This document shows, piece after piece, positions 1 to 64,000 of a stretch of 64,000 bases of DNA (position 1 is its first letter; every line of letters starts with the position of its first letter). The DNA lies in assembly GCF_003144115.1 (NCBI RefSeq), contig NW_020312016.1, positions 196,777 through 260,776 on the forward strand, written 5' to 3'. The position numbers were made by a program, and so were the translations under genes. The notes under the pieces are model-generated. The model was not told the origin of the DNA, ran no database searches, and was given only the letters and a program-made list of their open reading frames with translations. The DNA is from Tilletiopsis washingtonensis. Lineage: Eukaryota > Basidiomycota > Exobasidiomycetes > Entylomatales.

Positions 1-79
1 ACGCCTCCATCGCTGCGCGAGCCTCGACGCAGCGCTGCTGGTCCATTGCCAGGAAGTCGTCGTCGAGGAGGGCTGACAT
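1..79 (-). CDS. Tandem coiled-coil family, paralogue 0 (5' end only, cut by window edge)
   Basis: The ATG is at 79-77 and the reading runs off the left edge after 26 codons. The peptide starts MSALLDDDFLAMDQQ and continues CVEARAAMEA, the same kind of acidic start and Ala/Glu-rich helix as the six complete paralogues to its right. Just upstream is a typical acceptor (GCTGAC branch, then TTCACAG, intron end near 103), with a GTGAGT donor at 325-320, so the leader carries an intron as in its neighbours. Function unknown. Assignment to the family rests on position, strand, leader structure and a short peptide, so it is likely but not proven. Confidence 0.6.
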   Translation of the reverse strand, partial: MSALLDDDFLAMDQQRCVEARAAMEA

Positions 80-931
80 CGTGGCGAGTGAGGCGGTTCG
101 AGCTGTGAATGTATGGCAAGGTCAGCCTGGAAAGACACGCGCCTCGCTGACGCGCGCGCTGCCACTGCCGAGACGCCGTAGCCAGGACGACGAGCATCTC
201 AGCGAGCTTTTCCGCACTGAAGCAGTACGAATCTTGTCCCTCAAGGACGAAGTCTCTCTCTAACCCATCGAGGCGGACCTACTCAAGCGAGAAATGCCAG
301 GCCGAGAGAGGCAAGATCGACTCACCGGCGAAGGCGCGACACGTACGTGTGGCGGCCGTGCGGACGCCGTGTGGAGGCTGCCGCTCGCGGTGCGAAGCGA
401 AGGCGTGACGAGGCAGTGAAAGGCGATGAAGCGGGCTTGATGGTGAGCTGAAGGACAGGAGACGATGTGGTGGTGGGAAAGCAGGGTGCAAGCGAGCGCT
501 TTCTGCCCAAAGAGGCCCCTCGGCCGCCGCCGCCGCCGCCGCGCTCGATGCGGCGCACGTCCCTCGCGACGCCGCGCATCGCCCGAGAATGCGCGCGCCT
601 GGAGAAGACAAGCATCGTGCAGACATTCCACTGCCCTGCACGCTCATCGGCTGAAGTCGGCATAGCGATGCGTTGTGTCTCTCTCGCTCGCTCACAGCCG
701 GCTCGGCCACAAGCTTGCGAGATGACACAATTGCTTGGAGAGGAGAAACGTGACACGATTACATCGCAGAGAGGGGAGGGTGTGGAGCGTTGATGGTACA
801 ACGGAAGAGGGCGGAAGTGTTACAGAAGCTACAGATTACGAGGGACAAGAGAACAGCTGATACATGGGAAGAGAGTAGAGGTGACTCGGTTTGGCGAAAG
901 AAGGATAGATGCGTGCGTGATGGTGGTGGTG
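80..931. other. Intergenic: leader of paralogue 0 and 3' flank of paralogue 1
   Basis: Contains the leader exon and intron of paralogue 0 (about 104-325) and the CACCACCACA word. No other gene is supported. Confidence 0.5.
466..475 (-). promoter_or_regulatory. CACCACCACA element upstream of paralogue 0
   Basis: Minus-strand CACCACCACA about 390 bases before the ATG and 140 before the leader donor. A version of this word sits upstream of every array gene. Confidence 0.4.
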
Positions 932-2245
932 CTACGACATCGAGGGGTGGCCGCTGCTGCTGCTGCCTGAACTCGTTGGCGCATGCACGACGAGATTGAA
1001 AGCTATGAGGGGCAGCATGTGCGTCAGAGCGAGACACGTGGTAAGCACGACGTCTCACAGCCGCTCACCACTGCGCTTCCTGTTCGGCTCAGCGCTTGAG
1101 GACTCGGCCGGGCTGGGCGTCTCGTCGCGCGCGCGCGAGAGGCGCTCGCGTTTCCAGCGGTCGAGCGACGAGGAGATGCTGTCGACGGGCGAGGCCAGCC
1201 GTGCGCCGCTGAGATGGGGAGATGTGCGTAGACGCTTGGCGTGGCGAAGCTCCTCTTGCAGCTCGAACTCGGTGGGTGCCGCAGCGTTCTCATCGACGAG
1301 AGCGCCGCGGCCGCTGCTCTCGCTGCCGCTCGCCGCATCCGAAGCGTCGCGCGAAAAGATACGCTTGAGCTCACGAGTGCGCCTGCGCGTCAGGCTCGGA
1401 TACTCAGTCGAGCTCGGCGTCTCGTCGACGTACACTCGCGATGCTCGAATACGCATCCACTGATCGACGTCGAGCGCCGGGGAGAGAGAGTCGATGGGCG
1501 CAGCAGGTTCGGCACCGCTCTCATGACTAGACTTGCTTGCTGCACCATCACCTGGACCATCGGACGCGCCAACGTGCTCGAGATGAGACGCAGTGTTGCG
1601 CTGGAGCAGGGACGTGCCCGAGTCATTGCTTTCACTGCCGCTCGCCACGTCCGGAGTGTTGCGCGTGGAGAGGTACTCGAGGCTTGAGGCGCTCGAGAGC
1701 TCTGAGCTCGAGCTCGCGGGTGCCGGCGACGGAGGCGAAGGAAGCTCGCACGGACGCATGAGCGGAATCTTGGGTGCGTGGTCGGCCGTGGCGAGGGCAG
1801 GCGGAGTCTGCAGCTCCTGGGAGGATTCGGTCGGGCCCAGTGTGCCCTGACGCTCCCACCAGGCAGGCCCGCCTGCGTCGGAGGCTTCGCCGTCGTAGTA
1901 TGCCCACTCGGCACTGGCGCTCACGCTGCGCGTCATGGCATACGCGACGTGCGCTCCTACTGCGGCTGATGAGGCGGCCAGCTTGTCCTCGACTGCTTGT
2001 GCAGCGCTCTTGAGGGCGCTCAGCGCAGCCCTACGCGTGCGTCGGGCCTCCCACTGATCCGCTTCGGCGCCGGTCATCTCGGCTCTGAGAGCGCGGTCGA
2101 ACGCTACTTCTGCCTCGCTGAAGCGGCCCTCGAGACGATGCATGCCTTCGAAGGTGCTGCGAATGCTCGGCAACTTCGCCTCCAATGGTTCATCGTCATC
2201 GAAGTCGGAGTCCGTCGAACGACTCTCTGCGTAGTCCGAGTACAT
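932..2245 (-). CDS. Tandem coiled-coil family, paralogue 1 (415 aa, with internal repeat)
   Basis: Exons 1069-2245 and 932-1002 joined through a phase-1 intron (GTGAGC donor, CTCTGAC branch, CATAG acceptor). Residues about 33-90 form the family's Ala-rich helix (SEAEVAFDRALRAE, then RRAALSALKSAAQAVEDKL), followed by a Trp at 114. The rest is a long Ser/Glu-rich region with two tandem repeats of about 90 residues, then a basic patch (EPNRKRS) and a short terminal exon rich in Ser and Gly. The ATG lies just inside an exon opened by a GCTGAC...ATCACAG acceptor, with a GTGAGT donor at 2371-2366, so the upstream exon is probably leader. It is the longest paralogue, the extra length being the repeats. 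No signal peptide or TM segment; no known domain recognised. Confidence 0.72.
1106..1681 (-). repeat. Two tandem ~90-residue protein repeats inside paralogue 1
   Basis: Copy A spans about 1409-1681 and copy B about 1106-1369. Both run: (Y/F)LSTR or FSRD, then ASGSES, then a Leu/Asn/Glu stretch, then DS(L/I)S..LD, then a basic R-rich run, ending in DETPS. The ASGSES to DETPS distance is 73 residues in A and 69 in B. The other paralogues lack the repeats, so the duplication seems private to this gene. Confidence 0.7.
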
Positions 2246-3130
2246 TGTAGAGCTGTGATTCAGATCGTCAGCTTCGGCTCAGCATGCAAGCCGCAGAGCG
2301 CAATCCCGAGGCATGTATGCGATGCGTACAGCCAACAGATCATCTGCGCACAGCAAGGGAGAAATACTCACACAGACACGAGCGAAAGGGAGCTGGCAGA
2401 CGAGGACTGCGGCGCGACTAGACGCTGATCGCTCGAAGCGAGCCGCGTTGGCGCGTGCTGGTGCTTGGCCGGAGAGGCGCGACTGGAGAGCGAGAGTAGC
2501 AGCGAAGAGCCAAATGAGGAGGGAAAGAGGTTTGAAGATGCGGCTTGAGGTGACGTGGTTGGCGAGTGGCGTCTCGTGAGGCGGGTGTGGTGGACGGGAG
2601 CCAAGCCGCGGACGCCGCTGCACGCGTGATCGGGTGCCGCGCGCGCCGCTGCCACCGCTCCCGACATCATGGCACTGCGCCGTTCGCACAAAGTAGCTTG
2701 AGCCCTTCTTTGAGGACGTTCTGTCTAGTGGCTTGCGAGCTCAGGGCTTCAAAGACCCGCCAGCTCGGCATGCATGTCTCTGAGGTGAGATCTCGAGGAC
2801 AGGACCCGCTTCAAGCTTTCTGAGCGTCAAGCTCGCGAGCATGGACCGAGCTTCACTCTGCTCTCTCTGTGACCAGGCTTTGCTGATGTGTCGTACGCTA
2901 CAGGTGGTCGTGGGCTATCGAGATGAGGTACACGGCGAGAAGGAGAAAGCGGACCAGGGCGAGAAACGGGTGTGGACAGGAAGTGGTGTGCGAGTGCGAG
3001 GCCGCTCATGGTGACGACGAGACTGGGTAGCGCACCGCAAAGACTAGCATCAGCAGCTGCGCAAGGCTTACAGCTCGCGAAGCGGCAGCACGAACGCACA
3101 AGTATCTCTGCACGTTCTTCGGCTGGTCGA
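2246..3130. other. Intergenic: leader of paralogue 1, 3' flank of paralogue 2
   Basis: Holds a leader intron (about 2256-2371) and the CCACCACA word. A hydrophobic peptide can be read near 2460-2530 on the minus strand but it lacks a nearby ATG. Nothing else seen. Confidence 0.5.
2586..2593 (-). promoter_or_regulatory. CCACCACA element upstream of paralogue 1
   Basis: Minus-strand CCACCACA about 340 bases before the ATG; shared with the other array genes. Confidence 0.35.
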
Positions 3131-4173
3131 TCATGCCGGCAGCTTGGGCGAGCTGATAGGAGGCGCCGCGCCGTTGTACCAAACATCGATCGAACGCAGT
3201 CGGCGAGGAACAGGAAACGGAGACGAAGAGTTGCCGGAAGCTACATGCTCGGACGAGGCCTGCGCAGACGCCGTCGACACCTCCTGGCTAGACTCGCCGG
3301 CGTCGTTCCCGTTGAAGGCGAACGGAGCTGACGAGACGAGAGGGTCAGTCAGGCCCCAAAGTCCGCCATGTGGTCGCAGCACTCACTGGCCGCGCGCGGA
3401 TGCTTGCTCGGTACCGCGGTCTCTTCACTCTCGCGCTTCTGGCGCGACTCACTCGCGGCAGAAGACGAGGACGAAGAGCTGCGGACGGAGCCGGAGCGGC
3501 GTGGCTGCCCCTGCACCGGCTGCTCGTCTCTGTCGTCCTCTCCAGCGCCCACTGAATCCTCTTCCACCGCTTCGTGCTCCTCCGCCCCGCTCACTGCGTC
3601 AGAAGCGACTTGTGAAGAGGACGCCTCGGTGACGTCGTCCTCGGCATCGCCTTCCGACGGAGCGGGCGACATTGCTAGCTCTGCTTCGTCACCAGCTTGA
3701 GTCTTCTGTACTGCGTCCGACGCCGAGCTGAACATGCTCGCCCACTCGCTCTGCTCCACCACCACGCCAGATGCCGCTCCATACTTGCGGAGAGCGCGGC
3801 GTTTGGCCTCAAGGAGCGCATCGTGCGCCGCCCGGCGCGTCTGCTGCGCGTCGCGCAGTGCAGCTTCGGCCGCCTGCTCGGCCTCTTGCGCCTGCTTGAA
3901 GGCCCGCTGCGACTCCAGGAACGCAGCACCCGCTGCGCTCGCTTCTGCGAAGGTCACTTTGCCCTTGTCGAGATCGATGCATTCTGCCGCCATGGCGTCT
4001 GTGAGGCATCGCGGCGTCAGCAGGGACAAGCGGGGTAGCACAACTTCAGACAGATGAGGAGCGCCAACTGAATGAAGCAGGCCGAGAAGAGACTGCCTCT
4101 TATGCTACCGCACTCTCCAGCCAAGCGAGCTCACGCGAGGAGCAGACTCACTCCACGCGCCGTTGCGGCTCAT
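3131..4173 (-). CDS. Tandem coiled-coil family, paralogue 2 (276 aa)
   Basis: Exons 4152-4173 (22 bases: seven codons plus one base), 3387-3998 and 3131-3327; introns are phase 1, lengths add to 831. The first exon reads MSRNGAW and joins in frame to NAMAAECIDLDKG; the later ATG at 3993-3991 is an alternative start. The helix (FLESQRAFKQAQEAEQAAEA, then RRAAHDALLEAKRRAL) is followed by VEQSEWASMF with the conserved Trp, a long Ser/Asp/Glu stretch, and the basic SRQKRESEE...KHPR patch before the last intron. The last exon is a Ser/Pro-rich tail ending SPKLPA. It resembles paralogues 3, 4 and 6 most in the helix. Probably nuclear from the basic patch, but this is inference. Confidence 0.75.
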
Positions 4174-5100
4174 CGTCGCGGCGTTCCGAGCTGGCGTTGT
4201 ACACGCGCGCACTGCGGCGCAGAGGCGGGTCGTGCAGGCACGAGCGGGAGTGGAAGCGATGATCAGTCGAGACTGAATGGAGAAGCTCGAGGCCCGCGTT
4301 CGTGAGGTGGATGTGGTGGAGAGGAAAGAAGTGCGCGGCACGGCGCGCCGACGTGCGCTCTTCAAGGCGGCCCGAGCGCACCGCCGCGGCACCACCTCCT
4401 GACGGCAACAGCCTGCTCTGCTAGAATGGGCCGCGCGGCATGCGCACACCAGACATGCGGACGATCACGAGGGACTTACGCTCTATCAAACCCCTGCAGA
4501 ACCTGACGTACATCCCAAGCTTGCACTCTGAAATGCGCTGGCCCCCATTTCGTGCACTGCACGACGCCAACCCATCGCTGCCAGTCATGCTCCCCTGCGG
4601 CTGAGCCGAGCTCATGCCCAGCGCTCTGCGAGATATGACATCGGTAGATGGAGGAGATATACGCTGATAGAGAGATGCTAGAAAGTCGGTGTTGATCGGT
4701 CAAGTAGCGAGACGACGGAGGAGACAGAACGTTCACGGAAAGAGACGGATGGCCAAGGCGCACGAGGGAATCGAAGTGGGCTATAGGCCGGGCGGCAACT
4801 ACACGAGGCGGATTCGGTTGCAGAAAAGGGAGGCGCAGCAGGGGACAGTAGAGGCCAGCAGGAGAGGAGTGAGAGTGTGGCGATCAAGGATGTCACTACT
4901 CAAGAGGCGATTGGGAATGGTGGCGTGTGGGACGGTCGCGACCGCAGACGCATGGCGGTGCCCTGCTCCGGACCGATTCGATGATCGTCGCCTGGGCAAC
5001 TGAGTGACCCGCTGGCAAGCGGTGGCTTGAGGGAGCGGACCCCCTGTTGAACCGGAGCAGAAGGCACTGCAGACAGCGACGGCCTCTTTTGCGGTCATCA
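4174..5100. other. Intergenic: leader of paralogue 2, 3' flank of paralogue 3
   Basis: Leader and promoter of paralogue 2 (about 4174-4330). From 4,330 to 5,100 no coding, RNA or repeat signal is seen. Confidence 0.5.
4312..4319 (-). promoter_or_regulatory. CCACCACA element upstream of paralogue 2
   Basis: Minus-strand CTCCACCACAT about 140 bases before the ATG. Confidence 0.35.
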
Positions 5101-5951
5101 TCAGTAGATAGGTATCCTACTCCGTGTCTCCGCTGTCGGAAAGACTGGACGCTGAGACGAGGGGCCAGATTGTTGGACTGCGGTCGCATACAGTACAACT
5201 CTCTGCTCACAGATACTCACAGGCAGTACACTGGCGCTTCTCGGCCGACTCATCCTCGTCGCTGCTACGCTTGCAGCCGGCAATGCGATAGCCGACCTGA
5301 CCCGCGAAAAGCTCTTCCAAAACTGGCAGCTGGTCAGGCATCCGCAGCGCTTGCACTTCCTCCGACATATCCTCCTTCCCCGCCTCTGACGCCGCGCTGT
5401 CTTCGCTGTCAGACTCGTCTTCCTCTGCCTCGTCTGATGTGTAGGACGGGCCCTCCTCGTCTGATTGTAGCGTACCAATCTGAAGATAGCCCGCCGCCTT
5501 ATCGACGAGGTTCGTCCAGAGTCTGCCTGCTCTCACCTCCGCTGCCGTATCCAGCAGACTACTGCACGCTTTCTCTGCAGTCGCGTCGCGAGCGCTGCGG
5601 GCGTGCTGGTGCGCAATGACTGCTGCCTCGTGAGCCTTCTTTGCGGTCTTCTCGGCCTCCTGCGCATCCTCGACGGCTTGCTGCGCCTCTACGAGCTCGC
5701 GCGTGATGTCGGAGACTCCCTCCAAGTGTTCTTTGAGCGCCTTCGCACCCCATAGGGCGTCCGCACGAAATACCTCGTCGCTTTCATCAGTGCTTGGGCT
5801 GCTCTGTTCTGGTGAAGCATCCGGGCGGCATGTCAGCCCAGATGATTGGAAGACCTACGCATCTCGCCTGTGACCCGCTGCGATGCGTCGCCTTTTCCGG
5901 GTCAAGAAGGCGCTCTCTTGAAAACTCACTGCTGTCACTCGGTGACTCCAT
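5101..5951 (-). CDS. Tandem coiled-coil family, paralogue 3 (228 aa)
   Basis: Exons 5930-5951 (again exactly 22 bases, phase 1), 5221-5808 and 5101-5177. The start MESPSDS joins to KQSSPSTDESDE. The helix (ELVEAQQAVEDAQEAEKTAK and on) is followed by RLWTNLVDKA with the family Trp, an acidic run (SDEAEEDESDSEDS), and a basic patch CKRSSDEDESAEKRQ. An additional leader intron (GTAAGT donor near 6066, TTTTCAG acceptor near 6003) lies upstream. The final intron drawn here is 43 bases; an acceptor 23 bases further on is also possible and would change the last 25 residues. Function unknown. Confidence 0.72.
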
Positions 5952-6795
5952 TCCGTTCGAGATTACGAAGCGCCAAGGCGATTGGACGACGAGGCACCGC
6001 AGGGGCGCGGCTGAAAAGACATCGAGAAGCATGAGCGGGGCATCTCAGACGGACGGACGTAATGGACTTACGAATAGGGCAGCAGTCGAAAGTGCTGCGA
6101 GGATGCAGAGATGATCTCGGCGGTACGGCCGCGATGTTGGTGGTGATGAGAGAAGAAGGAACGACGGCGGCGCGCGCGCGCCCGAGATCGACCCCACTTC
6201 CGCGCGTGCGGCGGCACGCTCGGACCGCTGGCTTGAGGCCTGCCTTCCGTCGCAGCAAAGTTCATGAGCTGTCTTCAGATGATAGACTGTCAACACTTCC
6301 GCTGCATCTCATAAGCTCACTCAGGGAGGAGCGCCGACAGGACGAGCAGGTCGTGGATCCCCGGCCGCTTCGGCTTGCACTCTGTCTTCGAGGTGGACCG
6401 CGTGCTCTCCTCCTCTCTATCGCGCAGTCGTGAATCTGCTCTCTGCCTCCCGTGAGCTGTCAAGTCGATCGCAGAGAGCGCTTGATGGAACCAGCCACGC
6501 AAGTTGCGACACGCTCTCGTTTGAGGTTTCACGGAGCGGGACTAGGGCGAAGAGGGCGAAGACACATGGTAGAGGTGACCTAGAAGCGGTGTACATGATG
6601 GTGGTACGAGGACATGCGAGAGCTTTACAGGGAGGCCCGAGAGCTGCCTGCGAGGCGAGACGCAGAGGGAACGCGCATGCTCGGAGATGCTCAGGGAGCG
6701 AGATGACAAGGCAAGGTTCACGAGGCGCAGGCAAGTCGACGGAGCCTTGAAGCGTTGCCTGCAACGCGGCGCACATCGTGCTGAGTCGTTGGACG
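5952..6795. other. Intergenic: leader of paralogue 3, 3' flank of paralogue 4
   Basis: Leader intron of paralogue 3 (about 6003-6070) and its CACCACCAACA word. Nothing further seen from 6,150 to 6,795. Confidence 0.5.
6135..6145 (-). promoter_or_regulatory. CACCACCAACA element upstream of paralogue 3
   Basis: Minus-strand CACCACCAACA about 190 bases before the ATG and about 70 before the leader donor GTAAGT; one extra base compared with its relatives. Confidence 0.35.
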
Positions 6796-7824
6796 TCAGC
6801 GACGACTGCGTTCATGCATGCGTGCTGCGACTTTGCAACGTATTGCGTTAGAAGCGCCGAAAGCGGAAGGCGTACAAAGACTCACAGGTGCCAGGGCGCG
6901 GCTTAGACGGTCCAGCGCTGGTGCCAGCACGCTTGTGCGCGCGGGAGTCGCCTTCATCATCGGATGAGGGAGGACGAGAGCCGGGCAGCGGCACTGATTA
7001 TAGCCTCTGAGCCTCCTGATCGCAGCAACATGCAGATCCAGACTCACCGAATAGCAGATCGAGGCCTCCTCCGTCCAGCCTAGCCACAGCATGCGCTCTC
7101 GAAGTATGCTTGACCGCAGGAGCAAGTGGAAGTGCGAGTCGAGCGGGGCCAGCCTGTGAATGCGCCCGTACCACCGGCAGCAGGTCCTCCAAGCTGAGCT
7201 CCTCCGAGCTGCTCGAGTCGTCGCACTCCCCTGCTTCGTCGGACGCCAGCCCTCCGTGCTCCATGTCTTGCGCCAGCGATGGCGCAGTAATGCTCTCTCC
7301 GCCGTCACTCGAGCCAGAGCCATCAGAGACGGCATCTCCACGGCCTTGTCGCACTGGAGCCTGTCCACCTCGAGATCCGTCACAGCACGATGAACAATCT
7401 GTCTCCAGCGACGCTCAGCTCTGACGACATCCGCTCCGTTGATGAGCTTGCGGTTGACGCGTCTCGAAGCAGCGTCGAGAGCGCTGTACGCCACGGCGAG
7501 GGCATTCTGCGCGTCTATGTGGGCCTGCTTGGCGGCTCGCTCGACGGCTTGTGCGCCCTCGACGGCTTGCTGAGCCTTGAGGTAGGTACGCGCCGATTGC
7601 ATGACTCCTTGAAACATCTCCTTGGACTCGCCGAAGTTGTTCAGCGTGCGATCATTTTGCATCGCGTCGTGCTCCGAGCTTTGCATGGGCGCGCCCGCTG
7701 CGTGCGCGAGCAGAGAGTCAGACAGCTGGCGGAAGCTGACGTGCCGCCGCTTCGACTTGGGAAAGCACTCACCATCGCTCATGGCACCTCCGCTCACGTC
7801 ACCGTCACTCATGTGCAAGTCCAT
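6796..7824 (-). pseudogene. Tandem coiled-coil family, paralogue 4, with an apparent frameshift
   Basis: Exons about 7773-7824, 7048-7697, 6886-6993 and 6796-6830, all with family-type phase-1 introns (the last has a CTAACG branch). The helix (RTYLKAQQAVEGAQAVERAA, then NALAVAYSALDAASRRVNRK) and the Trp segment ERRWRQIVHRA are in one frame; the acidic half (VSDGSGSSDGGES, LASDEAGECDDSSSSEE) and basic end (RAHKRAGTSAG) are in another. The exon sum (845) is not a multiple of three, so one small frame change lies near 7340-7400. An unusual 35-base intron (GTTCAT donor) could also bridge the frames, but would delete residues conserved in paralogue 3. Mutation, assembly error or atypical splicing cannot be told apart here. 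Confidence 0.6.
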
Positions 7825-8799
7825 AGCGGCAGTCGAGAAAAGAGAGGATGAGGCGCGCGATGACTTGCGCAAAGGCGCGCGGCAACGCAGACTCAGTCGC
7901 CGGCAGCGCTGTGAAAGCGCAGATGCGTGAGCCAGGTGCCTGAGGGTAGGCAGGCGGACAGCACCCACAGATGGCGAGAGCAGCGATTGAGTGGTGAGTG
8001 GCAGATGCAGACGGCGGGTGTGGTGGTGCAGAAGCAGGTGCGTGCGGCCCGAGCGCGCGCATGTCTCGCTCCACTCGCCCTCGGCTGACGCGCCGGTGCC
8101 GTGCGGCTGCCAGCAGCGTCGGCACGCTGCAAAGACAGCGACAGCTCGCTGCTATACCGCACTTCTTCCCGCTCACGGCTGCGCTTGCTTCGACATACCG
8201 GCTTGCAGTCGAGTACTCCCGATCTCGGCTCAACCTGCTTGCAGTCGCAAGACACCTGCCTGCTCCGCAGACGTCGCGCCGGCTTAGCCACAGATGACCC
8301 TTCACGCTGAGGCAAGTGAGCATGAAGCACTCGACCATTTGCCTCATCACACGAAGCTAGCCCACCGTCTCACGCCTGAGTAACTCGGCGGCGCACTGCC
8401 GAGCGAGTGGTCCAAACGCAAAGCTGACTGCGTGCGCCGTTGACTGGGCTGCGCTCTGACATTGAGACATCGTGGCGTGTGGTACACGAGGTTCGTGATG
8501 CGGGACGAAGACTGGAAGCGGAACTGTCTTGTGGGTTTTCTGAGAAAGAAGAGGCTGCGGACCCGGTGGTTGGAAGACGAGACGAACAGACAGCGTGAGG
8601 CACGAGGTAGACGGACGGACGGTGCCGAGATGCGCTGCGATAGCAGTGGCCCTGCCGATGACGCCGTGTCAGAAAGGTGCGCTGTATCCTCCGCCGCGCC
8701 CCACTCACTCGAGACTCAAGTCAAGCGCACGCTGATTCAAGGGCGAGGCATCCAGCGGCGAGCACGGAGCATCTCCGAGATACCTGCGTGGCAGCTGCG
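7825..8799. other. Intergenic: leader of paralogue 4, 3' flank of paralogue 5
   Basis: Leader of paralogue 4 to about 8,040, then about 750 bases in which I see no gene or repeat. Confidence 0.5.
8019..8028 (-). promoter_or_regulatory. CACCACCACA element upstream of paralogue 4
   Basis: Minus-strand CACCACCACA about 200 bases before the ATG, identical to the copies before paralogues 0, 5 and 6. Confidence 0.4.
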
Positions 8800-9691
8800 T
8801 CAGCACTTTCTGTCGTTGACGAGGAGAGATCTGGGCAGCTCACGAGGAGTCGGCGCCTCACTGCGCGGGCCGAAGTCCCATGGATACTTGACGTCCTCGT
8901 CGACCATACGCTCGTTGAAGTCTTCTTCGCTCGCGATGGTAGAGCTGAGCTCGTCGTTCGCGGTGCGGCCTGTATGGAAATCACGTCAGACGTGGGACCG
9001 CGCACAGAGAAGTTGCGATCGCTGCGGTGCTCGACTCACGAGCGCCGTGCAAGCGACGAGTGCCTTTCTTTCCGCCGCGCTTGTTGGTCTCTCGCTTGCT
9101 GATCAGACGTAGGAGAGCCGTCGGGCCTGGGAAAAGCTCCTCGATCATCTCCTCCCGCTTCTCTACCGCAGTCTTGGGCTTGCACCTAGTCTTCTGCTCC
9201 TCCTCGTCTGCCTCTTCTTCGGAAGTGGCGCACGAGCTGGTCTCCGAGTCGGACGGAGAGGGCACGTCGAGCTCAGCAGAGTCGGCGCGCTCGCTGGAGC
9301 TCGGCACGAAGTTGAGTAGGCTCGCCCAATCGTCTTGATCGTCGACGTCGATGGCGAGTCGGCTGATTCTGCGTCCGAGACTTTCGGCTGCGGCGTGAAG
9401 CTCATGAATAGCTTGCTTGCGGGCGCGCACTGTTTCGACGTGTGACTGGCGAGCAGCAAGGTACGCCGTCGTATCGGATTTTGCGGCCGTGCTAGCCGCC
9501 TTAGAAGCGTCCGAATCTGCCGCAAACGCCAGACTGAAGGCTCTCTGCGCCCTGAGGTATCGCTCTCCGCTGCGCGCCACATCCTCGAGGAGCATCTCGG
9601 AGCGCTCGACCTCCATGTGTTTGTCATGGCGTGCGTCGCCGCTCGCCTCAGAGACTGAGTCGGTCCAGGCGTCGGTGCCTGCGTCGGACAT
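8800..9691 (-). CDS. Tandem coiled-coil family, paralogue 5 (273 aa)
   Basis: Exons 9040-9691 and 8800-8969 joined by a phase-1 intron (GTGAGT donor, GTCTGACGTG branch, TACAG acceptor). The start MSDAGTDAWTDSVSEASG lies six bases after a leader acceptor; the leader donor is at about 9754. The Ala-rich helix (RYLRAQRAFSLAFAADSDAS, HELHAAAESLGRR) is followed by DDQDDWASLLNFV with the family Trp, an acidic patch (TSEEEADEEEQK), and a strongly basic run (KRETNKRGGKKGTRR) that looks like a nuclear signal. The last exon is longer than in its relatives and itself acidic (TIASEEDFNERMVDEDVKY). No known domain. Confidence 0.74.
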
Positions 9692-10460
9692 GCTAGCTTG
9701 GTCGGCGTCAGCGTGTGGTAAGGAGGCTCCTGCGTTTGTGCACGCCAGACTCACGCGACTGAGCGACGCAAAGGTGTTGAGAGCCCCGTGTTGCGAGCCG
9801 GGGCAGTGAGCTGACGAGGCGGTGCGCAAGACGTGCGAGCGTGCTGAGAAGACGCCGCTGACAGTCGGAGGCAGGGCCAAGGACGGAGGCTGTGGTGGTG
9901 GCTAGGTGAGGGATGAGAGGCTGGCAGAAGGCGGGCATGACCGGAAAGCCGGCTTGACAGCACGCAGGCACTGGAGCAGTGACAGCCGCAAAAGTGCCGC
10001 TTTGTTGCTCGGTCACCGCAGCAGGAACAAAGTGGGTCCGCCACGCTCGAGGGACAAACGAGGGGAGAGCACGCAGCTGCGGCAGCTGCGGAAGCCCGCA
10101 GGCCGCAAGAGGGCACGGCTCATAGGGGCGGTGCCGCGTTTGCGGGTGACGCGGCCAACGCAAGCGCAGCCGTGGAAAGAACGGGTCGCGCGCCAGCATA
10201 CCCCCGCAGCCGCCACCCGGGGCCCTCTCAGTCAGTGGTGCGGAGCAAGATGCGAGGTGGCGCTGATTGTTTCAAGTGGTGTCTGGCACAGACAGCTGCA
10301 AAGTCGACGGTGGACGAGAAGAACAGGACAGACGGGCAACATGAGGGGAACAGAACGGCGAGGAACGGAGGCGGACAAAGCGTGAGGCCATGATGCGCTG
10401 ACGATGGCGACGCTGACGTTGAGATGCTTGCCGCGAGTCCGTGGATGATGACGAAAGCGC
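9692..10460. other. Intergenic: leader of paralogue 5, 3' flank of paralogue 6
   Basis: Leader intron (about 9698-9754) and promoter word of paralogue 5; nothing else supported. Confidence 0.5.
9891..9900 (-). promoter_or_regulatory. CACCACCACA element upstream of paralogue 5
   Basis: Minus-strand CACCACCACA about 200 bases before the ATG, about 140 before the leader donor. Confidence 0.4.
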
Positions 10461-11271
10461 TCAGTCGCGGGCAGTCTGGCGACGTGCCTTGAGCGGCGAG
10501 TTGGCCCGGGCGACGGCTGTGCAAGGGTCAGCGGGTATGTCTTGCGAAGGCTGCGCAGCGCACTCACCTGCGGACGCAGCGATGCGAGGCACTGCGACGT
10601 CGCTGCCCTTCTGCGCTACATCTGCCTGAACCACCTTCTGAATCTTGGCCGGACGTTCGTGCTCGCGCGCTGAGCATCATCCATCAGCGACAGCCACACG
10701 TCACGCTCATTGGCACGGTCGACTCACCTTCCTCGCGAAGGCGCTTGAGCTCTGCGGCCTCTTCCTTCTCTTCCTGCTCGGTCTCGCGGGCCTGGGCGCC
10801 GCTGCGAACCAAGTAAGGAATGCGTCTGGGCTCATCGTCTTCGCCCTCAAAGAGAAAGTATCCGGCGCCCTGGATGCCTCCGTCCCACTCGCCGTCGAAG
10901 CCGGTGTAGGAATCTTCACCGCCCCAATTGCCGTCCATGATAGGCTCCGCAGTATCTTTGCGGCTACGCTCGTCACAGATAGACTCATTTGCTGCAGCAC
11001 TGCACCCCGTAGCCCAGGTCACCTGGTCGCTTACAGCTCCTCGAGTTATCGCCAGCTTGACTTGGATCTCGTCCCACAACGCCTTGAGACCGTCAGCGGC
11101 CTGCTTGCGCCTGAGGCGCGCCGCATCGAAAGCGGTCGCGGCGTCGATCTCCGCTTGCTGCGTCTTCTCGAATTCCGTCTGTGCGTCGGTGAAGCGCTTG
11201 CCGACCTCGGCGACGTCCTTCAGAACCTGCTCCATGCCCTCGACGTCCATGCAGCCCTGTGCCTCGGGCAT
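10461..11271 (-). CDS. Tandem coiled-coil family, paralogue 6 (233 aa)
   Basis: Exons 10728-11271, 10568-10669 and 10461-10516; introns are phase 1 and lengths sum to 702. The start MPEAQGCMDVEGMEQ follows a leader acceptor; the leader donor GTGAGT is at 11358-11353. The helix (RFTDAQTEFEKTQQAEIDAA, then RRKQAADGLKALWDEIQVKL) is followed by VSDQVTWATGC with the family Trp. The middle is Gly/Asp/Glu-rich rather than Ser-rich (YTGFDGEWDGGIQGAGYF), and the Lys/Glu run EEKEEAAELKRLREE precedes the conserved intron. It has one more 3' exon than most paralogues, ending in the basic KARRQTARD. First gene of the array in transcription order. Function unknown. Confidence 0.74.
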
Positions 11272-12575
11272 CGTGCCTGGCGAGCGACCAGAGAGAATGA
11301 GCAGATGCACGGCCCAAGCGTGGTGGCATGCGCGCAGTGCGCTCGGGCAAAGACTCACCGGTGGGGCTTAAAGAGCGCTGGCAGCTGAACGTGCGGCCGT
11401 GCGGCGTCGAGATGCAAAGCCGACGAGCGCAGAGGAAGGTAAGGCGAGGTGCCGAGACGAGAGGAGGCCGCTGCTGGAAGGAGCTCGACGAAGCTGTGGT
11501 GGTGATGCGACAAGAAGCAGCGGACGAGCGGCTCACAGGACGCTCTGCTGGTGGCGCCGCTCGGGGCGGGCGTGGCTGACCCTGAAGCCCAGCGCGGGCG
11601 CCACAGCGGCGGCACTGCAGCAGTTAGAGTCGAATGACGGCGTTGGGTGCGGGAGCGCAGCAGCAGCAGCGCTCAGAATGCGCTGGCAGCAGAACGGGCT
11701 CGGCTAGGCACAATTTCAGTGTCGAGCCTCCCATGGACAGACCGGGGCAAGCGGCGGGCGCTCGTACGCTGCGAGACGACGGCGCCAAAAGGGGCAACGC
11801 CGCCAATCGCGCACGACGGCCGCGCGTCGGTAAAGCGCTGCCGTGGGAGCACAATACGCGCGCGTCAGGCCACGTGATGAGGGCGGCCCGCATGGCTGTG
11901 CAGCGCTGCCGCTGCATCCGAGTCGCCCTCGGGCCGTTCAGCCGCCGGCCCGGATCGCTTGGCCGCGGCGAAGCTTTGTTTGGGCTGCGGCACTTGAGCA
12001 CGCATGACGGCGCCGGCACCGGCAGAGCGAGAGCGGCAGGCAGCCTGCAGCGATGCAGCGCAGAAGCAGCGGAGGCGCAGCGGCGCGCGGCGGGTGCCTC
12101 TCCATGCGGAGAAGCTCGCCGCTCCTCGCCGTGCCGCGCTCGGCTGCGCTGATGCTGCTGCCGTGCCGCCCACACACGCGACGCGCCGTGACGTCGGATC
12201 CGCCGGCGTCATGGCGCAGCAAGGGTGTCTCGCCTTCGCTCCGCGCTGGGGCACGGCGTTCTCCACCACCACGCAGTAGCACCCAGCGTCAGCGCTGGCC
12301 GTCAAGCGCCGTCTTGGCAGCTGCGGGACATCATCCGCCGCCCCGCCTCCGGGTGGGAGGGGCCCTCGCGGCGAAGTGCCGCTGATAGCGGAGCGAGCGC
12401 TCGCCCGGAGTCTTAGTCCGCCCGCCGATCCATTTCGTGCCTGGCATCTAAGGTGCCGGGCGAGAGTGCGGAGACGTGCCCCCGCCGCATCGTCTTAAAG
12501 ACGCGCTTCTCGCAGCTCGCACCAAGCGCCAGCCCACCTCATCAAGCCCCTCACCTCCTCAAACCTTCGCCCACA
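11272..12575. other. Divergent promoter region between the array and ATH1
   Basis: Leader and promoter of paralogue 6 on the left (to about 11,510). On the right, leader of acid trehalase: a TCCACCACCACGC word at about 12,262 and a C-rich stretch before the ATG. Open frames here are GC-driven and carry no recognisable protein. Confidence 0.5.
11495..11504 (-). promoter_or_regulatory. CACCACCACA element upstream of paralogue 6
   Basis: Minus-strand CACCACCACA about 225 bases before the ATG, about 140 before the leader donor at 11358. Confidence 0.4.
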
Positions 12576-15500
12576 ATGCGCATAGTAGCCGCCTCGCTGC
12601 TGCTGGCGCTGCAGCTATCCCATGCCGGCGCGTCGCCGCTGCTGGCGCTGCGCCAGGACAATGCCACGGCCGTGCTGCCGTCGACGGCCAGCATGGCGCC
12701 CGAGCCGACGGGCAGCACCGTCTCTTCCGCCGCTGCCACGGCGTCGGGCACCGTCTCGAGCTCGTCGGCCTCAGCCACACCTGTGCCCTCGGCGTCCGCC
12801 ACGCCCGTCGTGCCCGAGACGACGGCGGCTTTCAACTGGACGGCCCGTGTGGAGACGTACAACGCGACGGCGTGGGAAGCGCAGCCCTATGTCGCCAACG
12901 GCTACATCGGCGCTCGTCTACCTGCTGCTGGCATGGGCTACTCGGAGAACCTTCCTGCTGCAGATGATCCGGAGCAGGGCGGTCTGGGCTGGCCACGTGA
13001 GTACGCGAAGAAGGGCGCGGCAGTACTCTTGCGGCTGACACCTTCCCCCAGTCTTCGGCCCGCGCACCACGGCCAACATGCTCGCCGGCTTCTACTGCTA
13101 CGTCCCAGTCGATCAGCCTACGATCGGCACCAACTACGAGCGCACGGACCACGAGACGGTCATCAGCCGCCTGCCAATCTGGACGGGCCTGTACGTGACG
13201 CTGAACGAGTCAACCTACTCAGCGCAAACGCCGGCCGAGGACATTTCCGACTACGTGCAGACGTTCTCCTTCCGCAACGGCACCGTGCAGACAAACGTCA
13301 CGTGGTCCGGTGCGCAGCTCTCCTACACGCTGCTCGCCCATCGCAGACGGCCCAGCCTCGGCCTCGTGCGCCTCGACATCTCGGGCCTGCCGCAGGACGC
13401 TGAGGTGACCATCTCGGATGTGCTCGACGGCCGGGGCGCCGCTCGCGTCGAGAACCAACAAGCAGGCGCCGTCAACGCCAGCGAGCTGCCCGCTGCGATC
13501 TACTCGTCGCTCTCGCCGGTCCGCGTGCCGGAGGTGACGGCGTACGAGTTCAGCACGCTTGTGCAGGAGGGCTCGGACGGCAATGCTACGCTCACATCCG
13601 CTGAGCTGCCCGTCTCGGTCAGCGCCATCATCGGCGCCGAGTCAAGCTCCACGAGCACCGCGTCGTACACGCTGCGTGCCGTCAACGGCAGTATCTCGGT
13701 CTGGAAGGCAGTGGGCATTGCCTCGCACGATGCCTTCGACGACCCGCGGGCTCAGGCTCTCAGTGCCGCCAGCCAGGCACGCGAGGCTGGCTGGGACGCG
13801 CTCGTGGCGGAGCACAGTGCCGAGTGGGAGACCATCTGGAACGAGGGCGGCGACATTGAGATCCACCAGCAGTCGCAGGAGGGCGAGGACTTGCAGCGTG
13901 TGGGTGAGTAGCAGCTCGGCGTTCAGGCGAATCAACGAGAGGAGATAGGCGCGTGCTTTTCGGACTACCAAGCGATCCTGGAAGGTCCACGAGCGATACT
14001 GACGCAGTCGTGCACAGCCCGTGCCTCTCTCTTCCACCTGCTTGCAAACGTGCGCGAGGGCTCCGAAGGACGCGGTCTTGGCGACAACGGCATCGCACCG
14101 GCCGGTCTCACCAGTGACGCGTACGCTGGTGAGTGCAGAGCTTCAAACGTGCCTGCGGCCGGAAGCTGACGCTGTTCACGTGTAGGCAGCATCTTCTGGT
14201 AAGTCAAAGACGCACAGGGTTATCTGCACCGCTGTTGCTCACACCTCATCAGGGATGACCAAACGTACATGATTCCGAGCTTGATGACGCTATTCCCCGC
14301 GTTTTCCGAGTCGTCTCTGCTGTTCCGGCAGAGGAACTTCACACAGCTGGAGCGCAATGCGCAGCAGTACAACCGTGAGGGCATCCTGTATCCCTGGATC
14401 ACAGGCCGCAACCCGGCCTGCACCGGCATCGGCCCGTGCTACGACGTGAGTCGCCCAGTCGCCCCGACAACAATGCTCTGGCTAACCGAAAGGCTGCAGT
14501 ACGAGTACCACTACAACAACGGCGTTGTCCTCGCGTACTGGCAGTACTACCAGAGCACCGGCAACCGCACGTTCCTCGAGCAGCTGGCGTGGCCCATCAT
14601 CGGCAACGTGTCCGAGTTCTTCGCGTCGCAGGTCTCCTTCGTCAACGGCTCGTACACTCTGCTAAACGTCACGGTGCGTGGGATAGGCAACGCAGCCCCC
14701 ATCGGCTCGACGCTGACGTGCTGTTCAGGCGCCCGATGAGTTTGCTAACCAGGTCAACAGCGAAGCCTTCACCAATGCGGGCACAGCACGGACCTTCGAG
14801 ATTGCCCTGGAAGCGTCCAGCATCCTGAACTACTCTGTGCCGAGCAACTGGTCGGAGATCGCGCAGAACATGGCCGTGATCAAGACCGAGACGCCGTCCA
14901 ATGACACGCTCGTCGTCGAGTTCGCAGAGTTCAATCAGACAGTCGGTGAGCGGTGCCGAGCCTAACGCGCTCAACAGTCGCTGACGCGCCGTGGCTAGTA
15001 ATCAAGCAGGCGGACGTGGCTCTCCTGACCTACCCGCTGGAGGTATCGCGCGACGTCCGTGAGTGCTGCAGGTCCCGAACCACCTGGGCTGATGCTGACC
15101 TCTGCCGCAGAGCCTGACCCGCTGGCAGACCTCGAGTACTACGCCGGCAAGACGAGCGCTGCCGGCCCGGCGATGACGTACTCCATCTACGGCATCGTCG
15201 CCTCCGCCGTCTCCGAGAGCGGCTGCGAGGCCTACACGCGAACGGAACAGGGCTGGCAGCCGTACGTCCGGACCTACACCCAATTCAGCGAGCAGCAGCA
15301 GGACGTGTACACCGAGGCCTCGCCCTTTAATCCGAGCTACACCTTCCTTACGGGCCACGGCGGCTTCCTGCAGAGCTTCACGCACGGCCTGACGGGCTAC
15401 CGCACGCGCACCAACACCTTCTACCTCGACCCCAGCCTCTTCCCGCAGCTCAGCGACGGCATCACCGTGCGCGGCATGCACTGGCACGGCGCACGCCTCG

Positions 15501-16111
15501 ACGTCAGCGTCGGCGGCTCCAACTCGTCGGTCACGCACGTCAACGGCACCGAGCCCATCACCGTGCAGCTCGCCGAGCGCAACCCGCTGGCGGGCAACTA
15601 CACGCTGGCGCCCGGCGAGACGCTCACCTTCCCGACGCGCCGCACGGATGCCACGCTCACGTCGCCCGGCAACCTTGCCCAGTGCAAGAACGCCACGTCC
15701 GAGCAGGAGTTTGTCAAGGGCCAGTTCCCGTACGGCGCCATCGACGGCTCGAACGCGACGCTCTGGTCGCCGCTCAACGCGTCTACGCCCTCGACGCTGC
15801 TCATCGACCTCGGCGAGCCGTACAACATCAGCTCATTGCACGTGAACTGGGGCCAGTATCCTGCAGAGACGCTCAGCATCCGCACCGGCCTCACGGCTGG
15901 CGGCGAGCTGACCGAGGCGGCCGCAAGCATGCCGGTCAACGTCAGCAGTGCCTTCGACGCCGCCAACGCGCTCGTCATTGACCTGGCCGAGGGCAACCAG
16001 ACGGACGTGACGCTGGCCAGCACGACGGCGGCACGCTTCGTCGCTCTCGAGATCCAGGGCTGCGCCACGGAGGGCCAGCTGCCGACGATTGCCGAGGCCA
16101 TCGTGCGCTGA
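12576..16111 (+). CDS. ATH1: Acid trehalase, GH65, secreted (1013 aa)
   Basis: Hydrolyses extracellular or vacuolar trehalose to glucose. Nine exons: 12576-12996, 13052-13903, 14018-14128, 14186-14198, 14253-14445, 14500-14673, 14729-14945, 14999-15058, 15111-16111 (sum 3042). A signal peptide (MRIVAASLLLALQLSHAGAS) is followed by a Ser/Thr/Pro linker to about residue 85, then the family opening PYVANGYIGARLP. The GSIFWD motif of GH65 trehalases is split by a 13-base exon (residues 462-466). Later come YPWITGRNPAC and TGHGGFLQSF. The C-terminal 150 residues (from CKNATSEQEF; LLIDLGEPYNISSLHVNWG) look like the F5/8 type C-like module of fungal acid trehalases. Many N-glycosylation sequons fit an extracellular or vacuolar enzyme. 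No key break seen. Confidence 0.93.
14186..14198 (+). other. 13-base microexon in ATH1
   Basis: Flanked by a TGTAG acceptor and a GTAAGT donor; encodes the middle of GSIFW, the Trp being completed by the next exon. Skipping it would shift the frame and destroy the GH65 motif, so it must be spliced in. Confidence 0.8.
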
Positions 16112-16999
16112 GCGCGCGCGCGACGCTACTCCGCGCCCTGCCTCCGAAGTCTCCAGCGCTCCAGATGCTCCTTGCTACGCTACGCCCATTCTCCTGCGCA
16201 TCTTACGCGCCGACTCCACTCACATGAAATCGTAATCACTCCATACTGCTGTCCAAGGCGGTGTCGCTCTGTCGCCTTGCGAAGGATGTGCCGCGGCAGC
16301 TCTGCAACGCGTGTCAGGGGTGCAGGCCGCAGCGCGCCCCTGAGCAACGTGCACGCGGCCCCGACGCGCTGCAGCGCACCAGCACGGCTCGCTCTCGCGC
16401 GGCTGGTGACGAGCGGAAAGCGCGGCAGACCAGGAATAGCAGCCCAAGCCGCTCTGCATGCGCAATGTGGCTTGATGATTTGCGATTGCCGCGGCTACTT
16501 CCTCACGGCCAGGGGGGCGTCCGTCGCGGCGTAGGCTGGCGGTAGCGCCACCTGACGAGGTTTCCTCGGGCGTGCTGGTCCCTTCAGGCTGCGAGATCGC
16601 GAGCTCGGTGGGTCGAGTTGAGAGCCACCTGCGGCTCTGCTTCGAGGCTGATGCTCGCCTTGGCTGAAGGCGTGCGCCGCGCGGAGGAAGCGGCTCCGCT
16701 GCGATCTCGCAAGCGGAAGTGCTGCAGGTACGCGGAGGCTCCGCGTTCCAAACTGGGCACAAAGTGGCACCCTCGTTTCTCGCTGCCAGCAAGCGAGATC
16801 TTGGGGTGCTCGGCAGGCCACGAGCGATGCGTGCGAAGTGCATCGCTGCACCCTTCGCTGCGTCACTCGAGAGCGGGCGATATTCGGGAGCACCGGTCTG
16901 CGCAACCACGGCTTGGCTTCACACCCCATCCCCCTCGAAGCCCTTTCAACACGCGACGTGCCCACCTTGAGCTCACGAGCACCCGCTGGTCTCATCATC
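16112..16999. other. Intergenic between ATH1 and the seven-TM gene
   Basis: ATH1 3' flank, then promoter of the next gene. No conserved coding, RNA or repeat seen. Confidence 0.5.
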
Positions 17000-19900
17000 A
17001 TGAGCGGCAGATGTGAGCACATGCTCGCTTGTACCACGCCGGCCGGCGCAGAGCTGACAGCGCCGCGCAGGCTTCAACACGACGGTCTTTCACACGGCCG
17101 TGCGCTGTCCCGACTTCTCGCCTGTCCAGCAGCTCGTGCTCTACGTTCCCGCCGTGTGCTTCTTCGCGCCTTGCGTCCTCCTGTTCGTGTGGTACCGCGC
17201 CAACTTGTACTCCGGCAAGCACAAGATCAGGTGGGCAGTGCCGAGCCTGCCTCGCGGTGAACAGCCGCTGACGCGCCGTGACAGGCGCGCGGCGCTGTGG
17301 TACCTCATCCTCGGCGGCTTGTTCGGTGAGCAGGAGACGTGCGCCATTTCTGCCGCATTCGCTGACTCCTGTGCAGCATTCGTGATCGCAACCCTGGTAC
17401 GCCGGCCGACGACCGTTCCGTGCTGTCTCGCCAGCTGACTCTCGCTCGCGTACAGGACGAACGCTCGCACCTTGATGCATACGTCTCGCGCGCGATTGGT
17501 GCGTCTCTCTCGCAAGGCATGCGGGTGACGTCGTTGACGCTTCCATCCGCAGGCTGGCTCAGCGGCTTTCCCATATCGTTCATCCTCGCGGCTATGTACA
17601 CGCTGTCGCCAGTCAGTGAGCCGATGGCTGCCGATGTGCATCGCTGACCCCAGTCGATAGACGCTGCCGCACTGGTTGGAGACCTCGCTGTTTGGGCTCG
17701 CGTCGAACGTTGGCCTGCTCAACGATCTGGCCGCGCTTCTTGAAGGTGTGTGACCTCGTTGCTTTGCTTGTTTGGGGTGCGCGAAGAGGCTCTGATATCT
17801 GTCCAGTGAAACATCGAGAGGGCAGGCCTACGTTCGCCGACCGTGAAGGAGAGCAGCACACGCTGTCGCTCAACAGGGTCCAGGTGCGCCTCACAGTCTC
17901 TCACGCACGGCACTGCGACTGACGCTCAGTGCAGCTTGCGCTCGGCATCGTCTTTTGCGCTCTCCTCGCTCCGGCTCAAGCGCGTGCCGCCTTTCCCGGC
18001 CTCGTCATCCCAAGTTGGTTGACGTTTCGGAAGCCGCTGCAGCGCGCCCGATCTCCCAGCGTAGAGGCGCCAACTCGCCGGCTCCGTGTTTCGCACCAGG
18101 CCAACAACTCGAGCTCGTCGGACGAGGGCGCTGCAGCGCTGAGAAGAGACAGCGTCCAGCCTGGAGAAGCGCAGAGCGACACGTCGGACGCCGCTGCCTC
18201 GCAGCTCGAGCCTTCTGTTGGGTGCATGCGCGCGTGCGCAGCAGCTTCGCTCAGCGCCACGACGCTCTTCGTCATCGTCTCCATCATGCTCCTCATTCGC
18301 TCCACCGGCTTCGCCGTGCAGTTCGCGGCGAGCATGCTCAACGCGCTTGGCTTCTTGTTGCTGTGTGGCGCGTGCTACCTCGATGCGGTGCGAGTGAGGC
18401 CGACCGAAGCGCCCATGGATCTCGAGGCTCTGCCGCGCCAGCACTCAGCCGACCCGTTCAAGCGCTCGCCGATCCGGACTGTTGCGAGTGCCTCGACGCT
18501 TCGCTCGCGCACGGCGTCGCCTCGATCATCGGGCACCGAATCGCCCGCCGTATCTCGCATCGATCGAGCTGCGTACTTGCTTCACGGCACCGCCGCCAAG
18601 CAGCACCGGCCACTCAGCGAGAGTCCGCCGCCGGAAGGGCTGCCAGAGTCGCCGACGACTCAGCGCGCGGGGCTCTACGCCGCCTCGCTCGCGGGCGACA
18701 AGCGCCTTGCGCCCGAGCTGGTATTGCCGCCGCTGCGCCGAGCCGTTTCAACGCCGCTGCGTGGGAGCCTCTACGAGAAGCCAAAGACTGGCACGGGTCC
18801 CTACAGCTTCCTCGATGTCAAGACGGCCGACTTTGGTCGCACGCGCACCTCGTCGAAGAACTCGAATGTCTCGGCTGGCGCAGTCTCGCTGCTGCGCCTG
18901 CGTCGCTCCATCGCGCAACTGGGCACGGTCTTCCGCAGCCACGCTGCCATGCCTTCTTCGCCCACCGAGTGCCACGCGGCCATCGACGAGGCGCACTCGG
19001 CGGCGTACTCATCGCAGTCGCTGCTGCGCTCCGTCGACACATGCAGCAGCACGGCGCACCGACAGGACAGCACGCGCTCGGCGTCGACTGCGGCGAGCTG
19101 GGAGCGCTTCTCGTGGCGCGAAGACTCGATGTCGTGCAAGCGCGACTCGTGCATGCCCTGGGCCGACGCCGCCGACCGGATGCGGGAGCTGCCCGTGCGC
19201 GCAGTGTCGGCGAGCGACGAGCACGGCCACCACGCATGGCGCCTGTCGGCGATCAGTGACGCAACGTTCCCGGCGAGGATCGGCGGCGCGCTGGAGCTGG
19301 ACGTGGGCGACATCCCCGACGTCGACACGCCGGTGCGCCAGGACGAGTCGGCGCCCGCGGGCTACTTCCCCGAACGATCGCCGCTCGAGAGCACGGGCGT
19401 CGCAGCAGCGACACAGCCGCAGACCGACCGCTCGTCGTCGCAGAGATGGCGCTCGGAGCGTCGCCCTTCGACGCCGCTGGCGCTCGACGTCTTCCATTCC
19501 ACCGCCCGGTCGCCGAAGAGCCACACGCGGTCGGCCTCGCTCGGGCACCTCGACGATCTTGCATTGAGCATGAGCGATGCAGTCTTCGCAGTCGAGCCTC
19601 TTGCGATCCCATCGGCGGCGATGACCCGCAGCCGCGACGCCGTCTCTTCCTGGTCGGAGACTATCCCGCATCATCCGCTCCGCATTCCCCCGTCGCCGAA
19701 ACGCAAGCCCGTCCCGGCGTACCTGGATCTTCCGCTGCGCAGTCTCTCGCCTCCGTGGATGCTGCCGGGTCAGAACGCGGACCGCCCGCACTTCGCCGCG
19801 CCTATCGCCTCGGCGCCCCCGACGGGCAGCTCCATCATGCAGCAGCGGCAGCATCTGCCAGCGCTCGTCGCGCCGAGCCCCACTCGCCCCCACGCGCACA

Positions 19901-20079
19901 AACTCGTCGTCGAGCACGATGGCAGCGCCGCAGAGCCGGAGCAGCAGCCGAGCCGCCTCGCAAGCCCGCGTCGCACGACGTGCCTCTCGCGCTCCTCGTG
20001 CGAAGAGGATGCGCATGCCTATCGCACGGCTGCGCTCCTCTTTGGCGGCCGCAAGCCGAGCGGCCTGGCGAGCTCGTGA
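17000..20079 (+). CDS. Seven-TM receptor-like membrane protein with long disordered tail (865 aa)
   Basis: Nine exons: 17000-17012, 17071-17230, 17285-17325, 17377-17396, 17456-17498, 17553-17611, 17661-17745, 17857-17883, 17930-20079 (sum 2598). After a short N-terminus with an NTT sequon come hydrophobic segments: LVLYVPAVCFFAPCVLLFVW, ALWYLILGGLFAFVIATL, WLSGFPISFILAAMYTL, a weak fourth near LFGLASNVGLLNDL, LALGIVFCALLAPAQ, LSATTLFVIVSIMLLI and LNALGFLLLCGACYL. A Ser-rich loop of about 70 residues separates segments five and six, and a tail of about 550 Ser/Pro/Arg-rich residues follows. This is GPCR topology, but I recognise no receptor class. The 27-base exon at 17857 was chosen because it is the acceptor choice that best keeps frame; that junction is the least certain. 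Confidence 0.62.
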
Positions 20080-20207
20080 ACACAGATGCCTCTAGACCGT
20101 CGTGTACCTTCCTGCTGTTGCCAGAGCTCCCGTCACCGTTCCGCGTCCTGTCATGTGCCTCTGCTTGCTTGCAATCAATGCTGCCGAGATGCTGCACTTG
20201 CGATGCA

Positions 20208-22206
20208 TCACGTGAGGATCCAGCTTGCGTTCTGGTACCACGTGAGCAGCGGGTTGGTGCCGTCGCGCAGGCGCGTCGCATTCGTGTCGGCGTAGCGGCT
20301 GAGAAACTCGGCGTGCGAGCAGACGACGCTGTGCTCGCGCCGGTGCTGTGCCGAGTACGGGTTGCGCGCCGGTGCCGAGAAGAAGTGCGGCTCGAGGCGC
20401 GCAGTCGGCTTGCTGCCCTTGCGGGCGGAAGGAGAGGCGCGTCTTGATGCCTTCAGCGCCGAGGGCGCAGCCATGACGCGCGCATACACCTCGCGCAGCA
20501 GCTCGAAGTTCGTCGGGAAGAAGATGTCGAAGAAGCCCTGCAGCACGCGGTACGTCGTCACCGGCACCATGGTGCCCTCGAGGCGCGTCTGAACGACAGG
20601 AGCGTCGACGCCCTTGACCGCATCGGGCAGCGCGTGGAAGTCGGATGCGACGAGGCGGTGCTGCGGGAAGTGCGCACGCAGCACGTCGAGCATCTGCAGC
20701 TGGCCCGTCGGGATGTAGTGCGGCGGCGTGAGGTTGGGGTAGAAGGGCATGTGTGCCTCGAGCATCCGCCACACGGCGCGTGGCAGAAGACGCATGAGCC
20801 GCGGTGCGGACAGCGGCCAGCTGCTGCCCGTCGCGGCGGCCGTGAGAGCGAGGTAGCGCGCAATGAGCGGGTCCGAGACGCGCTCCCACAGCTCGTGCAT
20901 GTCGCCCGTCGAGTCGATCGACACGACTGCCTGATACGGCTCGAGCGTGGCAGTGCTGTAGCGCACGACGTCGTGCGTGAGGTTGTCCTGCGCAGCGTGT
21001 GAGCAAGCGTGCGTGGCTCACCTCTGCGCGCAACTCACCAGCACCTCCAACGCGAGCACAAAGCACGGCTCCGCCACGTCCTCGTCCCACTCGAGGAAGC
21101 TGCGGTTCTTCACCACGACGCGCTCCGCGTGCTCGCGCAGTCGCCGGCGCTGCTGCGTCGCCAGGCGCTCGCTGATCTCGACGATGACGTAGCGAGTACG
21201 CGCGTAGATCTCCGGCTCGCTCTCGCGCAGGTAGCCGAGGACATCGGCGGCCAGAGCGCCTGAACCGGCGCCGAGCTCGTAGATGACGAGGTCGTCGTAC
21301 GGGTATAGGTTCAGCTTGTACTCGGCGCAGAGGTAGCGGGCGATGGCATGGGCGTAGTGCGGCTGCAGAGGGCATGTCAGAAGGCCCCACGGAGTACGTC
21401 ATCGCGGCACGCACCTTGAACAGCTCTGTCGGCGTGTGCCAGACCTGCCGAGCGGCCATGGCCCGCACATCCTCCTCGTGCTTCATCGCCTGTTCAGCTC
21501 CCACGCCCACCGTAGCGGCATGCTGCTGCGCCTCGACCATCTCCCGCCCGCGCCGCTGCGCCTCCTCGAGCGCCTCGGCACTACCCGGTCGTGGCCGCGG
21601 TCGTGACGCAGCTGCGCTAGGCTTCGGTGCCGGCGTAGGAGCAGCAGAGCTAGGCAGCGGCGGCAGCGTGGCCTCGAAGGCGTCGTAGCGCTGCTGCACA
21701 GCCGCAGCAAAGGCACGCTCGTTGGAGAAGCCGGTGAAGTCGAAGCCGCTGCCGAGCGGCGGGAGCGGGGCGCCGTCGGGCCCCTCAAGCGCGCTGCTCG
21801 TGCTGGCGACCATGTCGGGCAGCAGCACCGCATGGCGCGAGAAGTAGCCGTAGTGCGGATTGTAGAGGGAGTCGTGGATGAAGTCGCGGGCGAGCATGCG
21901 CACGCTGCGCGGCCGCTCGGGCGACGCCTGCAGCGCGGCGGCATCGACGAGCGGCAGCTCATAGTGCTCGGCGGCGGGCAGCGGCGTGAAGGGGTCGACG
22001 TTGTACTGCGCGCGATGCCGTCCCCAACTGGCGTCCTCGTCGCTCTGCTTTGGCCGCGGCGGCGTGCTGCTGCCGGACGCCTTGCTGCTGCTGGCGCGGC
22101 AGCGCGACGGCGCTGCGGCCGCTCGCGCGGAAGAAGAGGCAGCCGCGAGCGCCGCGATGCGCAGCGCACTCGGCAGCTGTGCGCGAGGCAGGAGCGGCAG
22201 GGCCAT
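20208..22206 (-). CDS. NDUFAF7: NDUFAF7/MidA-family mitochondrial methyltransferase (631 aa)
   Basis: Family members are SAM-dependent protein-arginine methyltransferases needed for complex I assembly. Exons 21415-22206, 21039-21362 and 20208-20987 (sum 1896). The start chosen gives an Ala/Ser/Arg-rich mitochondrial presequence (MALPLLPRAQLPSALRI). The family hallmark ARDFIHDSLYNPHYGYFSR follows, then after a Pro/Ala-rich insertion the SAM-binding ELGAGSG (residues 293-299) and the acidic VIVEIS strand. The C-terminal half carries NLTPPHYIPTGQLQMLDVL and FFDIFFPTNFELLREVY. It is longer than animal homologues because of the insertion and tail. An upstream in-frame ATG exists but would bury the presequence. 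Tail to tail with the seven-TM gene (128-base gap). Confidence 0.85.
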
Positions 22207-22509
22207 GCTGACTGCTGCGGAGTGGGAGTGGAGAAGGACGCCGGGTGCGGAGCGGTCGGACCACCCCAAGAGCGTGTGACGCTGCTTGATGCTGACATAA
22301 GCCGGCACCAGCATGAGAGATCCGCGTCGCGTCCAGTCGGGCTCCCACGCAGCAGCCGAGGCGCTGCCAGCCACAGCGGCGCCGCTGCGCCGCCTTTGGT
22401 TTTTTGCGCCTCGAGCGCGTTCAGGCCGCGCGCGTCTGCGGCGTCAGCTCTTCTCTTGCGGCTACCACGCCCCAGCCTCGCGCTCAAAGTGTCACACTCG
22501 CTCGCCACC

Positions 22510-24393
22510 ATGGTCCCCGCTCCCACCAGCACCGGCAACGGCGCCGCCGCGTCGGGCTCGCGCCCGCTGCTCGACCCCAAGGACGCCGTCAAGGAGCTGG
22601 CGTCGTACGCCACGGGCGACGGCCTCAGCATGGCCGAGCTCATCGACAGCCGCGAGCACGGCGGCCTGACGTACAACGGTGAGGGCGAACTGGCAGCAGC
22701 CGCATCCGCTGCCGCCGTGCTTATCCCTCTCTCCCAGACTTCCTCGTGCTGCCCGGCTTCATCGACTTCCAGGCGTCGGCCGTGTCGCTGCGCACGCGCA
22801 TCACGCGCAACGTCGTGCTCAACACGCCCTTCCTCAGCTCGCCGATGGACACCGTCACCGAGACGGAGATGGCCATCGCGCTCGGCCTCATGGGCGGCCT
22901 CGGCGTGATCCACAACAACCTCACCGCCGAGGAGCAGGCGAGCATGGTGCGCAAGGTCAAGAAGTACGAGAACGGCTTCATCACCGAGCCGCTGTGCCTC
23001 AGCCCCAAGGAGACCGTCGGCGACGTGCTTGAGATCAAGGCGCGCCTCGGCTTCGGCGGCATCCCGATCACTGGTGAGTGTGCCTTGGCCTCGCAGACGA
23101 TGCACGCGCACGGGTACGAGATGAAAACAAATTCAACTGCTATAACCTTCGTTCTGCCGACGTAACCTCTTCGGAGGTGACCTGGGGACAATCAACTCAT
23201 GTCCACTGACTCCGATGCGCCGCACACCACTGCTTCTGTGATCCTTGCGCTGACACCTGTGCTGCTTAGACACCGGCGCTCTTGAGGGCAAGCTTGTCGG
23301 CATCGTGACGGCGCGCGACGTGCAGTTCCGCGACCCGCAGATCGCGCTGTCCGAGGTCATGACGACGGAGCTCGTCACCGCCAAGCAGGGCGTCACGCTC
23401 GAGCAGGCCAACGCCATCCTGCGCGACTCGAAGAAGGGCAAGCTGCCCATCGTCGACACCGAGGGCCGCCTCGTGAGCCTGCTGGCGCGCTCGGACCTGC
23501 TCAAGAACCAGAACTACCCGCTCGCCTCGAAGCTGCCCGAGAGCAAGCAGCTCTACTGCGCTGCCGCCGTGGGCACGCGGCCCTCGGACCGCGAGCGCCT
23601 GGCGCTGCTCGTCGAGGCCGGCCTCGACGTCGTCGTGCTCGACTCGTCGCAGGGCAACAGCACGTTCCAGGTCGAGATGATCCAGTGGATCAAGCAGACC
23701 TACCCGCGCCTGGACGTCATTGCTGGCAACGTCGTCACGCGCGAGCAGGCCGCCACGCTCATTGCCGCCGGCGCCGATGCGCTGCGCGTCGGCATGGGCA
23801 GCGGCTCCATCTGCATCACGCAGGAGGTCATGGCCGTCGGGCGGCCGCAGGGCACGGCCGTGCACGCCGTCGCTGAGTTCGCCAAGCGCTTCGGCGTGCC
23901 CGTCATCGCCGACGGCGGCATCAGCAACGTCGGCCACATCGCCAAGGCCCTGGCGCTCGGCGCCTCGGCCATCATGGCCGGCGGCCTCTTCGCCGGCACG
24001 ACGGAGGCGCCCGGCGACTACGTGTACCGCGACGGCCAGCGCTTCAAGGCCTACTCGGGCATGGGCAGCCTTACGTCGATGGCGCGCAAGACGAACAAGC
24101 TTGCCGGCGAGAACGCGGCGACGCAGCGCTACTTCAGCGAGGACGACACGATCAAGGTTGCCCAGGGCGTTACGGGCCAGGTCAACGACAAGGGCAGCGT
24201 CCTGCGCTTCATCAACTACCTGTACACGGGCATGCAGCACTCGCTGCAGGACATGGGCGTGCGCGACCTCGCTGCGCTGCGCACCGCCGTCGACGCCGGC
24301 GCCGTGCGCTTCGAGCTGCGCACCGCCTCGGCACAGCTCGAGGGCGGCGTGCATGGCCTCTCGTCGTACGACAAGACTCTCTTCGGCTCGTAG
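22510..24393 (+). CDS. Inosine-5'-monophosphate dehydrogenase (542 aa)
   Basis: Oxidises IMP to XMP with NAD+, the committed step of GMP synthesis, in the cytosol. Exons 22510-22678, 22738-23073 and 23270-24393 (sum 1629). The ATG sits in CCACC. The (beta/alpha)8 barrel starts at [11 protein letters not shown] and SSPMDTVTE; a CBS pair follows ([30 protein letters not shown]); the active-site loop is [12 protein letters not shown] with catalytic Cys350; IADGGIS binds phosphate, and GMGSLTSM and the C-terminal flap follow. Length is typical for the eukaryotic enzyme. The second intron is 196 bases, more than three times the local norm. Head to head with the methyltransferase gene (303 bases between ATGs). 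Confidence 0.95.
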
Positions 24394-24495
24394 ACGCACC
24401 GCCTCGCTGCCATGCTCGCTACCCTCACCCCTTTCACCAACTGTACTTTAGCCGCGGCATTTATATGATTCGGAAAAGCAGCTCTGCGTGACGTC

Positions 24496-26437
24496 TCAGG
24501 CGATGTGCAGTGCCTCGCGCATCCGCCATCGTGCCTCGCTCCAGATGAGCTGTCGCTCGCGGCGGGCGCCGGCCGACAGACTGCTGTTCTCTTGCGCACG
24601 GCGCAGAAGGTACGGCAGCACGTCGTCGAGCGCGCCCCAGGGCACGTACTTGTGCACCAGTGGCGTCGCCGAGACGTCGCTGATACCGGCAGGGGAGGGT
24701 GCAGCGAAGGTGTGCAGCAGCAAGCGCGTCAGCTCGTCGGCCATGCCGTAGAGCTGCGCAAAGGCCAGCCGGCCGCGGACGTGCGGAAGCACGACGACGT
24801 GTGACTCGGTCTCTTGGTCCTCTGGCTGCGAGCTTGGCGAGCTGGCGAGGCCACAGGTCTGCATCTGTGCCACGACGGCGCGTGCGGAGGCGACGTTGTG
24901 GGAGGCAAAGACGACTGCCAACCGTGGAGCGCCATCCGCCGAGTCCTTGGCGAGCTCGTCGATCAGGCGGGCTGCGCAGGCGTCGTAGCACGCATCCGTC
25001 AGGGCCTGGTTGTTGAGCCATGCTCGTCAGCCAAAGAAGAGGAAGGCGACAGAGCGTGACGCACCTTGCTGGCCCACACCGGACTGCCTCGCTCTTCCTT
25101 CGCCACTGCCTTCTCGTCACGGTGATGTCCCGCCGGCGGAGGCTGCACGACGTGTGTGCGCCAGGCGGCATTTTCGATATCCACGTAGGCGCCTGCACGT
25201 GGGGTGAGAAAAGGCAGGAGTCAGCGTCTGTGTGCTCGCCCGTCTAGACTGCGAGCAGACGGACCGCGCACAAGCTTGACGCCGAGAGCGTAGCCACCGC
25301 GTCTTGCACGCTCGAGCGAGGCCGCGAGGTGGGAAGGCGTGCGTCTGAGGTACGTCTGTCGGAAGTGACGCGACGATCAGTGGCGAGAAGAAAGTGGATG
25401 GCTGCGCCGAGACACTCACCTGATATGTGTTGAAGAGGAGCGGTTGAGAAGCTTGCTGATCGGACAGCGAGTTGAACTCGCAGGCCAAGGCCTCGTACAG
25501 GGCATCGATGGCAGGCTGATACCACGAGTACTCGGCGTCTATCAGCAGTCTGACGTTCTTCTTTCGCGAATGCCTCGCTACGCCTCTCAGCGCTTCCCAC
25601 AGCTCTTTGAGCGCGCTGGCATCTGCCGCATCGAGCGCCGCAAGCGGAACACTCAAACTGCCGCCGCCGACGCCCGCCGGTGGCGCCGGCGCAGGAGGCA
25701 GAGAGAAGTGCTCGCGAGGCACAATCGCTGCGCTGACGCGCTCGAAGACCGCAGGCGATGACAGCAGACCGGAGAGCTTGATCGCGATGCTGACGCTGCC
25801 GACCTCTGCAGCGGATGAGGAAGAGCTGGAGGCGACGTCGATCGAGTGCAGGAGCGAAGTGATCAACGCGGCGTGCACAGTGGCGCGGGCCTCTGCAGCG
25901 CGATGGTGCGAGTCGACTTCGCAGGAGTGGTTCAGAATGACCCCAGTGTGACGCTGAGCGAGCGAGTCCAGCAGAGGCAGCGTGGCCTCGACTGTCTCGC
26001 CGCCGACGAACTGTCCGCGGAGTCAGCTCTGCCTGGCTGGCGCAGCAGCAAGAGGCGCTCACATGAGCGAAGAAGGTCTTGCGAACGATCCAGTCAGTCA
26101 TCGCAGCCACGCCCGGCAGTGAAGATGATCTCGCCCATGCCAGCAGGCCCGGCGCAAAGTCGACAAGATAAGGCACGCCAACGGCGCTCCAGATGAAGTA
26201 GGCGCGCACAAGCTCGTCGCGCGGCGAGCTTGCGAGTGGCCGAGAGGAAGGGAGATTGAGCGGTGAGAGGGCGTAGCCGAGCGACAGTGCACCGCCGCCA
26301 ACGACGGAGACAAGGATGCGCCTGCGCCAGAGAGGTGCGTGGGCCGCTGCGGCCGAGGAGTGGGCGGCGCGGGCCGGCGCCGCGAGTCGGGCTGGGAGAG
26401 GTGCACGTGGCAGACCTGAGAGGCGCACTCGCAGCAT
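24496..26437 (-). CDS. PUT1: Proline dehydrogenase, mitochondrial (564 aa)
   Basis: FAD enzyme that oxidises proline to pyrroline-5-carboxylate in the inner mitochondrial membrane. Exons 26063-26437, 25420-26010, 25265-25355, 25065-25192 and 24496-25005 (sum 1695). An Arg/Ala-rich presequence (MLRVRLSGLPRAPLPARLA) and a hydrophobic ILVSVVGGGALSLGYAL segment precede the catalytic domain. Landmarks are FVGGETVEATLPLL, RLLIDAEYSWYQPAIDAL, FNTYQTYLRR, GVKLVRGAYVDIE, VVFASHN, FAQLYGMADELT, HKYVPWGALDDVLPYLLRRA and QENSS. The third donor is GTCCGT, unlike the usual GTGAGT. The acceptor before ALTDACYDAC is one of two possible. 102-base gap to the IMPDH stop. Confidence 0.93.
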
Positions 26438-27079
26438 GGATGGCCTGTCTGCCTGATTGCTGCGCTTGCTGCTGCTTGATGGTGGTGAGAGGCAGAGGTG
26501 GACAGTGTGCCGCGTCCTATCAAGGCGCAGCAGCGCGAGGTGTTGCTCTCGGCCCGAGCGCGCCGCACCGCCTCGTGCCTCAGGGGCGCAGTTGAGTGGA
26601 GCGGTGATGCTGGGCAGGAGACCCGCCGGCAGATCTCGCGCAGCAGCAGGTCGGCCTGACTCGCCCTTCAGCCGCAATCAGTCGAGCACCTCGTCAGACT
26701 CAGGAGGCGCAGCGGCAGCGAGCGGGGCCGGCGGGTCGCATGCCGCGGCTGTGCCCCGAGGCGCGCTAGGGCCGCCTCCAGGGCCTGCTCCCACGCTTTC
26801 TGGCGTGGTGCTGCCGTGCCGCGGCTAAACTCGATCCGGCACGGGTGCAGCGTCACGTGGTGCGCGCCCTGGCTGGGCCGCCTCACTGCGCCGCGAAGAT
26901 CCGGCCGAGCAAGACAAGGCCACCTCGACCTCGAGGCAGCCTCGGCGCCGCGCGGCGCACGAGCATCTCCTCTCCACCTCCTCCGCCGCTCCCTCGCGCA
27001 CCCGCACTCCCCTCTCCCGGCGCTCCCTCTCAAGCTGCTGCTGCGTCCCGCGCCCGGTGCTGCGCTGTCGCACGCATGC
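26438..27079. other. Divergent promoter between PUT1 and the mitochondrial orphan
   Basis: Carries a CACCACC word on the minus strand near 26,479 and a long C/T-rich stretch (about 26,960-27,050) that looks like the leader of the next gene. Confidence 0.5.
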
Positions 27080-29095
27080 ATGCGCGCCGTGCTGCCTGCG
27101 CTTGTGCGCCTGGCGCGCAGCAGCGGCAGGCCGCGCGCGGGCACGGGCACGGGCAGCAGCGCAGGAGGTAGCGCGGGCGCTCGCTGTCTGCGCACGGCGG
27201 CAGTGGCAGTGCAGGTGGGGCATGGTGCTGCAGAGGTCGTGCACAGCGAGCAGCAGCGGCCTGCGCCTTCTGCGCCCTGCGACGCACAGCCGACGTGCAG
27301 GCCACCATCGCCGGTGCCGCAGCAGCAGCAGCAGCCGCAGCAGCAGCCAGTCTTCGCCTCGGCACCGCCCTTTCCCTCTTCCTCCTCGCACGCTGCCACC
27401 GCTGTGCCCAAGCGACGAGCACCTCGTCAGCGCTCGACTCCGGCCGCCAAGCCTGCTGCCTCGCCGAGCACCTCTTCGCGCCGCTCCTCCTCCTCGACCT
27501 CTCTTCTCGGCCACTTGCTCGCCGCACAGCGTTCCGAGCCCAACATCAGCGCACCGGCGCTCTATGCGTATCACACACATCTCCTCGACTCCTCCGCTGC
27601 CTCTTCGTCTGCGCCATGCCGGCCGAGCGCGGCGTCCTACTACTTTCTGCTCAAGCTCGCAGCACGGCGCGGCGACGCTGCGCTGCTCGCCAGCATCGGC
27701 GCTGAAGCTGCGGCATGGGAACAGGCGCAGCCCGCGCCCTCTTCGCACCTGGCGCTGCTCGCCGGCAACCTCACTCGCGCCCTCGAGGCGCGTACTGGCG
27801 TGCGGCGTCGGAAGGAGAAACCAGCCCCTAGACGAAGAGGGTTGCGCGAAGCAGCGGAGGCAGCAGCGCCGTCGGATGCGTTCAGCTACGCCGCTTCGCT
27901 GCGCGTTCGAGCACCGGCGCTGCTCGTGCCTCAGCCGCAGGAGCTAGAGCTTGACGTCCATCTGCGGCCGCTCGAGCCCTCCGGTCGCCGGCCCGCGCGG
28001 CCGCGCTTCTCGCCGGTGGAGCGAGCGCCTAGGCGTCTGGCGCCGCACGTCAGACGAGGCTTGCAGGAGGTGCAAGCGGAGGCCGCGACACAGGTGCGCT
28101 TGGCCGAGCTGAGGAGAGAGCATGAGCTGCTGGCGCCTGCACCTAGCGCGCCGCTGCGAGCGGGGGGCGGTCTGCCTGAGCCGGCGCAGGCGAGGGCGTT
28201 CGAGCGGTGGCTGGCCATACTGCAACGACGCGAGGAACAGCGACTGGCGCTGGGCGCGGACATGGCCCGCAGCAGGAGCGCCGCTGAGCTGGCGAGCAGC
28301 CGAAGCAGGAGCGCGGACGAGTCTGACGCCAACGCGCTGCCGCCGGCCTACGTCGTGCTGGCTGCGCTCCGTCGGCTAGTTGAAGTCGGCGACGCACAGG
28401 CTTCTCTCGCACTCGTCCACGCCTACATCTCCGCCGTGCCGGCAGCGCAGCAGTCGACACTTCGGCTCAACAAGCGCATCACACGCCCGGTCAGCGAGCC
28501 GAACGTGCCGATCAGAGGCGCCAGCTTGCTCAACCTCGTCCTCCGCGCTCACTTCGTGGCTGGCGATGATCTGACACAGGCTGCCAAGGCGTGGCAGGAG
28601 CTGGTCGGCGGCAGCCCGCCGTGGGCACCCAAGCCGGGGCCCAAGCCAGTCGATGCGCCGTCAGTGGAGCCCAGCCGCTCTGCCACACCGCGTCTCGTGC
28701 CAGACGAGAACACGGCGCTCCTGCTGCTCGCCCTTCTCCGAAGCGACGCGCAACGCTGCGCTTCCGGCGCCAAGCTGCTCCTCACGCTCATGGGCAAGCA
28801 CGGCGCTCGTCCGCGAGCCGGCCATTCCGCTCGTCGTTCTCTGCGCTACACCACGCGCGTGACACGCGCGCTGCTGCGAGCCGCGCTGCGCTGCGGCGCC
28901 AAGGACGTGGCACGCAAGGCGTTGACGCTGCACGCCAGCTGGCGACGCGCCGCGCTGACTGTGGACGGCGCGCCCCAGGATTGGGAGCGCAAGAAGGCGG
29001 CAAGTAGAGGCGAGAGGCGCAAGTGGCGGGATGTGCTCAACGCCCTCGTGGCGAGGCGCTGGATCTCTCGGACGCACCGAGCTGCAATAGAGTGA
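27080..29095 (+). CDS. Putative mitochondrial helical (PPR-like?) protein, orphan (671 aa)
   Basis: Single-exon gene. The ATG chosen starts MRAVLPALVRLARSSGRPRA, a classic Arg-rich amphipathic presequence, and follows a pyrimidine-rich leader; the same frame stays open 88 codons upstream, so an earlier start is possible. A Gln/Pro tract (QQQQQPQQQ) and a Ser-rich linker lead to helical blocks such as SYYFLLKLAARRGDAALLAS, YVVLAALRRLVEVGDAQASL, NLVLRAHFVAGDDLTQAA and LLLALLRSDAQRC, each reading like a 30-40 residue helix-turn-helix repeat. That spacing suggests a PPR/TPR-type protein of mitochondrial gene expression, but no domain is certain. Very basic, Ala/Arg-rich. Confidence 0.55.
   Translation: MRAVLPALVRLARSSGRPRAGTGTGSSAGGSAGARCLRTAAVAVQVGHGAAEVVHSEQQRPAPSAPCDAQPTCRPPSPVPQQQQQPQQQPVFASAPPFPSSSSHAATAVPKRRAPRQRSTPAAKPAASPSTSSRRSSSSTSLLGHLLAAQRSEPNISAPALYAYHTHLLDSSAASSSAPCRPSAASYYFLLKLAARRGDAALLASIGAEAAAWEQAQPAPSSHLALLAGNLTRALEARTGVRRRKEKPAPRRRGLREAAEAAAPSDAFSYAASLRVRAPALLVPQPQELELDVHLRPLEPSGRRPARPRFSPVERAPRRLAPHVRRGLQEVQAEAATQVRLAELRREHELLAPAPSAPLRAGGGLPEPAQARAFERWLAILQRREEQRLALGADMARSRSAAELASSRSRSADESDANALPPAYVVLAALRRLVEVGDAQASLALVHAYISAVPAAQQSTLRLNKRITRPVSEPNVPIRGASLLNLVLRAHFVAGDDLTQAAKAWQELVGGSPPWAPKPGPKPVDAPSVEPSRSATPRLVPDENTALLLLALLRSDAQRCASGAKLLLTLMGKHGARPRAGHSARRSLRYTTRVTRALLRAALRCGAKDVARKALTLHASWRRAALTVDGAPQDWERKKAASRGERRKWRDVLNALVARRWISRTHRAAIE
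27320..27346 (+). repeat. CAG-rich tract coding polyglutamine
   Basis: CAG triplets with CCG interruptions, coding Gln/Pro in the mitochondrial orphan. Confidence 0.7.
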
Positions 29096-29316
29096 TGCCT
29101 GCCGCGCCGCTTCGAGCGTGAGGGACTGAGAGGAAAGGGGCAATCGTTATCGTATTCGTACGGGCGTCGGAGAAGCCAAGCATAAAGGGGCTGAAATAGC
29201 GATGTGACGTGGGTCGGCTCGCAGAGCGACCGGCCGAGCAGAGCACAGGGCCAGATGAGAGCTGTAAATGAGCCAGCCAGGCAGTAGACCTGGCGCTGGG
29301 CCCATCGACGCTGCGC

Positions 29317-31425
29317 TTAGACCTGGGAGCCACGCGTGAAGTACGCCTTGGCGCCGTGCGCTGCGAACTCGGACTTGGCCTGGGCGAACGTGTGACCCTC
29401 TGCGGAGGAACGGGACGTCAGTCGCGCGTGGCTGCGCTCGGCGTGGGCAGCACGCACGCTCTTTGTTGTGCTGCCAGATCTGCGCTTGAGGCGTCAGCGA
29501 TGAAGAGCGAGCGACGCAAGGCGGCTACGCTCACCTGCCGGTAGTACCACAGGTTGCCAAGGCCCTGCACTGCGAAGCCGACCGTGACGACTGTTTGCGA
29601 GAACACGCGCGGTCAGCTGGAGCTGCAACAGCATAGACAGCTCATGACGCACTGCAACCAAGAATGCCGGCGACGACTGCGGGCGGCAGACGCGTCAGAA
29701 GAGCAGCGGAAAGGCGGCAGACCTGGCAGTCGACTTACTGCGCTTGCTCTCGTCCGTGAAGCTGTAGATCGTGTTCAGCAGTCCGCACGAGCCGGTCGAG
29801 GGGATGCCGAGGAACAGGTAGAGAGAGAAGACGACTGGCAGATGAGAGTGTAAGCACTTGCGCTGTGGCACGAGGACAGGCTAGCACGCACGATGGAAAC
29901 CGCAGCTGGAGAAGCAGAGAAGAGGTGAGCACAGAAAGCAGGGCACAAATTGAGGCGCAGACGCACAAGCTGAAGGTCGTGCAACGTCAGCAACAGCAGT
30001 CTCGATACCAGCGTAGCGCGCGACTCACACAAAGTACAAGTCTGCACGAAGGCGAGAGAGCGCATCGGCGGGATGAGCAGGAGAGCGACAAGCGACGAGG
30101 CGCGCAGCACCCACAGTAGAAGATCGAGTGCTCCTTCATAAAGCCATTGTACACCGGCCTGAGGACGCCGGCGTCAGGGCAGATCAAGCTGCTGCTCAGA
30201 GTCATCACTCACCGGTACCACAGCAGAAAGCTCAGCACGCTGATCACCGGCAGGTACACGCAGCTCGTGATGATGTCCTTGATGCCGTCCGAGCCACGCG
30301 TGATCAGGAAGACGCATGCGACCACCTACCACGGGCTCAGCATGGAGTGCACAGATGCAGCGGCGCGCACAGCACGACTCACATTGACCACGAGCGTCCC
30401 GGCAAGCACGAGCCAGAGCCAGTAGAGGTGGTGCATGATCTGCTGCGAGTCTGGCGGGATCTCGGCGTCGATGTCGTGGAAGATCAGAGGGAAGACTGGA
30501 ACAGCGTGTAAGCTCGAGACATCAAGACGCGCATCCCTGTGCTGCGTCACTCTGCCGCCGCTGCGCAGCTGCTCGCTCGCAGCTCGGGCCGCTGCCGCCC
30601 TCCTGGTCGGCTCAGCAGCAGCCTGACTTCACTGCGGCCCACCTTCTCTCTCTGCACAGCGAACCCTCAGCGCACATTCAGGTAGCTGCGTGCTTTTGCC
30701 CTCGAGATTTTCGAGGGCTATTGCCCTGTACAAGCGAGGGCAACCTAGCCAGGACGCAGCAGTAGGTGCAGCAGTCGAGCCGCTGCATGCGTGCGAGACG
30801 TAGAGCAAGCGGTGGACAGTCATGCCCACCCAAGCACCAAAGCAGCCAGCCGGTACGGTTCCCTCAGCACGCAGCCTCATGAAACGGCTGTCCCTTCGTA
30901 GCCACGCTGCCGTCCTGCTCGCTCGCCCATTGTTGCGCCCAGCAGCCGCCCGGACCGGAGCAGCCTCGCAGTGGCTCAGGGCGACAGCGAGTCTCGAGCG
31001 CTGGCTTCCAGCTTTACATCCGCGCCACACCTCTGCCGCACTCACAGAAGGGCCAGTTGTTGCGGCCGTGTTTCCGGATGTTCTCCGCCCGGTTGGCCAG
31101 CTCCGCCTCTCTGCGCTCCAGCTCCTGCTCCCGCCGCCGCAGCTCCTCTGCGCGGGCATTGGCGCCGCTGCCGCTGGTGCCGCCGCTGGTGCCGTACGGG
31201 TCGTCGGTCTCGTAGGCGCCCTTGGGCTGCGGCGTGCTGGCGTACGAGTGGCCGTACGGCGTGTCGTCGTCGGCCTCGAAGGTGCGCGAGCCGGCCAGTG
31301 CGCCCTGCACCGACGGGTCGGCAAAGGGGTTGGCGTCGAGCGCGGCGCGGTCGGCAAAGGGATCTGCAGAGGTGTGTGTCAGCAGGCATGAGCGTGATGC
31401 GGTGCGTATGGCACGCACCGGCCAT
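29317..31425 (-). CDS. SCAMP, secretory carrier membrane protein (300 aa, 12 exons)
   Basis: Four-TM protein of post-Golgi and endocytic vesicles. Exons: 31419-31425, 31046-31363, 30383-30495, 30213-30325, 30115-30158, 30029-30041, 29892-29905, 29739-29834, 29653-29676, 29535-29590, 29458-29479, 29317-29399 (sum 903). The start MADPFADRAALDANPFADPS has NPF repeats that bind EH-domain proteins. A coiled coil (EELRRREQELERREAEL) leads to the signature NNWPFFFPLIFHDIDAEIP. TM segments with WYRPVYNGFMKEHS and LFLGIPSTGSCGLLNTIYSF follow; the C-terminal tail HNKEQGHTFAQAKSEF and AYFTRG is canonical. Exons of 7, 13, 14, 24 and 22 bases are remarkable; each is needed for frame and for conserved residues. 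Intron 2 is 550 bases. Confidence 0.9.
30698..30743. other. Two adjacent hairpins inside the long SCAMP intron
   Basis: GCCCTCGA (30698-30705) and TCGAGGGC (30711-30718) pair with a 5-base loop; TTGCCCT (30721-30727) and AGGGCAA (30737-30743) pair with a 9-base loop. They share the GCCCT core and lie near the middle of an intron ten times the usual size. Could be a structured intronic RNA or a splicing element. Confidence 0.5.
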
Positions 31426-32584
31426 GGTGGTGCGTGGATGGGTTGCGAAGGTGGTGGTGGCAGGAAGTGCGGGGCGTGCCGTGCGCAGCCGCGAAGCGAG
31501 ATGCTGTGTCGGCGCCGCACAAGCCACGTGTGGCGCCGTGCCTGAAGCTGGCGCCGTGCCCGAAGGACGGCTGGTGGGCGCGTGGGACGCGTTCAGGGGG
31601 CGCCGGCACGCGTTGGGCGCAGCAAGGCCTCCTTTCTGTCCTGCGCCCACCGCCACAACGCCCGACGATCCATCCTGAGCCAGATTGCTGCTCCTCAAAG
31701 ACATGCAAGGCGATGCCGCTTTCAGGCCGTTGCGACAGGTCGCGCCTGCGGGCGTGCTCTCTCTCCAGAGAGGCAGAACGCACGTCTATGCCGTGGCGAG
31801 GTGGAAGCTTCGCACGCTGACTGAGGGCCGGCGGCGAGCCTTCAAGCTGCCCTCCTGCGTCCGAATGTGCCTCGTCGACGAGCAAGAGCGATGCTTCTCG
31901 AGTGTTCCGCGAGCACCGCATCTCTCCGTCCTCCATGTCTAGTCGCCGCACACGCCCGATATGGCAGCAGCCCTCGCGTGGCCGTTGCGAGCCGCTCGAC
32001 GGGCGCGCACAACGGCTGCGCGAGCGGGTGGGGCCTGCGTCATCCGCTCGGACGGCCGAGCGCAACGGTCACAGCATGCTGCGGCGTCTTCGTCCTCGCT
32101 GCTCGAGCGCTCCGTCTCGAAGATCCACAGCTGCCGCTCAGCCGCTGGGACGCACGCCTGTCGCGATAGTGCACGCACTGCGGCCGCTCGGAGGCTCGCC
32201 TCATGTCCGTCGGCCGCGCGGGGGCCTCGCCGGGCATTTTCAGCACCGGCATATAGAGGCCCCAACATTCTACGCCAGCCTGCTCGCCGAGCGTCTACAC
32301 ACGCACGCGAGGAGCGAGAGGGGTGTCATTCCAGTGCGGCTCCGGCGTCGCCAGCGCTCCCAGTCGAGCTGCATGGCCCTGCGCCCGTAGCCCTGCCGCC
32401 ACCTACCCGACCACGACGACCTTCCGCTCCGGACACTCCGCAGGTGTGCCTCGCTTGGCGGACTTTCTCTTCAAGACGCCGTGTTGCCGCTCTGATATAA
32501 ACAGACGACGCTCCTCGCGTCCCTCTCCCACCACCCGACGTTCCTCAAGCACTGACCCTCTGATCGCTGCGCACATTCTCCACC
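31426..32584. other. Divergent promoter between SCAMP and the subtilase
   Basis: CACCACCAC word on the minus strand near 31,451 just before the SCAMP ATG; C-rich leader with CCCACCACCC near 32,535 before the protease. Open frames between are not convincing. Confidence 0.5.
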
Positions 32585-35500
32585 ATGCGCACCCTTGCGC
32601 TCTGGCTCCTCCTGACGCCAGCACTGGCCACCTCGTTCTCCCCAAATGTCCTGCAGCCTTCCTCACTGCTCGCACCGAACCTCTATCCAGAGGCAGAGAC
32701 GGTGCCGTTCCGTCCAGCCGCTGAAGAAGCTCAAGGCGCCGTGACGCGCGCATATCTCATCGAACTCGATGGCGCCGCCAGCAGCTTGGAGCACTGGCGC
32801 AACTGGGCACGTCGCTCAGAGAGCACTGCAAGCCATGCTGAGGCGGCAACGGGCGCTGGCGCCTCGACCTCGACTCCGCGATCAATAGCTCGCTCGCTTC
32901 TCGGTGCTGTGGACGCCCTCACACATCGCTACGGACTCCGAAGCAACGGCACGGATGACTGGCAGAACGGTCAAGCCGAGCAGCCGCAGAGCGACCACAC
33001 GAACAGCAACTTGACCGATGGCCGCCAGGCTTCGAGCGCAATGCTCGGAGACGATGACGGCGCCCCGCCGGTGTACTTCAAGATCCGGCACGAGTTCGAT
33101 GACCCGACTCTGCTGCTGGGCCTCAGCGTGCGCGTTCTAGGCTATACGCCGCGCGCCAGCTCCGGCACCACGGCTGAGGGAACAGGCGATTCGTGGTCCG
33201 CCGATGGTCTCTCGCCCGAGTCGGTGCCGTCACGGCCTACGCCAATGCCCGACGGGCCCTCCTCAGCGGGTCCGCGAGGCTGGAGCCAGCAGCGCGACAT
33301 GCAGCTCCTCAGCACTGCGCGTGGTGTGCTGCGCGTGACGCCCGTCAGGCTCGTGCCGGCACCACGGCCCTGGAACGGACTGGAGCAGGTCGCTTCTGTC
33401 AGCACGGGCAGCTCGAGCAGCAGCATCCGCCGCAGCAACCTGGACATGATCGGCGTTACATCGCTGCATGAGGAGGGCGTGAATGGCAAGGGCGTCAAGA
33501 TTGCCATGATTGACACGGGCGTCGACTGGACACATCCGTCCCTGGGCGCAGGATTCGGGCCAGGTGGGTGATGCCGCGCAAGTCATTGTGCTCTCTCGCG
33601 TGCTGATAGAGTGCCACAATAGGCAAGCGAATCTCCTTTGGCGAGGACCTGGTGGGCGACGACTACGATGGCAGTGAGTGGAAGCGCTGGTCTTGGTGTC
33701 GAGCTGCCTGTTGACTCTCACCTCAGCGAATGATCCTGCGCCCCGGGCGGATCCGTTCTCTAAGGTGAGTTCCGGCGTCGCCTGGCCCGAGGTGTCGTGC
33801 TCATGCCTAGCCGCAGTGCGCTCCTCACGGCACACACATCGCTGGCATCATCGCCGCACGCGCGCCGCCAGACTCCACCTCGCCATTTGCGAACGTGTCG
33901 GGCGTGGCACCGGGCGCCGACCTGGGCGTCTACCGCGTCTTCGGCTGCCGCGGCGGCACGGCGGATGATGTGCTGCTTAAGGCGCTGCAGAAGGCGTGTG
34001 CCAGTGGCGCAGATGTGATCACGGTGCGTAGCTCATGTAAGGACGAAACGTTTAGCCTGTACTCACATCTGCGGCAGATGTCGATCGGCTCGCCGGCAGC
34101 GTGGTCAGACACGCCCACAGCCCGCATGGCCACGTCTATTGCGGCGAAGGGTCGCATCGTGACGGTGTCGGCCGGCAACGATGGTGACGTCGGTGAGCAC
34201 ACAGCGTCGTGCGGCCTGAGCTCCCGCCTGACTTGCTTCACTAGGCCTGTACTACCAGAGCTCGCCTTCCGTCGCGCCAGACATCCTGTCCGTCGCGAGC
34301 GTAAACAGCGCGTATCTGACCGTCTACAATGCGTCGGTATCAAGCGGCGACCGCGATCCGATTGTGAGAGCTTTGCATGCCTGTCCTGCTGCCGCAGCTG
34401 ACGTCTCGATAGCCGTACTACTCCGCGAACGCCTTTGGGCTCAAGGACGCGCAGATCTGGCCCTTTGCGCAAGCGTCTGACCTGACTACGCTGCTCGACG
34501 GCTGTGGCTCGCTGCCCGACTCGGCGCCGGCCGACCTGAGCACGCTGGTGGTCATCGTGCGGCGAGGTGGCTGCGCCCTCGACGTCAAGTTCCGCAACCT
34601 CGCCCGCAACCGCGTGCGCACAGTGCTCGTGGCCAACACAGGTCTCGCGCCGTTCTATCCGATCGGAACGGGCATCGATCGCTCGGCCTTGATTGAGGCT
34701 GCTGCAGCCGACTGGGTGAGTCGAGCTGGGCACCGCTTATGGTTCTGTGACTGACTCCTCGGTCGCTACAGCTGGTGGCACGGTACAACAAGGATCCTAC
34801 CATCGCGTTGAGCTTTCCGTCGACGGGCCCGCTGTCGCTGCCGAACAAGCAGTCGGCAGGCGTCATCTCGCCCTTCTCCTCATATGGGCCGACGTTTGAC
34901 CTGCTTTCCTCGCCGAGTCTTGCAGCGCCGGGCGATCGCATCCTCAGCACCTGGCCGGTCAGCTCTGGCTCGTGGGCGATCCTGAGCGGCACCTCGATGG
35001 CGTGCCCGCACGTGGCCGCAGCCGCTGCGCTGCTGCTGCAGGCTGCAAGAGAGAAGCGCTGGATTGCCGGCGCGCCGACGCATGCCAGCCCCAACCTCGA
35101 CGTTATGGACGTGCGGCGCGTCATCGACCGCCTCCGGAGCACCGCTCAGCCAGGCAGCAACTCGACACGCGCGGCCATGCTAGAGACTGGAGCCAAGCAA
35201 GGCTCGGGCCTATTGCAGGTAGCCGATGCCGTGCGCTTCAACACAAGCGTGAGTTGCAGCCTCGCGCCTCGAGACGCTCTTGCTGATTGCTGTCGCATGC
35301 AGGTGTCGCCGGGCTCGCTCGTGCTTGACCCTGACGCTGCGTTCCCGATGCGCAGGTCGTTCACCGTCAGCAATTCCGGCACTCGCGCTCGCACGTTCCA
35401 GATCCTGCACGAGCCGGCGGGGACAGCGTTGACATACAGCGCAGTGAGTTGCGACTGCTGGGTGCGCACTGTAGTCTGCTGCTAACGCATCGCAGGGCTC

Positions 35501-36572
35501 CGCGTATCCGAACGCCGGACCGGCGCCGCTGGCCGAAGGTCACCTCGAGGTCACGCTGACGCCGCGCATCTTCAAGCTCGAGCCGGGCGCCTCCACCTCA
35601 GTCAGCGTAGAGTTCGCACCGCCCGGCAGCGGCGTCGACAAGACAACCTTTCCGGTGCTGTCCGGCTTCCTGCGCATCATCTCGTCGCCCGTGGTCCTGC
35701 CGGGCGCCGCTCGCATTGCAAAGGCACAGGAGAGTCTGACTGTCTCATACTTGGGTATTGCGACGCCGATCACCTCGATGCAGGTCCTAGACCGCGGCTT
35801 TGGCCTCACATCATCCGGCACGTACTCCATGCCCGTCGTGCTCATCGGCGGCGATCCGAAGAAGCCGCAGACGCTGCCGCGCGCCTACACGTTCCTCGAT
35901 GGCGACCTTCCGGTGCTGGTGCTGCGCCTTCTGTCAGGCACGCGCCGTATCAAGATCGATCTCGTCGAGGACCTTGAAGGCTCGAAGTCCAGCTCCGACA
36001 GCGCAGAGCAAGCTGGCGACGCGACCTCGGATGGCACAGCTCTGCCAGTGCCGAGAGATGTCTCGCACGAAGACGCGATCTACGCGCAGGATGGAAGAGC
36101 GCTTGGCATCCCGAGGCTGCTCTTCCAGGCAGCGGCTGCAGAGGAGCTCCACATCCTGGACATCCGCGCGCCTCCGACGCACGTGCCCATCGCGATCCCC
36201 ACCCGACCGACGTTCGAAACGCCCGCCGGAGAGATCCAGCCGGTCGATTGGACCACTTCGCGCGTCGTTGGCCCCATCGCTTCGTCCGAGCTGCTGCCTC
36301 GCAGTGCAGACTCGGGCTCGTCGAGCTCGTACTCGATCACGTGGGACGGCAGCATCGCAGGCACGCCTGTCCCGACCGGCGAGTATCGCATCCGGATCAG
36401 CGCGCTCAAGCTTGGCGTCGGCGAGCCCGATGCCGGACAGGACGTGGCGGAGGGCGGCGTGCGCTACGATCGCTGGTGGTCGCCGATCATCCGCGTGCAG
36501 CGTGCGTTCGACGATCCGGCAAAGCATGCCGCGGCTTCGAGCCAGCAGGTCGTGTCGCAGGTGCGCGTGTGA
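32585..36572 (+). CDS. Secreted subtilisin-like serine protease (S8) with PA domain (1168 aa)
   Basis: Ten exons: 32585-33563, 33623-33673, 33727-33764, 33817-34023, 34078-34192, 34245-34363, 34413-34715, 34772-35248, 35303-35443, 35496-36572 (sum 3507). Signal peptide MRTLALWLLLTPALATS; a long prodomain to about residue 290. The triad is Asp310 (IAMIDTGVDWTHPS), His360 (CAPHGTHIAGIIAA) and Ser679 (GTSMACPHVAAAAALL), all present; SAGNDG carries part of the oxyanion region. Between His and Ser a PA insert (LVVIVRRGGCALDVKFRNLA) occurs, as in C5a-peptidase/minor extracellular protease type subtilases. After the catalytic domain, beta-rich segments (RSFTVSNSGTRARTFQI and on) resemble the Fn3-like domain of that group. 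Probably degrades external protein or takes part in wall turnover; substrate unknown. Confidence 0.88.
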
Positions 36573-36647
36573 GCACGTCGCATCGAGGCCCACGCGCACC
36601 GCTGGCGGGCTTCGTCTGTATTTATACCATGTCATCTATGCCTGCCA

Positions 36648-39600
36648 TCATGCCAGCTCGTGATGCGCCGGCGAGTCCTGCTGCGTGCGACTGGCTTCCT
36701 TGTCCGCTGTCAGGTCGGTCACGTCCGGTGCCGCATACTCGAGCGCCAGGACCTTCTCCGCCAGGCCAGCATGTGCAGCGCCCTGCTGATCGGGTAGTGC
36801 CTTCTCGTCGGTGTCGCCGGCCGGTGCGGCCGGCGGAGGGGGTATGTTGTCGTCCGGCTCGTCCTGAATCACGCCGCCCATCGCCCGCAGGCTGGCCCAG
36901 GCATGTTCCTGGACCTCGAGATTCTGCGCCAGCGACGCGGCGCGCATGATCTGACCTTGCCTCCGCACGTGCAGCTGCTGCCGCAGATTGCGAGAGAGGA
37001 ACGTCTCGAGCACGCCGACCGGCCAGGTATCGGGCACTGCTGCGAGCACGTCGAGCGTAGGAAGGTGCCGCGCCTGGGTGTTGAGCAGATGTGCTGTCGC
37101 CGTGCGCAGCTCTTGCCTGAAGGAGTGGCGCCGTCACGTCAGAGTGCGCTGCGGCAGGAATGCATCGCGTGACTCACTTCTCGCCGCTGCGCATGTACAC
37201 CTGCAGCAGGTCTCGCAATAGCTGCTGCTTAGTGCTCTCTCGCGTCTTCACGCTCGGCTCGCTGGCGGCCCTTCGCGCGATGAGAGAAGAGTAGAGTGCT
37301 AGGCCGTGCTCTGCAGCGAGCGACTCGGCCAGCATCGGCGACAGCACGGCGCCGGCCTGCAGGCAGTACGCCTCTGCAGAGTTGGCATCGCGCATTTCGA
37401 CGGCAAGGAGCTGGAGCGCCTCTTGATCGCGACGCAGCTGAGGGATATCGCGAGTCAGAGTAGAACTAAAGCGCCCGAAAACAGCGGCTACGCACCTTGC
37501 CGAGAAGGACAGCACGCTCGTACAGCAGCAGCTCCTCGCGCTCGAGACGGTCCAGCAGCGCCTCCGCATCAAGCGTGATTGAGCCTTGCAGCAGCATGAT
37601 GAGCTTGAGGCGCTCGACGATGCTCGAAGCCGAGGCTGCTCGGAGCGCCAAGTGCGCGACAAAGGACTCTGCATAGCCGCCGCTGCGATAGTCGTCGGCT
37701 TTGATAAGGGGAAGAGTCATTCAGCTGACGAGCCGGAAGCTCTTTCACACGCTCCACTCACAGACTTCGGCCATAGCATGCTTCGCTTCGGCGTCGCTTC
37801 CGACGACGCGGCTGATCAAGAGCTCGACGAGCTCAGTGTGCAGCTCGGCAATTGGTGGCTCGCGAGCCAGCACCATGTGCTCCAGGAAGGCCTCGGCCGC
37901 CTGCGGATCCAGCCGCTTGAGCTCTGACAGCGTCTTCTTGTAGTCATCAGTGGCGCCATCCCCATTCGCCAGCGCAGGCCCGCCTGCCTCGCGCGTGAGG
38001 AGCTAATCGATGTGAGCAAATGCAGGCCGGGAGCGGAGAGCCTCACTCACTCGAATGCCGGCATCGGCATCACGCTGCACGACCCAGAGGCTGTGTTTCT
38101 TGATGAGCTGAGAGTCGCCCGAGAATTCCAAGAGCCGCACGACGTCAGCCATGCTGCCCTCGAAGGCTTGGTCCTCGATCTCGCCGTCGATCAGGCTGAG
38201 CAGAGCCGAAATTGTCAGACAGAAGCGCAGCGCAAACGCGCGCAGAAAGCACGCACCGTGTCCAGAGCTGAAGCACGCCTTCCAGATCTCCGCGAGCCTC
38301 GCGCACGGTGGCAAGAGCCGAGAAGAGGCCAGCTTTCTCGAGCAGTGGCTCTGTCTCTTGGAGATCACACGCGTTGTCGGAGCCCAGCAACGCTCTCAGC
38401 GCAGTGCCGTCGCCGCCGAGAGCGAGCAGCTTTGCCAGAGTTGTGTCCGTGATCTAAGTATGGCCGAGGGTCAGCGCAACAACACCTCGCGAGTTCGATC
38501 TGTCACTGACGCGCTCGTCTCTCGCGACAGCCGGCAGGCCCCGAAATGCGATCAGCACATCGCGGATCATGACCTCCGACGTCTCCAGAAGCTGGGCAGA
38601 CAGCTTCTGCGCCAACGCGCTCTCCTCGATGACCAGTGGCGGGACATAGTTGAACTCAAGGCTGCCACGAACTGCGGGCCAGGCGTCAGTAGAGCCCACA
38701 AGGAACCTCGGACACGGCATACTGACTGATGTCTCGGCCAGTGCACTGAGGCAGCGAGGGCAGCAGCTCCTCAAAGATCACAGCCTCCTCTACGCGCGGG
38801 CTAGGAGCCGTCGTGCCGTCCAGCCAGCTGATGAGCAGCGCAGGATCTACGCGCCCGCACTCCAGATGTCGAGTAGCCTTGCGGAACTGCACACTGCGGA
38901 CGAGGTAGAAGGCGAGAAGCAGGGACGCAAATTGCAGAGGCAACTGCGAAGCACGCTTGTGAGCACGCGAGGGCTGCACGGGCAGCAGTCCAGACTCACT
39001 GGTGGCTCTCCTCTGCCAGCGGCGTCCCATGCTGCGTCCACAAGCCCTTCGAGCTGCTCCCAGTCCTGCGCAGCAGCAAGAGCCCGCGCCTTGTCTTCCA
39101 AGCTCTGCTCGCAGATGCAGACCACCTTCTCGCGACCTAGCAAGAGAATCTTGCCTCTCCTGGTCGCACTCTTCGCTTCAGATGCGATCTCTCGCATCTT
39201 GCCGCTCCGCAAGCTGACTGCCGCCTTTCGCAATGGCGGTGATGCGCTGGCAGGCAGAGCGAATGCATCGAAGCCGCTCGACAGCAGGCGCGGCTCGAGC
39301 TCTGCGGGCACTGGCACTCTTGAGACGAGCGCCAGGTTCGCAGCATCATGTGTCTCGAGCACATCATTGCGCAGCAGTGCGTGAATCTTGCCCTGCTCCA
39401 GCGCTGTCCTCAAGAGTCAGCAGGCAGCAGGTCGCAGCAAGTACGCAGCACGCACCAAGCCCGCGCGGATGCTTCGGCCACTCGAGCAGCTTCGGCCTGA
39501 CCTCGCCGTCCGTGCCCACAAAGACGCCGAGCGTGCCGTTCGTCGTGTGGCTCGTGATGAGGAAGTCGCAGTCGTCGCCCTCGGCAGAGGGAATGGGCAA

Positions 39601-40468
39601 GATGCTGGGCCGCTCGGCGGCGGACGGGGCGGATGACGCTTGCGAGATCGGCAGGCCTAGCTCGATGAGCTCGGACGTGGCGAGCGAGAGGAGCGAGTAT
39701 GTCGAAGTCGTCGCGAGGAGCAGAGCTGAGCCCCAGCGGCGAGCGAGCAGGGCTCCAGAAGCGATGGGAATCTCCTGCTCAAGCCTGTGATCAGCTTGTC
39801 GCATACTCCCAGAGAGCTCCCCTTGCATCGCACGCGCATTCCTATGTGCGGCTCCAGCCGCATTTCCGTGCCCCTTGCGTCTGCATGGATCCAAACCACT
39901 CACCTTGAGAGTCTCCCACGCCCTGCCCATCTTGGCGACCAGCACCACCCGGCGCCGCACGACAACAACGCTGACGCGGTTGTCTGCGTCAGGCGCCACG
40001 CCTGCCAGCGCCTGCTGTTCGCGCCGCCGCAACTCCTGCTCGTCCAGCACGACGGCAGCGACGCCGCCAATGCGCGGCAGCCCGGGCAGCGCCTCGAGAG
40101 TGAGGGGATCGAGGAAATGCAGCGTGGACTCTGCGAGCACGAGCAGCACGCCGGCATGGTCTCCCAGCGCCAGCGGGTACAGTCGATCTATGGCCTTGCC
40201 GCTCGACGTGAGCATGCGCGTGCGGTCCAGTACGTAGCCCTCGTCGCCCTGAATCTGGGGTGAGCGCGATGCTCTGGATGCACGAGCAGGCGTCTCGACT
40301 CACGAGCTGGTAGCGGTGCAGGCCGCCATCCGAGGCGCCGACGTACAGCACATCGCCAAACGCACCCTCGGCGCAGCGCACAGAGCGGGCCAGGTTGGAG
40401 GGCGCCCGCGAGGAGCCCTGCAATGGCGGCGGCAGCGCCGGCAGCAGTAGCGGCACCAGGCTCGTCAT
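36648..40468 (-). CDS. Vps39/TRAP1-family tethering subunit, Vps3-like (1043 aa)
   Basis: Likely CORVET/HOPS subunit that recruits tethering machinery to endosomes or the vacuole. Twelve exons: 40304-40468, 39904-40254, 39456-39774, 39000-39403, 38727-38943, 38511-38671, 38257-38453, 38051-38195, 37762-38002, 37496-37698, 37178-37437, 36648-37116 (sum 3132). An N-terminal CNH-like beta domain (DVLYVGASDGGLHRY, HAGVLLVLAESTLHFLDPL, LPRIGGVAAVVLDEQ) is followed by helical repeats (LLAFYLVRSVQFRKATRHL, AEAFLEHMVLAREPPIAELH) and a C-terminal TRAP1/Vps39-type end (LAAVPDTWPVGVLETFLSRN, RQQLHVRRQGQIMRAASLA). Placement as Vps3 rather than Vps39 rests on that end and is inference. The third exon uses the second of two acceptors; the first would hit a stop. 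Confidence 0.75.
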
Positions 40469-40755
40469 GCTGGGCTGGCCCTACGAGGGGGCTGCGAGAC
40501 GCTATGTGCTGTCTCGACTTGCTCGCATGCGCTGCTGCAGTACTGATGGGCTGTGATGCGACGTGCGCAGCTGTAGCTGGAGTAATGAGCGAGCTCGAGG
40601 CGGAGTGGAGGAGCGGATGGAGTGGAAGCAAGGTTCACCGGCGGCGCAACGCGACCTCGAGGCGCGCCGCGCGCACAGGCTTGGCCGCGGCTCTTCTCGC
40701 ACCCCGCGTCGCGCATCTCCAGCCTGCCTCGCCACCACCACCACCCTCCAACACA
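40469..40755. promoter_or_regulatory. Compact divergent promoter of PRP31 and the Vps3-like gene
   Basis: Only 287 bases separate the two ATGs. The PRP31 side ends in a CACCACCACCACC word immediately before the start. No TATA seen. Confidence 0.55.
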
Positions 40756-42881
40756 ATGACCTCGTACGCCGACGAGCTCCTGCTCGACCTCGGCTCCGGC
40801 TCCGACGGCGAGGGCGACGCCTCGCGCTCGCCAAGCCCGGCACCCGCCGCCGGCCCTTCGTCCGCTGCCAACGGCGGCGCCTCCACACAGGCTGCTGCAG
40901 GCGACTCGGACGACGAGGGCGACACGGAGATGCAGCTGCCCGAGGGTGGTACGCTGCCCGCCGCAGAGCTCGATGCGCAGACCGTCGAGACGATGGACGT
41001 CAGCGGCAGCGTGCGCGAGGTGTCGCGGCTGAAGGAGAGCTCGAAGATGAAGGAGATTCTGAAGGTGAGTGCCGCTGCGCCTCTTCAAGGCAAGGGCTGG
41101 TGGGTGCAGCAGCATGCTGAGAGCGCCTCGCTGCAGTCCATTGCACACTTCGCCGCGCTGCCGTCGCCCGAGGTCTCTCAATCGGGCGTGCTCGAGGACT
41201 CGCAGGAGTATCAGCTCATCGTGCGGGCGAACAACCTGGCTGTCGACCTGGACAATGAGATTCTGATTGTGCACAAGGTGAGCCGCAGCACAGCGCAGGT
41301 AAATCCTGCAGCAGCTGAGCGTCGCTTTCACGCAGTACATCCGGGACCACTACGCCCCTCGCTTCCCGGAGCTCGAGTCGCTCATCCCCTCGCCGTGGGA
41401 GTTCGTGCGCGCGGTGCAGGCGCTGGGCAATGACGACGACTTGACGAAGGCGTCGCTGCAATCGATTCTGCCGCACGGCACCGTCGTCGTCATCTCGATG
41501 ACGGCCAGCACGACCAAGGGGCGCCCGCTGCCCGAGCTGGAGTGGAAGCGCGTCGACGAGGCGGCAGAGCTGGTCTTTGAGCTGGAGAACGAGCGGCGCA
41601 ACGTGAGTGCGGCTTGTCCTGTACTATTCTTCAGCCAGCGCTGAGCCGCCCTCGCAGATCCTGCAATACGTCGAGTCGCGCATGACGCTGATCGCGCCGA
41701 ACCTGAGCGCTGTCGTCGGCACGCGAGTCGCGACGAAGCTGCTAGGTGTGGCAGGCGGCTTGACGGGCCTGAGCAAGATTCCGGCGTGCAACATCCATGT
41801 GAGTGGGCGAGCACGCCCAGCATGGCCGTTCACCGCTGATCCACTGCTTCACAGCTGCTTGGTGCTTCGAAGAAGCTGGCATCGGGCGCGTCGAGCGCCT
41901 TCCGCAACCGGCCAGTCGGCTTCATCTTCCAGTCCGAGCTCATCCAGAACGTCGGCGAGGACTACCACCGGCAGGCACAGCGCATCGTCTCGGCCAAGGC
42001 GCTGCTGGCGGCGCGCGTCGACATGGGCGGCTCCGACCGGCACGGCACGTACGGCGCGCGCATCAAGCAAGAGCTCGAGAAGAAGCTTGAGAAGCTGCAG
42101 GAGCCGCCGCCGATCAAGATGACGAAGGCGCTGCCGGTGCCGAAGGAGGGCGGCAACAAGCAGCGGCGTGGCGGACGGCGGTGAGTGCAGCTGGAGCGTA
42201 TGGTGCTGCTGCGACTGACTGTGGCCTGTAGAGCGCGCAAGCTCAAGGAGGCGAACGGCCTCACGGAGCTCAAGAAGCAGCAGAACAGAGTCGAGTTCGG
42301 CAAGGCCGAGGAGGAGGCCGGCGCGTTCGACGAGACGATTGGCCTGGGCATGATGAATGCCGGCAGCAGTGGGCGCGTCAGAGCGCATGTCGCTGGCGCC
42401 ACCTCCAAAGGTGGGTGGTGGTGCGAGCGTATCTGTATGCGCTGTGCTGACAGCTACCGTGCAGCCAAGATGTCGAAGATGAACAAGACTCGTCTCTCTG
42501 CGCTCCGCAGCCGGTCTACCGGCGCAGCACTAGATGCCGGCGGAGACTCGTCGGGCACGGCCTCGTCGCTCTCCTTCACACCGGTGCAGGGTGAGTTGTC
42601 CCCAGTGATGCAGTACGGCCATGGCTGACATGCTGCGCCCAGGCATCGAGCTCGTGGACCCCTCGCGCCAACGAAAGGTCGACGAGGCCAACGCAAAATG
42701 GTGCGCAGTGCTACGCATACCTACCGCAGCACCCTTGCTGACCGCCCTGCACAGGTTCAAGGAGGGCACCTTCTCTCTCGCGCCTGGTGCGCGGGGCACT
42801 GCCATTCCGGGATCATCAGGCGGCGCAGGCAGCATGGGTCCGCCGGCGCTGCCGCCAGCGAAGAAGCCGCGTGTCGAGTGA
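40756..42881 (+). CDS. PRP31: U4/U6 snRNP splicing factor Prp31 (557 aa)
   Basis: Joins U4/U6 to U5 in the tri-snRNP. Nine exons: 40756-41064, 41137-41277, 41336-41602, 41658-41798, 41855-42180, 42232-42410, 42465-42590, 42643-42700, 42755-42881 (sum 1674). An acidic N-terminus is followed by the NOSIC/Nop region: [68 protein letters not shown] and the RNA-binding [16 protein letters not shown]. The conserved C-terminal block ([49 protein letters not shown]) ends in a Lys/Arg tail. Length matches fungal homologues. In a genome this intron-dense and microexon-rich, a standard spliceosome component is expected. Confidence 0.95.
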
Positions 42882-42972
42882 AATGAGATCACACATACGC
42901 ACAGGCAGCAGCGAAAGCACGACGGATGACATTCAGGCTAGGCGGTAGCGCGCCGCGAGGTCCGGGAGACGC

Positions 42973-43630
42973 TCAGTTCTTGATGGCCGCCACTTCGGCC
43001 GCCCAGCCCTCGCACTTGCTGTTGACTGAGTGGGGATTGACGTGAGTTGCCGTGCCGGCCATGCGCGAGGTCCTCGTGCGCTCACTGGAGGCGTACGTCT
43101 TCATCGCCTGTGCACCGCGCCTGTCAGCCCCCATCCGGCGCTACGGCTCATCCCGGCCAGCGCGTGCAACTCACGACAAAGAAGAGCTCCACATACTTGG
43201 CCTGCGCTTCCGCCGGCGGCATACCCTTGTGGCGGGCATGGCTCTGTGCACGACGGTGTCAGTCTGCTCTCCCGCAACCGGCCGCTCGGCTCAGGGTGCA
43301 CCTCATGCATGTATTTCTTCTTGAGGTCTATTGACAAGAAGCCAGGCCCCCGACGTCAGATGCATGGGGCCGAGCAGCGGGATATGGATGACGTACCAAG
43401 CATGCCGGGCTTCTTGTCCGTGTTGTCGCCGTACGTGCCCTGCTGGCCCAGGCCGTAGAAGGCCAGCTTCTCCTGGTTGCTGAAAGAGTCCTCTGGCGGC
43501 GGCGAGGTCAGCCCTGGCACGACGGCGTGTGGGCATGGCACGCACGGAGCTTGGCGCCGCGCGAGGGGTCCGTGAGGATGGCGCGCGCGGCGGCGAACTG
43601 CGCAGTCTGGGGCACGGCGGTGGAGGTCAT
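42973..43630 (-). CDS. ACB1: Acyl-CoA-binding protein (116 aa)
   Basis: Binds long-chain acyl-CoA in the cytosol. Six exons in 658 bases: 43546-43630, 43397-43492, 43302-43327, 43175-43243, 43086-43107, 42973-43025 (sum 351). ACBP landmarks are LAFYGLGQQGTYGDN, DKKPGMLDLKKKYMHE, KGMPPAEAQAKYVELFF and the C-terminal helix WAAEVAAI. The usual W after the KxK...W position is replaced by the MHESHARH region, so ligand contacts may differ from yeast Acb1. Exons of 22 and 26 bases occur. The last acceptor is CACTCAG rather than the nearer CAACAG, because only the former keeps frame. The stop lies 91 bases from the PRP31 stop. Confidence 0.82.
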
Positions 43631-44582
43631 GGTTGCTGGGTGGCTGTGAGCGTGCGTTCGAGTGGCTGCGACGTCGCTGCTCACGAGCTTGTGTAGGTTG
43701 CTGTGTGGTGGTGTGTGGGGTGAGAGAGGCTGTCCCATGCGACGCCCGAGCTCTTGTACGCGGCCAGCGCCGCACCGCTCGCTTCGCCTATCGCTGATCT
43801 CGCTTCGGCGCAAGAGGCCCAGCCAGGTACATAGTGCCTCAAGAGAAGGGCGCAGTGGGGGCGTCTCCTGATCGTCTCGCCGCCGGCCCGTGTCACACTT
43901 ATTGAAGGCGCAGCTAGAGTGCTCGTTCTGCGTCGGGCTCCGGGCAGTGTGTGCTATTTCGGATCCTCTGCTCCGGTGGGGCATCAGCAGGGACTGGTGC
44001 TGGATCGACAGGGGCTGAGGAGGCGCTTCGGGACCTTGCAGCTCGAAGCTCGGAGCCGACGATCTTCGGGGGGGCTGGAGACCGCGCGCAGCCCCTGCCA
44101 CGCCGCCCTCTTGCTCTGTCTGGATTTCAAGCTGAGCACACTGCCTGCTGCTGCGTCGTCCTGCTCTTGCTCGTCTATGTTGATCGAGGGCAGAGCACGT
44201 TGCCAAGCAGCACTGTGGCCGCCCAGCGCAGCACCAATCACTCGACGCCCTCGGCGCTCGGTTGACGCGGGGTTGCGATGCCGCAGGATGGCGTGGCAGC
44301 CGGGCGTCTCTGGCGAGAGCAGGCGAATGCGACCTGGCTGCAGCAGGCAGACACATATCCAACATTTTGAGGAGCATTCTTTGACCTCAAGGCCTCCCCT
44401 CGTGGAGGAAGGAAGAGAAGAGGGTGTCCATGAGCAAGGGCGTGCTTACCTCATCGCGCCCAGGGGTCTGCGCGCGCACGGACGCGCACCCCGCCGGCCC
44501 GAGACCCGAGCGGCCGCCGCGGTGTTCATGTCATGCGCGGCGCTCCCCGCTTCCCTTCTCGCCCCTCTCCTTGTCGCTACCG
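43631..44582. other. Divergent promoter between ACB1 and prolyl oligopeptidase
   Basis: CACCACCACA word on the minus strand at about 43,703 in the ACB1 leader. No other gene supported. Confidence 0.5.
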
Positions 44583-47500
44583 ATGCCTCTCGCTCTGCTG
44601 GCCCGTCCTCTGCCTCGCACCGCCGTCCTCACGTCCATCTTCGCGCTCTCCGTCTCGCTCTCGCTGCGCACCTCGCCGCTCTCCGCACCGCGCGCCATGT
44701 CCTCGCGCGCCGCAAACGCGCCCGGCTGGGATCCCGTGGCACGGCCCTTCCCGGCCGCGCGCCGCAGCGACGCCTCGGCGACGTACAAGAGCAAGGCGCA
44801 GGGCGAGGTCGTCGTGCCCGAGCCGTACGACTGGCTCGAGACGCCGCCGAGCCAGAGCAGCGAGACCAAGACGTGGGTGGAGGCGCAGGCGCAGGCAACG
44901 CAGGAGTACATCGACGGCTACCGTGAGTGTTCCGTGCTAGGATGGTGGTCTCGGCACTGAAGCGCAGCACATCAGCGGATCGCGCGGTGTTCAAGAGGCT
45001 CCTAGAATCATCGTTCTCCTACCCGCGCACCTCGTGCCCATCAGCGAAAGGCGACGGCGCCTTCTACTACAGCTACAACTCGGGCCTCGACCCGCAGAGC
45101 ACCATCTACCGCGCCACCGCCGAGGACGTGGCGCGGCCGACGGGAGACACGCCGGTAGGCGAGAAGTGGTTTGACCAGAACGTGCGTGCGGCCAGGATGG
45201 GCACGGGCGGGCAGCGGCTGACTGCGCCTTCCAGCTCATGTCCAAGGACGGCACGGTCGCACTGTCCGCCACGTCGTTCTCCAAGAGCGGCAAGTACTTT
45301 GCGTACGGCATCTCCAAGGCCGGCTCCGACTGGCTGCGCGTGTACGTGCGGCCCACGTTGGCGCCCTTCAACACGCCGCCGGCCGACGGCTCGACGGCGC
45401 GCACCGGCGGGCCGGACCGCCTAGAGGATGAGATCCGCTCCGTCAAGTTCAGCGGCATCACATGGCTGCACGACGACAGCGGCTTCTTCTACCAGGCCTT
45501 CCCCGAGGCCGAGAGCATCGGCGCCGACGGCCACGGCACCGAGACCGACGCGAACAAGGACGCGCGCCTGCACTTCCACAAGATCGGCACCAAGCAGAGC
45601 GAGGACGTGCTGGTCGTCGCCAAGGACCCCGTTACGCGGGAGAGCATGTGGAGCACGGTCGTCAGCGAGTGAGTGCTGTGCGTATGGCTTGGAGATGCGC
45701 CGCTGACGGGTCGCAGCGACGGCGAGTGGGTCATCCTCTCGAACTCGAAGGACACGGACACGAAGGTGAGAGGCGGAGCGGCGCTGGAGTAGCACCTGTG
45801 CTGACATGCACGCCAGGCGCGGACATACGTTGCGAGCCTCAAGGACCAGAAGGTCAGCGACAGCATGAAGTGGATCCCGCTCTCGACCGACTTCAAGTCC
45901 GAGCTGTCGTACCTCGGCAACGATGGTGAGGCCGAGCGCTGCTCCTTGCCCGTGACAGTGGCTCACACGCGGCCACAGGCACGACCTTCTACTTCATGAC
46001 CAACCGCGACGCTGCGAACTACAAGATCGTAAGGATCGAGCTTGACGCCTCGTCCGCGCAAAGCGGCCACCCGGCACAGCTGTCGGGCGACGTCAAGACG
46101 ACGGACCTGCTGGCCGAGGACAAGGACGCGCTGCTGTCGACGGCGACGATCATCAATGAGAACAAGCTCGTCATCATCTACTCGCGCAACGTGCAGGACG
46201 AGGTGTGGCAGTACGAGCTCAAGAGCGGCAAGCAGATCAAGCGCCTGCTCCCTGAGCGTGCGTCGTGAATTGTGGCAAGCATTGGCCGGCACTGACACAA
46301 CCTCGCAGTGGTCGGCACGGTGACGCAGTTCTCGGGCCGGCGCGAGGACTCGACGGCCTACGTCTCGACGATGTCCTTCGTCAGTCCCGGCACGCAGACG
46401 CGGCTCGACTGGGGCGCCTCGGCGGCGCAGAGCACGACGGCGACGCCCGAGGAGAGCGTATACCGCACGACGCTCGTCGCCGGCATCAAGCCCGACGACT
46501 TTGTCTCCGAGCAGCGCTGGTTCGAGTCCAAGGACGGCACAAAGGTGCCCATGTTCCTCACGCGCCGCAAGGACACGCCGCTCGACGGCACGGCGCCGAC
46601 GTGGTGCTACTTCTACGGCGGTGAGCGCACGCGGGAGATGGCCTGCGGCGGTATGCTGATCTCCGTCTGTCTGTCTCAGGCTTCAACATCCCGCTGGCGC
46701 CGACGTTCAGCCCCTCGCTCATGGTGCGTGCTGCGCTTCGCTCGCTGATGGCACCGCAGGCTGACCCGCTCTCGCCAGACCTGGGTGCAGGCCTACGGCG
46801 GCGTGCTTGCCTGGGTCAATGCACGCGGCGGTGGCGAGTTCGGCGGCAAGTGGCACGATGCCGGACGGTACGTGCTCCTGCGCCGCCTTTTGGCTTCATG
46901 CTCACCCCCCGCCGCAGCTTGCTCCACAAGCAAAACGTCTTTGACGACGTGCTTGCGGCATGCGAGTACCTTAAGACCAACAAGATCTCCGGCGTCACGA
47001 TCGTCAATGGCGGCTCCAACGGCGGCCTCGGCGCCATGGCCGTCGGCAACCAGGCCGAGGAGAAGCACGGCATCGGCGCCGTCGTGGCGGAGGTCGGCGT
47101 GCATGACATGCTCAAGTTCAGCACGTGGACCATCGGCGCAGGTGAGTCGGCTCACTGCTGCGTCCCGGCAATTGCTGATCGCCTCTCGTGCGGCAGCCTG
47201 GTGTGCCGACTATGGGTGAGTTGACCGGTGCCCGATGTACGCTCCACGCTAACCCTCGCGCCTGCAGCAACCCGATTGAAGGTGGGACTACGATGTGCCC
47301 GCGCTGATGGAACAAAGCTGACTGCTCCGTCGCCTAGACCCCGTCATGTTCGACTACAACTACAAGTACTCGCCGTGAGTCTGCCGTGGCTCACATCTTG
47401 CGCCAGCGCTGACACGGCGAGCAGGCTGCACAACGTCAACCCCAACAAGACGTACCCGACAGTCGCGATTCTGAGCTCCGATCACGACGACCGCGTGGTG

Positions 47501-47787
47501 CCGGCGCACAGCTTCAAGATGGGTGCGTTCGAGTGGTGTTCAAGATCTAGAGGGATGAAAGAAGTACTCTGTGCCTCCGCGTGCTTACACTTCCTCCTCT
47601 CGCAGTCGCAGAGCTGCAGCACAAGCACCCGGAGAACCCCAACCCCATCCTCGCGCGTCTCGAGCTCAATGCGGGGCACGGCGCCGGCAAGTCGACGCAG
47701 AAGCGCATCGAGGAGGCGTGCGACAAGTACGCCATCGTCGCGCGGAGTCTCGGGCTGCAGCTCAAGAACAAGACGGCGGCGCTGTGA
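44583..47787 (+). CDS. Prolyl oligopeptidase, S9A (811 aa)
   Basis: Cleaves short peptides after proline. Fifteen exons: 44583-44922, 44976-45181, 45235-45668, 45717-45765, 45817-45925, 45979-46257, 46309-46620, 46680-46723, 46779-46867, 46918-47141, 47197-47215, 47268-47281, 47338-47374, 47425-47522, 47606-47787 (sum 2436). A seven-blade propeller (FYYSYNSGLDPQSTIYRAT, GDDGEW-type strands, RTYVASLKDQ) precedes the hydrolase part: VNARGGGEFGGKWHDAGR, nucleophile Ser654 in NGGSNGG, Asp in SSDHDDRVVPAHSFKM, His in NAGHGAGKS. Exons of 19 and 14 bases code the WCADYG-NPIED stretch. The first ATG gives a hydrophobic leader (TAVLTSIFALSVSLSL) before MSSRAANAPGW; a start at 44697 would give a cytosolic form, so dual targeting by alternative starts is possible. 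Confidence 0.93.
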
Positions 47788-48668
47788 AGTCGCTCGCCCT
47801 GACTTGAGGCTGCGGCGCTCCAGGCGAGGAGGCTCTCTCTGCTCCTCACATGCTCGCTTGCTGATGACAATGCGCATCGCTGTCCGGCGATCACGCTGCC
47901 TCTGCTCCCGCTTGACTCAGACTGCCCAGCGCCATTGCTCGCGACTCGCAACTTACTGGATCCTGCGGGTGCTGCTGCGCTCAGCCGGACTGCGTATCGA
48001 CCCCTGAGAGCGGCACAGGCACAGGCGCAGCTGGGACGAAGCGCAAATGTCTTGTACTGCGGCTCTCGCAGGACCGTGGCGCTGAAGGAGAGGCTTGACC
48101 ATGCCTCACTGCACCCATGTGCGGCTCCCACGGCAACGCATGCGGCGGTGCTCAAGGGTCGGTGCGGAGGGCGTCGCCGGGCGGGAGGCTGTGCGCGCCG
48201 ATGTCGCCACGTGGCGAGGCAGCGCGCAAGGCACAGGGGCTGTGGCGCCGGCCGCGCACGATCTCGAAGGACGGCGGCGGAGCAGTGTGGTGCGCCTGCG
48301 CGCGGACCACGTCGCATATCGGCGCGCGCACACACAGGCGCCGTGCCCACGTCCGGCGCCTTGCGCCGCTGCAGGCGCGGCGTCAGCGTGCTGGCGGAGG
48401 CGGAGCGCCGCCCCGTGCCCGCCAGCGCGCGCAGCGGCGGCGGCGAGAAGGAGAGGGGCGCCCGCCAGCAACACAGCGCCGCCGCCGCCGCGGCCACGGC
48501 TGGCTGGCGGCGGCGGCGGCAGGGCCTCGTCGCCGCGCGCGCCACGCTGGGCCGCGACGGCGAGCTCGCCCTCTCGCCTCTCACCATCACGCCCTTGTGC
48601 TCACGACCCCGCACACGCCCACACGCTCCACCCCTCTATCCACTCCCACCACCCACGCTTACGACACA
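47788..48668. other. Actin promoter and leader region
   Basis: PREP 3' flank, then the actin promoter. Contains a GC hairpin (48478-48520) and a C-rich leader with CCCACCACCC just before the ATG. No other gene seen. Confidence 0.5.
48478..48520. repeat. GCC/GGC inverted triplet repeat upstream of actin
   Basis: About 14 bases of GCC repeats (48478-48491) face 15 bases of GGC repeats (48506-48520) across a 14-base loop, about 150 bases before the actin ATG. Confidence 0.6.
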
Positions 48669-50474
<1,806 letters not shown>

Positions 50475-50982
50475 ATGCACCATGCCCCGCCGCCGCGTGC
50501 CTGCGCCGTGGCGCGAGTGCACGGGCAGCGCCATGGCGGCAGGATGATGCCACGGTGCGCCGTCGCTGTCTGCCGGGCCATCGCAGGCAGCGCCGTGTCG
50601 CGCTGCGAAGAGGATGCGTCCGGCGGCGCCGTGGCGTGCCGGCGCATCGCTTCTAGACTGCTGCTGTGGTCTCCCAATCACGCCTCTCCCCTTCCTCTAT
50701 CTCCGCAATGAAATGTCCCATCCCACGAGCGTGTGTGTGCGTCTGTGGTGTGCTGTGCTGCAGAGGTGGCGGGATGGCAGGTGCGCACAAGAGCGGGGAT
50801 GGGAGCATTGGGCACGAGCGTGCTGGTGGCGCCGCGGACGTGAGGCGCCGCGAGCCGGCGGGACGCGGCGCACGGCGAGCTGGGCCGCGGCCGTGCGAGC
50901 ACGAGGACCTGGCGCCGCGCCTCCACTCTTCCGCCGCAGCAGGCAAAGCTTCGTCGCCGAGCGCCTCCATCACCCTTCAAGC
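50475..50982. other. Actin 3' flank and promoter of the nitrilase gene
   Basis: No coding or structured element recognised. Confidence 0.5.
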
Positions 50983-52322
50983 ATGCGCGAACTCGGCACG
51001 CTCGACGCTCGCCGTCCGGCCTCACTTGCAGCGTCGCCCGCCGACGAGCTGCGTCTGGCGCTGGCGCAGGTGGCGCCGGCCAGCGAGGATGCCGAGGCGC
51101 ATGCGCTGCGCACGGCCGAGCAGCTCGCCGAGGCGGCTGCACAGCGCGGCGCAGATGTCCTCGTGCTGCCCGAGTACTTCTTCACGGGCGCTGAGCACGA
51201 CCTGTGGCGCCAGGTTGGAGAAGAGGGCGTGCCCAGTGGCAGGAGCGAGCATGTGAGCTGCGCACAGGTGTCGACGACGAGAGATGCAGCTCACGCCGCC
51301 CTCAGCCAATGGACGACCCGGAGCACTTCCTTCACGAGATCGCCCGGCTGGCTCAAGCGCATGACATCGACATTGTTGCAGGCACGGCCGTCGAGGCGGG
51401 CCATCACCAGCCGCAGCACCGCACGAGTTCGCACAACAAGGCTGACAAGGAGGAGGACGAGGGACACAAGCTCTTCAACACGTGCTACTACGTCGGCCGC
51501 GACGGCGAGGTCAAGGGCCGCTACACGAAGCGCGTGCGTGTGTGATGCCGGCGGTCTGTACGCCCTTTGCACCTCTGATGCCCTTGTGCAGAACCTCTGG
51601 CACCCCGAGCGCGCCGTGCTCTCCGCAGCGACGCCTGACTCGCACCCGCACGACCGCACCTTTGTCGTGACGACGCGGCGCGGCCGCCAGGTGCGCGTCG
51701 GCATGCTCATCTGTGTGCGTGCCATGTCTGATCGCGGCGCCGCGCTGTGCTGACGCATCGCTCAAGTGGGACCTGGGCTTCCCCGAGGCCTTCCGGGAGC
51801 TGCTCGAGCGCCCGACAGGCGGCGAGGAGACGATGGTCGGGCCGGACGTGTGAGTCGCGCGCCTGAGACCCCGTCTTCTCCTCTACTGACACGTCGCAGC
51901 GTCTTCGTGCCGACATGCTGGTACGCGACCGATGCTGGCGCTCGAGGCATCGCGTGGAACAAGGAGAGCGAAGCGACGCTGCTTGGTGCGTGCCACGCAC
52001 AGAGTGCACCTCTCCGCTGCTCACGCCCCCTTGCTCAGACTCGATCTGCGTCGCTCGCGCCATCGAGAACGAGTGCGTCGTCGCGATGTGCAACGTCGCC
52101 GGGCCGTCGTGGCCCGCCGATGCAGCACCCTCAGACGACACCGAGGAGCCCGAGGCCGTCGGTGTCGGCCGGACGAGCGTCTCGGCGCCCTTCCTCGGCA
52201 GCGTGGCGCGCGTCGAGGACGAGCATGAGGCGCTGCTCTTCGCGGCCGTCGATCTGCGCGTGCTGCCGGATGCCTCGGCGGTGTATCGCTGCCGTGCAGA
52301 CCTGTACGAGAGCTCCGAATGA
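50983..52322 (+). CDS. Nitrilase-superfamily carbon-nitrogen hydrolase (357 aa)
   Basis: Six exons: 50983-51252, 51306-51533, 51592-51714, 51767-51849, 51900-51985, 52039-52322 (sum 1074). The Glu-Lys-Cys triad is visible: Glu64 in LPEYFF, Lys165 in GRYTKR, Cys207 in MLICWDLGFPEAFR, the cysteine being the last codon before an intron. Other family marks are FNTCYYVGRDGEVKGRY before the Lys and PTCWYATDAGARG and ARAIENECVVAMCNVAGP after the Cys. It looks more like an aliphatic amidase/omega-amidase-type branch than a true nitrilase, but the substrate cannot be read from sequence. No targeting signal. Confidence 0.88.
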
Positions 52323-52376
52323 CACGCTCTTCACGCCTTCGTTCTTGGTGAAGTGACGTGGGCATTGTGGCGCTCG

Positions 52377-52914
52377 CTACTTGTGCCGGCCCTCTGGCTG
52401 CGCAGGCACGACCTGGTCCGGCGCATAGCCGTTCTCCTGCTTCCACTCGCCCAGCGCCTTGTCGGCCACGCGGAACGCCTCCATGCCCGCCGGCATGCCG
52501 CAGTACGTGGCCGCCTGCAGCAGCGCCTCGCGCAGCTCGACCTCGCCGATGCCGTTGGTGAGGGCGCCGCGCGTGTGCACGGCCAGCTCGGGCGAGCGGT
52601 TCAGCGCCACGAGCATGCCGATGTTCAGCAGGGAGCGATCGCGGAACGAGAGGCCCGGACGGTTCCAGACGTGGCCCCATGCGAAGGTCGTCTGTCACGG
52701 CGACGTCAGCAACGATTGATGAGATGCAAGCGGCCCCGATGCCGCTCACCGCCAGATCCTGCATCGGCTGCGTGAAGGCGCTGGCGGCGGCGAGGCTGCG
52801 GTCGACGTGCGCACTGCCCACGACGGCACGCCGGCGCTCCTCGCCCTGCGTGTGCAGCGCACCGAGCGTCGTGGCGTCATACTCGGCGTCGACGCGGGTG
52901 CTTGACGAAGTCAT
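52377..52914 (-). CDS. Carboxymuconolactone decarboxylase-like protein (159 aa)
   Basis: Exons 52750-52914 and 52377-52691 (sum 480). Landmarks are GEERRRAVVGSAHVDRSL, FAWGHVWNRPGLSFRDRSLL, NIGMLVALNRSPELAVHTRG, ALTNGIGEVELREALLQAA and TYCGMPAGMEAFRVA. This is the gamma-carboxymuconolactone decarboxylase (PcaC) pattern of the AhpD-like fold. In aromatic catabolism PcaC decarboxylates 4-carboxymuconolactone, though many fungal members have unknown roles; no other pathway gene is nearby. The single Cys lies in YCGMP rather than a CxxC pair, so peroxidase-like activity is unlikely. 54-base gap to the nitrilase stop. Confidence 0.87.
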
Positions 52915-54083
52915 GCTGCTGTTTCCTTGGCGTCCTGCCCGGCGGCCGATGATGATGGAGGTCGGGGCGTGAAGCGCCTGCTCGGCGCGGCGCTCCGCTC
53001 GCCTCTCACGCTCGCCGTCACCGCTCGCGCACGCGCCGCCTCCACGACGCCTCGCATCGTCACTGCCCACTCACTCGTCAGCGCCAGATGATGGCCAGCT
53101 CGGGATTGCGTCGATATTCTCACAGCTACTCTTGCGACGTCTACGTGACATCTGATGGGAACAGCCACAGCTGCAGGGCCCTCGCCCGATTGCTCATCCA
53201 TCACCCTCTCGCATGCACGGCGCGCGCGCTTCTTCCACGGAACGCCCAACTTGCGCATCCCGTGGCTGCGCCACATGGGCACGCTCGCATGACGACGGTC
53301 TGTCCCACGAGCCCCGGCTGCATCTTGCTTGCGGCCAGACCAACAGCAGTGGCGGCATCTCGCTGCTCGGCGACGACGGGCCGAGCCATGTGCGTCTGCA
53401 GTCGCAGGCACCCGTCTCGCGCCCGTCGACGGCAAGCGGGCAGAAAGCCGAGCGAGACCGCGCCGTGCCGACGGCCGGTAGATCGCTCTCGAACGTGCTG
53501 CTGCCCTGCAGCGTGAGCCTTGTCCTGCGTGGCGGCGAGCGAGGATCTGCACGACCCCTTCCGGGCTGCCGCTGCGCGAGAGAGACACAGACTTGCCATT
53601 CCGGGACGCGCGAGTCGGGGAGGGCCGAGCCGTGTGCCCGTGGGATGGAGCAGCTCACCCCGCACACGGCGGCGAGCAGCGGATGCAACGGCGACGCAAG
53701 CGGCGCAGCGGCGCGGAGCTGCCCGTGCGCGCGCGGCTGCCGCTGCCGCTGCCTGCTGTGCACATGGCCGGCCCGCATGGAGATCTGCCTCAACGGCCGT
53801 GCCTGCATGCTGACGGCGAGCGCACGAGCCCAGCAAGCGGCAGCAGCGAAGATGCGGCTGAGAGAAGCATGTCTTGTCTCGAATGGAGGCCAGCCGCCGG
53901 TGCCGAGAGGCCAAGTCAGAGTCAGCGCAAAGGAGCGCGGGCGACGACGATGCGCCGAGGACGCAGCCGCGCGCTGCAGGGGGGCGCGCGCAGTGGCGCT
54001 TCGGCGCGCGTGGACGTGCGGTGCGGCACGGCGGCAGCGGCGGCCGATGCCGTGTGCCGCACCGCGCAGGGGGCACCCTCTCG

Positions 54084-54107
54084 TCTCTCTCTCTCTCTCT
54101 CTCTCTC
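54084..54107. repeat. (TC)12 microsatellite
   Basis: Uninterrupted TC dinucleotide run. Confidence 0.9.
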
Positions 54108-54408
54108 GCCGATGGCGTCTGCAACACGCACTGCTCGCGCCTGCTGCTGATCGACGAAGCCGAAGAGCGTCTTTCGATCTCTCTGTGAATAACAAAGACG
54201 GCGCCTCGCGCGCTCGGAGGCACCGCTGCCATGGCGGCGGCGTCTTGGAGTAGCCTGCTGCGCGCGTGCAGTAGCAGCCCGGCCGGGAATAAACGAGCGA
54301 GGCGAGGTGTGCATCGAGCAGGTCTCGGACAAGGCCCCGCCTGCGTCGCTGCCTTTGTCCAAGAGAGGCAACGCGGCGCTTGTGCAAGGACAAGAGACAC
54401 AAGACACA

Positions 54409-54422
54409 CGCGCGCGCGCGCG
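54409..54422. repeat. (CG)7 tract
   Basis: Alternating CG preceded by an ACAC run and followed by TTGTG. Confidence 0.8.
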
Positions 54423-55620
54423 CTTGTGCTCGTCCTTGCGCGTCTTGGCGGGCGTCCAGGGGTCCGGGCGGCAGTGGCGGAAGGGACAAAGCGGCACTCT
54501 TACTCTGAAGCCCTTTTCTCTGGCCCTCATGCGGATTCGTCAAGGCGCGAGCGCGAGCGCAGGCGCAGAGCACAGACAGCTCGTCTGGACGACGATGAAG
54601 ACGAGACGACGCCTAGCTCGGTGCGCAGTGATGAGGATGCTCTTGTCGCTGCTCCGCGTGCCAGGCGGCTGGCGGGCGGGAGCAGATGGCCTGGCGCGCG
54701 CGGAGCAGGCGCGGCGCGGCAGACGTTCTGGCGTTGCGGCTGGCGCCCCTGAGGCGAGGGGCGCGCGCGCGGGCACGGCAGCAGTGTGCACGCTTCGGGC
54801 GCCGGCGCGGTGCCGAGGCACGCAGCGCACGACTGCCCTCCTGCCCGACGTTCTGCGTGCGGCCGCCGCTTGCTCCTGATCGATCGGCGTGCGCGTCCGG
54901 CGGCCGAGCAGCGGGCGGAGGGTGACAGCGCTCGTGCTGCGTTCTGCGGCCGCTGCCAAAGCTCCGCTGCGCTGCCGCGGCGCTGGCCGCATGCTGCGGT
55001 GCTGCGCTGCGGCGGCTGAAGCGCGAAGACTGCTGCTGCGCTGCCGGCGTAGGCGGCCCCTCAACGCCGCGCGCAGGCGGAGCGCGGCTCGGAGTGCGAG
55101 GCAGGCGCGCAGCGAGAGGGCGCGCGCGAGCGAGAGGGGCGCGTGGGCGCAACACAAGCCACCGGCGGCGCCCTTGTGCTTGTGCGGCGCGGTGCTGCTG
55201 CCGTGCCTTGTCTGCGCGTGCTGGGCCCTGCTGCTCTTGGGCTGCCCTGCTGCGCCGCTGCGCCGCGCCCTGCTGTTCTCCTCCCAACTCACCTCTCCCG
55301 CTCCGGCCCCCCCATTCAGACACCGCACAAGCAAGCCGCCGCACCGCGCCCGCCAATCCGCCGCGCCTGCTCACGCCTCTCACGCCCGCCACGCCACGCC
55401 GCTCGCTCACCCTCCAACCACCACCTCCTCTCCCTCTCCCAAGGCGCACTTCTCCGGTAGACGTTCGCACTTGCCCGTCGTCGTCCGTGCCTGCTGCCTC
55501 TCCCTCTCCCGCTCTCGCTCTCTCTCCCACACGCTCTCTTTGCACTCGCCTCTCGCGGCACCTGCCTCGGCACGCATCGTCTCTGCCGCCTTCCTCACCA
55601 CCCACCACACGCATTTCACC

Positions 55621-56887
55621 ATGATGCGCCTCTCGCTCTCGGCACTCGCCGTGCTGCTGCCGCTGCTCGCCGTGCTCGTCGCACAGCTGCCCGCCGTCGA
55701 GGCGCGCAACCGCTGGTGCATCCCGCACGGCTACGACAACCGCTGGGCACCCAAGCTCGGCAAGGGCAACATGGAGTGCTACCACCACTGGCAGGACGGC
55801 CCCGTGGACCAGTACTCGAAGCACATCGAGTACGTGCCCATGATGTGGGACCTCAACCGCCACGGCGGCCTGTGGGCGCAGCGCAAGCGCCAGATGAAGA
55901 ACAACCTGCCGCGCCGCATCCTCGCGCAGAACGAGCCCGACGTCAAGGGCCAGGCCAACCTGGACCCCATGTGAGTGGCGTGCAGCGTGTGTTGTGTGTG
56001 TGCGCGCGCGCAACAGCAGCTCACCCCTCGCACAGCACCGCGGCCAAGGACTGGGTGCGTGAGCTCAAGCCGTACCAGGACAAGGGCGTCAAGATCTCGT
56101 CGCCGCAGATCGTCTACGACCTCGACTGGATGGACAAGTTCATGACGAAGCTGCACCAGCTCGGCGCCGACGTCGACTTCATGGCCATCCACTCCTACAC
56201 GCCCAAGGGCGACAAGGGCCTCAACCAGCTCAAGACGTTCGTCCAGAAGGTCCGCAAGCGCTACGGCAAGAGGTGAGTGGCAGTGGTCAGCTGTCGCGCG
56301 TCGCAGCATGCTGACTCCTTGACAGCATTTGGGTCACCGAGTACGGCATCACCGCCGCCTCGAACCCGTCGTCGGCCGAGGTCAAGGACTACGTCATCAA
56401 GGCGCAGAAGTGGATGGACTCGACGTCGTACGTCAAGCGCTCCTTCCCGCTCGGCGGCTTTGCCGTGACGCAGCCGCCGGACGCCTTTGTCACCAACAAG
56501 ATGGCCTTCTTCAGCGGCAACGGCCAGCTGCGCTCCGTCGCCAACTGGCTCGTCTACTCGGGCAAGAGCCGCCGCGACGTCGGCTCGCTGCCCTCGTCGC
56601 CGCTCGAGCACCGCGCCGCCGCGAGCCCGGGCGCCAAGCGCCACCACGCCAAGCTGGCGAGCCGTGCCGCGGCGCGCGACCAGGTCGACGCTGACCTGCT
56701 CGAGGCGCGCGACGACGACGACGCCGACGCCGACGAGAAGGACGGCGGCGAGGAGCTGCCGTGCACCGACGCCGACCCGTACTGCGGCCTCGGCGACAAG
56801 ATTGCCGAGCAGCTCGAGACGCTCGTCGACGGCGACTGGTACGAGTCGCCCGAGGACCGTGACGACGACGAGGAGGACATCGACTAG
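55621..56887 (+). CDS. GH128-like (ASL1-type) secreted cell-wall glucanase with acidic tail (382 aa)
   Basis: Exons 55621-55970, 56036-56272 and 56326-56887 (sum 1149). A signal peptide (SLSALAVLLPLLAVLVAQLP) precedes the catalytic domain: YVPMMWDLNRHGGLW, then ILAQNEPDV with a putative acid Glu105, VDFMAIHSYTPKGDKG, and IWVTEYGI with a putative nucleophile Glu201. This is the layout of GH128 beta-1,3-glucanases and the fission-yeast Asl1 proteins. The family's usual WGNEPD is LAQNEPDV here. Beyond about residue 270 an extra region is Ala/Arg-rich, then extremely acidic (DDDDADADEKDGGEE), has two Cys (PCTDADPYCG) and ends DRDDDEEDID. The extension is not part of the family domain that I know. 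Confidence 0.82.
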
Positions 56888-57736
56888 ACTGCGCGACAGC
56901 ACACCACCTGGCTTCCCTGGTCTCCATCTTAATGCCCTGTCGTCACGCTCTTCGTCTCTGCCTTCTCTCCGACCACGCTCATCGAGGCCGGCGCCCCCGC
57001 TGCGCGGGCTCTCGTCGTCTCACCGTCCATTCCACTCTCATTTTCCGGATCCTTTGCTCCTCTCTCGACCCGTCCCTATTCGAACCGGTTTCGCTACAGC
57101 TCCGTCGCCTCCACTTTCCCAACCCGTTCCCGCGTTCCGGCCCTCTTCCTTGCACTCAGTGCGGCGTGCGCGCGCGCGCGCCCTGGCGAGACTCTGCCTC
57201 GTCGAGCGTGTCTGCTGCTGCAGGAATGCCCTGCTTGGGAAGCAAGAGGCAGACGAGAGAGAGCGGCTTGCAGCCATGCCCGCCGTCGCCGAACTAGACT
57301 GCCCAGCCAGCGCCTGGTGCCTTGTTACTCCGCCGTCGCCCTCGGTCCTGCAGACATACCAAAAGCTTCCCTCTCTCCTCTCCCTCTCGACTTGACCCTT
57401 CCCACATATAGTCGCCCTCCGCAGTCCTACACGCCCAGCCTTGCTGCTGCCCTCCGCCGGCACGCGCATACACACCCACTGTCTTTTCCCCCTTCGTTCC
57501 TCTCGTGTCACCGCTGGCATTGACTGTCGCGCTGGCATTTTGCCGCGTCATCTCTACCTCGCCTGAAGCGTGTCGTCCGCTGCTCCTCTCTCGCTCCCTG
57601 TCCGCTCCGGCGGGCCTCGGCCCGTGAGGCAATGCGATGACTGCTTCTTCCCGCGCCTGAGGCACGTCTGACGTGAGGTGACAAGAGGTGCGATTGCGGA
57701 CACGAGCGATACAGAGCGATAAGGCAGAGTGCGGAC
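56888..57736. other. Convergent intergenic region, GH128 gene to ABC transporter
   Basis: C/T-rich 3' flanks of both genes. No gene, RNA or repeat supported. Confidence 0.5.
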
Positions 57737-60700
57737 TCAGGCGACACGCTGCTCCACGGCGAGCGCGCGGAAGGCGCTGTCCGGACGGGCCATCAGGGCA
57801 TCGGGCGCATCATACTCGAGCGCACGGCTGGACGGTGCATGTGTGAGCGGCGGCATGTGCAGCGCGGCGCCACGCGGCAACTCACCCGTTGGCCATCACG
57901 AGGATGCGGTCGAAGTGGCGCACCGTGACGATGCGGTGCGCCACGGCGATGATCGTGACGCCGTCGAAGTGGTCCCGCTGCGGATGACAGATGAGCTGGA
58001 GTCGCACTGCGAGGCTGCCGTCTGACTCACCAGGCACTCCTGGAACTCGACGTCGGTCTGGTGGTCCAGCGACGAGGTGGCCCTGCGAGGAGGAGGGGCT
58101 CGTTCAGCTCGGCCGCGGTGGGAATGACTCGGGAGACTCACTCATCCAGCACGAGCACCTTACGTTGCCGAAGCACCGCACGCGCAAGCGAGAAGAGCTG
58201 CTTCTGGCCCGCACTCAGCGTGCCCTCGGCAGAGAGGAGCATCGTGTCGAGGCCCTGCGGCAGGGCGCGCACGAAGCCGTCGAGCTTCGTCTTGACGAGC
58301 GCATCCCACAGCTGCGGATCCGCGCGCTCGCCGTCGGGGTCGAGGTTGTCGCGCACCGAGGCGGCGAGGATGAGCGGCTGCTGCGGGATGATGCTCAGGC
58401 ACGAGCGCAGCGAGTGCACGTTGAGCTCGTCGATCGGCGTGCCGTCGAGCAGCACGGAGCCGGGCCTCTGCGCCTCGAGCATGCGGAAGAGCGCCAGCAG
58501 CAGCGTGCTCTTGCCGCTGCCCGAACGACCGACGACGCCGAGCCGCGTGCCCGCCGCCACCTCGAAGCTCAGGCCCTGAATGGCAGGTGCTGCCTCGGGC
58601 GTGTATGAGACGGTGAGGTCGCGCACCGAGATGTTGCCGCGCAGCTCCTCCGGCTTGAGATGCGCACGCGCCGCCTTGGCAGGGCTCTCCTCGGGCTCGA
58701 GGATCGAGTAGCCGTGGATGCGCTCGAGCGCGATGCTGAGGATCTCGACGTCGGTCCACGAGAGCAGGACTTGGTTCAAGATGGTCGGCAGCTGCGTGGC
58801 CTGCACGAGGGCGACGGCGAGAATGCCGATCGAGGTTGACTGGCGCAGCACCACCACGAGGATCACGAGCGCGCAGTTGACGATGCTGCGCGTGGCTCAG
58901 TCAGCACGGAAGCGTCAGACAGGCTCGGGCAAGCTGCTCACCCGCTGATGAGATTCAGGTACGTTCCTGCGAAACACCGTCAGCCGAGCTCATTGCGCCC
59001 GGGACAAAAGACTCACTCAGCCAGTGTCGGACGGCCCACAGCGCCAGGTATGGCTTCTGCGACGAATCGAGGCGCGTTGTCATGATCGCCCTGAGCTTGC
59101 GCTCACGGCCCAGTGCGCGCACAGTGGCGAGGCCAGACTCGGAGGACGCCTCGGCGAGACTAGTGATGAGCGGTGACTTGCACGCCATCTCGAGGCGCCG
59201 CAGCTGCCGCGAGGCTGGCATGTACAGCCGCTGCAGAGCGTAGTAGAAGGCCGTCAAGCCAGCGAACACGGCGACGAGGTATGGCGCGGGAACGCAGAGG
59301 ATGATGACGTAGCCCAGGAGCTGACTGTGGGAGGCACGGCCGTGAGCGGCGGGCGTGTGCAAAGCGAGAACAGCTGACTCACGCGGAGCAGCTCATGAAG
59401 TTGCCAACAGCGATGCCGAGCTCCCAGTCGACGGTGAAGAGGTCCTGCGAGAAGCGGTTGATGATGCGTCCGGCCGGGTTGGCCGAGAAGAAGGCCATGC
59501 TCGTGTACAGCACAGAGTGGAGCTGCCGAGCGTGCAGTGCCCGGCCGGCGCGGCCGACGGCGGTGACGAAAAGAACGTACAGCTGCACGGGCAGGGCGAT
59601 CGCAATCACGGCGATGATAGCGAGCAACACGCAGGCGTTGCGCGCCAAGTTGACGTTGGGCTGCGCGTCGTTGTCGCGTGCCCACTGCTGCAGCCAGATG
59701 GGCACGCCCATGATGGCGGCATTGTGGAAGACCGTGCCTACGACGATGAGCGCCACGCAGCGCCAGCCCATTGCGCCGAACCAGGTGTAGTACGCCGACC
59801 ACGCCACGTTGCCGCTCTCCATCGCCTCGACCTCGTCCTCCTGCTCCTCGGCGACGGCCTTGGCGGGCGCCTTGGAGCCGTCGCCTGCCGTTGCCCGCTC
59901 TGTGTCGATCGAAGCGCGCGAGATCGCCTGCTTGCCCTTGACCGAGAGGTCCTCGAAGCGGCCAGACTCGGCGACCTTGCCTTCCTCGAGGCGCACGATG
60001 AAGTCGGCAGAAGGCAGGAGATGCAAAGCGCTGCGTGAAGAAATGTCAAGAGAAGAAGGAGCTAGCACAACGCAGCCTACTCACTTCGAAGCCATGACGA
60101 TGGTCTTGCCGCGCAAGAGGCCCTGAGGGCCCATGAGGTTTCGCCAGAGCGCCGCCGCCGTCTCTGCGTCAAGCGCACTCGTGACGTCGTCGAGCACGTA
60201 CGCCTCAGCGTCAGCATACAGTGCACGTGCCAGTGAGACACGCTGGCGTTGACCTCCGGAGAGCGCCTTGGCCAGTGTGCGGTCGCGCTGAGCAAGCTGC
60301 AGCACGTCGACGTCGAGGCAGCACGCACGCAGCGCAGTCTGGTACCGCTCTGCGTCCCAGGCCCCGTCGAACAAGATGTTGTCGCGGATCGAGGCGCCCT
60401 CCATCATCCAGTTGTCCTGCGCGCAGAAGGCGACTGGACGCGCAAGCATCGGCAGCTGCGACTCGCCGCTCAGCACGTCTGCCTCGCCGAGCAGGCCGAG
60501 CAGCAGCGTGCTCTTGCCCGAGCCGATGCGTCCGCAGACCATGGTGAGACGACCACGCGGGATCGTCAGTGCCACGTTGGTGAGCACAGGCTTGCCGGCC
60601 CAGCCGATCGTGGCCTCCTTGAACGTGGCGGCCGGGGCGCTCTCGACTTCGATCGAGGTGTTGGAGTCGACGGAAGGCCGCGTCTTGTGATCACGGCTGG

Positions 60701-62808
60701 TGCTCAGCGACGCGGCTGACTCGGGACGCATGTTTGTGCCCGCCGCCGAGGGACGCTCCTTCTCGCGGAGGAAGACCTCGATGCGCTTGATGCTGGCGTA
60801 GGCGCTGATGATGCTGGCGTACTGCTGGCCCATCTGCATGAGGGGCACCTCGAGAATGGCGATCGTCGTGAGCGACGTGAAGACGGTGTTGAGGGTGAAG
60901 CGCCGCGAGCCGGAGAGCAGGTCGACGATGCCGAGCGCCGTGAAGGTCGCTAGGGACATGATCTCGACGTTGAAGTTCGACGAGGTAATGACGATCAGCA
61001 GGCGCTTGAGGTAGCCCTTTGCGCATGTGATCTCCTCATCGCGGGCAGCGAGCAGCTTCTTCTCGATGGCCTCCTCGTACGCCGCGAACTTGACGCCCTT
61101 GGCATCGCGCACGGCAGACTCAAGCAGGTTCACTCGCGCATCCGTCTTGGCGCTCCAGTTGCCCTGCAGCGCGGTGATGTTCGTGCCGCACGACGAGGCG
61201 ATAGGCGTCAGCGCCAGGTTGAAGGCGATTGCGAGAAGCGTGGCAATGAACACGGCGCCGATCTGCGAGTAGAGGATGTAGAGGCCGACTGCGACGATGA
61301 CGACGCTGGACCAGAGGTTCTTCAGAGCAGATGTCAGTTTTGCATCGTGTACGTAGCCCAGCGACACGCACGTGGACAGGGTCGACAATCTTGACGAAGC
61401 GCTCGAGGTCGACGGAGATGAGATTGGCAGCCGCACCGCCGCCCGAGCGCTTGGCCGCCTCGACGTGCAGCTTGAGGCTCTTGGCGTAGAGCAGCTCGAT
61501 GAGGCCGCCGCGCAGCTTCACGATGGCCTTGGCGCAGAGCCAGTAGTACTGGCCTGTGCTAAAGGCCAGCACGGTGAAGACGAGCGCGTATGCACCCACG
61601 AGGCCCCAGCCATTTGACGTGGACTGCGGCACAGCGCCTTCTTGGAAGCTCTCGGCGAATGTCAGGGTTGCGCTGACCAGATACGGCTGTGCTAGCGTCG
61701 CAGCGACCATGATGAGGCGCGGCACTGCCGGTGCCAGCACTGCGCCCGGGAAGGAGAGCACGCAGACCCAGAGCAGGCCGCGAGGCGGATCGATGCTCGC
61801 GTTGGAGCGCAGCTCTGGCGTGTCTGCTTCGTGCTCGTCCATCTCGAAGTCCTGCGGCGCGCTCGTCTTCTCAGACGGCCACGGCCGCCACGAGCGCCGG
61901 CGTTGCGTTGCGCCGTGATTGGTGCCCGGCTGCCAGACGGACGCAATGCGGCGCCCGAGCAGCGAGCCCTTGAAGTCAAACGAGAGGTCGTCGAGGTCGG
62001 ACAGCTGCAGCGGAGCACGGAAGCCGCGCCAGATCGTCGGCCAAAGCCAGAGGAAGAGCAGTTGCGAGAGGAAGCTGGCGCGCGACTCTGCGGTGCCGTC
62101 GCGCTGAGAGGAGGTCAGCGAGGCAGCGGGGAGCGCAGTCGGGAGACGCACCGGCACGCCGCTCGTGTTCTCGGCCGCGAGCATGCCTGCCTTGCAGATC
62201 AGACCGACGATGGCAAGCGCAAAGAGCGGCGAGCTCTCAATTGCCGGCACGCGCGAGAAGGTGCGCACGCGCGAGGCGTCGAAGAGGCAGGAGGCGAAGA
62301 GCCAGACGGGCAGCCAGGCTGTGCCGCGTGCCGTCTTGCGGCGCTCAAGCATGGAGCCGGGCACGATTGCGAGCTGCGAAGAACGCCGTCAGCACCAGTG
62401 CGAGCCAGGCCCAGGGCTGTGACTGACAGACGCGAGGAAGGCGAGCGCGACGCCCGGCACGATGCTGTCCGCGTCGAGTGCCTCCTTGAGCGCATCGCGC
62501 TGCAGCACAAGCGCCAGCACGGCGAGCGAGAAGACGGCATGGACGGCAGCGAGGGCGGTGCGCACGGCGCCGATGGAATCCGCGCGGCCGGGCGCCAAGT
62601 CGGGCTTGCGCAGCAGCAGCGGCACGCGCACCAGCGCCGCGGCCAGCAGCACGACGGAGGGCGTGAGGAGCAGCACGAGGTTGGAGAAGCGCAGCGTGAA
62701 GTCGAAGGTGCGGCACGTCGACGACGGGCCCTGCGGAAAGAGTGAGTGGACGAGTGGATAGCGCGGCGCGGCACGGCTCACAAAGGCCGCGTCCTGCGGG
62801 CACTGCAT
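57737..62808 (-). CDS. ABCC (MRP-type) full-length ABC transporter (1525 aa)
   Basis: Ten exons: 62428-62808, 61372-62373, 60085-61319, 59383-60030, 59017-59324, 58942-58966, 58142-58885, 58031-58082, 57886-57977, 57737-57827 (sum 4578). About five N-terminal TM segments (LVLLLTPSVVLLAAALVRV and on) form a TMD0. The first core TMD is followed by NBD1: Walker A GRIGSGKST, signature LSGGQRQRVSLARAL, Walker B AYVLDDVTSALD. A Lys/Glu-rich linker and second TMD (FFSANPAGRIINRFSQDLF) lead to NBD2: GRSGSGKST, LSAGQKQLFSLARA, VLVLDEATSSLD and switch IAVAHR. NBD1 has Asp where the catalytic Glu sits, as in most ABCC proteins, so NBD2 is probably the active site. Likely exports conjugates or drugs at vacuole or plasma membrane; substrate unknown. 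Exon 6 is 25 bases. Confidence 0.92.
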
Positions 62809-63627
62809 GCTTGGGGGACGACGCTCTTGCTCGGGATGGATGTGGTCTGGAGGAGAGAGATGCACCGGCCGGCCCTCACGCTCTGGCAATGCGCCGCAGC
62901 GTGGCCAGCGGCGGGTGTGGCTGGCGTATCGGGCGCGCAGCAGGAGGTGTTGCCTGCTGCGCGCGCGTGTCACGGTGACTCCGCTCCTGCTGCCATGCAG
63001 GAACGCTCGGCTGGCGTGCTGGTGCGTCTTTCCGCGGAGCCCCTCCCCGCATGCCGCTCATTCCGGCCCGAGTGCCCTCAGCCACGCCGGCGAAGCGCGC
63101 AGCCAGAGTGCAGTGCACACGCAAGCTGCTCGAGTTGATGCGAGCTCGTCAAGTCGTTCGAGTCGAGCGAGGGCCGAGCGGGCTGCGGCGCTCGGGAGGG
63201 GGCTCGGCTGCTTGACGCGCCTCTGCTGTCTCGGGCTGCAGGGAGCGCGTGGGCCGGCGGCTCGCGAGGCGGCAGCGGCTGCCGCGCGGCCGACGCGTCC
63301 CAAGCGTGCAGCGGGACGCGCGCATGCTGCGGCTTGCTCTCGGCACCGAGCGACCACGAGGCACGCCGGCGATAGCGCCGCCCAGCAAGCCGCAGCAGGC
63401 GCCCAAGAGGGCAGCGACGGCGAGAGGCATAGGATGCGAAGCGATGGCGTGCGGCCTCACTCTGCCCCACGACGCTTCGATGCGCAGCAGCACGCTGCGG
63501 TCAGCGCAGCAGGTTCAGGGCGACACGAGGCTCGTAGGACAGCTGTGCGGCAGTGGTGACGTGCATTGCAAGCCGGCAGCAGTAGACACGAGGAGGTCGC
63601 GAAGCGCAGCATGCGCAGCAGCCAGCT
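62809..63627. other. Promoter of the ABC transporter and 3' flank of ARH1
   Basis: No coding or RNA signal seen; GC-rich throughout. Confidence 0.5.
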
Positions 63628-64000
63628 CTAAGCTGCGATCTGCAGCATCTCCTCAACGGCTGTGGACACAGGCAGGCACGATCAGCCGCGTGTGCAGGAC
63701 TGTTCGCTCGAGGCAGTACACTCACACAGCACCTTCTCTCGAAGCTTGCCGAGCTCCTTGCCTCTCCTCAGTTCCTCGCGGTCCAGGCGCTCCCAGCCCG
63801 CCCACGACACGACGGGCTTTGTGGGCGCTCGCAGCTCATGCGGCACGCCGTCTGCTGGCGCAGGCACGTCTTGCAGCAGGCCCCGCGCCGCCGAGTGCTC
63901 GGACTGAGCGGCCCAGTCCGCTAGCAAAAGATCGGCCACCGAGTTGGCGTCGAACATCGTCGACGCGATGACGCCGACTGGGCCGCGAGCTAGCCAGCCA
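63628..64000 (-). CDS. ARH1: Adrenodoxin (ferredoxin) reductase, 3' end only
   Basis: Exons 63726-64000 (open to the right edge) and 63628-63659. The visible end reads GWLARGPVGVIASTMFDANS, the NADPH/FAD domain motif of mitochondrial adrenodoxin reductases, then PVVSWAGWERLDREELRRG and GKLREKVL, closing SVEEMLQIAA after the last intron (phase 1). In the family this is the C-terminal quarter; the enzyme passes NADPH electrons to mitochondrial ferredoxin for Fe-S cluster and heme A synthesis. The rest lies outside the window. Confidence 0.88.

Follow-up and report, generated by a model that had tools for sequence, protein, structure and literature searches.

What is the row of genes at one end of this stretch of the Tilletiopsis washingtonensis genome, and what might its proteins do? 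The window, that is, the whole 64,000-nucleotide stretch analysed, carries six minus-strand genes of this yeast-like fungus, G1 to G6, at positions 1055 to 11271. An initial annotation had counted seven same-strand genes in 11.6 kb. This count holds for G1 to G6; only the first 79 coding bases of G7 (1 to 79, minus strand) are inside the window, and the gene runs on outside it. Reading of the left flank revealed that the row extends past the window edge through G7 to two further same-strand neighbours, the mutually related G8 and G9, the latter broken by a stop. The array had also been described as free of foreign genes. In agreement, none of 20 other open reading frames (ORFs) scanned between or overlapping G1 to G6, a selection from those of 100 aa or more, reached the Pfam cut-off.

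Gene models and genomic setting

G1 (10461 to 11271; all models are on the minus strand) has three exons in our model, 11271-10728, 10665-10568 and 10516-10461. It corresponds to the public protein P0002 (FA09DRAFT_326382), with identical late splices. G2 (8800 to 9691) agrees with the public protein P0006 (FA09DRAFT_340581) up to the last residues, and its late splice also matches. The span of G3 (6885 to 7824) is approximate and the middle of its model is tentative, with the reading frame shifting between about 7297 and 7387 at no canonical GTGAGT donor. The last exon of G4 (5101 to 5951) is uncertain. G5 (3131 to 3993) has exons 3993-3387 and 3327-3131 and is represented by the public protein P0001. 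G6 (1055 to 2245) has a single coding exon after a leader intron, and its tail contains an internal repeat.

The intron layout is shared. By inspection of genomic sequence rather than of transcripts, all of G1 to G7 have a start-proximal intron whose GTGAGT donor coincides with the start codon or immediately adjoins it, and a late phase-1 intron is present in every one of them except G6. The array lies on contig C19. Genome searches, in which the best candidates were scored, found no convincing copies of G1 to G8 elsewhere; weak matches on C2, C3, C4, C6, C13 and C22 all had E values of at least 0.038. Within the array, the genome-wide G3 search matched G4 (E = 7e-9) and the G4 search matched G3 (E = 2.8e-9).

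A homologous N-terminal module in six genes

Each of G1 to G6 was held out of the family profile in turn and then scored with it. As ORFs they reached 27 to 50 bits, versus at most 11.4 bits for non-members (1294 ORFs, 104 kb). As modules they reached 31.5 to 53.1 bits, a protein's own score never being attained in its 3000 shuffles. The modules, all on the minus strand, lie at 10984 to 11271 in G1 (42.6 bits held out, 40.0 as ORF), 9296 to 9616 in G2 (34.1 and 27.8; the helix has an 18-residue insertion), 7387 to 7662 in G3 (53.1 and 49.5), 5501 to 5806 in G4 (35.5 and 32.9), 3697 to 3993 in G5 (39.5 and 35.4), and 1916 to 2200 in G6 (31.5 and 27.3). In another scan, of 2410 ORFs including duplicates between overlapping loci, the top score outside G1 to G7 and fragments cut from them was 7.8 bits. 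The family idea had been said to fall if a profile alignment found no similarity above that of random Ala-rich coils; for G1 to G6 such similarity was found.

The shared coil therefore stands for six of the seven proteins. G7 scored 15.4 bits as a module, above its shuffles. However, as an ORF it scored 9.1 bits versus 8.9 for an unrelated ORF, and it is kept as a candidate member. G8 (2.2 bits) and the G9 piece (6.9 bits) have no detected relation to the profile.

Module identity among G1 to G6 is 18 to 37% and is lower the farther apart two genes lie (r = -0.47, permutation p = 0.03). Profile scores, shuffles, the distance trend and the introns together support the earlier proposal that the genes are old tandem duplicates whose structure has been conserved. 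From sequence comparison, it is nearly certain that G1 to G6 are an old tandem family with a homologous N-terminal module.

Relatives, known domains and the fate of the copies

Among the best 8000 candidates scored, G1 has three close relatives, P0003 to P0005 (identities: G1-P0005, 62%; P0003-P0004, 83%; P0003-P0005, 67%). P0005 is encoded on a contig of 27.7 kb. No relatives of G2 were found by search. So far, in the searches made, the family appears only in T. washingtonensis and in three sequences of close similarity.

We considered whether only G1 is functional and the other copies are mostly decaying relics. The three relatives of G1 against none for G2, the interrupted G9 and the frame change in G3 all fit such decay, as does a low GC content at third codon positions: 0.65 to 0.76 in the array exons, versus 0.79 to 0.95 in seven of nine other window ORFs measured (0.61 and 0.73 in the remaining two). 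However, G1, G2, G4, G5 and G6 have kept long open frames, and module similarity and heptads are retained across old duplicates. Between paralogues, agreement at third codon positions is nearly random. Agreement above chance is greater at position 2 than at position 3 in all 21 paralogue pairs, a difference partly built in by protein-based alignment. Overall, we judge the decay scenario improbable.

A second scenario, which we regard as more doubtful still, is that these are intragenomic conflict or self-recognition genes, of the killer/antidote or incompatibility type, acting through selective coil pairing. A single clustered array of divergent paralogues with a stop-interrupted G9 would suit it. 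The G1 group, however, is well conserved, contrary to a turnover arms race; hydropathy reveals no membrane segment; and the array shares its contig with neither the homeobox nor the pheromone-receptor matches.

In basidiomycetes, homeodomain mating proteins (bE/bW in smuts, for example) combine an N-terminal dimerisation part with a basic nuclear signal and an acidic part, and form multigene arrays in some mushrooms. In contrast, the homeodomain is absent from all seven array proteins scanned (G3 by its first 123 residues). We reject a mating-type reading because of this absence and because the marker genes are on other contigs, the homeobox matches on C7 and C22 and the STE3 match on C1.

Nor was a known domain family found. 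None of the seven array proteins matched Pfam at cut-off (G3 again by its first 123 residues only); six had sub-cut-off matches and G1 had none at all. P0002, P0004, P0005 and G8 gave no matches or sub-cut-off ones only. Against 177635 PDB sequences, the best score of the family profile was 17.9 bits, which is not convincing.

Smuts have secreted effector clusters of small, divergent proteins. The array resembles them in being clustered and divergent but differs in having no hydrophobic N-terminal stretch. As far as hydropathy can tell, the proteins have no signal peptide or transmembrane segment, as first claimed: the highest mean hydropathy of any 19-residue stretch in eight proteins (G3 in part) is 0.94. 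We therefore agree with the initial annotation in setting secreted effectors aside. Fungi also have lineage-specific, or orphan, tandem gene families. Like those, this family consists of local duplicates with a common intron layout, without a Pfam family and with only closely similar relatives; unlike them, it combines old divergence with a clear coiled-coil core. No mention of such an array was found in the titles or abstract openings of the literature searched, and none of the locus tags FA09DRAFT_326382 and FA09DRAFT_340581 in that literature.

The module is predicted to be a coiled coil

The G4 module is predicted as a single helix spanning residues 6 to 101 (mean pLDDT, 90.7), and the G1 relative P0003 has a predicted helix at residues 10 to 88. 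The module has a heptad periodicity of 3.50 residues, matched in strength by 4 of 2000 shuffles. Because the predicted helix is unbroken and the period is 3.5 residues, we propose that the module forms a left-handed coiled coil, with putative oligomerisation. We are highly confident of the family and of the coil.

Segments beyond the coil

The initial annotation had the coil followed, in fixed order, by a Trp, an acidic block, a basic patch and a variable tail. The Trp was not supported as a family hallmark. W-x-x-hydrophobic-hydrophobic occurs in only four of the seven proteins, G2 to G5 (WASLL, WRQIV, WTNLV and WASMF, the last within the G5 module). At the aligned column G6 has Tyr and the G1 relative P0005 has Val; G7 has no Trp there, and the 66-base Trp segment of G1 is missing from its public model, P0002. 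Among 28 pairs of eight tails (G3 left out), only G8-G9 stood out in a shuffle test. The next-best pairs were G5-G8, equalled in 20 and 7 of 300 shuffles, and G5-G1, equalled in 11 and 21 of 300. Because the tails share no detectable ancestry except in G8-G9, the order after the coil is compositional, its homology undemonstrated. Likewise, the rapid change once suggested applies to the paralogue tails, which have diverged beyond detection, and not to the conserved coil or the well-kept G1 group.

In most members, an acidic Ser-rich stretch and then a basic patch follow the coil. The lowest net charge per 39 residues is -12 to -16 in G1, G2, G4, G5, G7 and the tentative G3; G6 (-8) and G8 (-6) have only a weak block, which counts against the nuclear adaptor explanation proposed below. 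A bipartite-NLS-like basic motif, defined post hoc, occurs late in six of eight proteins examined (G1 to G5 and G8). In G5 it is KRESEETAVPSKHPR (3394 to 3438, minus strand; found in 47 of 2000 tail shuffles), in G4 KRSSDEDESAEKR (5234 to 5272, minus strand; 56 of 2000), and in the tentative G3 tail KRAGTSAGPSKPR (6896 to 6934, minus strand; 182 of 2000). In the tails of G1 and G2 it is frequent by chance (512 and 671 of 2000 shuffles), and G6 and G7 lack it; both points go against that explanation.

These data also bear on whether the proteins could be cytoplasmic or cytoskeletal scaffolds with incidental basic patches. The long helix is the sole strongly conserved and confidently predicted element, and chance often produces the NLS-like motif, both of which would fit a scaffold. 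The recurrence of the motif late in six of eight proteins does not, and we consider a scaffold role rather unlikely.

We then compared the acidic segments with activation domains. Tiles conforming to equation 1 of PMC10550315, which describes acidic tiles with many W, F, Y and L residues, occur in G1 (3 tiles), P0002 (3), P0003 (7) and P0004 (7). P0005 conforms only to the looser equation 2, and no equation 1 tile was found in P0005, G2, G4 to G8 or the tentative G3. Within the array, only G1 and its group conform to equation 1, an observation that runs against the explanation below. Two G4 tiles conform to equation 2, as do 123 of 500 G4 shuffles; for G1, 30 of 500 shuffles do so.

In G4, G5 and the tentative G3, the 39-residue tiles with the lowest charge (-16, -15 and -12) contain only 2, 0 and 4 W/F/Y/L residues, respectively. 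Such a composition would suit contact with basic proteins more than it suits activation, and the proteins could instead be chromatin or histone-binding factors: their coil would mediate oligomerisation, and their acidic Ser-rich block would bind histones or further basic proteins without any activator role. The basic patch is compatible with this. However, the Pfam scan revealed no known histone-chaperone domain, and G6 and G8 have only a weak acidic block; such a role, too, seems fairly unlikely.

A tentative model for the family

We tentatively favour an old, lineage-restricted tandem family whose acidic proteins would oligomerise and probably work in the nucleus as adaptors or coactivators. 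Local duplication would have given rise to the family, and the coil would join each protein into homo- or hetero-oligomers. The basic patch may direct nuclear import; resting on this motif, a nuclear location is an evenly balanced call. In the nucleus, with no recognised DNA-binding domain, the proteins would act as acidic adaptors or coactivators recruited to targets by partners. The acidic segment would be presented to those targets, and in G1 this segment conforms to the published acidic-activation-domain rule. Divergent tails may give each member different partners. The coactivator role itself is unlikely, and we infer the overall mechanism only weakly.

Gcn4-type acidic activators carry a WXXLF motif (PMC8044209). 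The array is similar in the W-x-x-hydrophobic-hydrophobic motif of G2 to G5 and in the acidic rule to which G1 conforms. It differs in having no recognised DNA-binding domain and in lacking the motif in G1, G6 and G7. Moreover, the G4 Trp segment falls inside the predicted rigid helix and not in a flexible segment, which argues against an activation segment there.

A more specific version, which we think quite improbable, is that these are combinatorial nuclear coiled-coil adaptors born in Tilletiopsis and its kin. The pairing module would have been kept while the acidic tails diverged, and oligomers would show differing acidic surfaces to the transcription or chromatin machinery. In G1, the basic patch is split by an intron, which could then serve to switch the nuclear signal on or off.

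The family, for which Pfam has no match at its cut-off, has retained a structural core, and the remaining parts of its proteins have changed beyond recognition. It offers a clean test case for the origin of orphan families and for the splitting of roles within them. If the proteins are nuclear and hetero-oligomeric, they may represent a home-grown regulatory toolkit of T. washingtonensis.

Layout and neighbors of the array

The window (C19:196777-260776 in an 18.7-Mb assembly) holds six array genes, G1 to G6, all on the minus strand between 11271 and 1055. The initial annotation had described seven same-strand genes. Six lie fully in the window, and the seventh, G7, begins at 79 on the minus strand and continues beyond the edge. 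G1, the first array gene, is matched by the annotated T. washingtonensis protein FA09DRAFT_326382 (P0002). The absence of a foreign gene from the array was borne out, as none of 20 other ORFs, each 100 residues or longer and selected from those between or overlapping G1 to G7, had a Pfam match at the cut-off. A glycosyl hydrolase family 65 gene (12417-16111, plus strand; Glyco_hydro_65N above cut-off in 13039-13908) adjoins the array on the right. An IMP dehydrogenase with a CBS domain lies at 23254-24390 (plus strand), and an ABC transporter lies at 60084-61517 (minus strand).

We added the 40 kb beyond the left edge of the window to the analysis. Two further genes, G8 (C19 about 194.1-194.8 kb) and G9 (about 192.6-193.2 kb), lie beyond G7 on the same strand as the array. 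They are related to each other: the N parts match at 18.3 bits, the C parts at 26.7 bits, and in neither comparison did any of 3,000 shuffles score as high. By inspection, G8 has a different, two-part layout: its N-terminal part is Ala-rich and looks helical, its C-terminal stretch resembles a leucine zipper, and it carries a basic patch of the form KR...K..R. An in-frame stop near its start leads us to read G9 as a probable pseudogene.

G1 to G6 form one family

We scored each N-terminal coil module of G1 to G7 against a profile built from the other six. The held-out modules scored 42.6, 34.1, 53.1, 35.5, 39.5, 31.5, and 15.4 bits for G1 to G7, respectively. None of these scores was reached by any of 3,000 shuffles per module (1,000 free, 1,000 heptad preserving, and 1,000 local). 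The real decoys were the 1,294 ORFs with 50 or more residues in the 104 kb, a number that includes the members. As whole ORFs, G1 to G6 scored 27.3 to 49.5 bits, and the top nonmember ORF scored 11.4 bits; G7 scored 9.1 bits versus 8.9 bits for an unrelated ORF. A profile of all seven, run against 177,635 PDB sequences, gave a top score of 17.9 bits, which exceeds the G7 module score. Similarity beyond chance thus held for G1 to G6 against both shuffles and ORF decoys, and for G7 against shuffles but not decoys.

In whole-genome searches with single members, matches with E<0.01 among the best candidates scored were to other members only, plus G8-G9 (6e-5). These included G3-G4 (7e-9 and 3e-9), G3-G5 (9e-4), G5-G3 (1e-3), G1-G6 and G5-G1 (both 3e-3), and G1-G5 (7e-3). 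Among the best candidates scored, G2, G6, and G7 had no match with E<0.03 at another place in the genome. Module similarity declines with array distance (r = -0.47, permutation p = 0.03), as local duplication predicts. Taken together, the held-out, decoy, genome-wide, and distance results show that G1 to G6 are one family, of which G7 is a probable member. Against the family profile, G8 scored 2.2 bits, reached by 76 to 89 of 1,000 shuffles of each kind, and a G9 piece scored 6.9 bits, reached by 4 to 17; these scores do not place G8 or G9 in the family. The G9 piece was, however, the top nonmember ORF in two of the seven profiles (G1 or G3 left out) and, with G6 left out, tied for first place.

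By inspection, all seven genes have a GTGAGT-type intron at the start codon or immediately next to it, and six have a phase-1 intron near the C terminus, which G6 lacks. The late splices are the same in the public models of G1 (P0002) and G2 (P0006), except for the last G2 residues. The G3 model is tentative in its middle, where the reading frame changes. P0002 lacks 22 Trp-containing G1 residues, as though a 66-base intron had been removed. The G1 relatives P0004 and P0005 keep an open reading frame through the matching stretch and carry a changed residue where the putative donor site would lie. We think, from the protein letters, that the stretch is coding in these two. The basic patch of G1 is split by the late intron (10666-10727). 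Read-through of this intron gives GESxVPxSxTCGCR, a sequence that P0003, P0004, and P0005 share almost unchanged, hinting at a conserved retained-intron form.

The coil module

Column-averaged hydrophobicity of G1 to G6 over the first 72 ungapped columns has a period peak at 3.50, reached by 4 of 2,000 shuffles. This period is characteristic of left-handed coiled coils, although it is less clear in single sequences. The G2 insertion is 18 residues, or five helix turns. With six paralogues and two G1 relatives aligned as input, a 102-residue G4 construct was predicted as a single unbroken helix over residues 6 to 101 (mean pLDDT 90.7). In the P0003 prediction, residues 10 to 88 are helical, residues 80 to 161 have pLDDT below 50, and a short helix follows; the mean pLDDT is only 53.6. 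For such coil proteins, cytoplasmic scaffolds are a rival reading.

Acidic parts, basic motif, and tails

Measured per 39 residues, the lowest net charge after the coil is -12 to -16 in G1, G2, G4, G5, G7, and the tentative G3 model, and is weaker in G6 (only -8) and G8 (only -6). Acidic chromatin binders are a rival reading of such proteins. A motif of the form [KR][KR]-x(8-13)-K-x(0-2)-[KR] occurs late in G1 to G5 and G8 and was not found in G6 or G7. It appeared in 47 (G5), 56 (G4), 512 (G1), and 671 (G2) of 2,000 tail shuffles, so the evidence for it is uneven, rare by chance in G5 and G4 but common in G1 and G2. The tails are not alignable, and G8-G9 alone stands out among 28 tail pairs. 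The G6 tail (1055-1900) has an internal repeat of ~95 residues (34.7 bits between halves), also seen as DNA repeats.

A Trp had been proposed as a common hallmark. W-x-x-hydrophobic-hydrophobic is present in G2 to G5 and missing from the other array members. It resembles the WXXLF motif of the Gcn4 central activation domain (PMC8044209), but the G4 motif sits inside a confidently predicted helix. A simple rule for acidic activation domains has been published (PMC10550315); it is satisfied by G1, P0002, P0003, and P0004, and P0005 satisfies only its looser form. No array member besides G1 satisfies the strict form. The G1 segment around DGEWDGG(I/V)xGAGYFLF is invariant in the relatives except at two positions.

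An orphan family

When about 5.8 billion proteins were searched with a profile, five matches had E≤1, all of them G5 or G1 and its relatives, and a second search with the G1 group found only the four G1-type proteins with E≤10 (in each, the 8,000 candidates with the most words in common were scored). The G2 search found nothing but its own public protein among 3,391 candidates. At this sensitivity there are therefore three close G1 relatives (identity is 62% between P0005 and G1 and 83% between P0003 and P0004), with none more distant in the profile, G1-group, and G2 searches. Homeobox matches at C7:169215 and C22:40778 and a STE3 pheromone-receptor match at C1:611503 are probably the mating-type genes, on separate contigs; none of these matches lies on C19.

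The array is an orphan tandem family, for which these searches turned up no described relative. Conflict genes and relics are further rival readings of it. The family and its coil are shown by computation; nuclear entry and function are inferred. The best-supported reading is that of an old tandem family of oligomerizing coiled-coil proteins with acidic tails, probably nuclear, that may act as adaptors or coactivators without a recognized DNA-binding domain.
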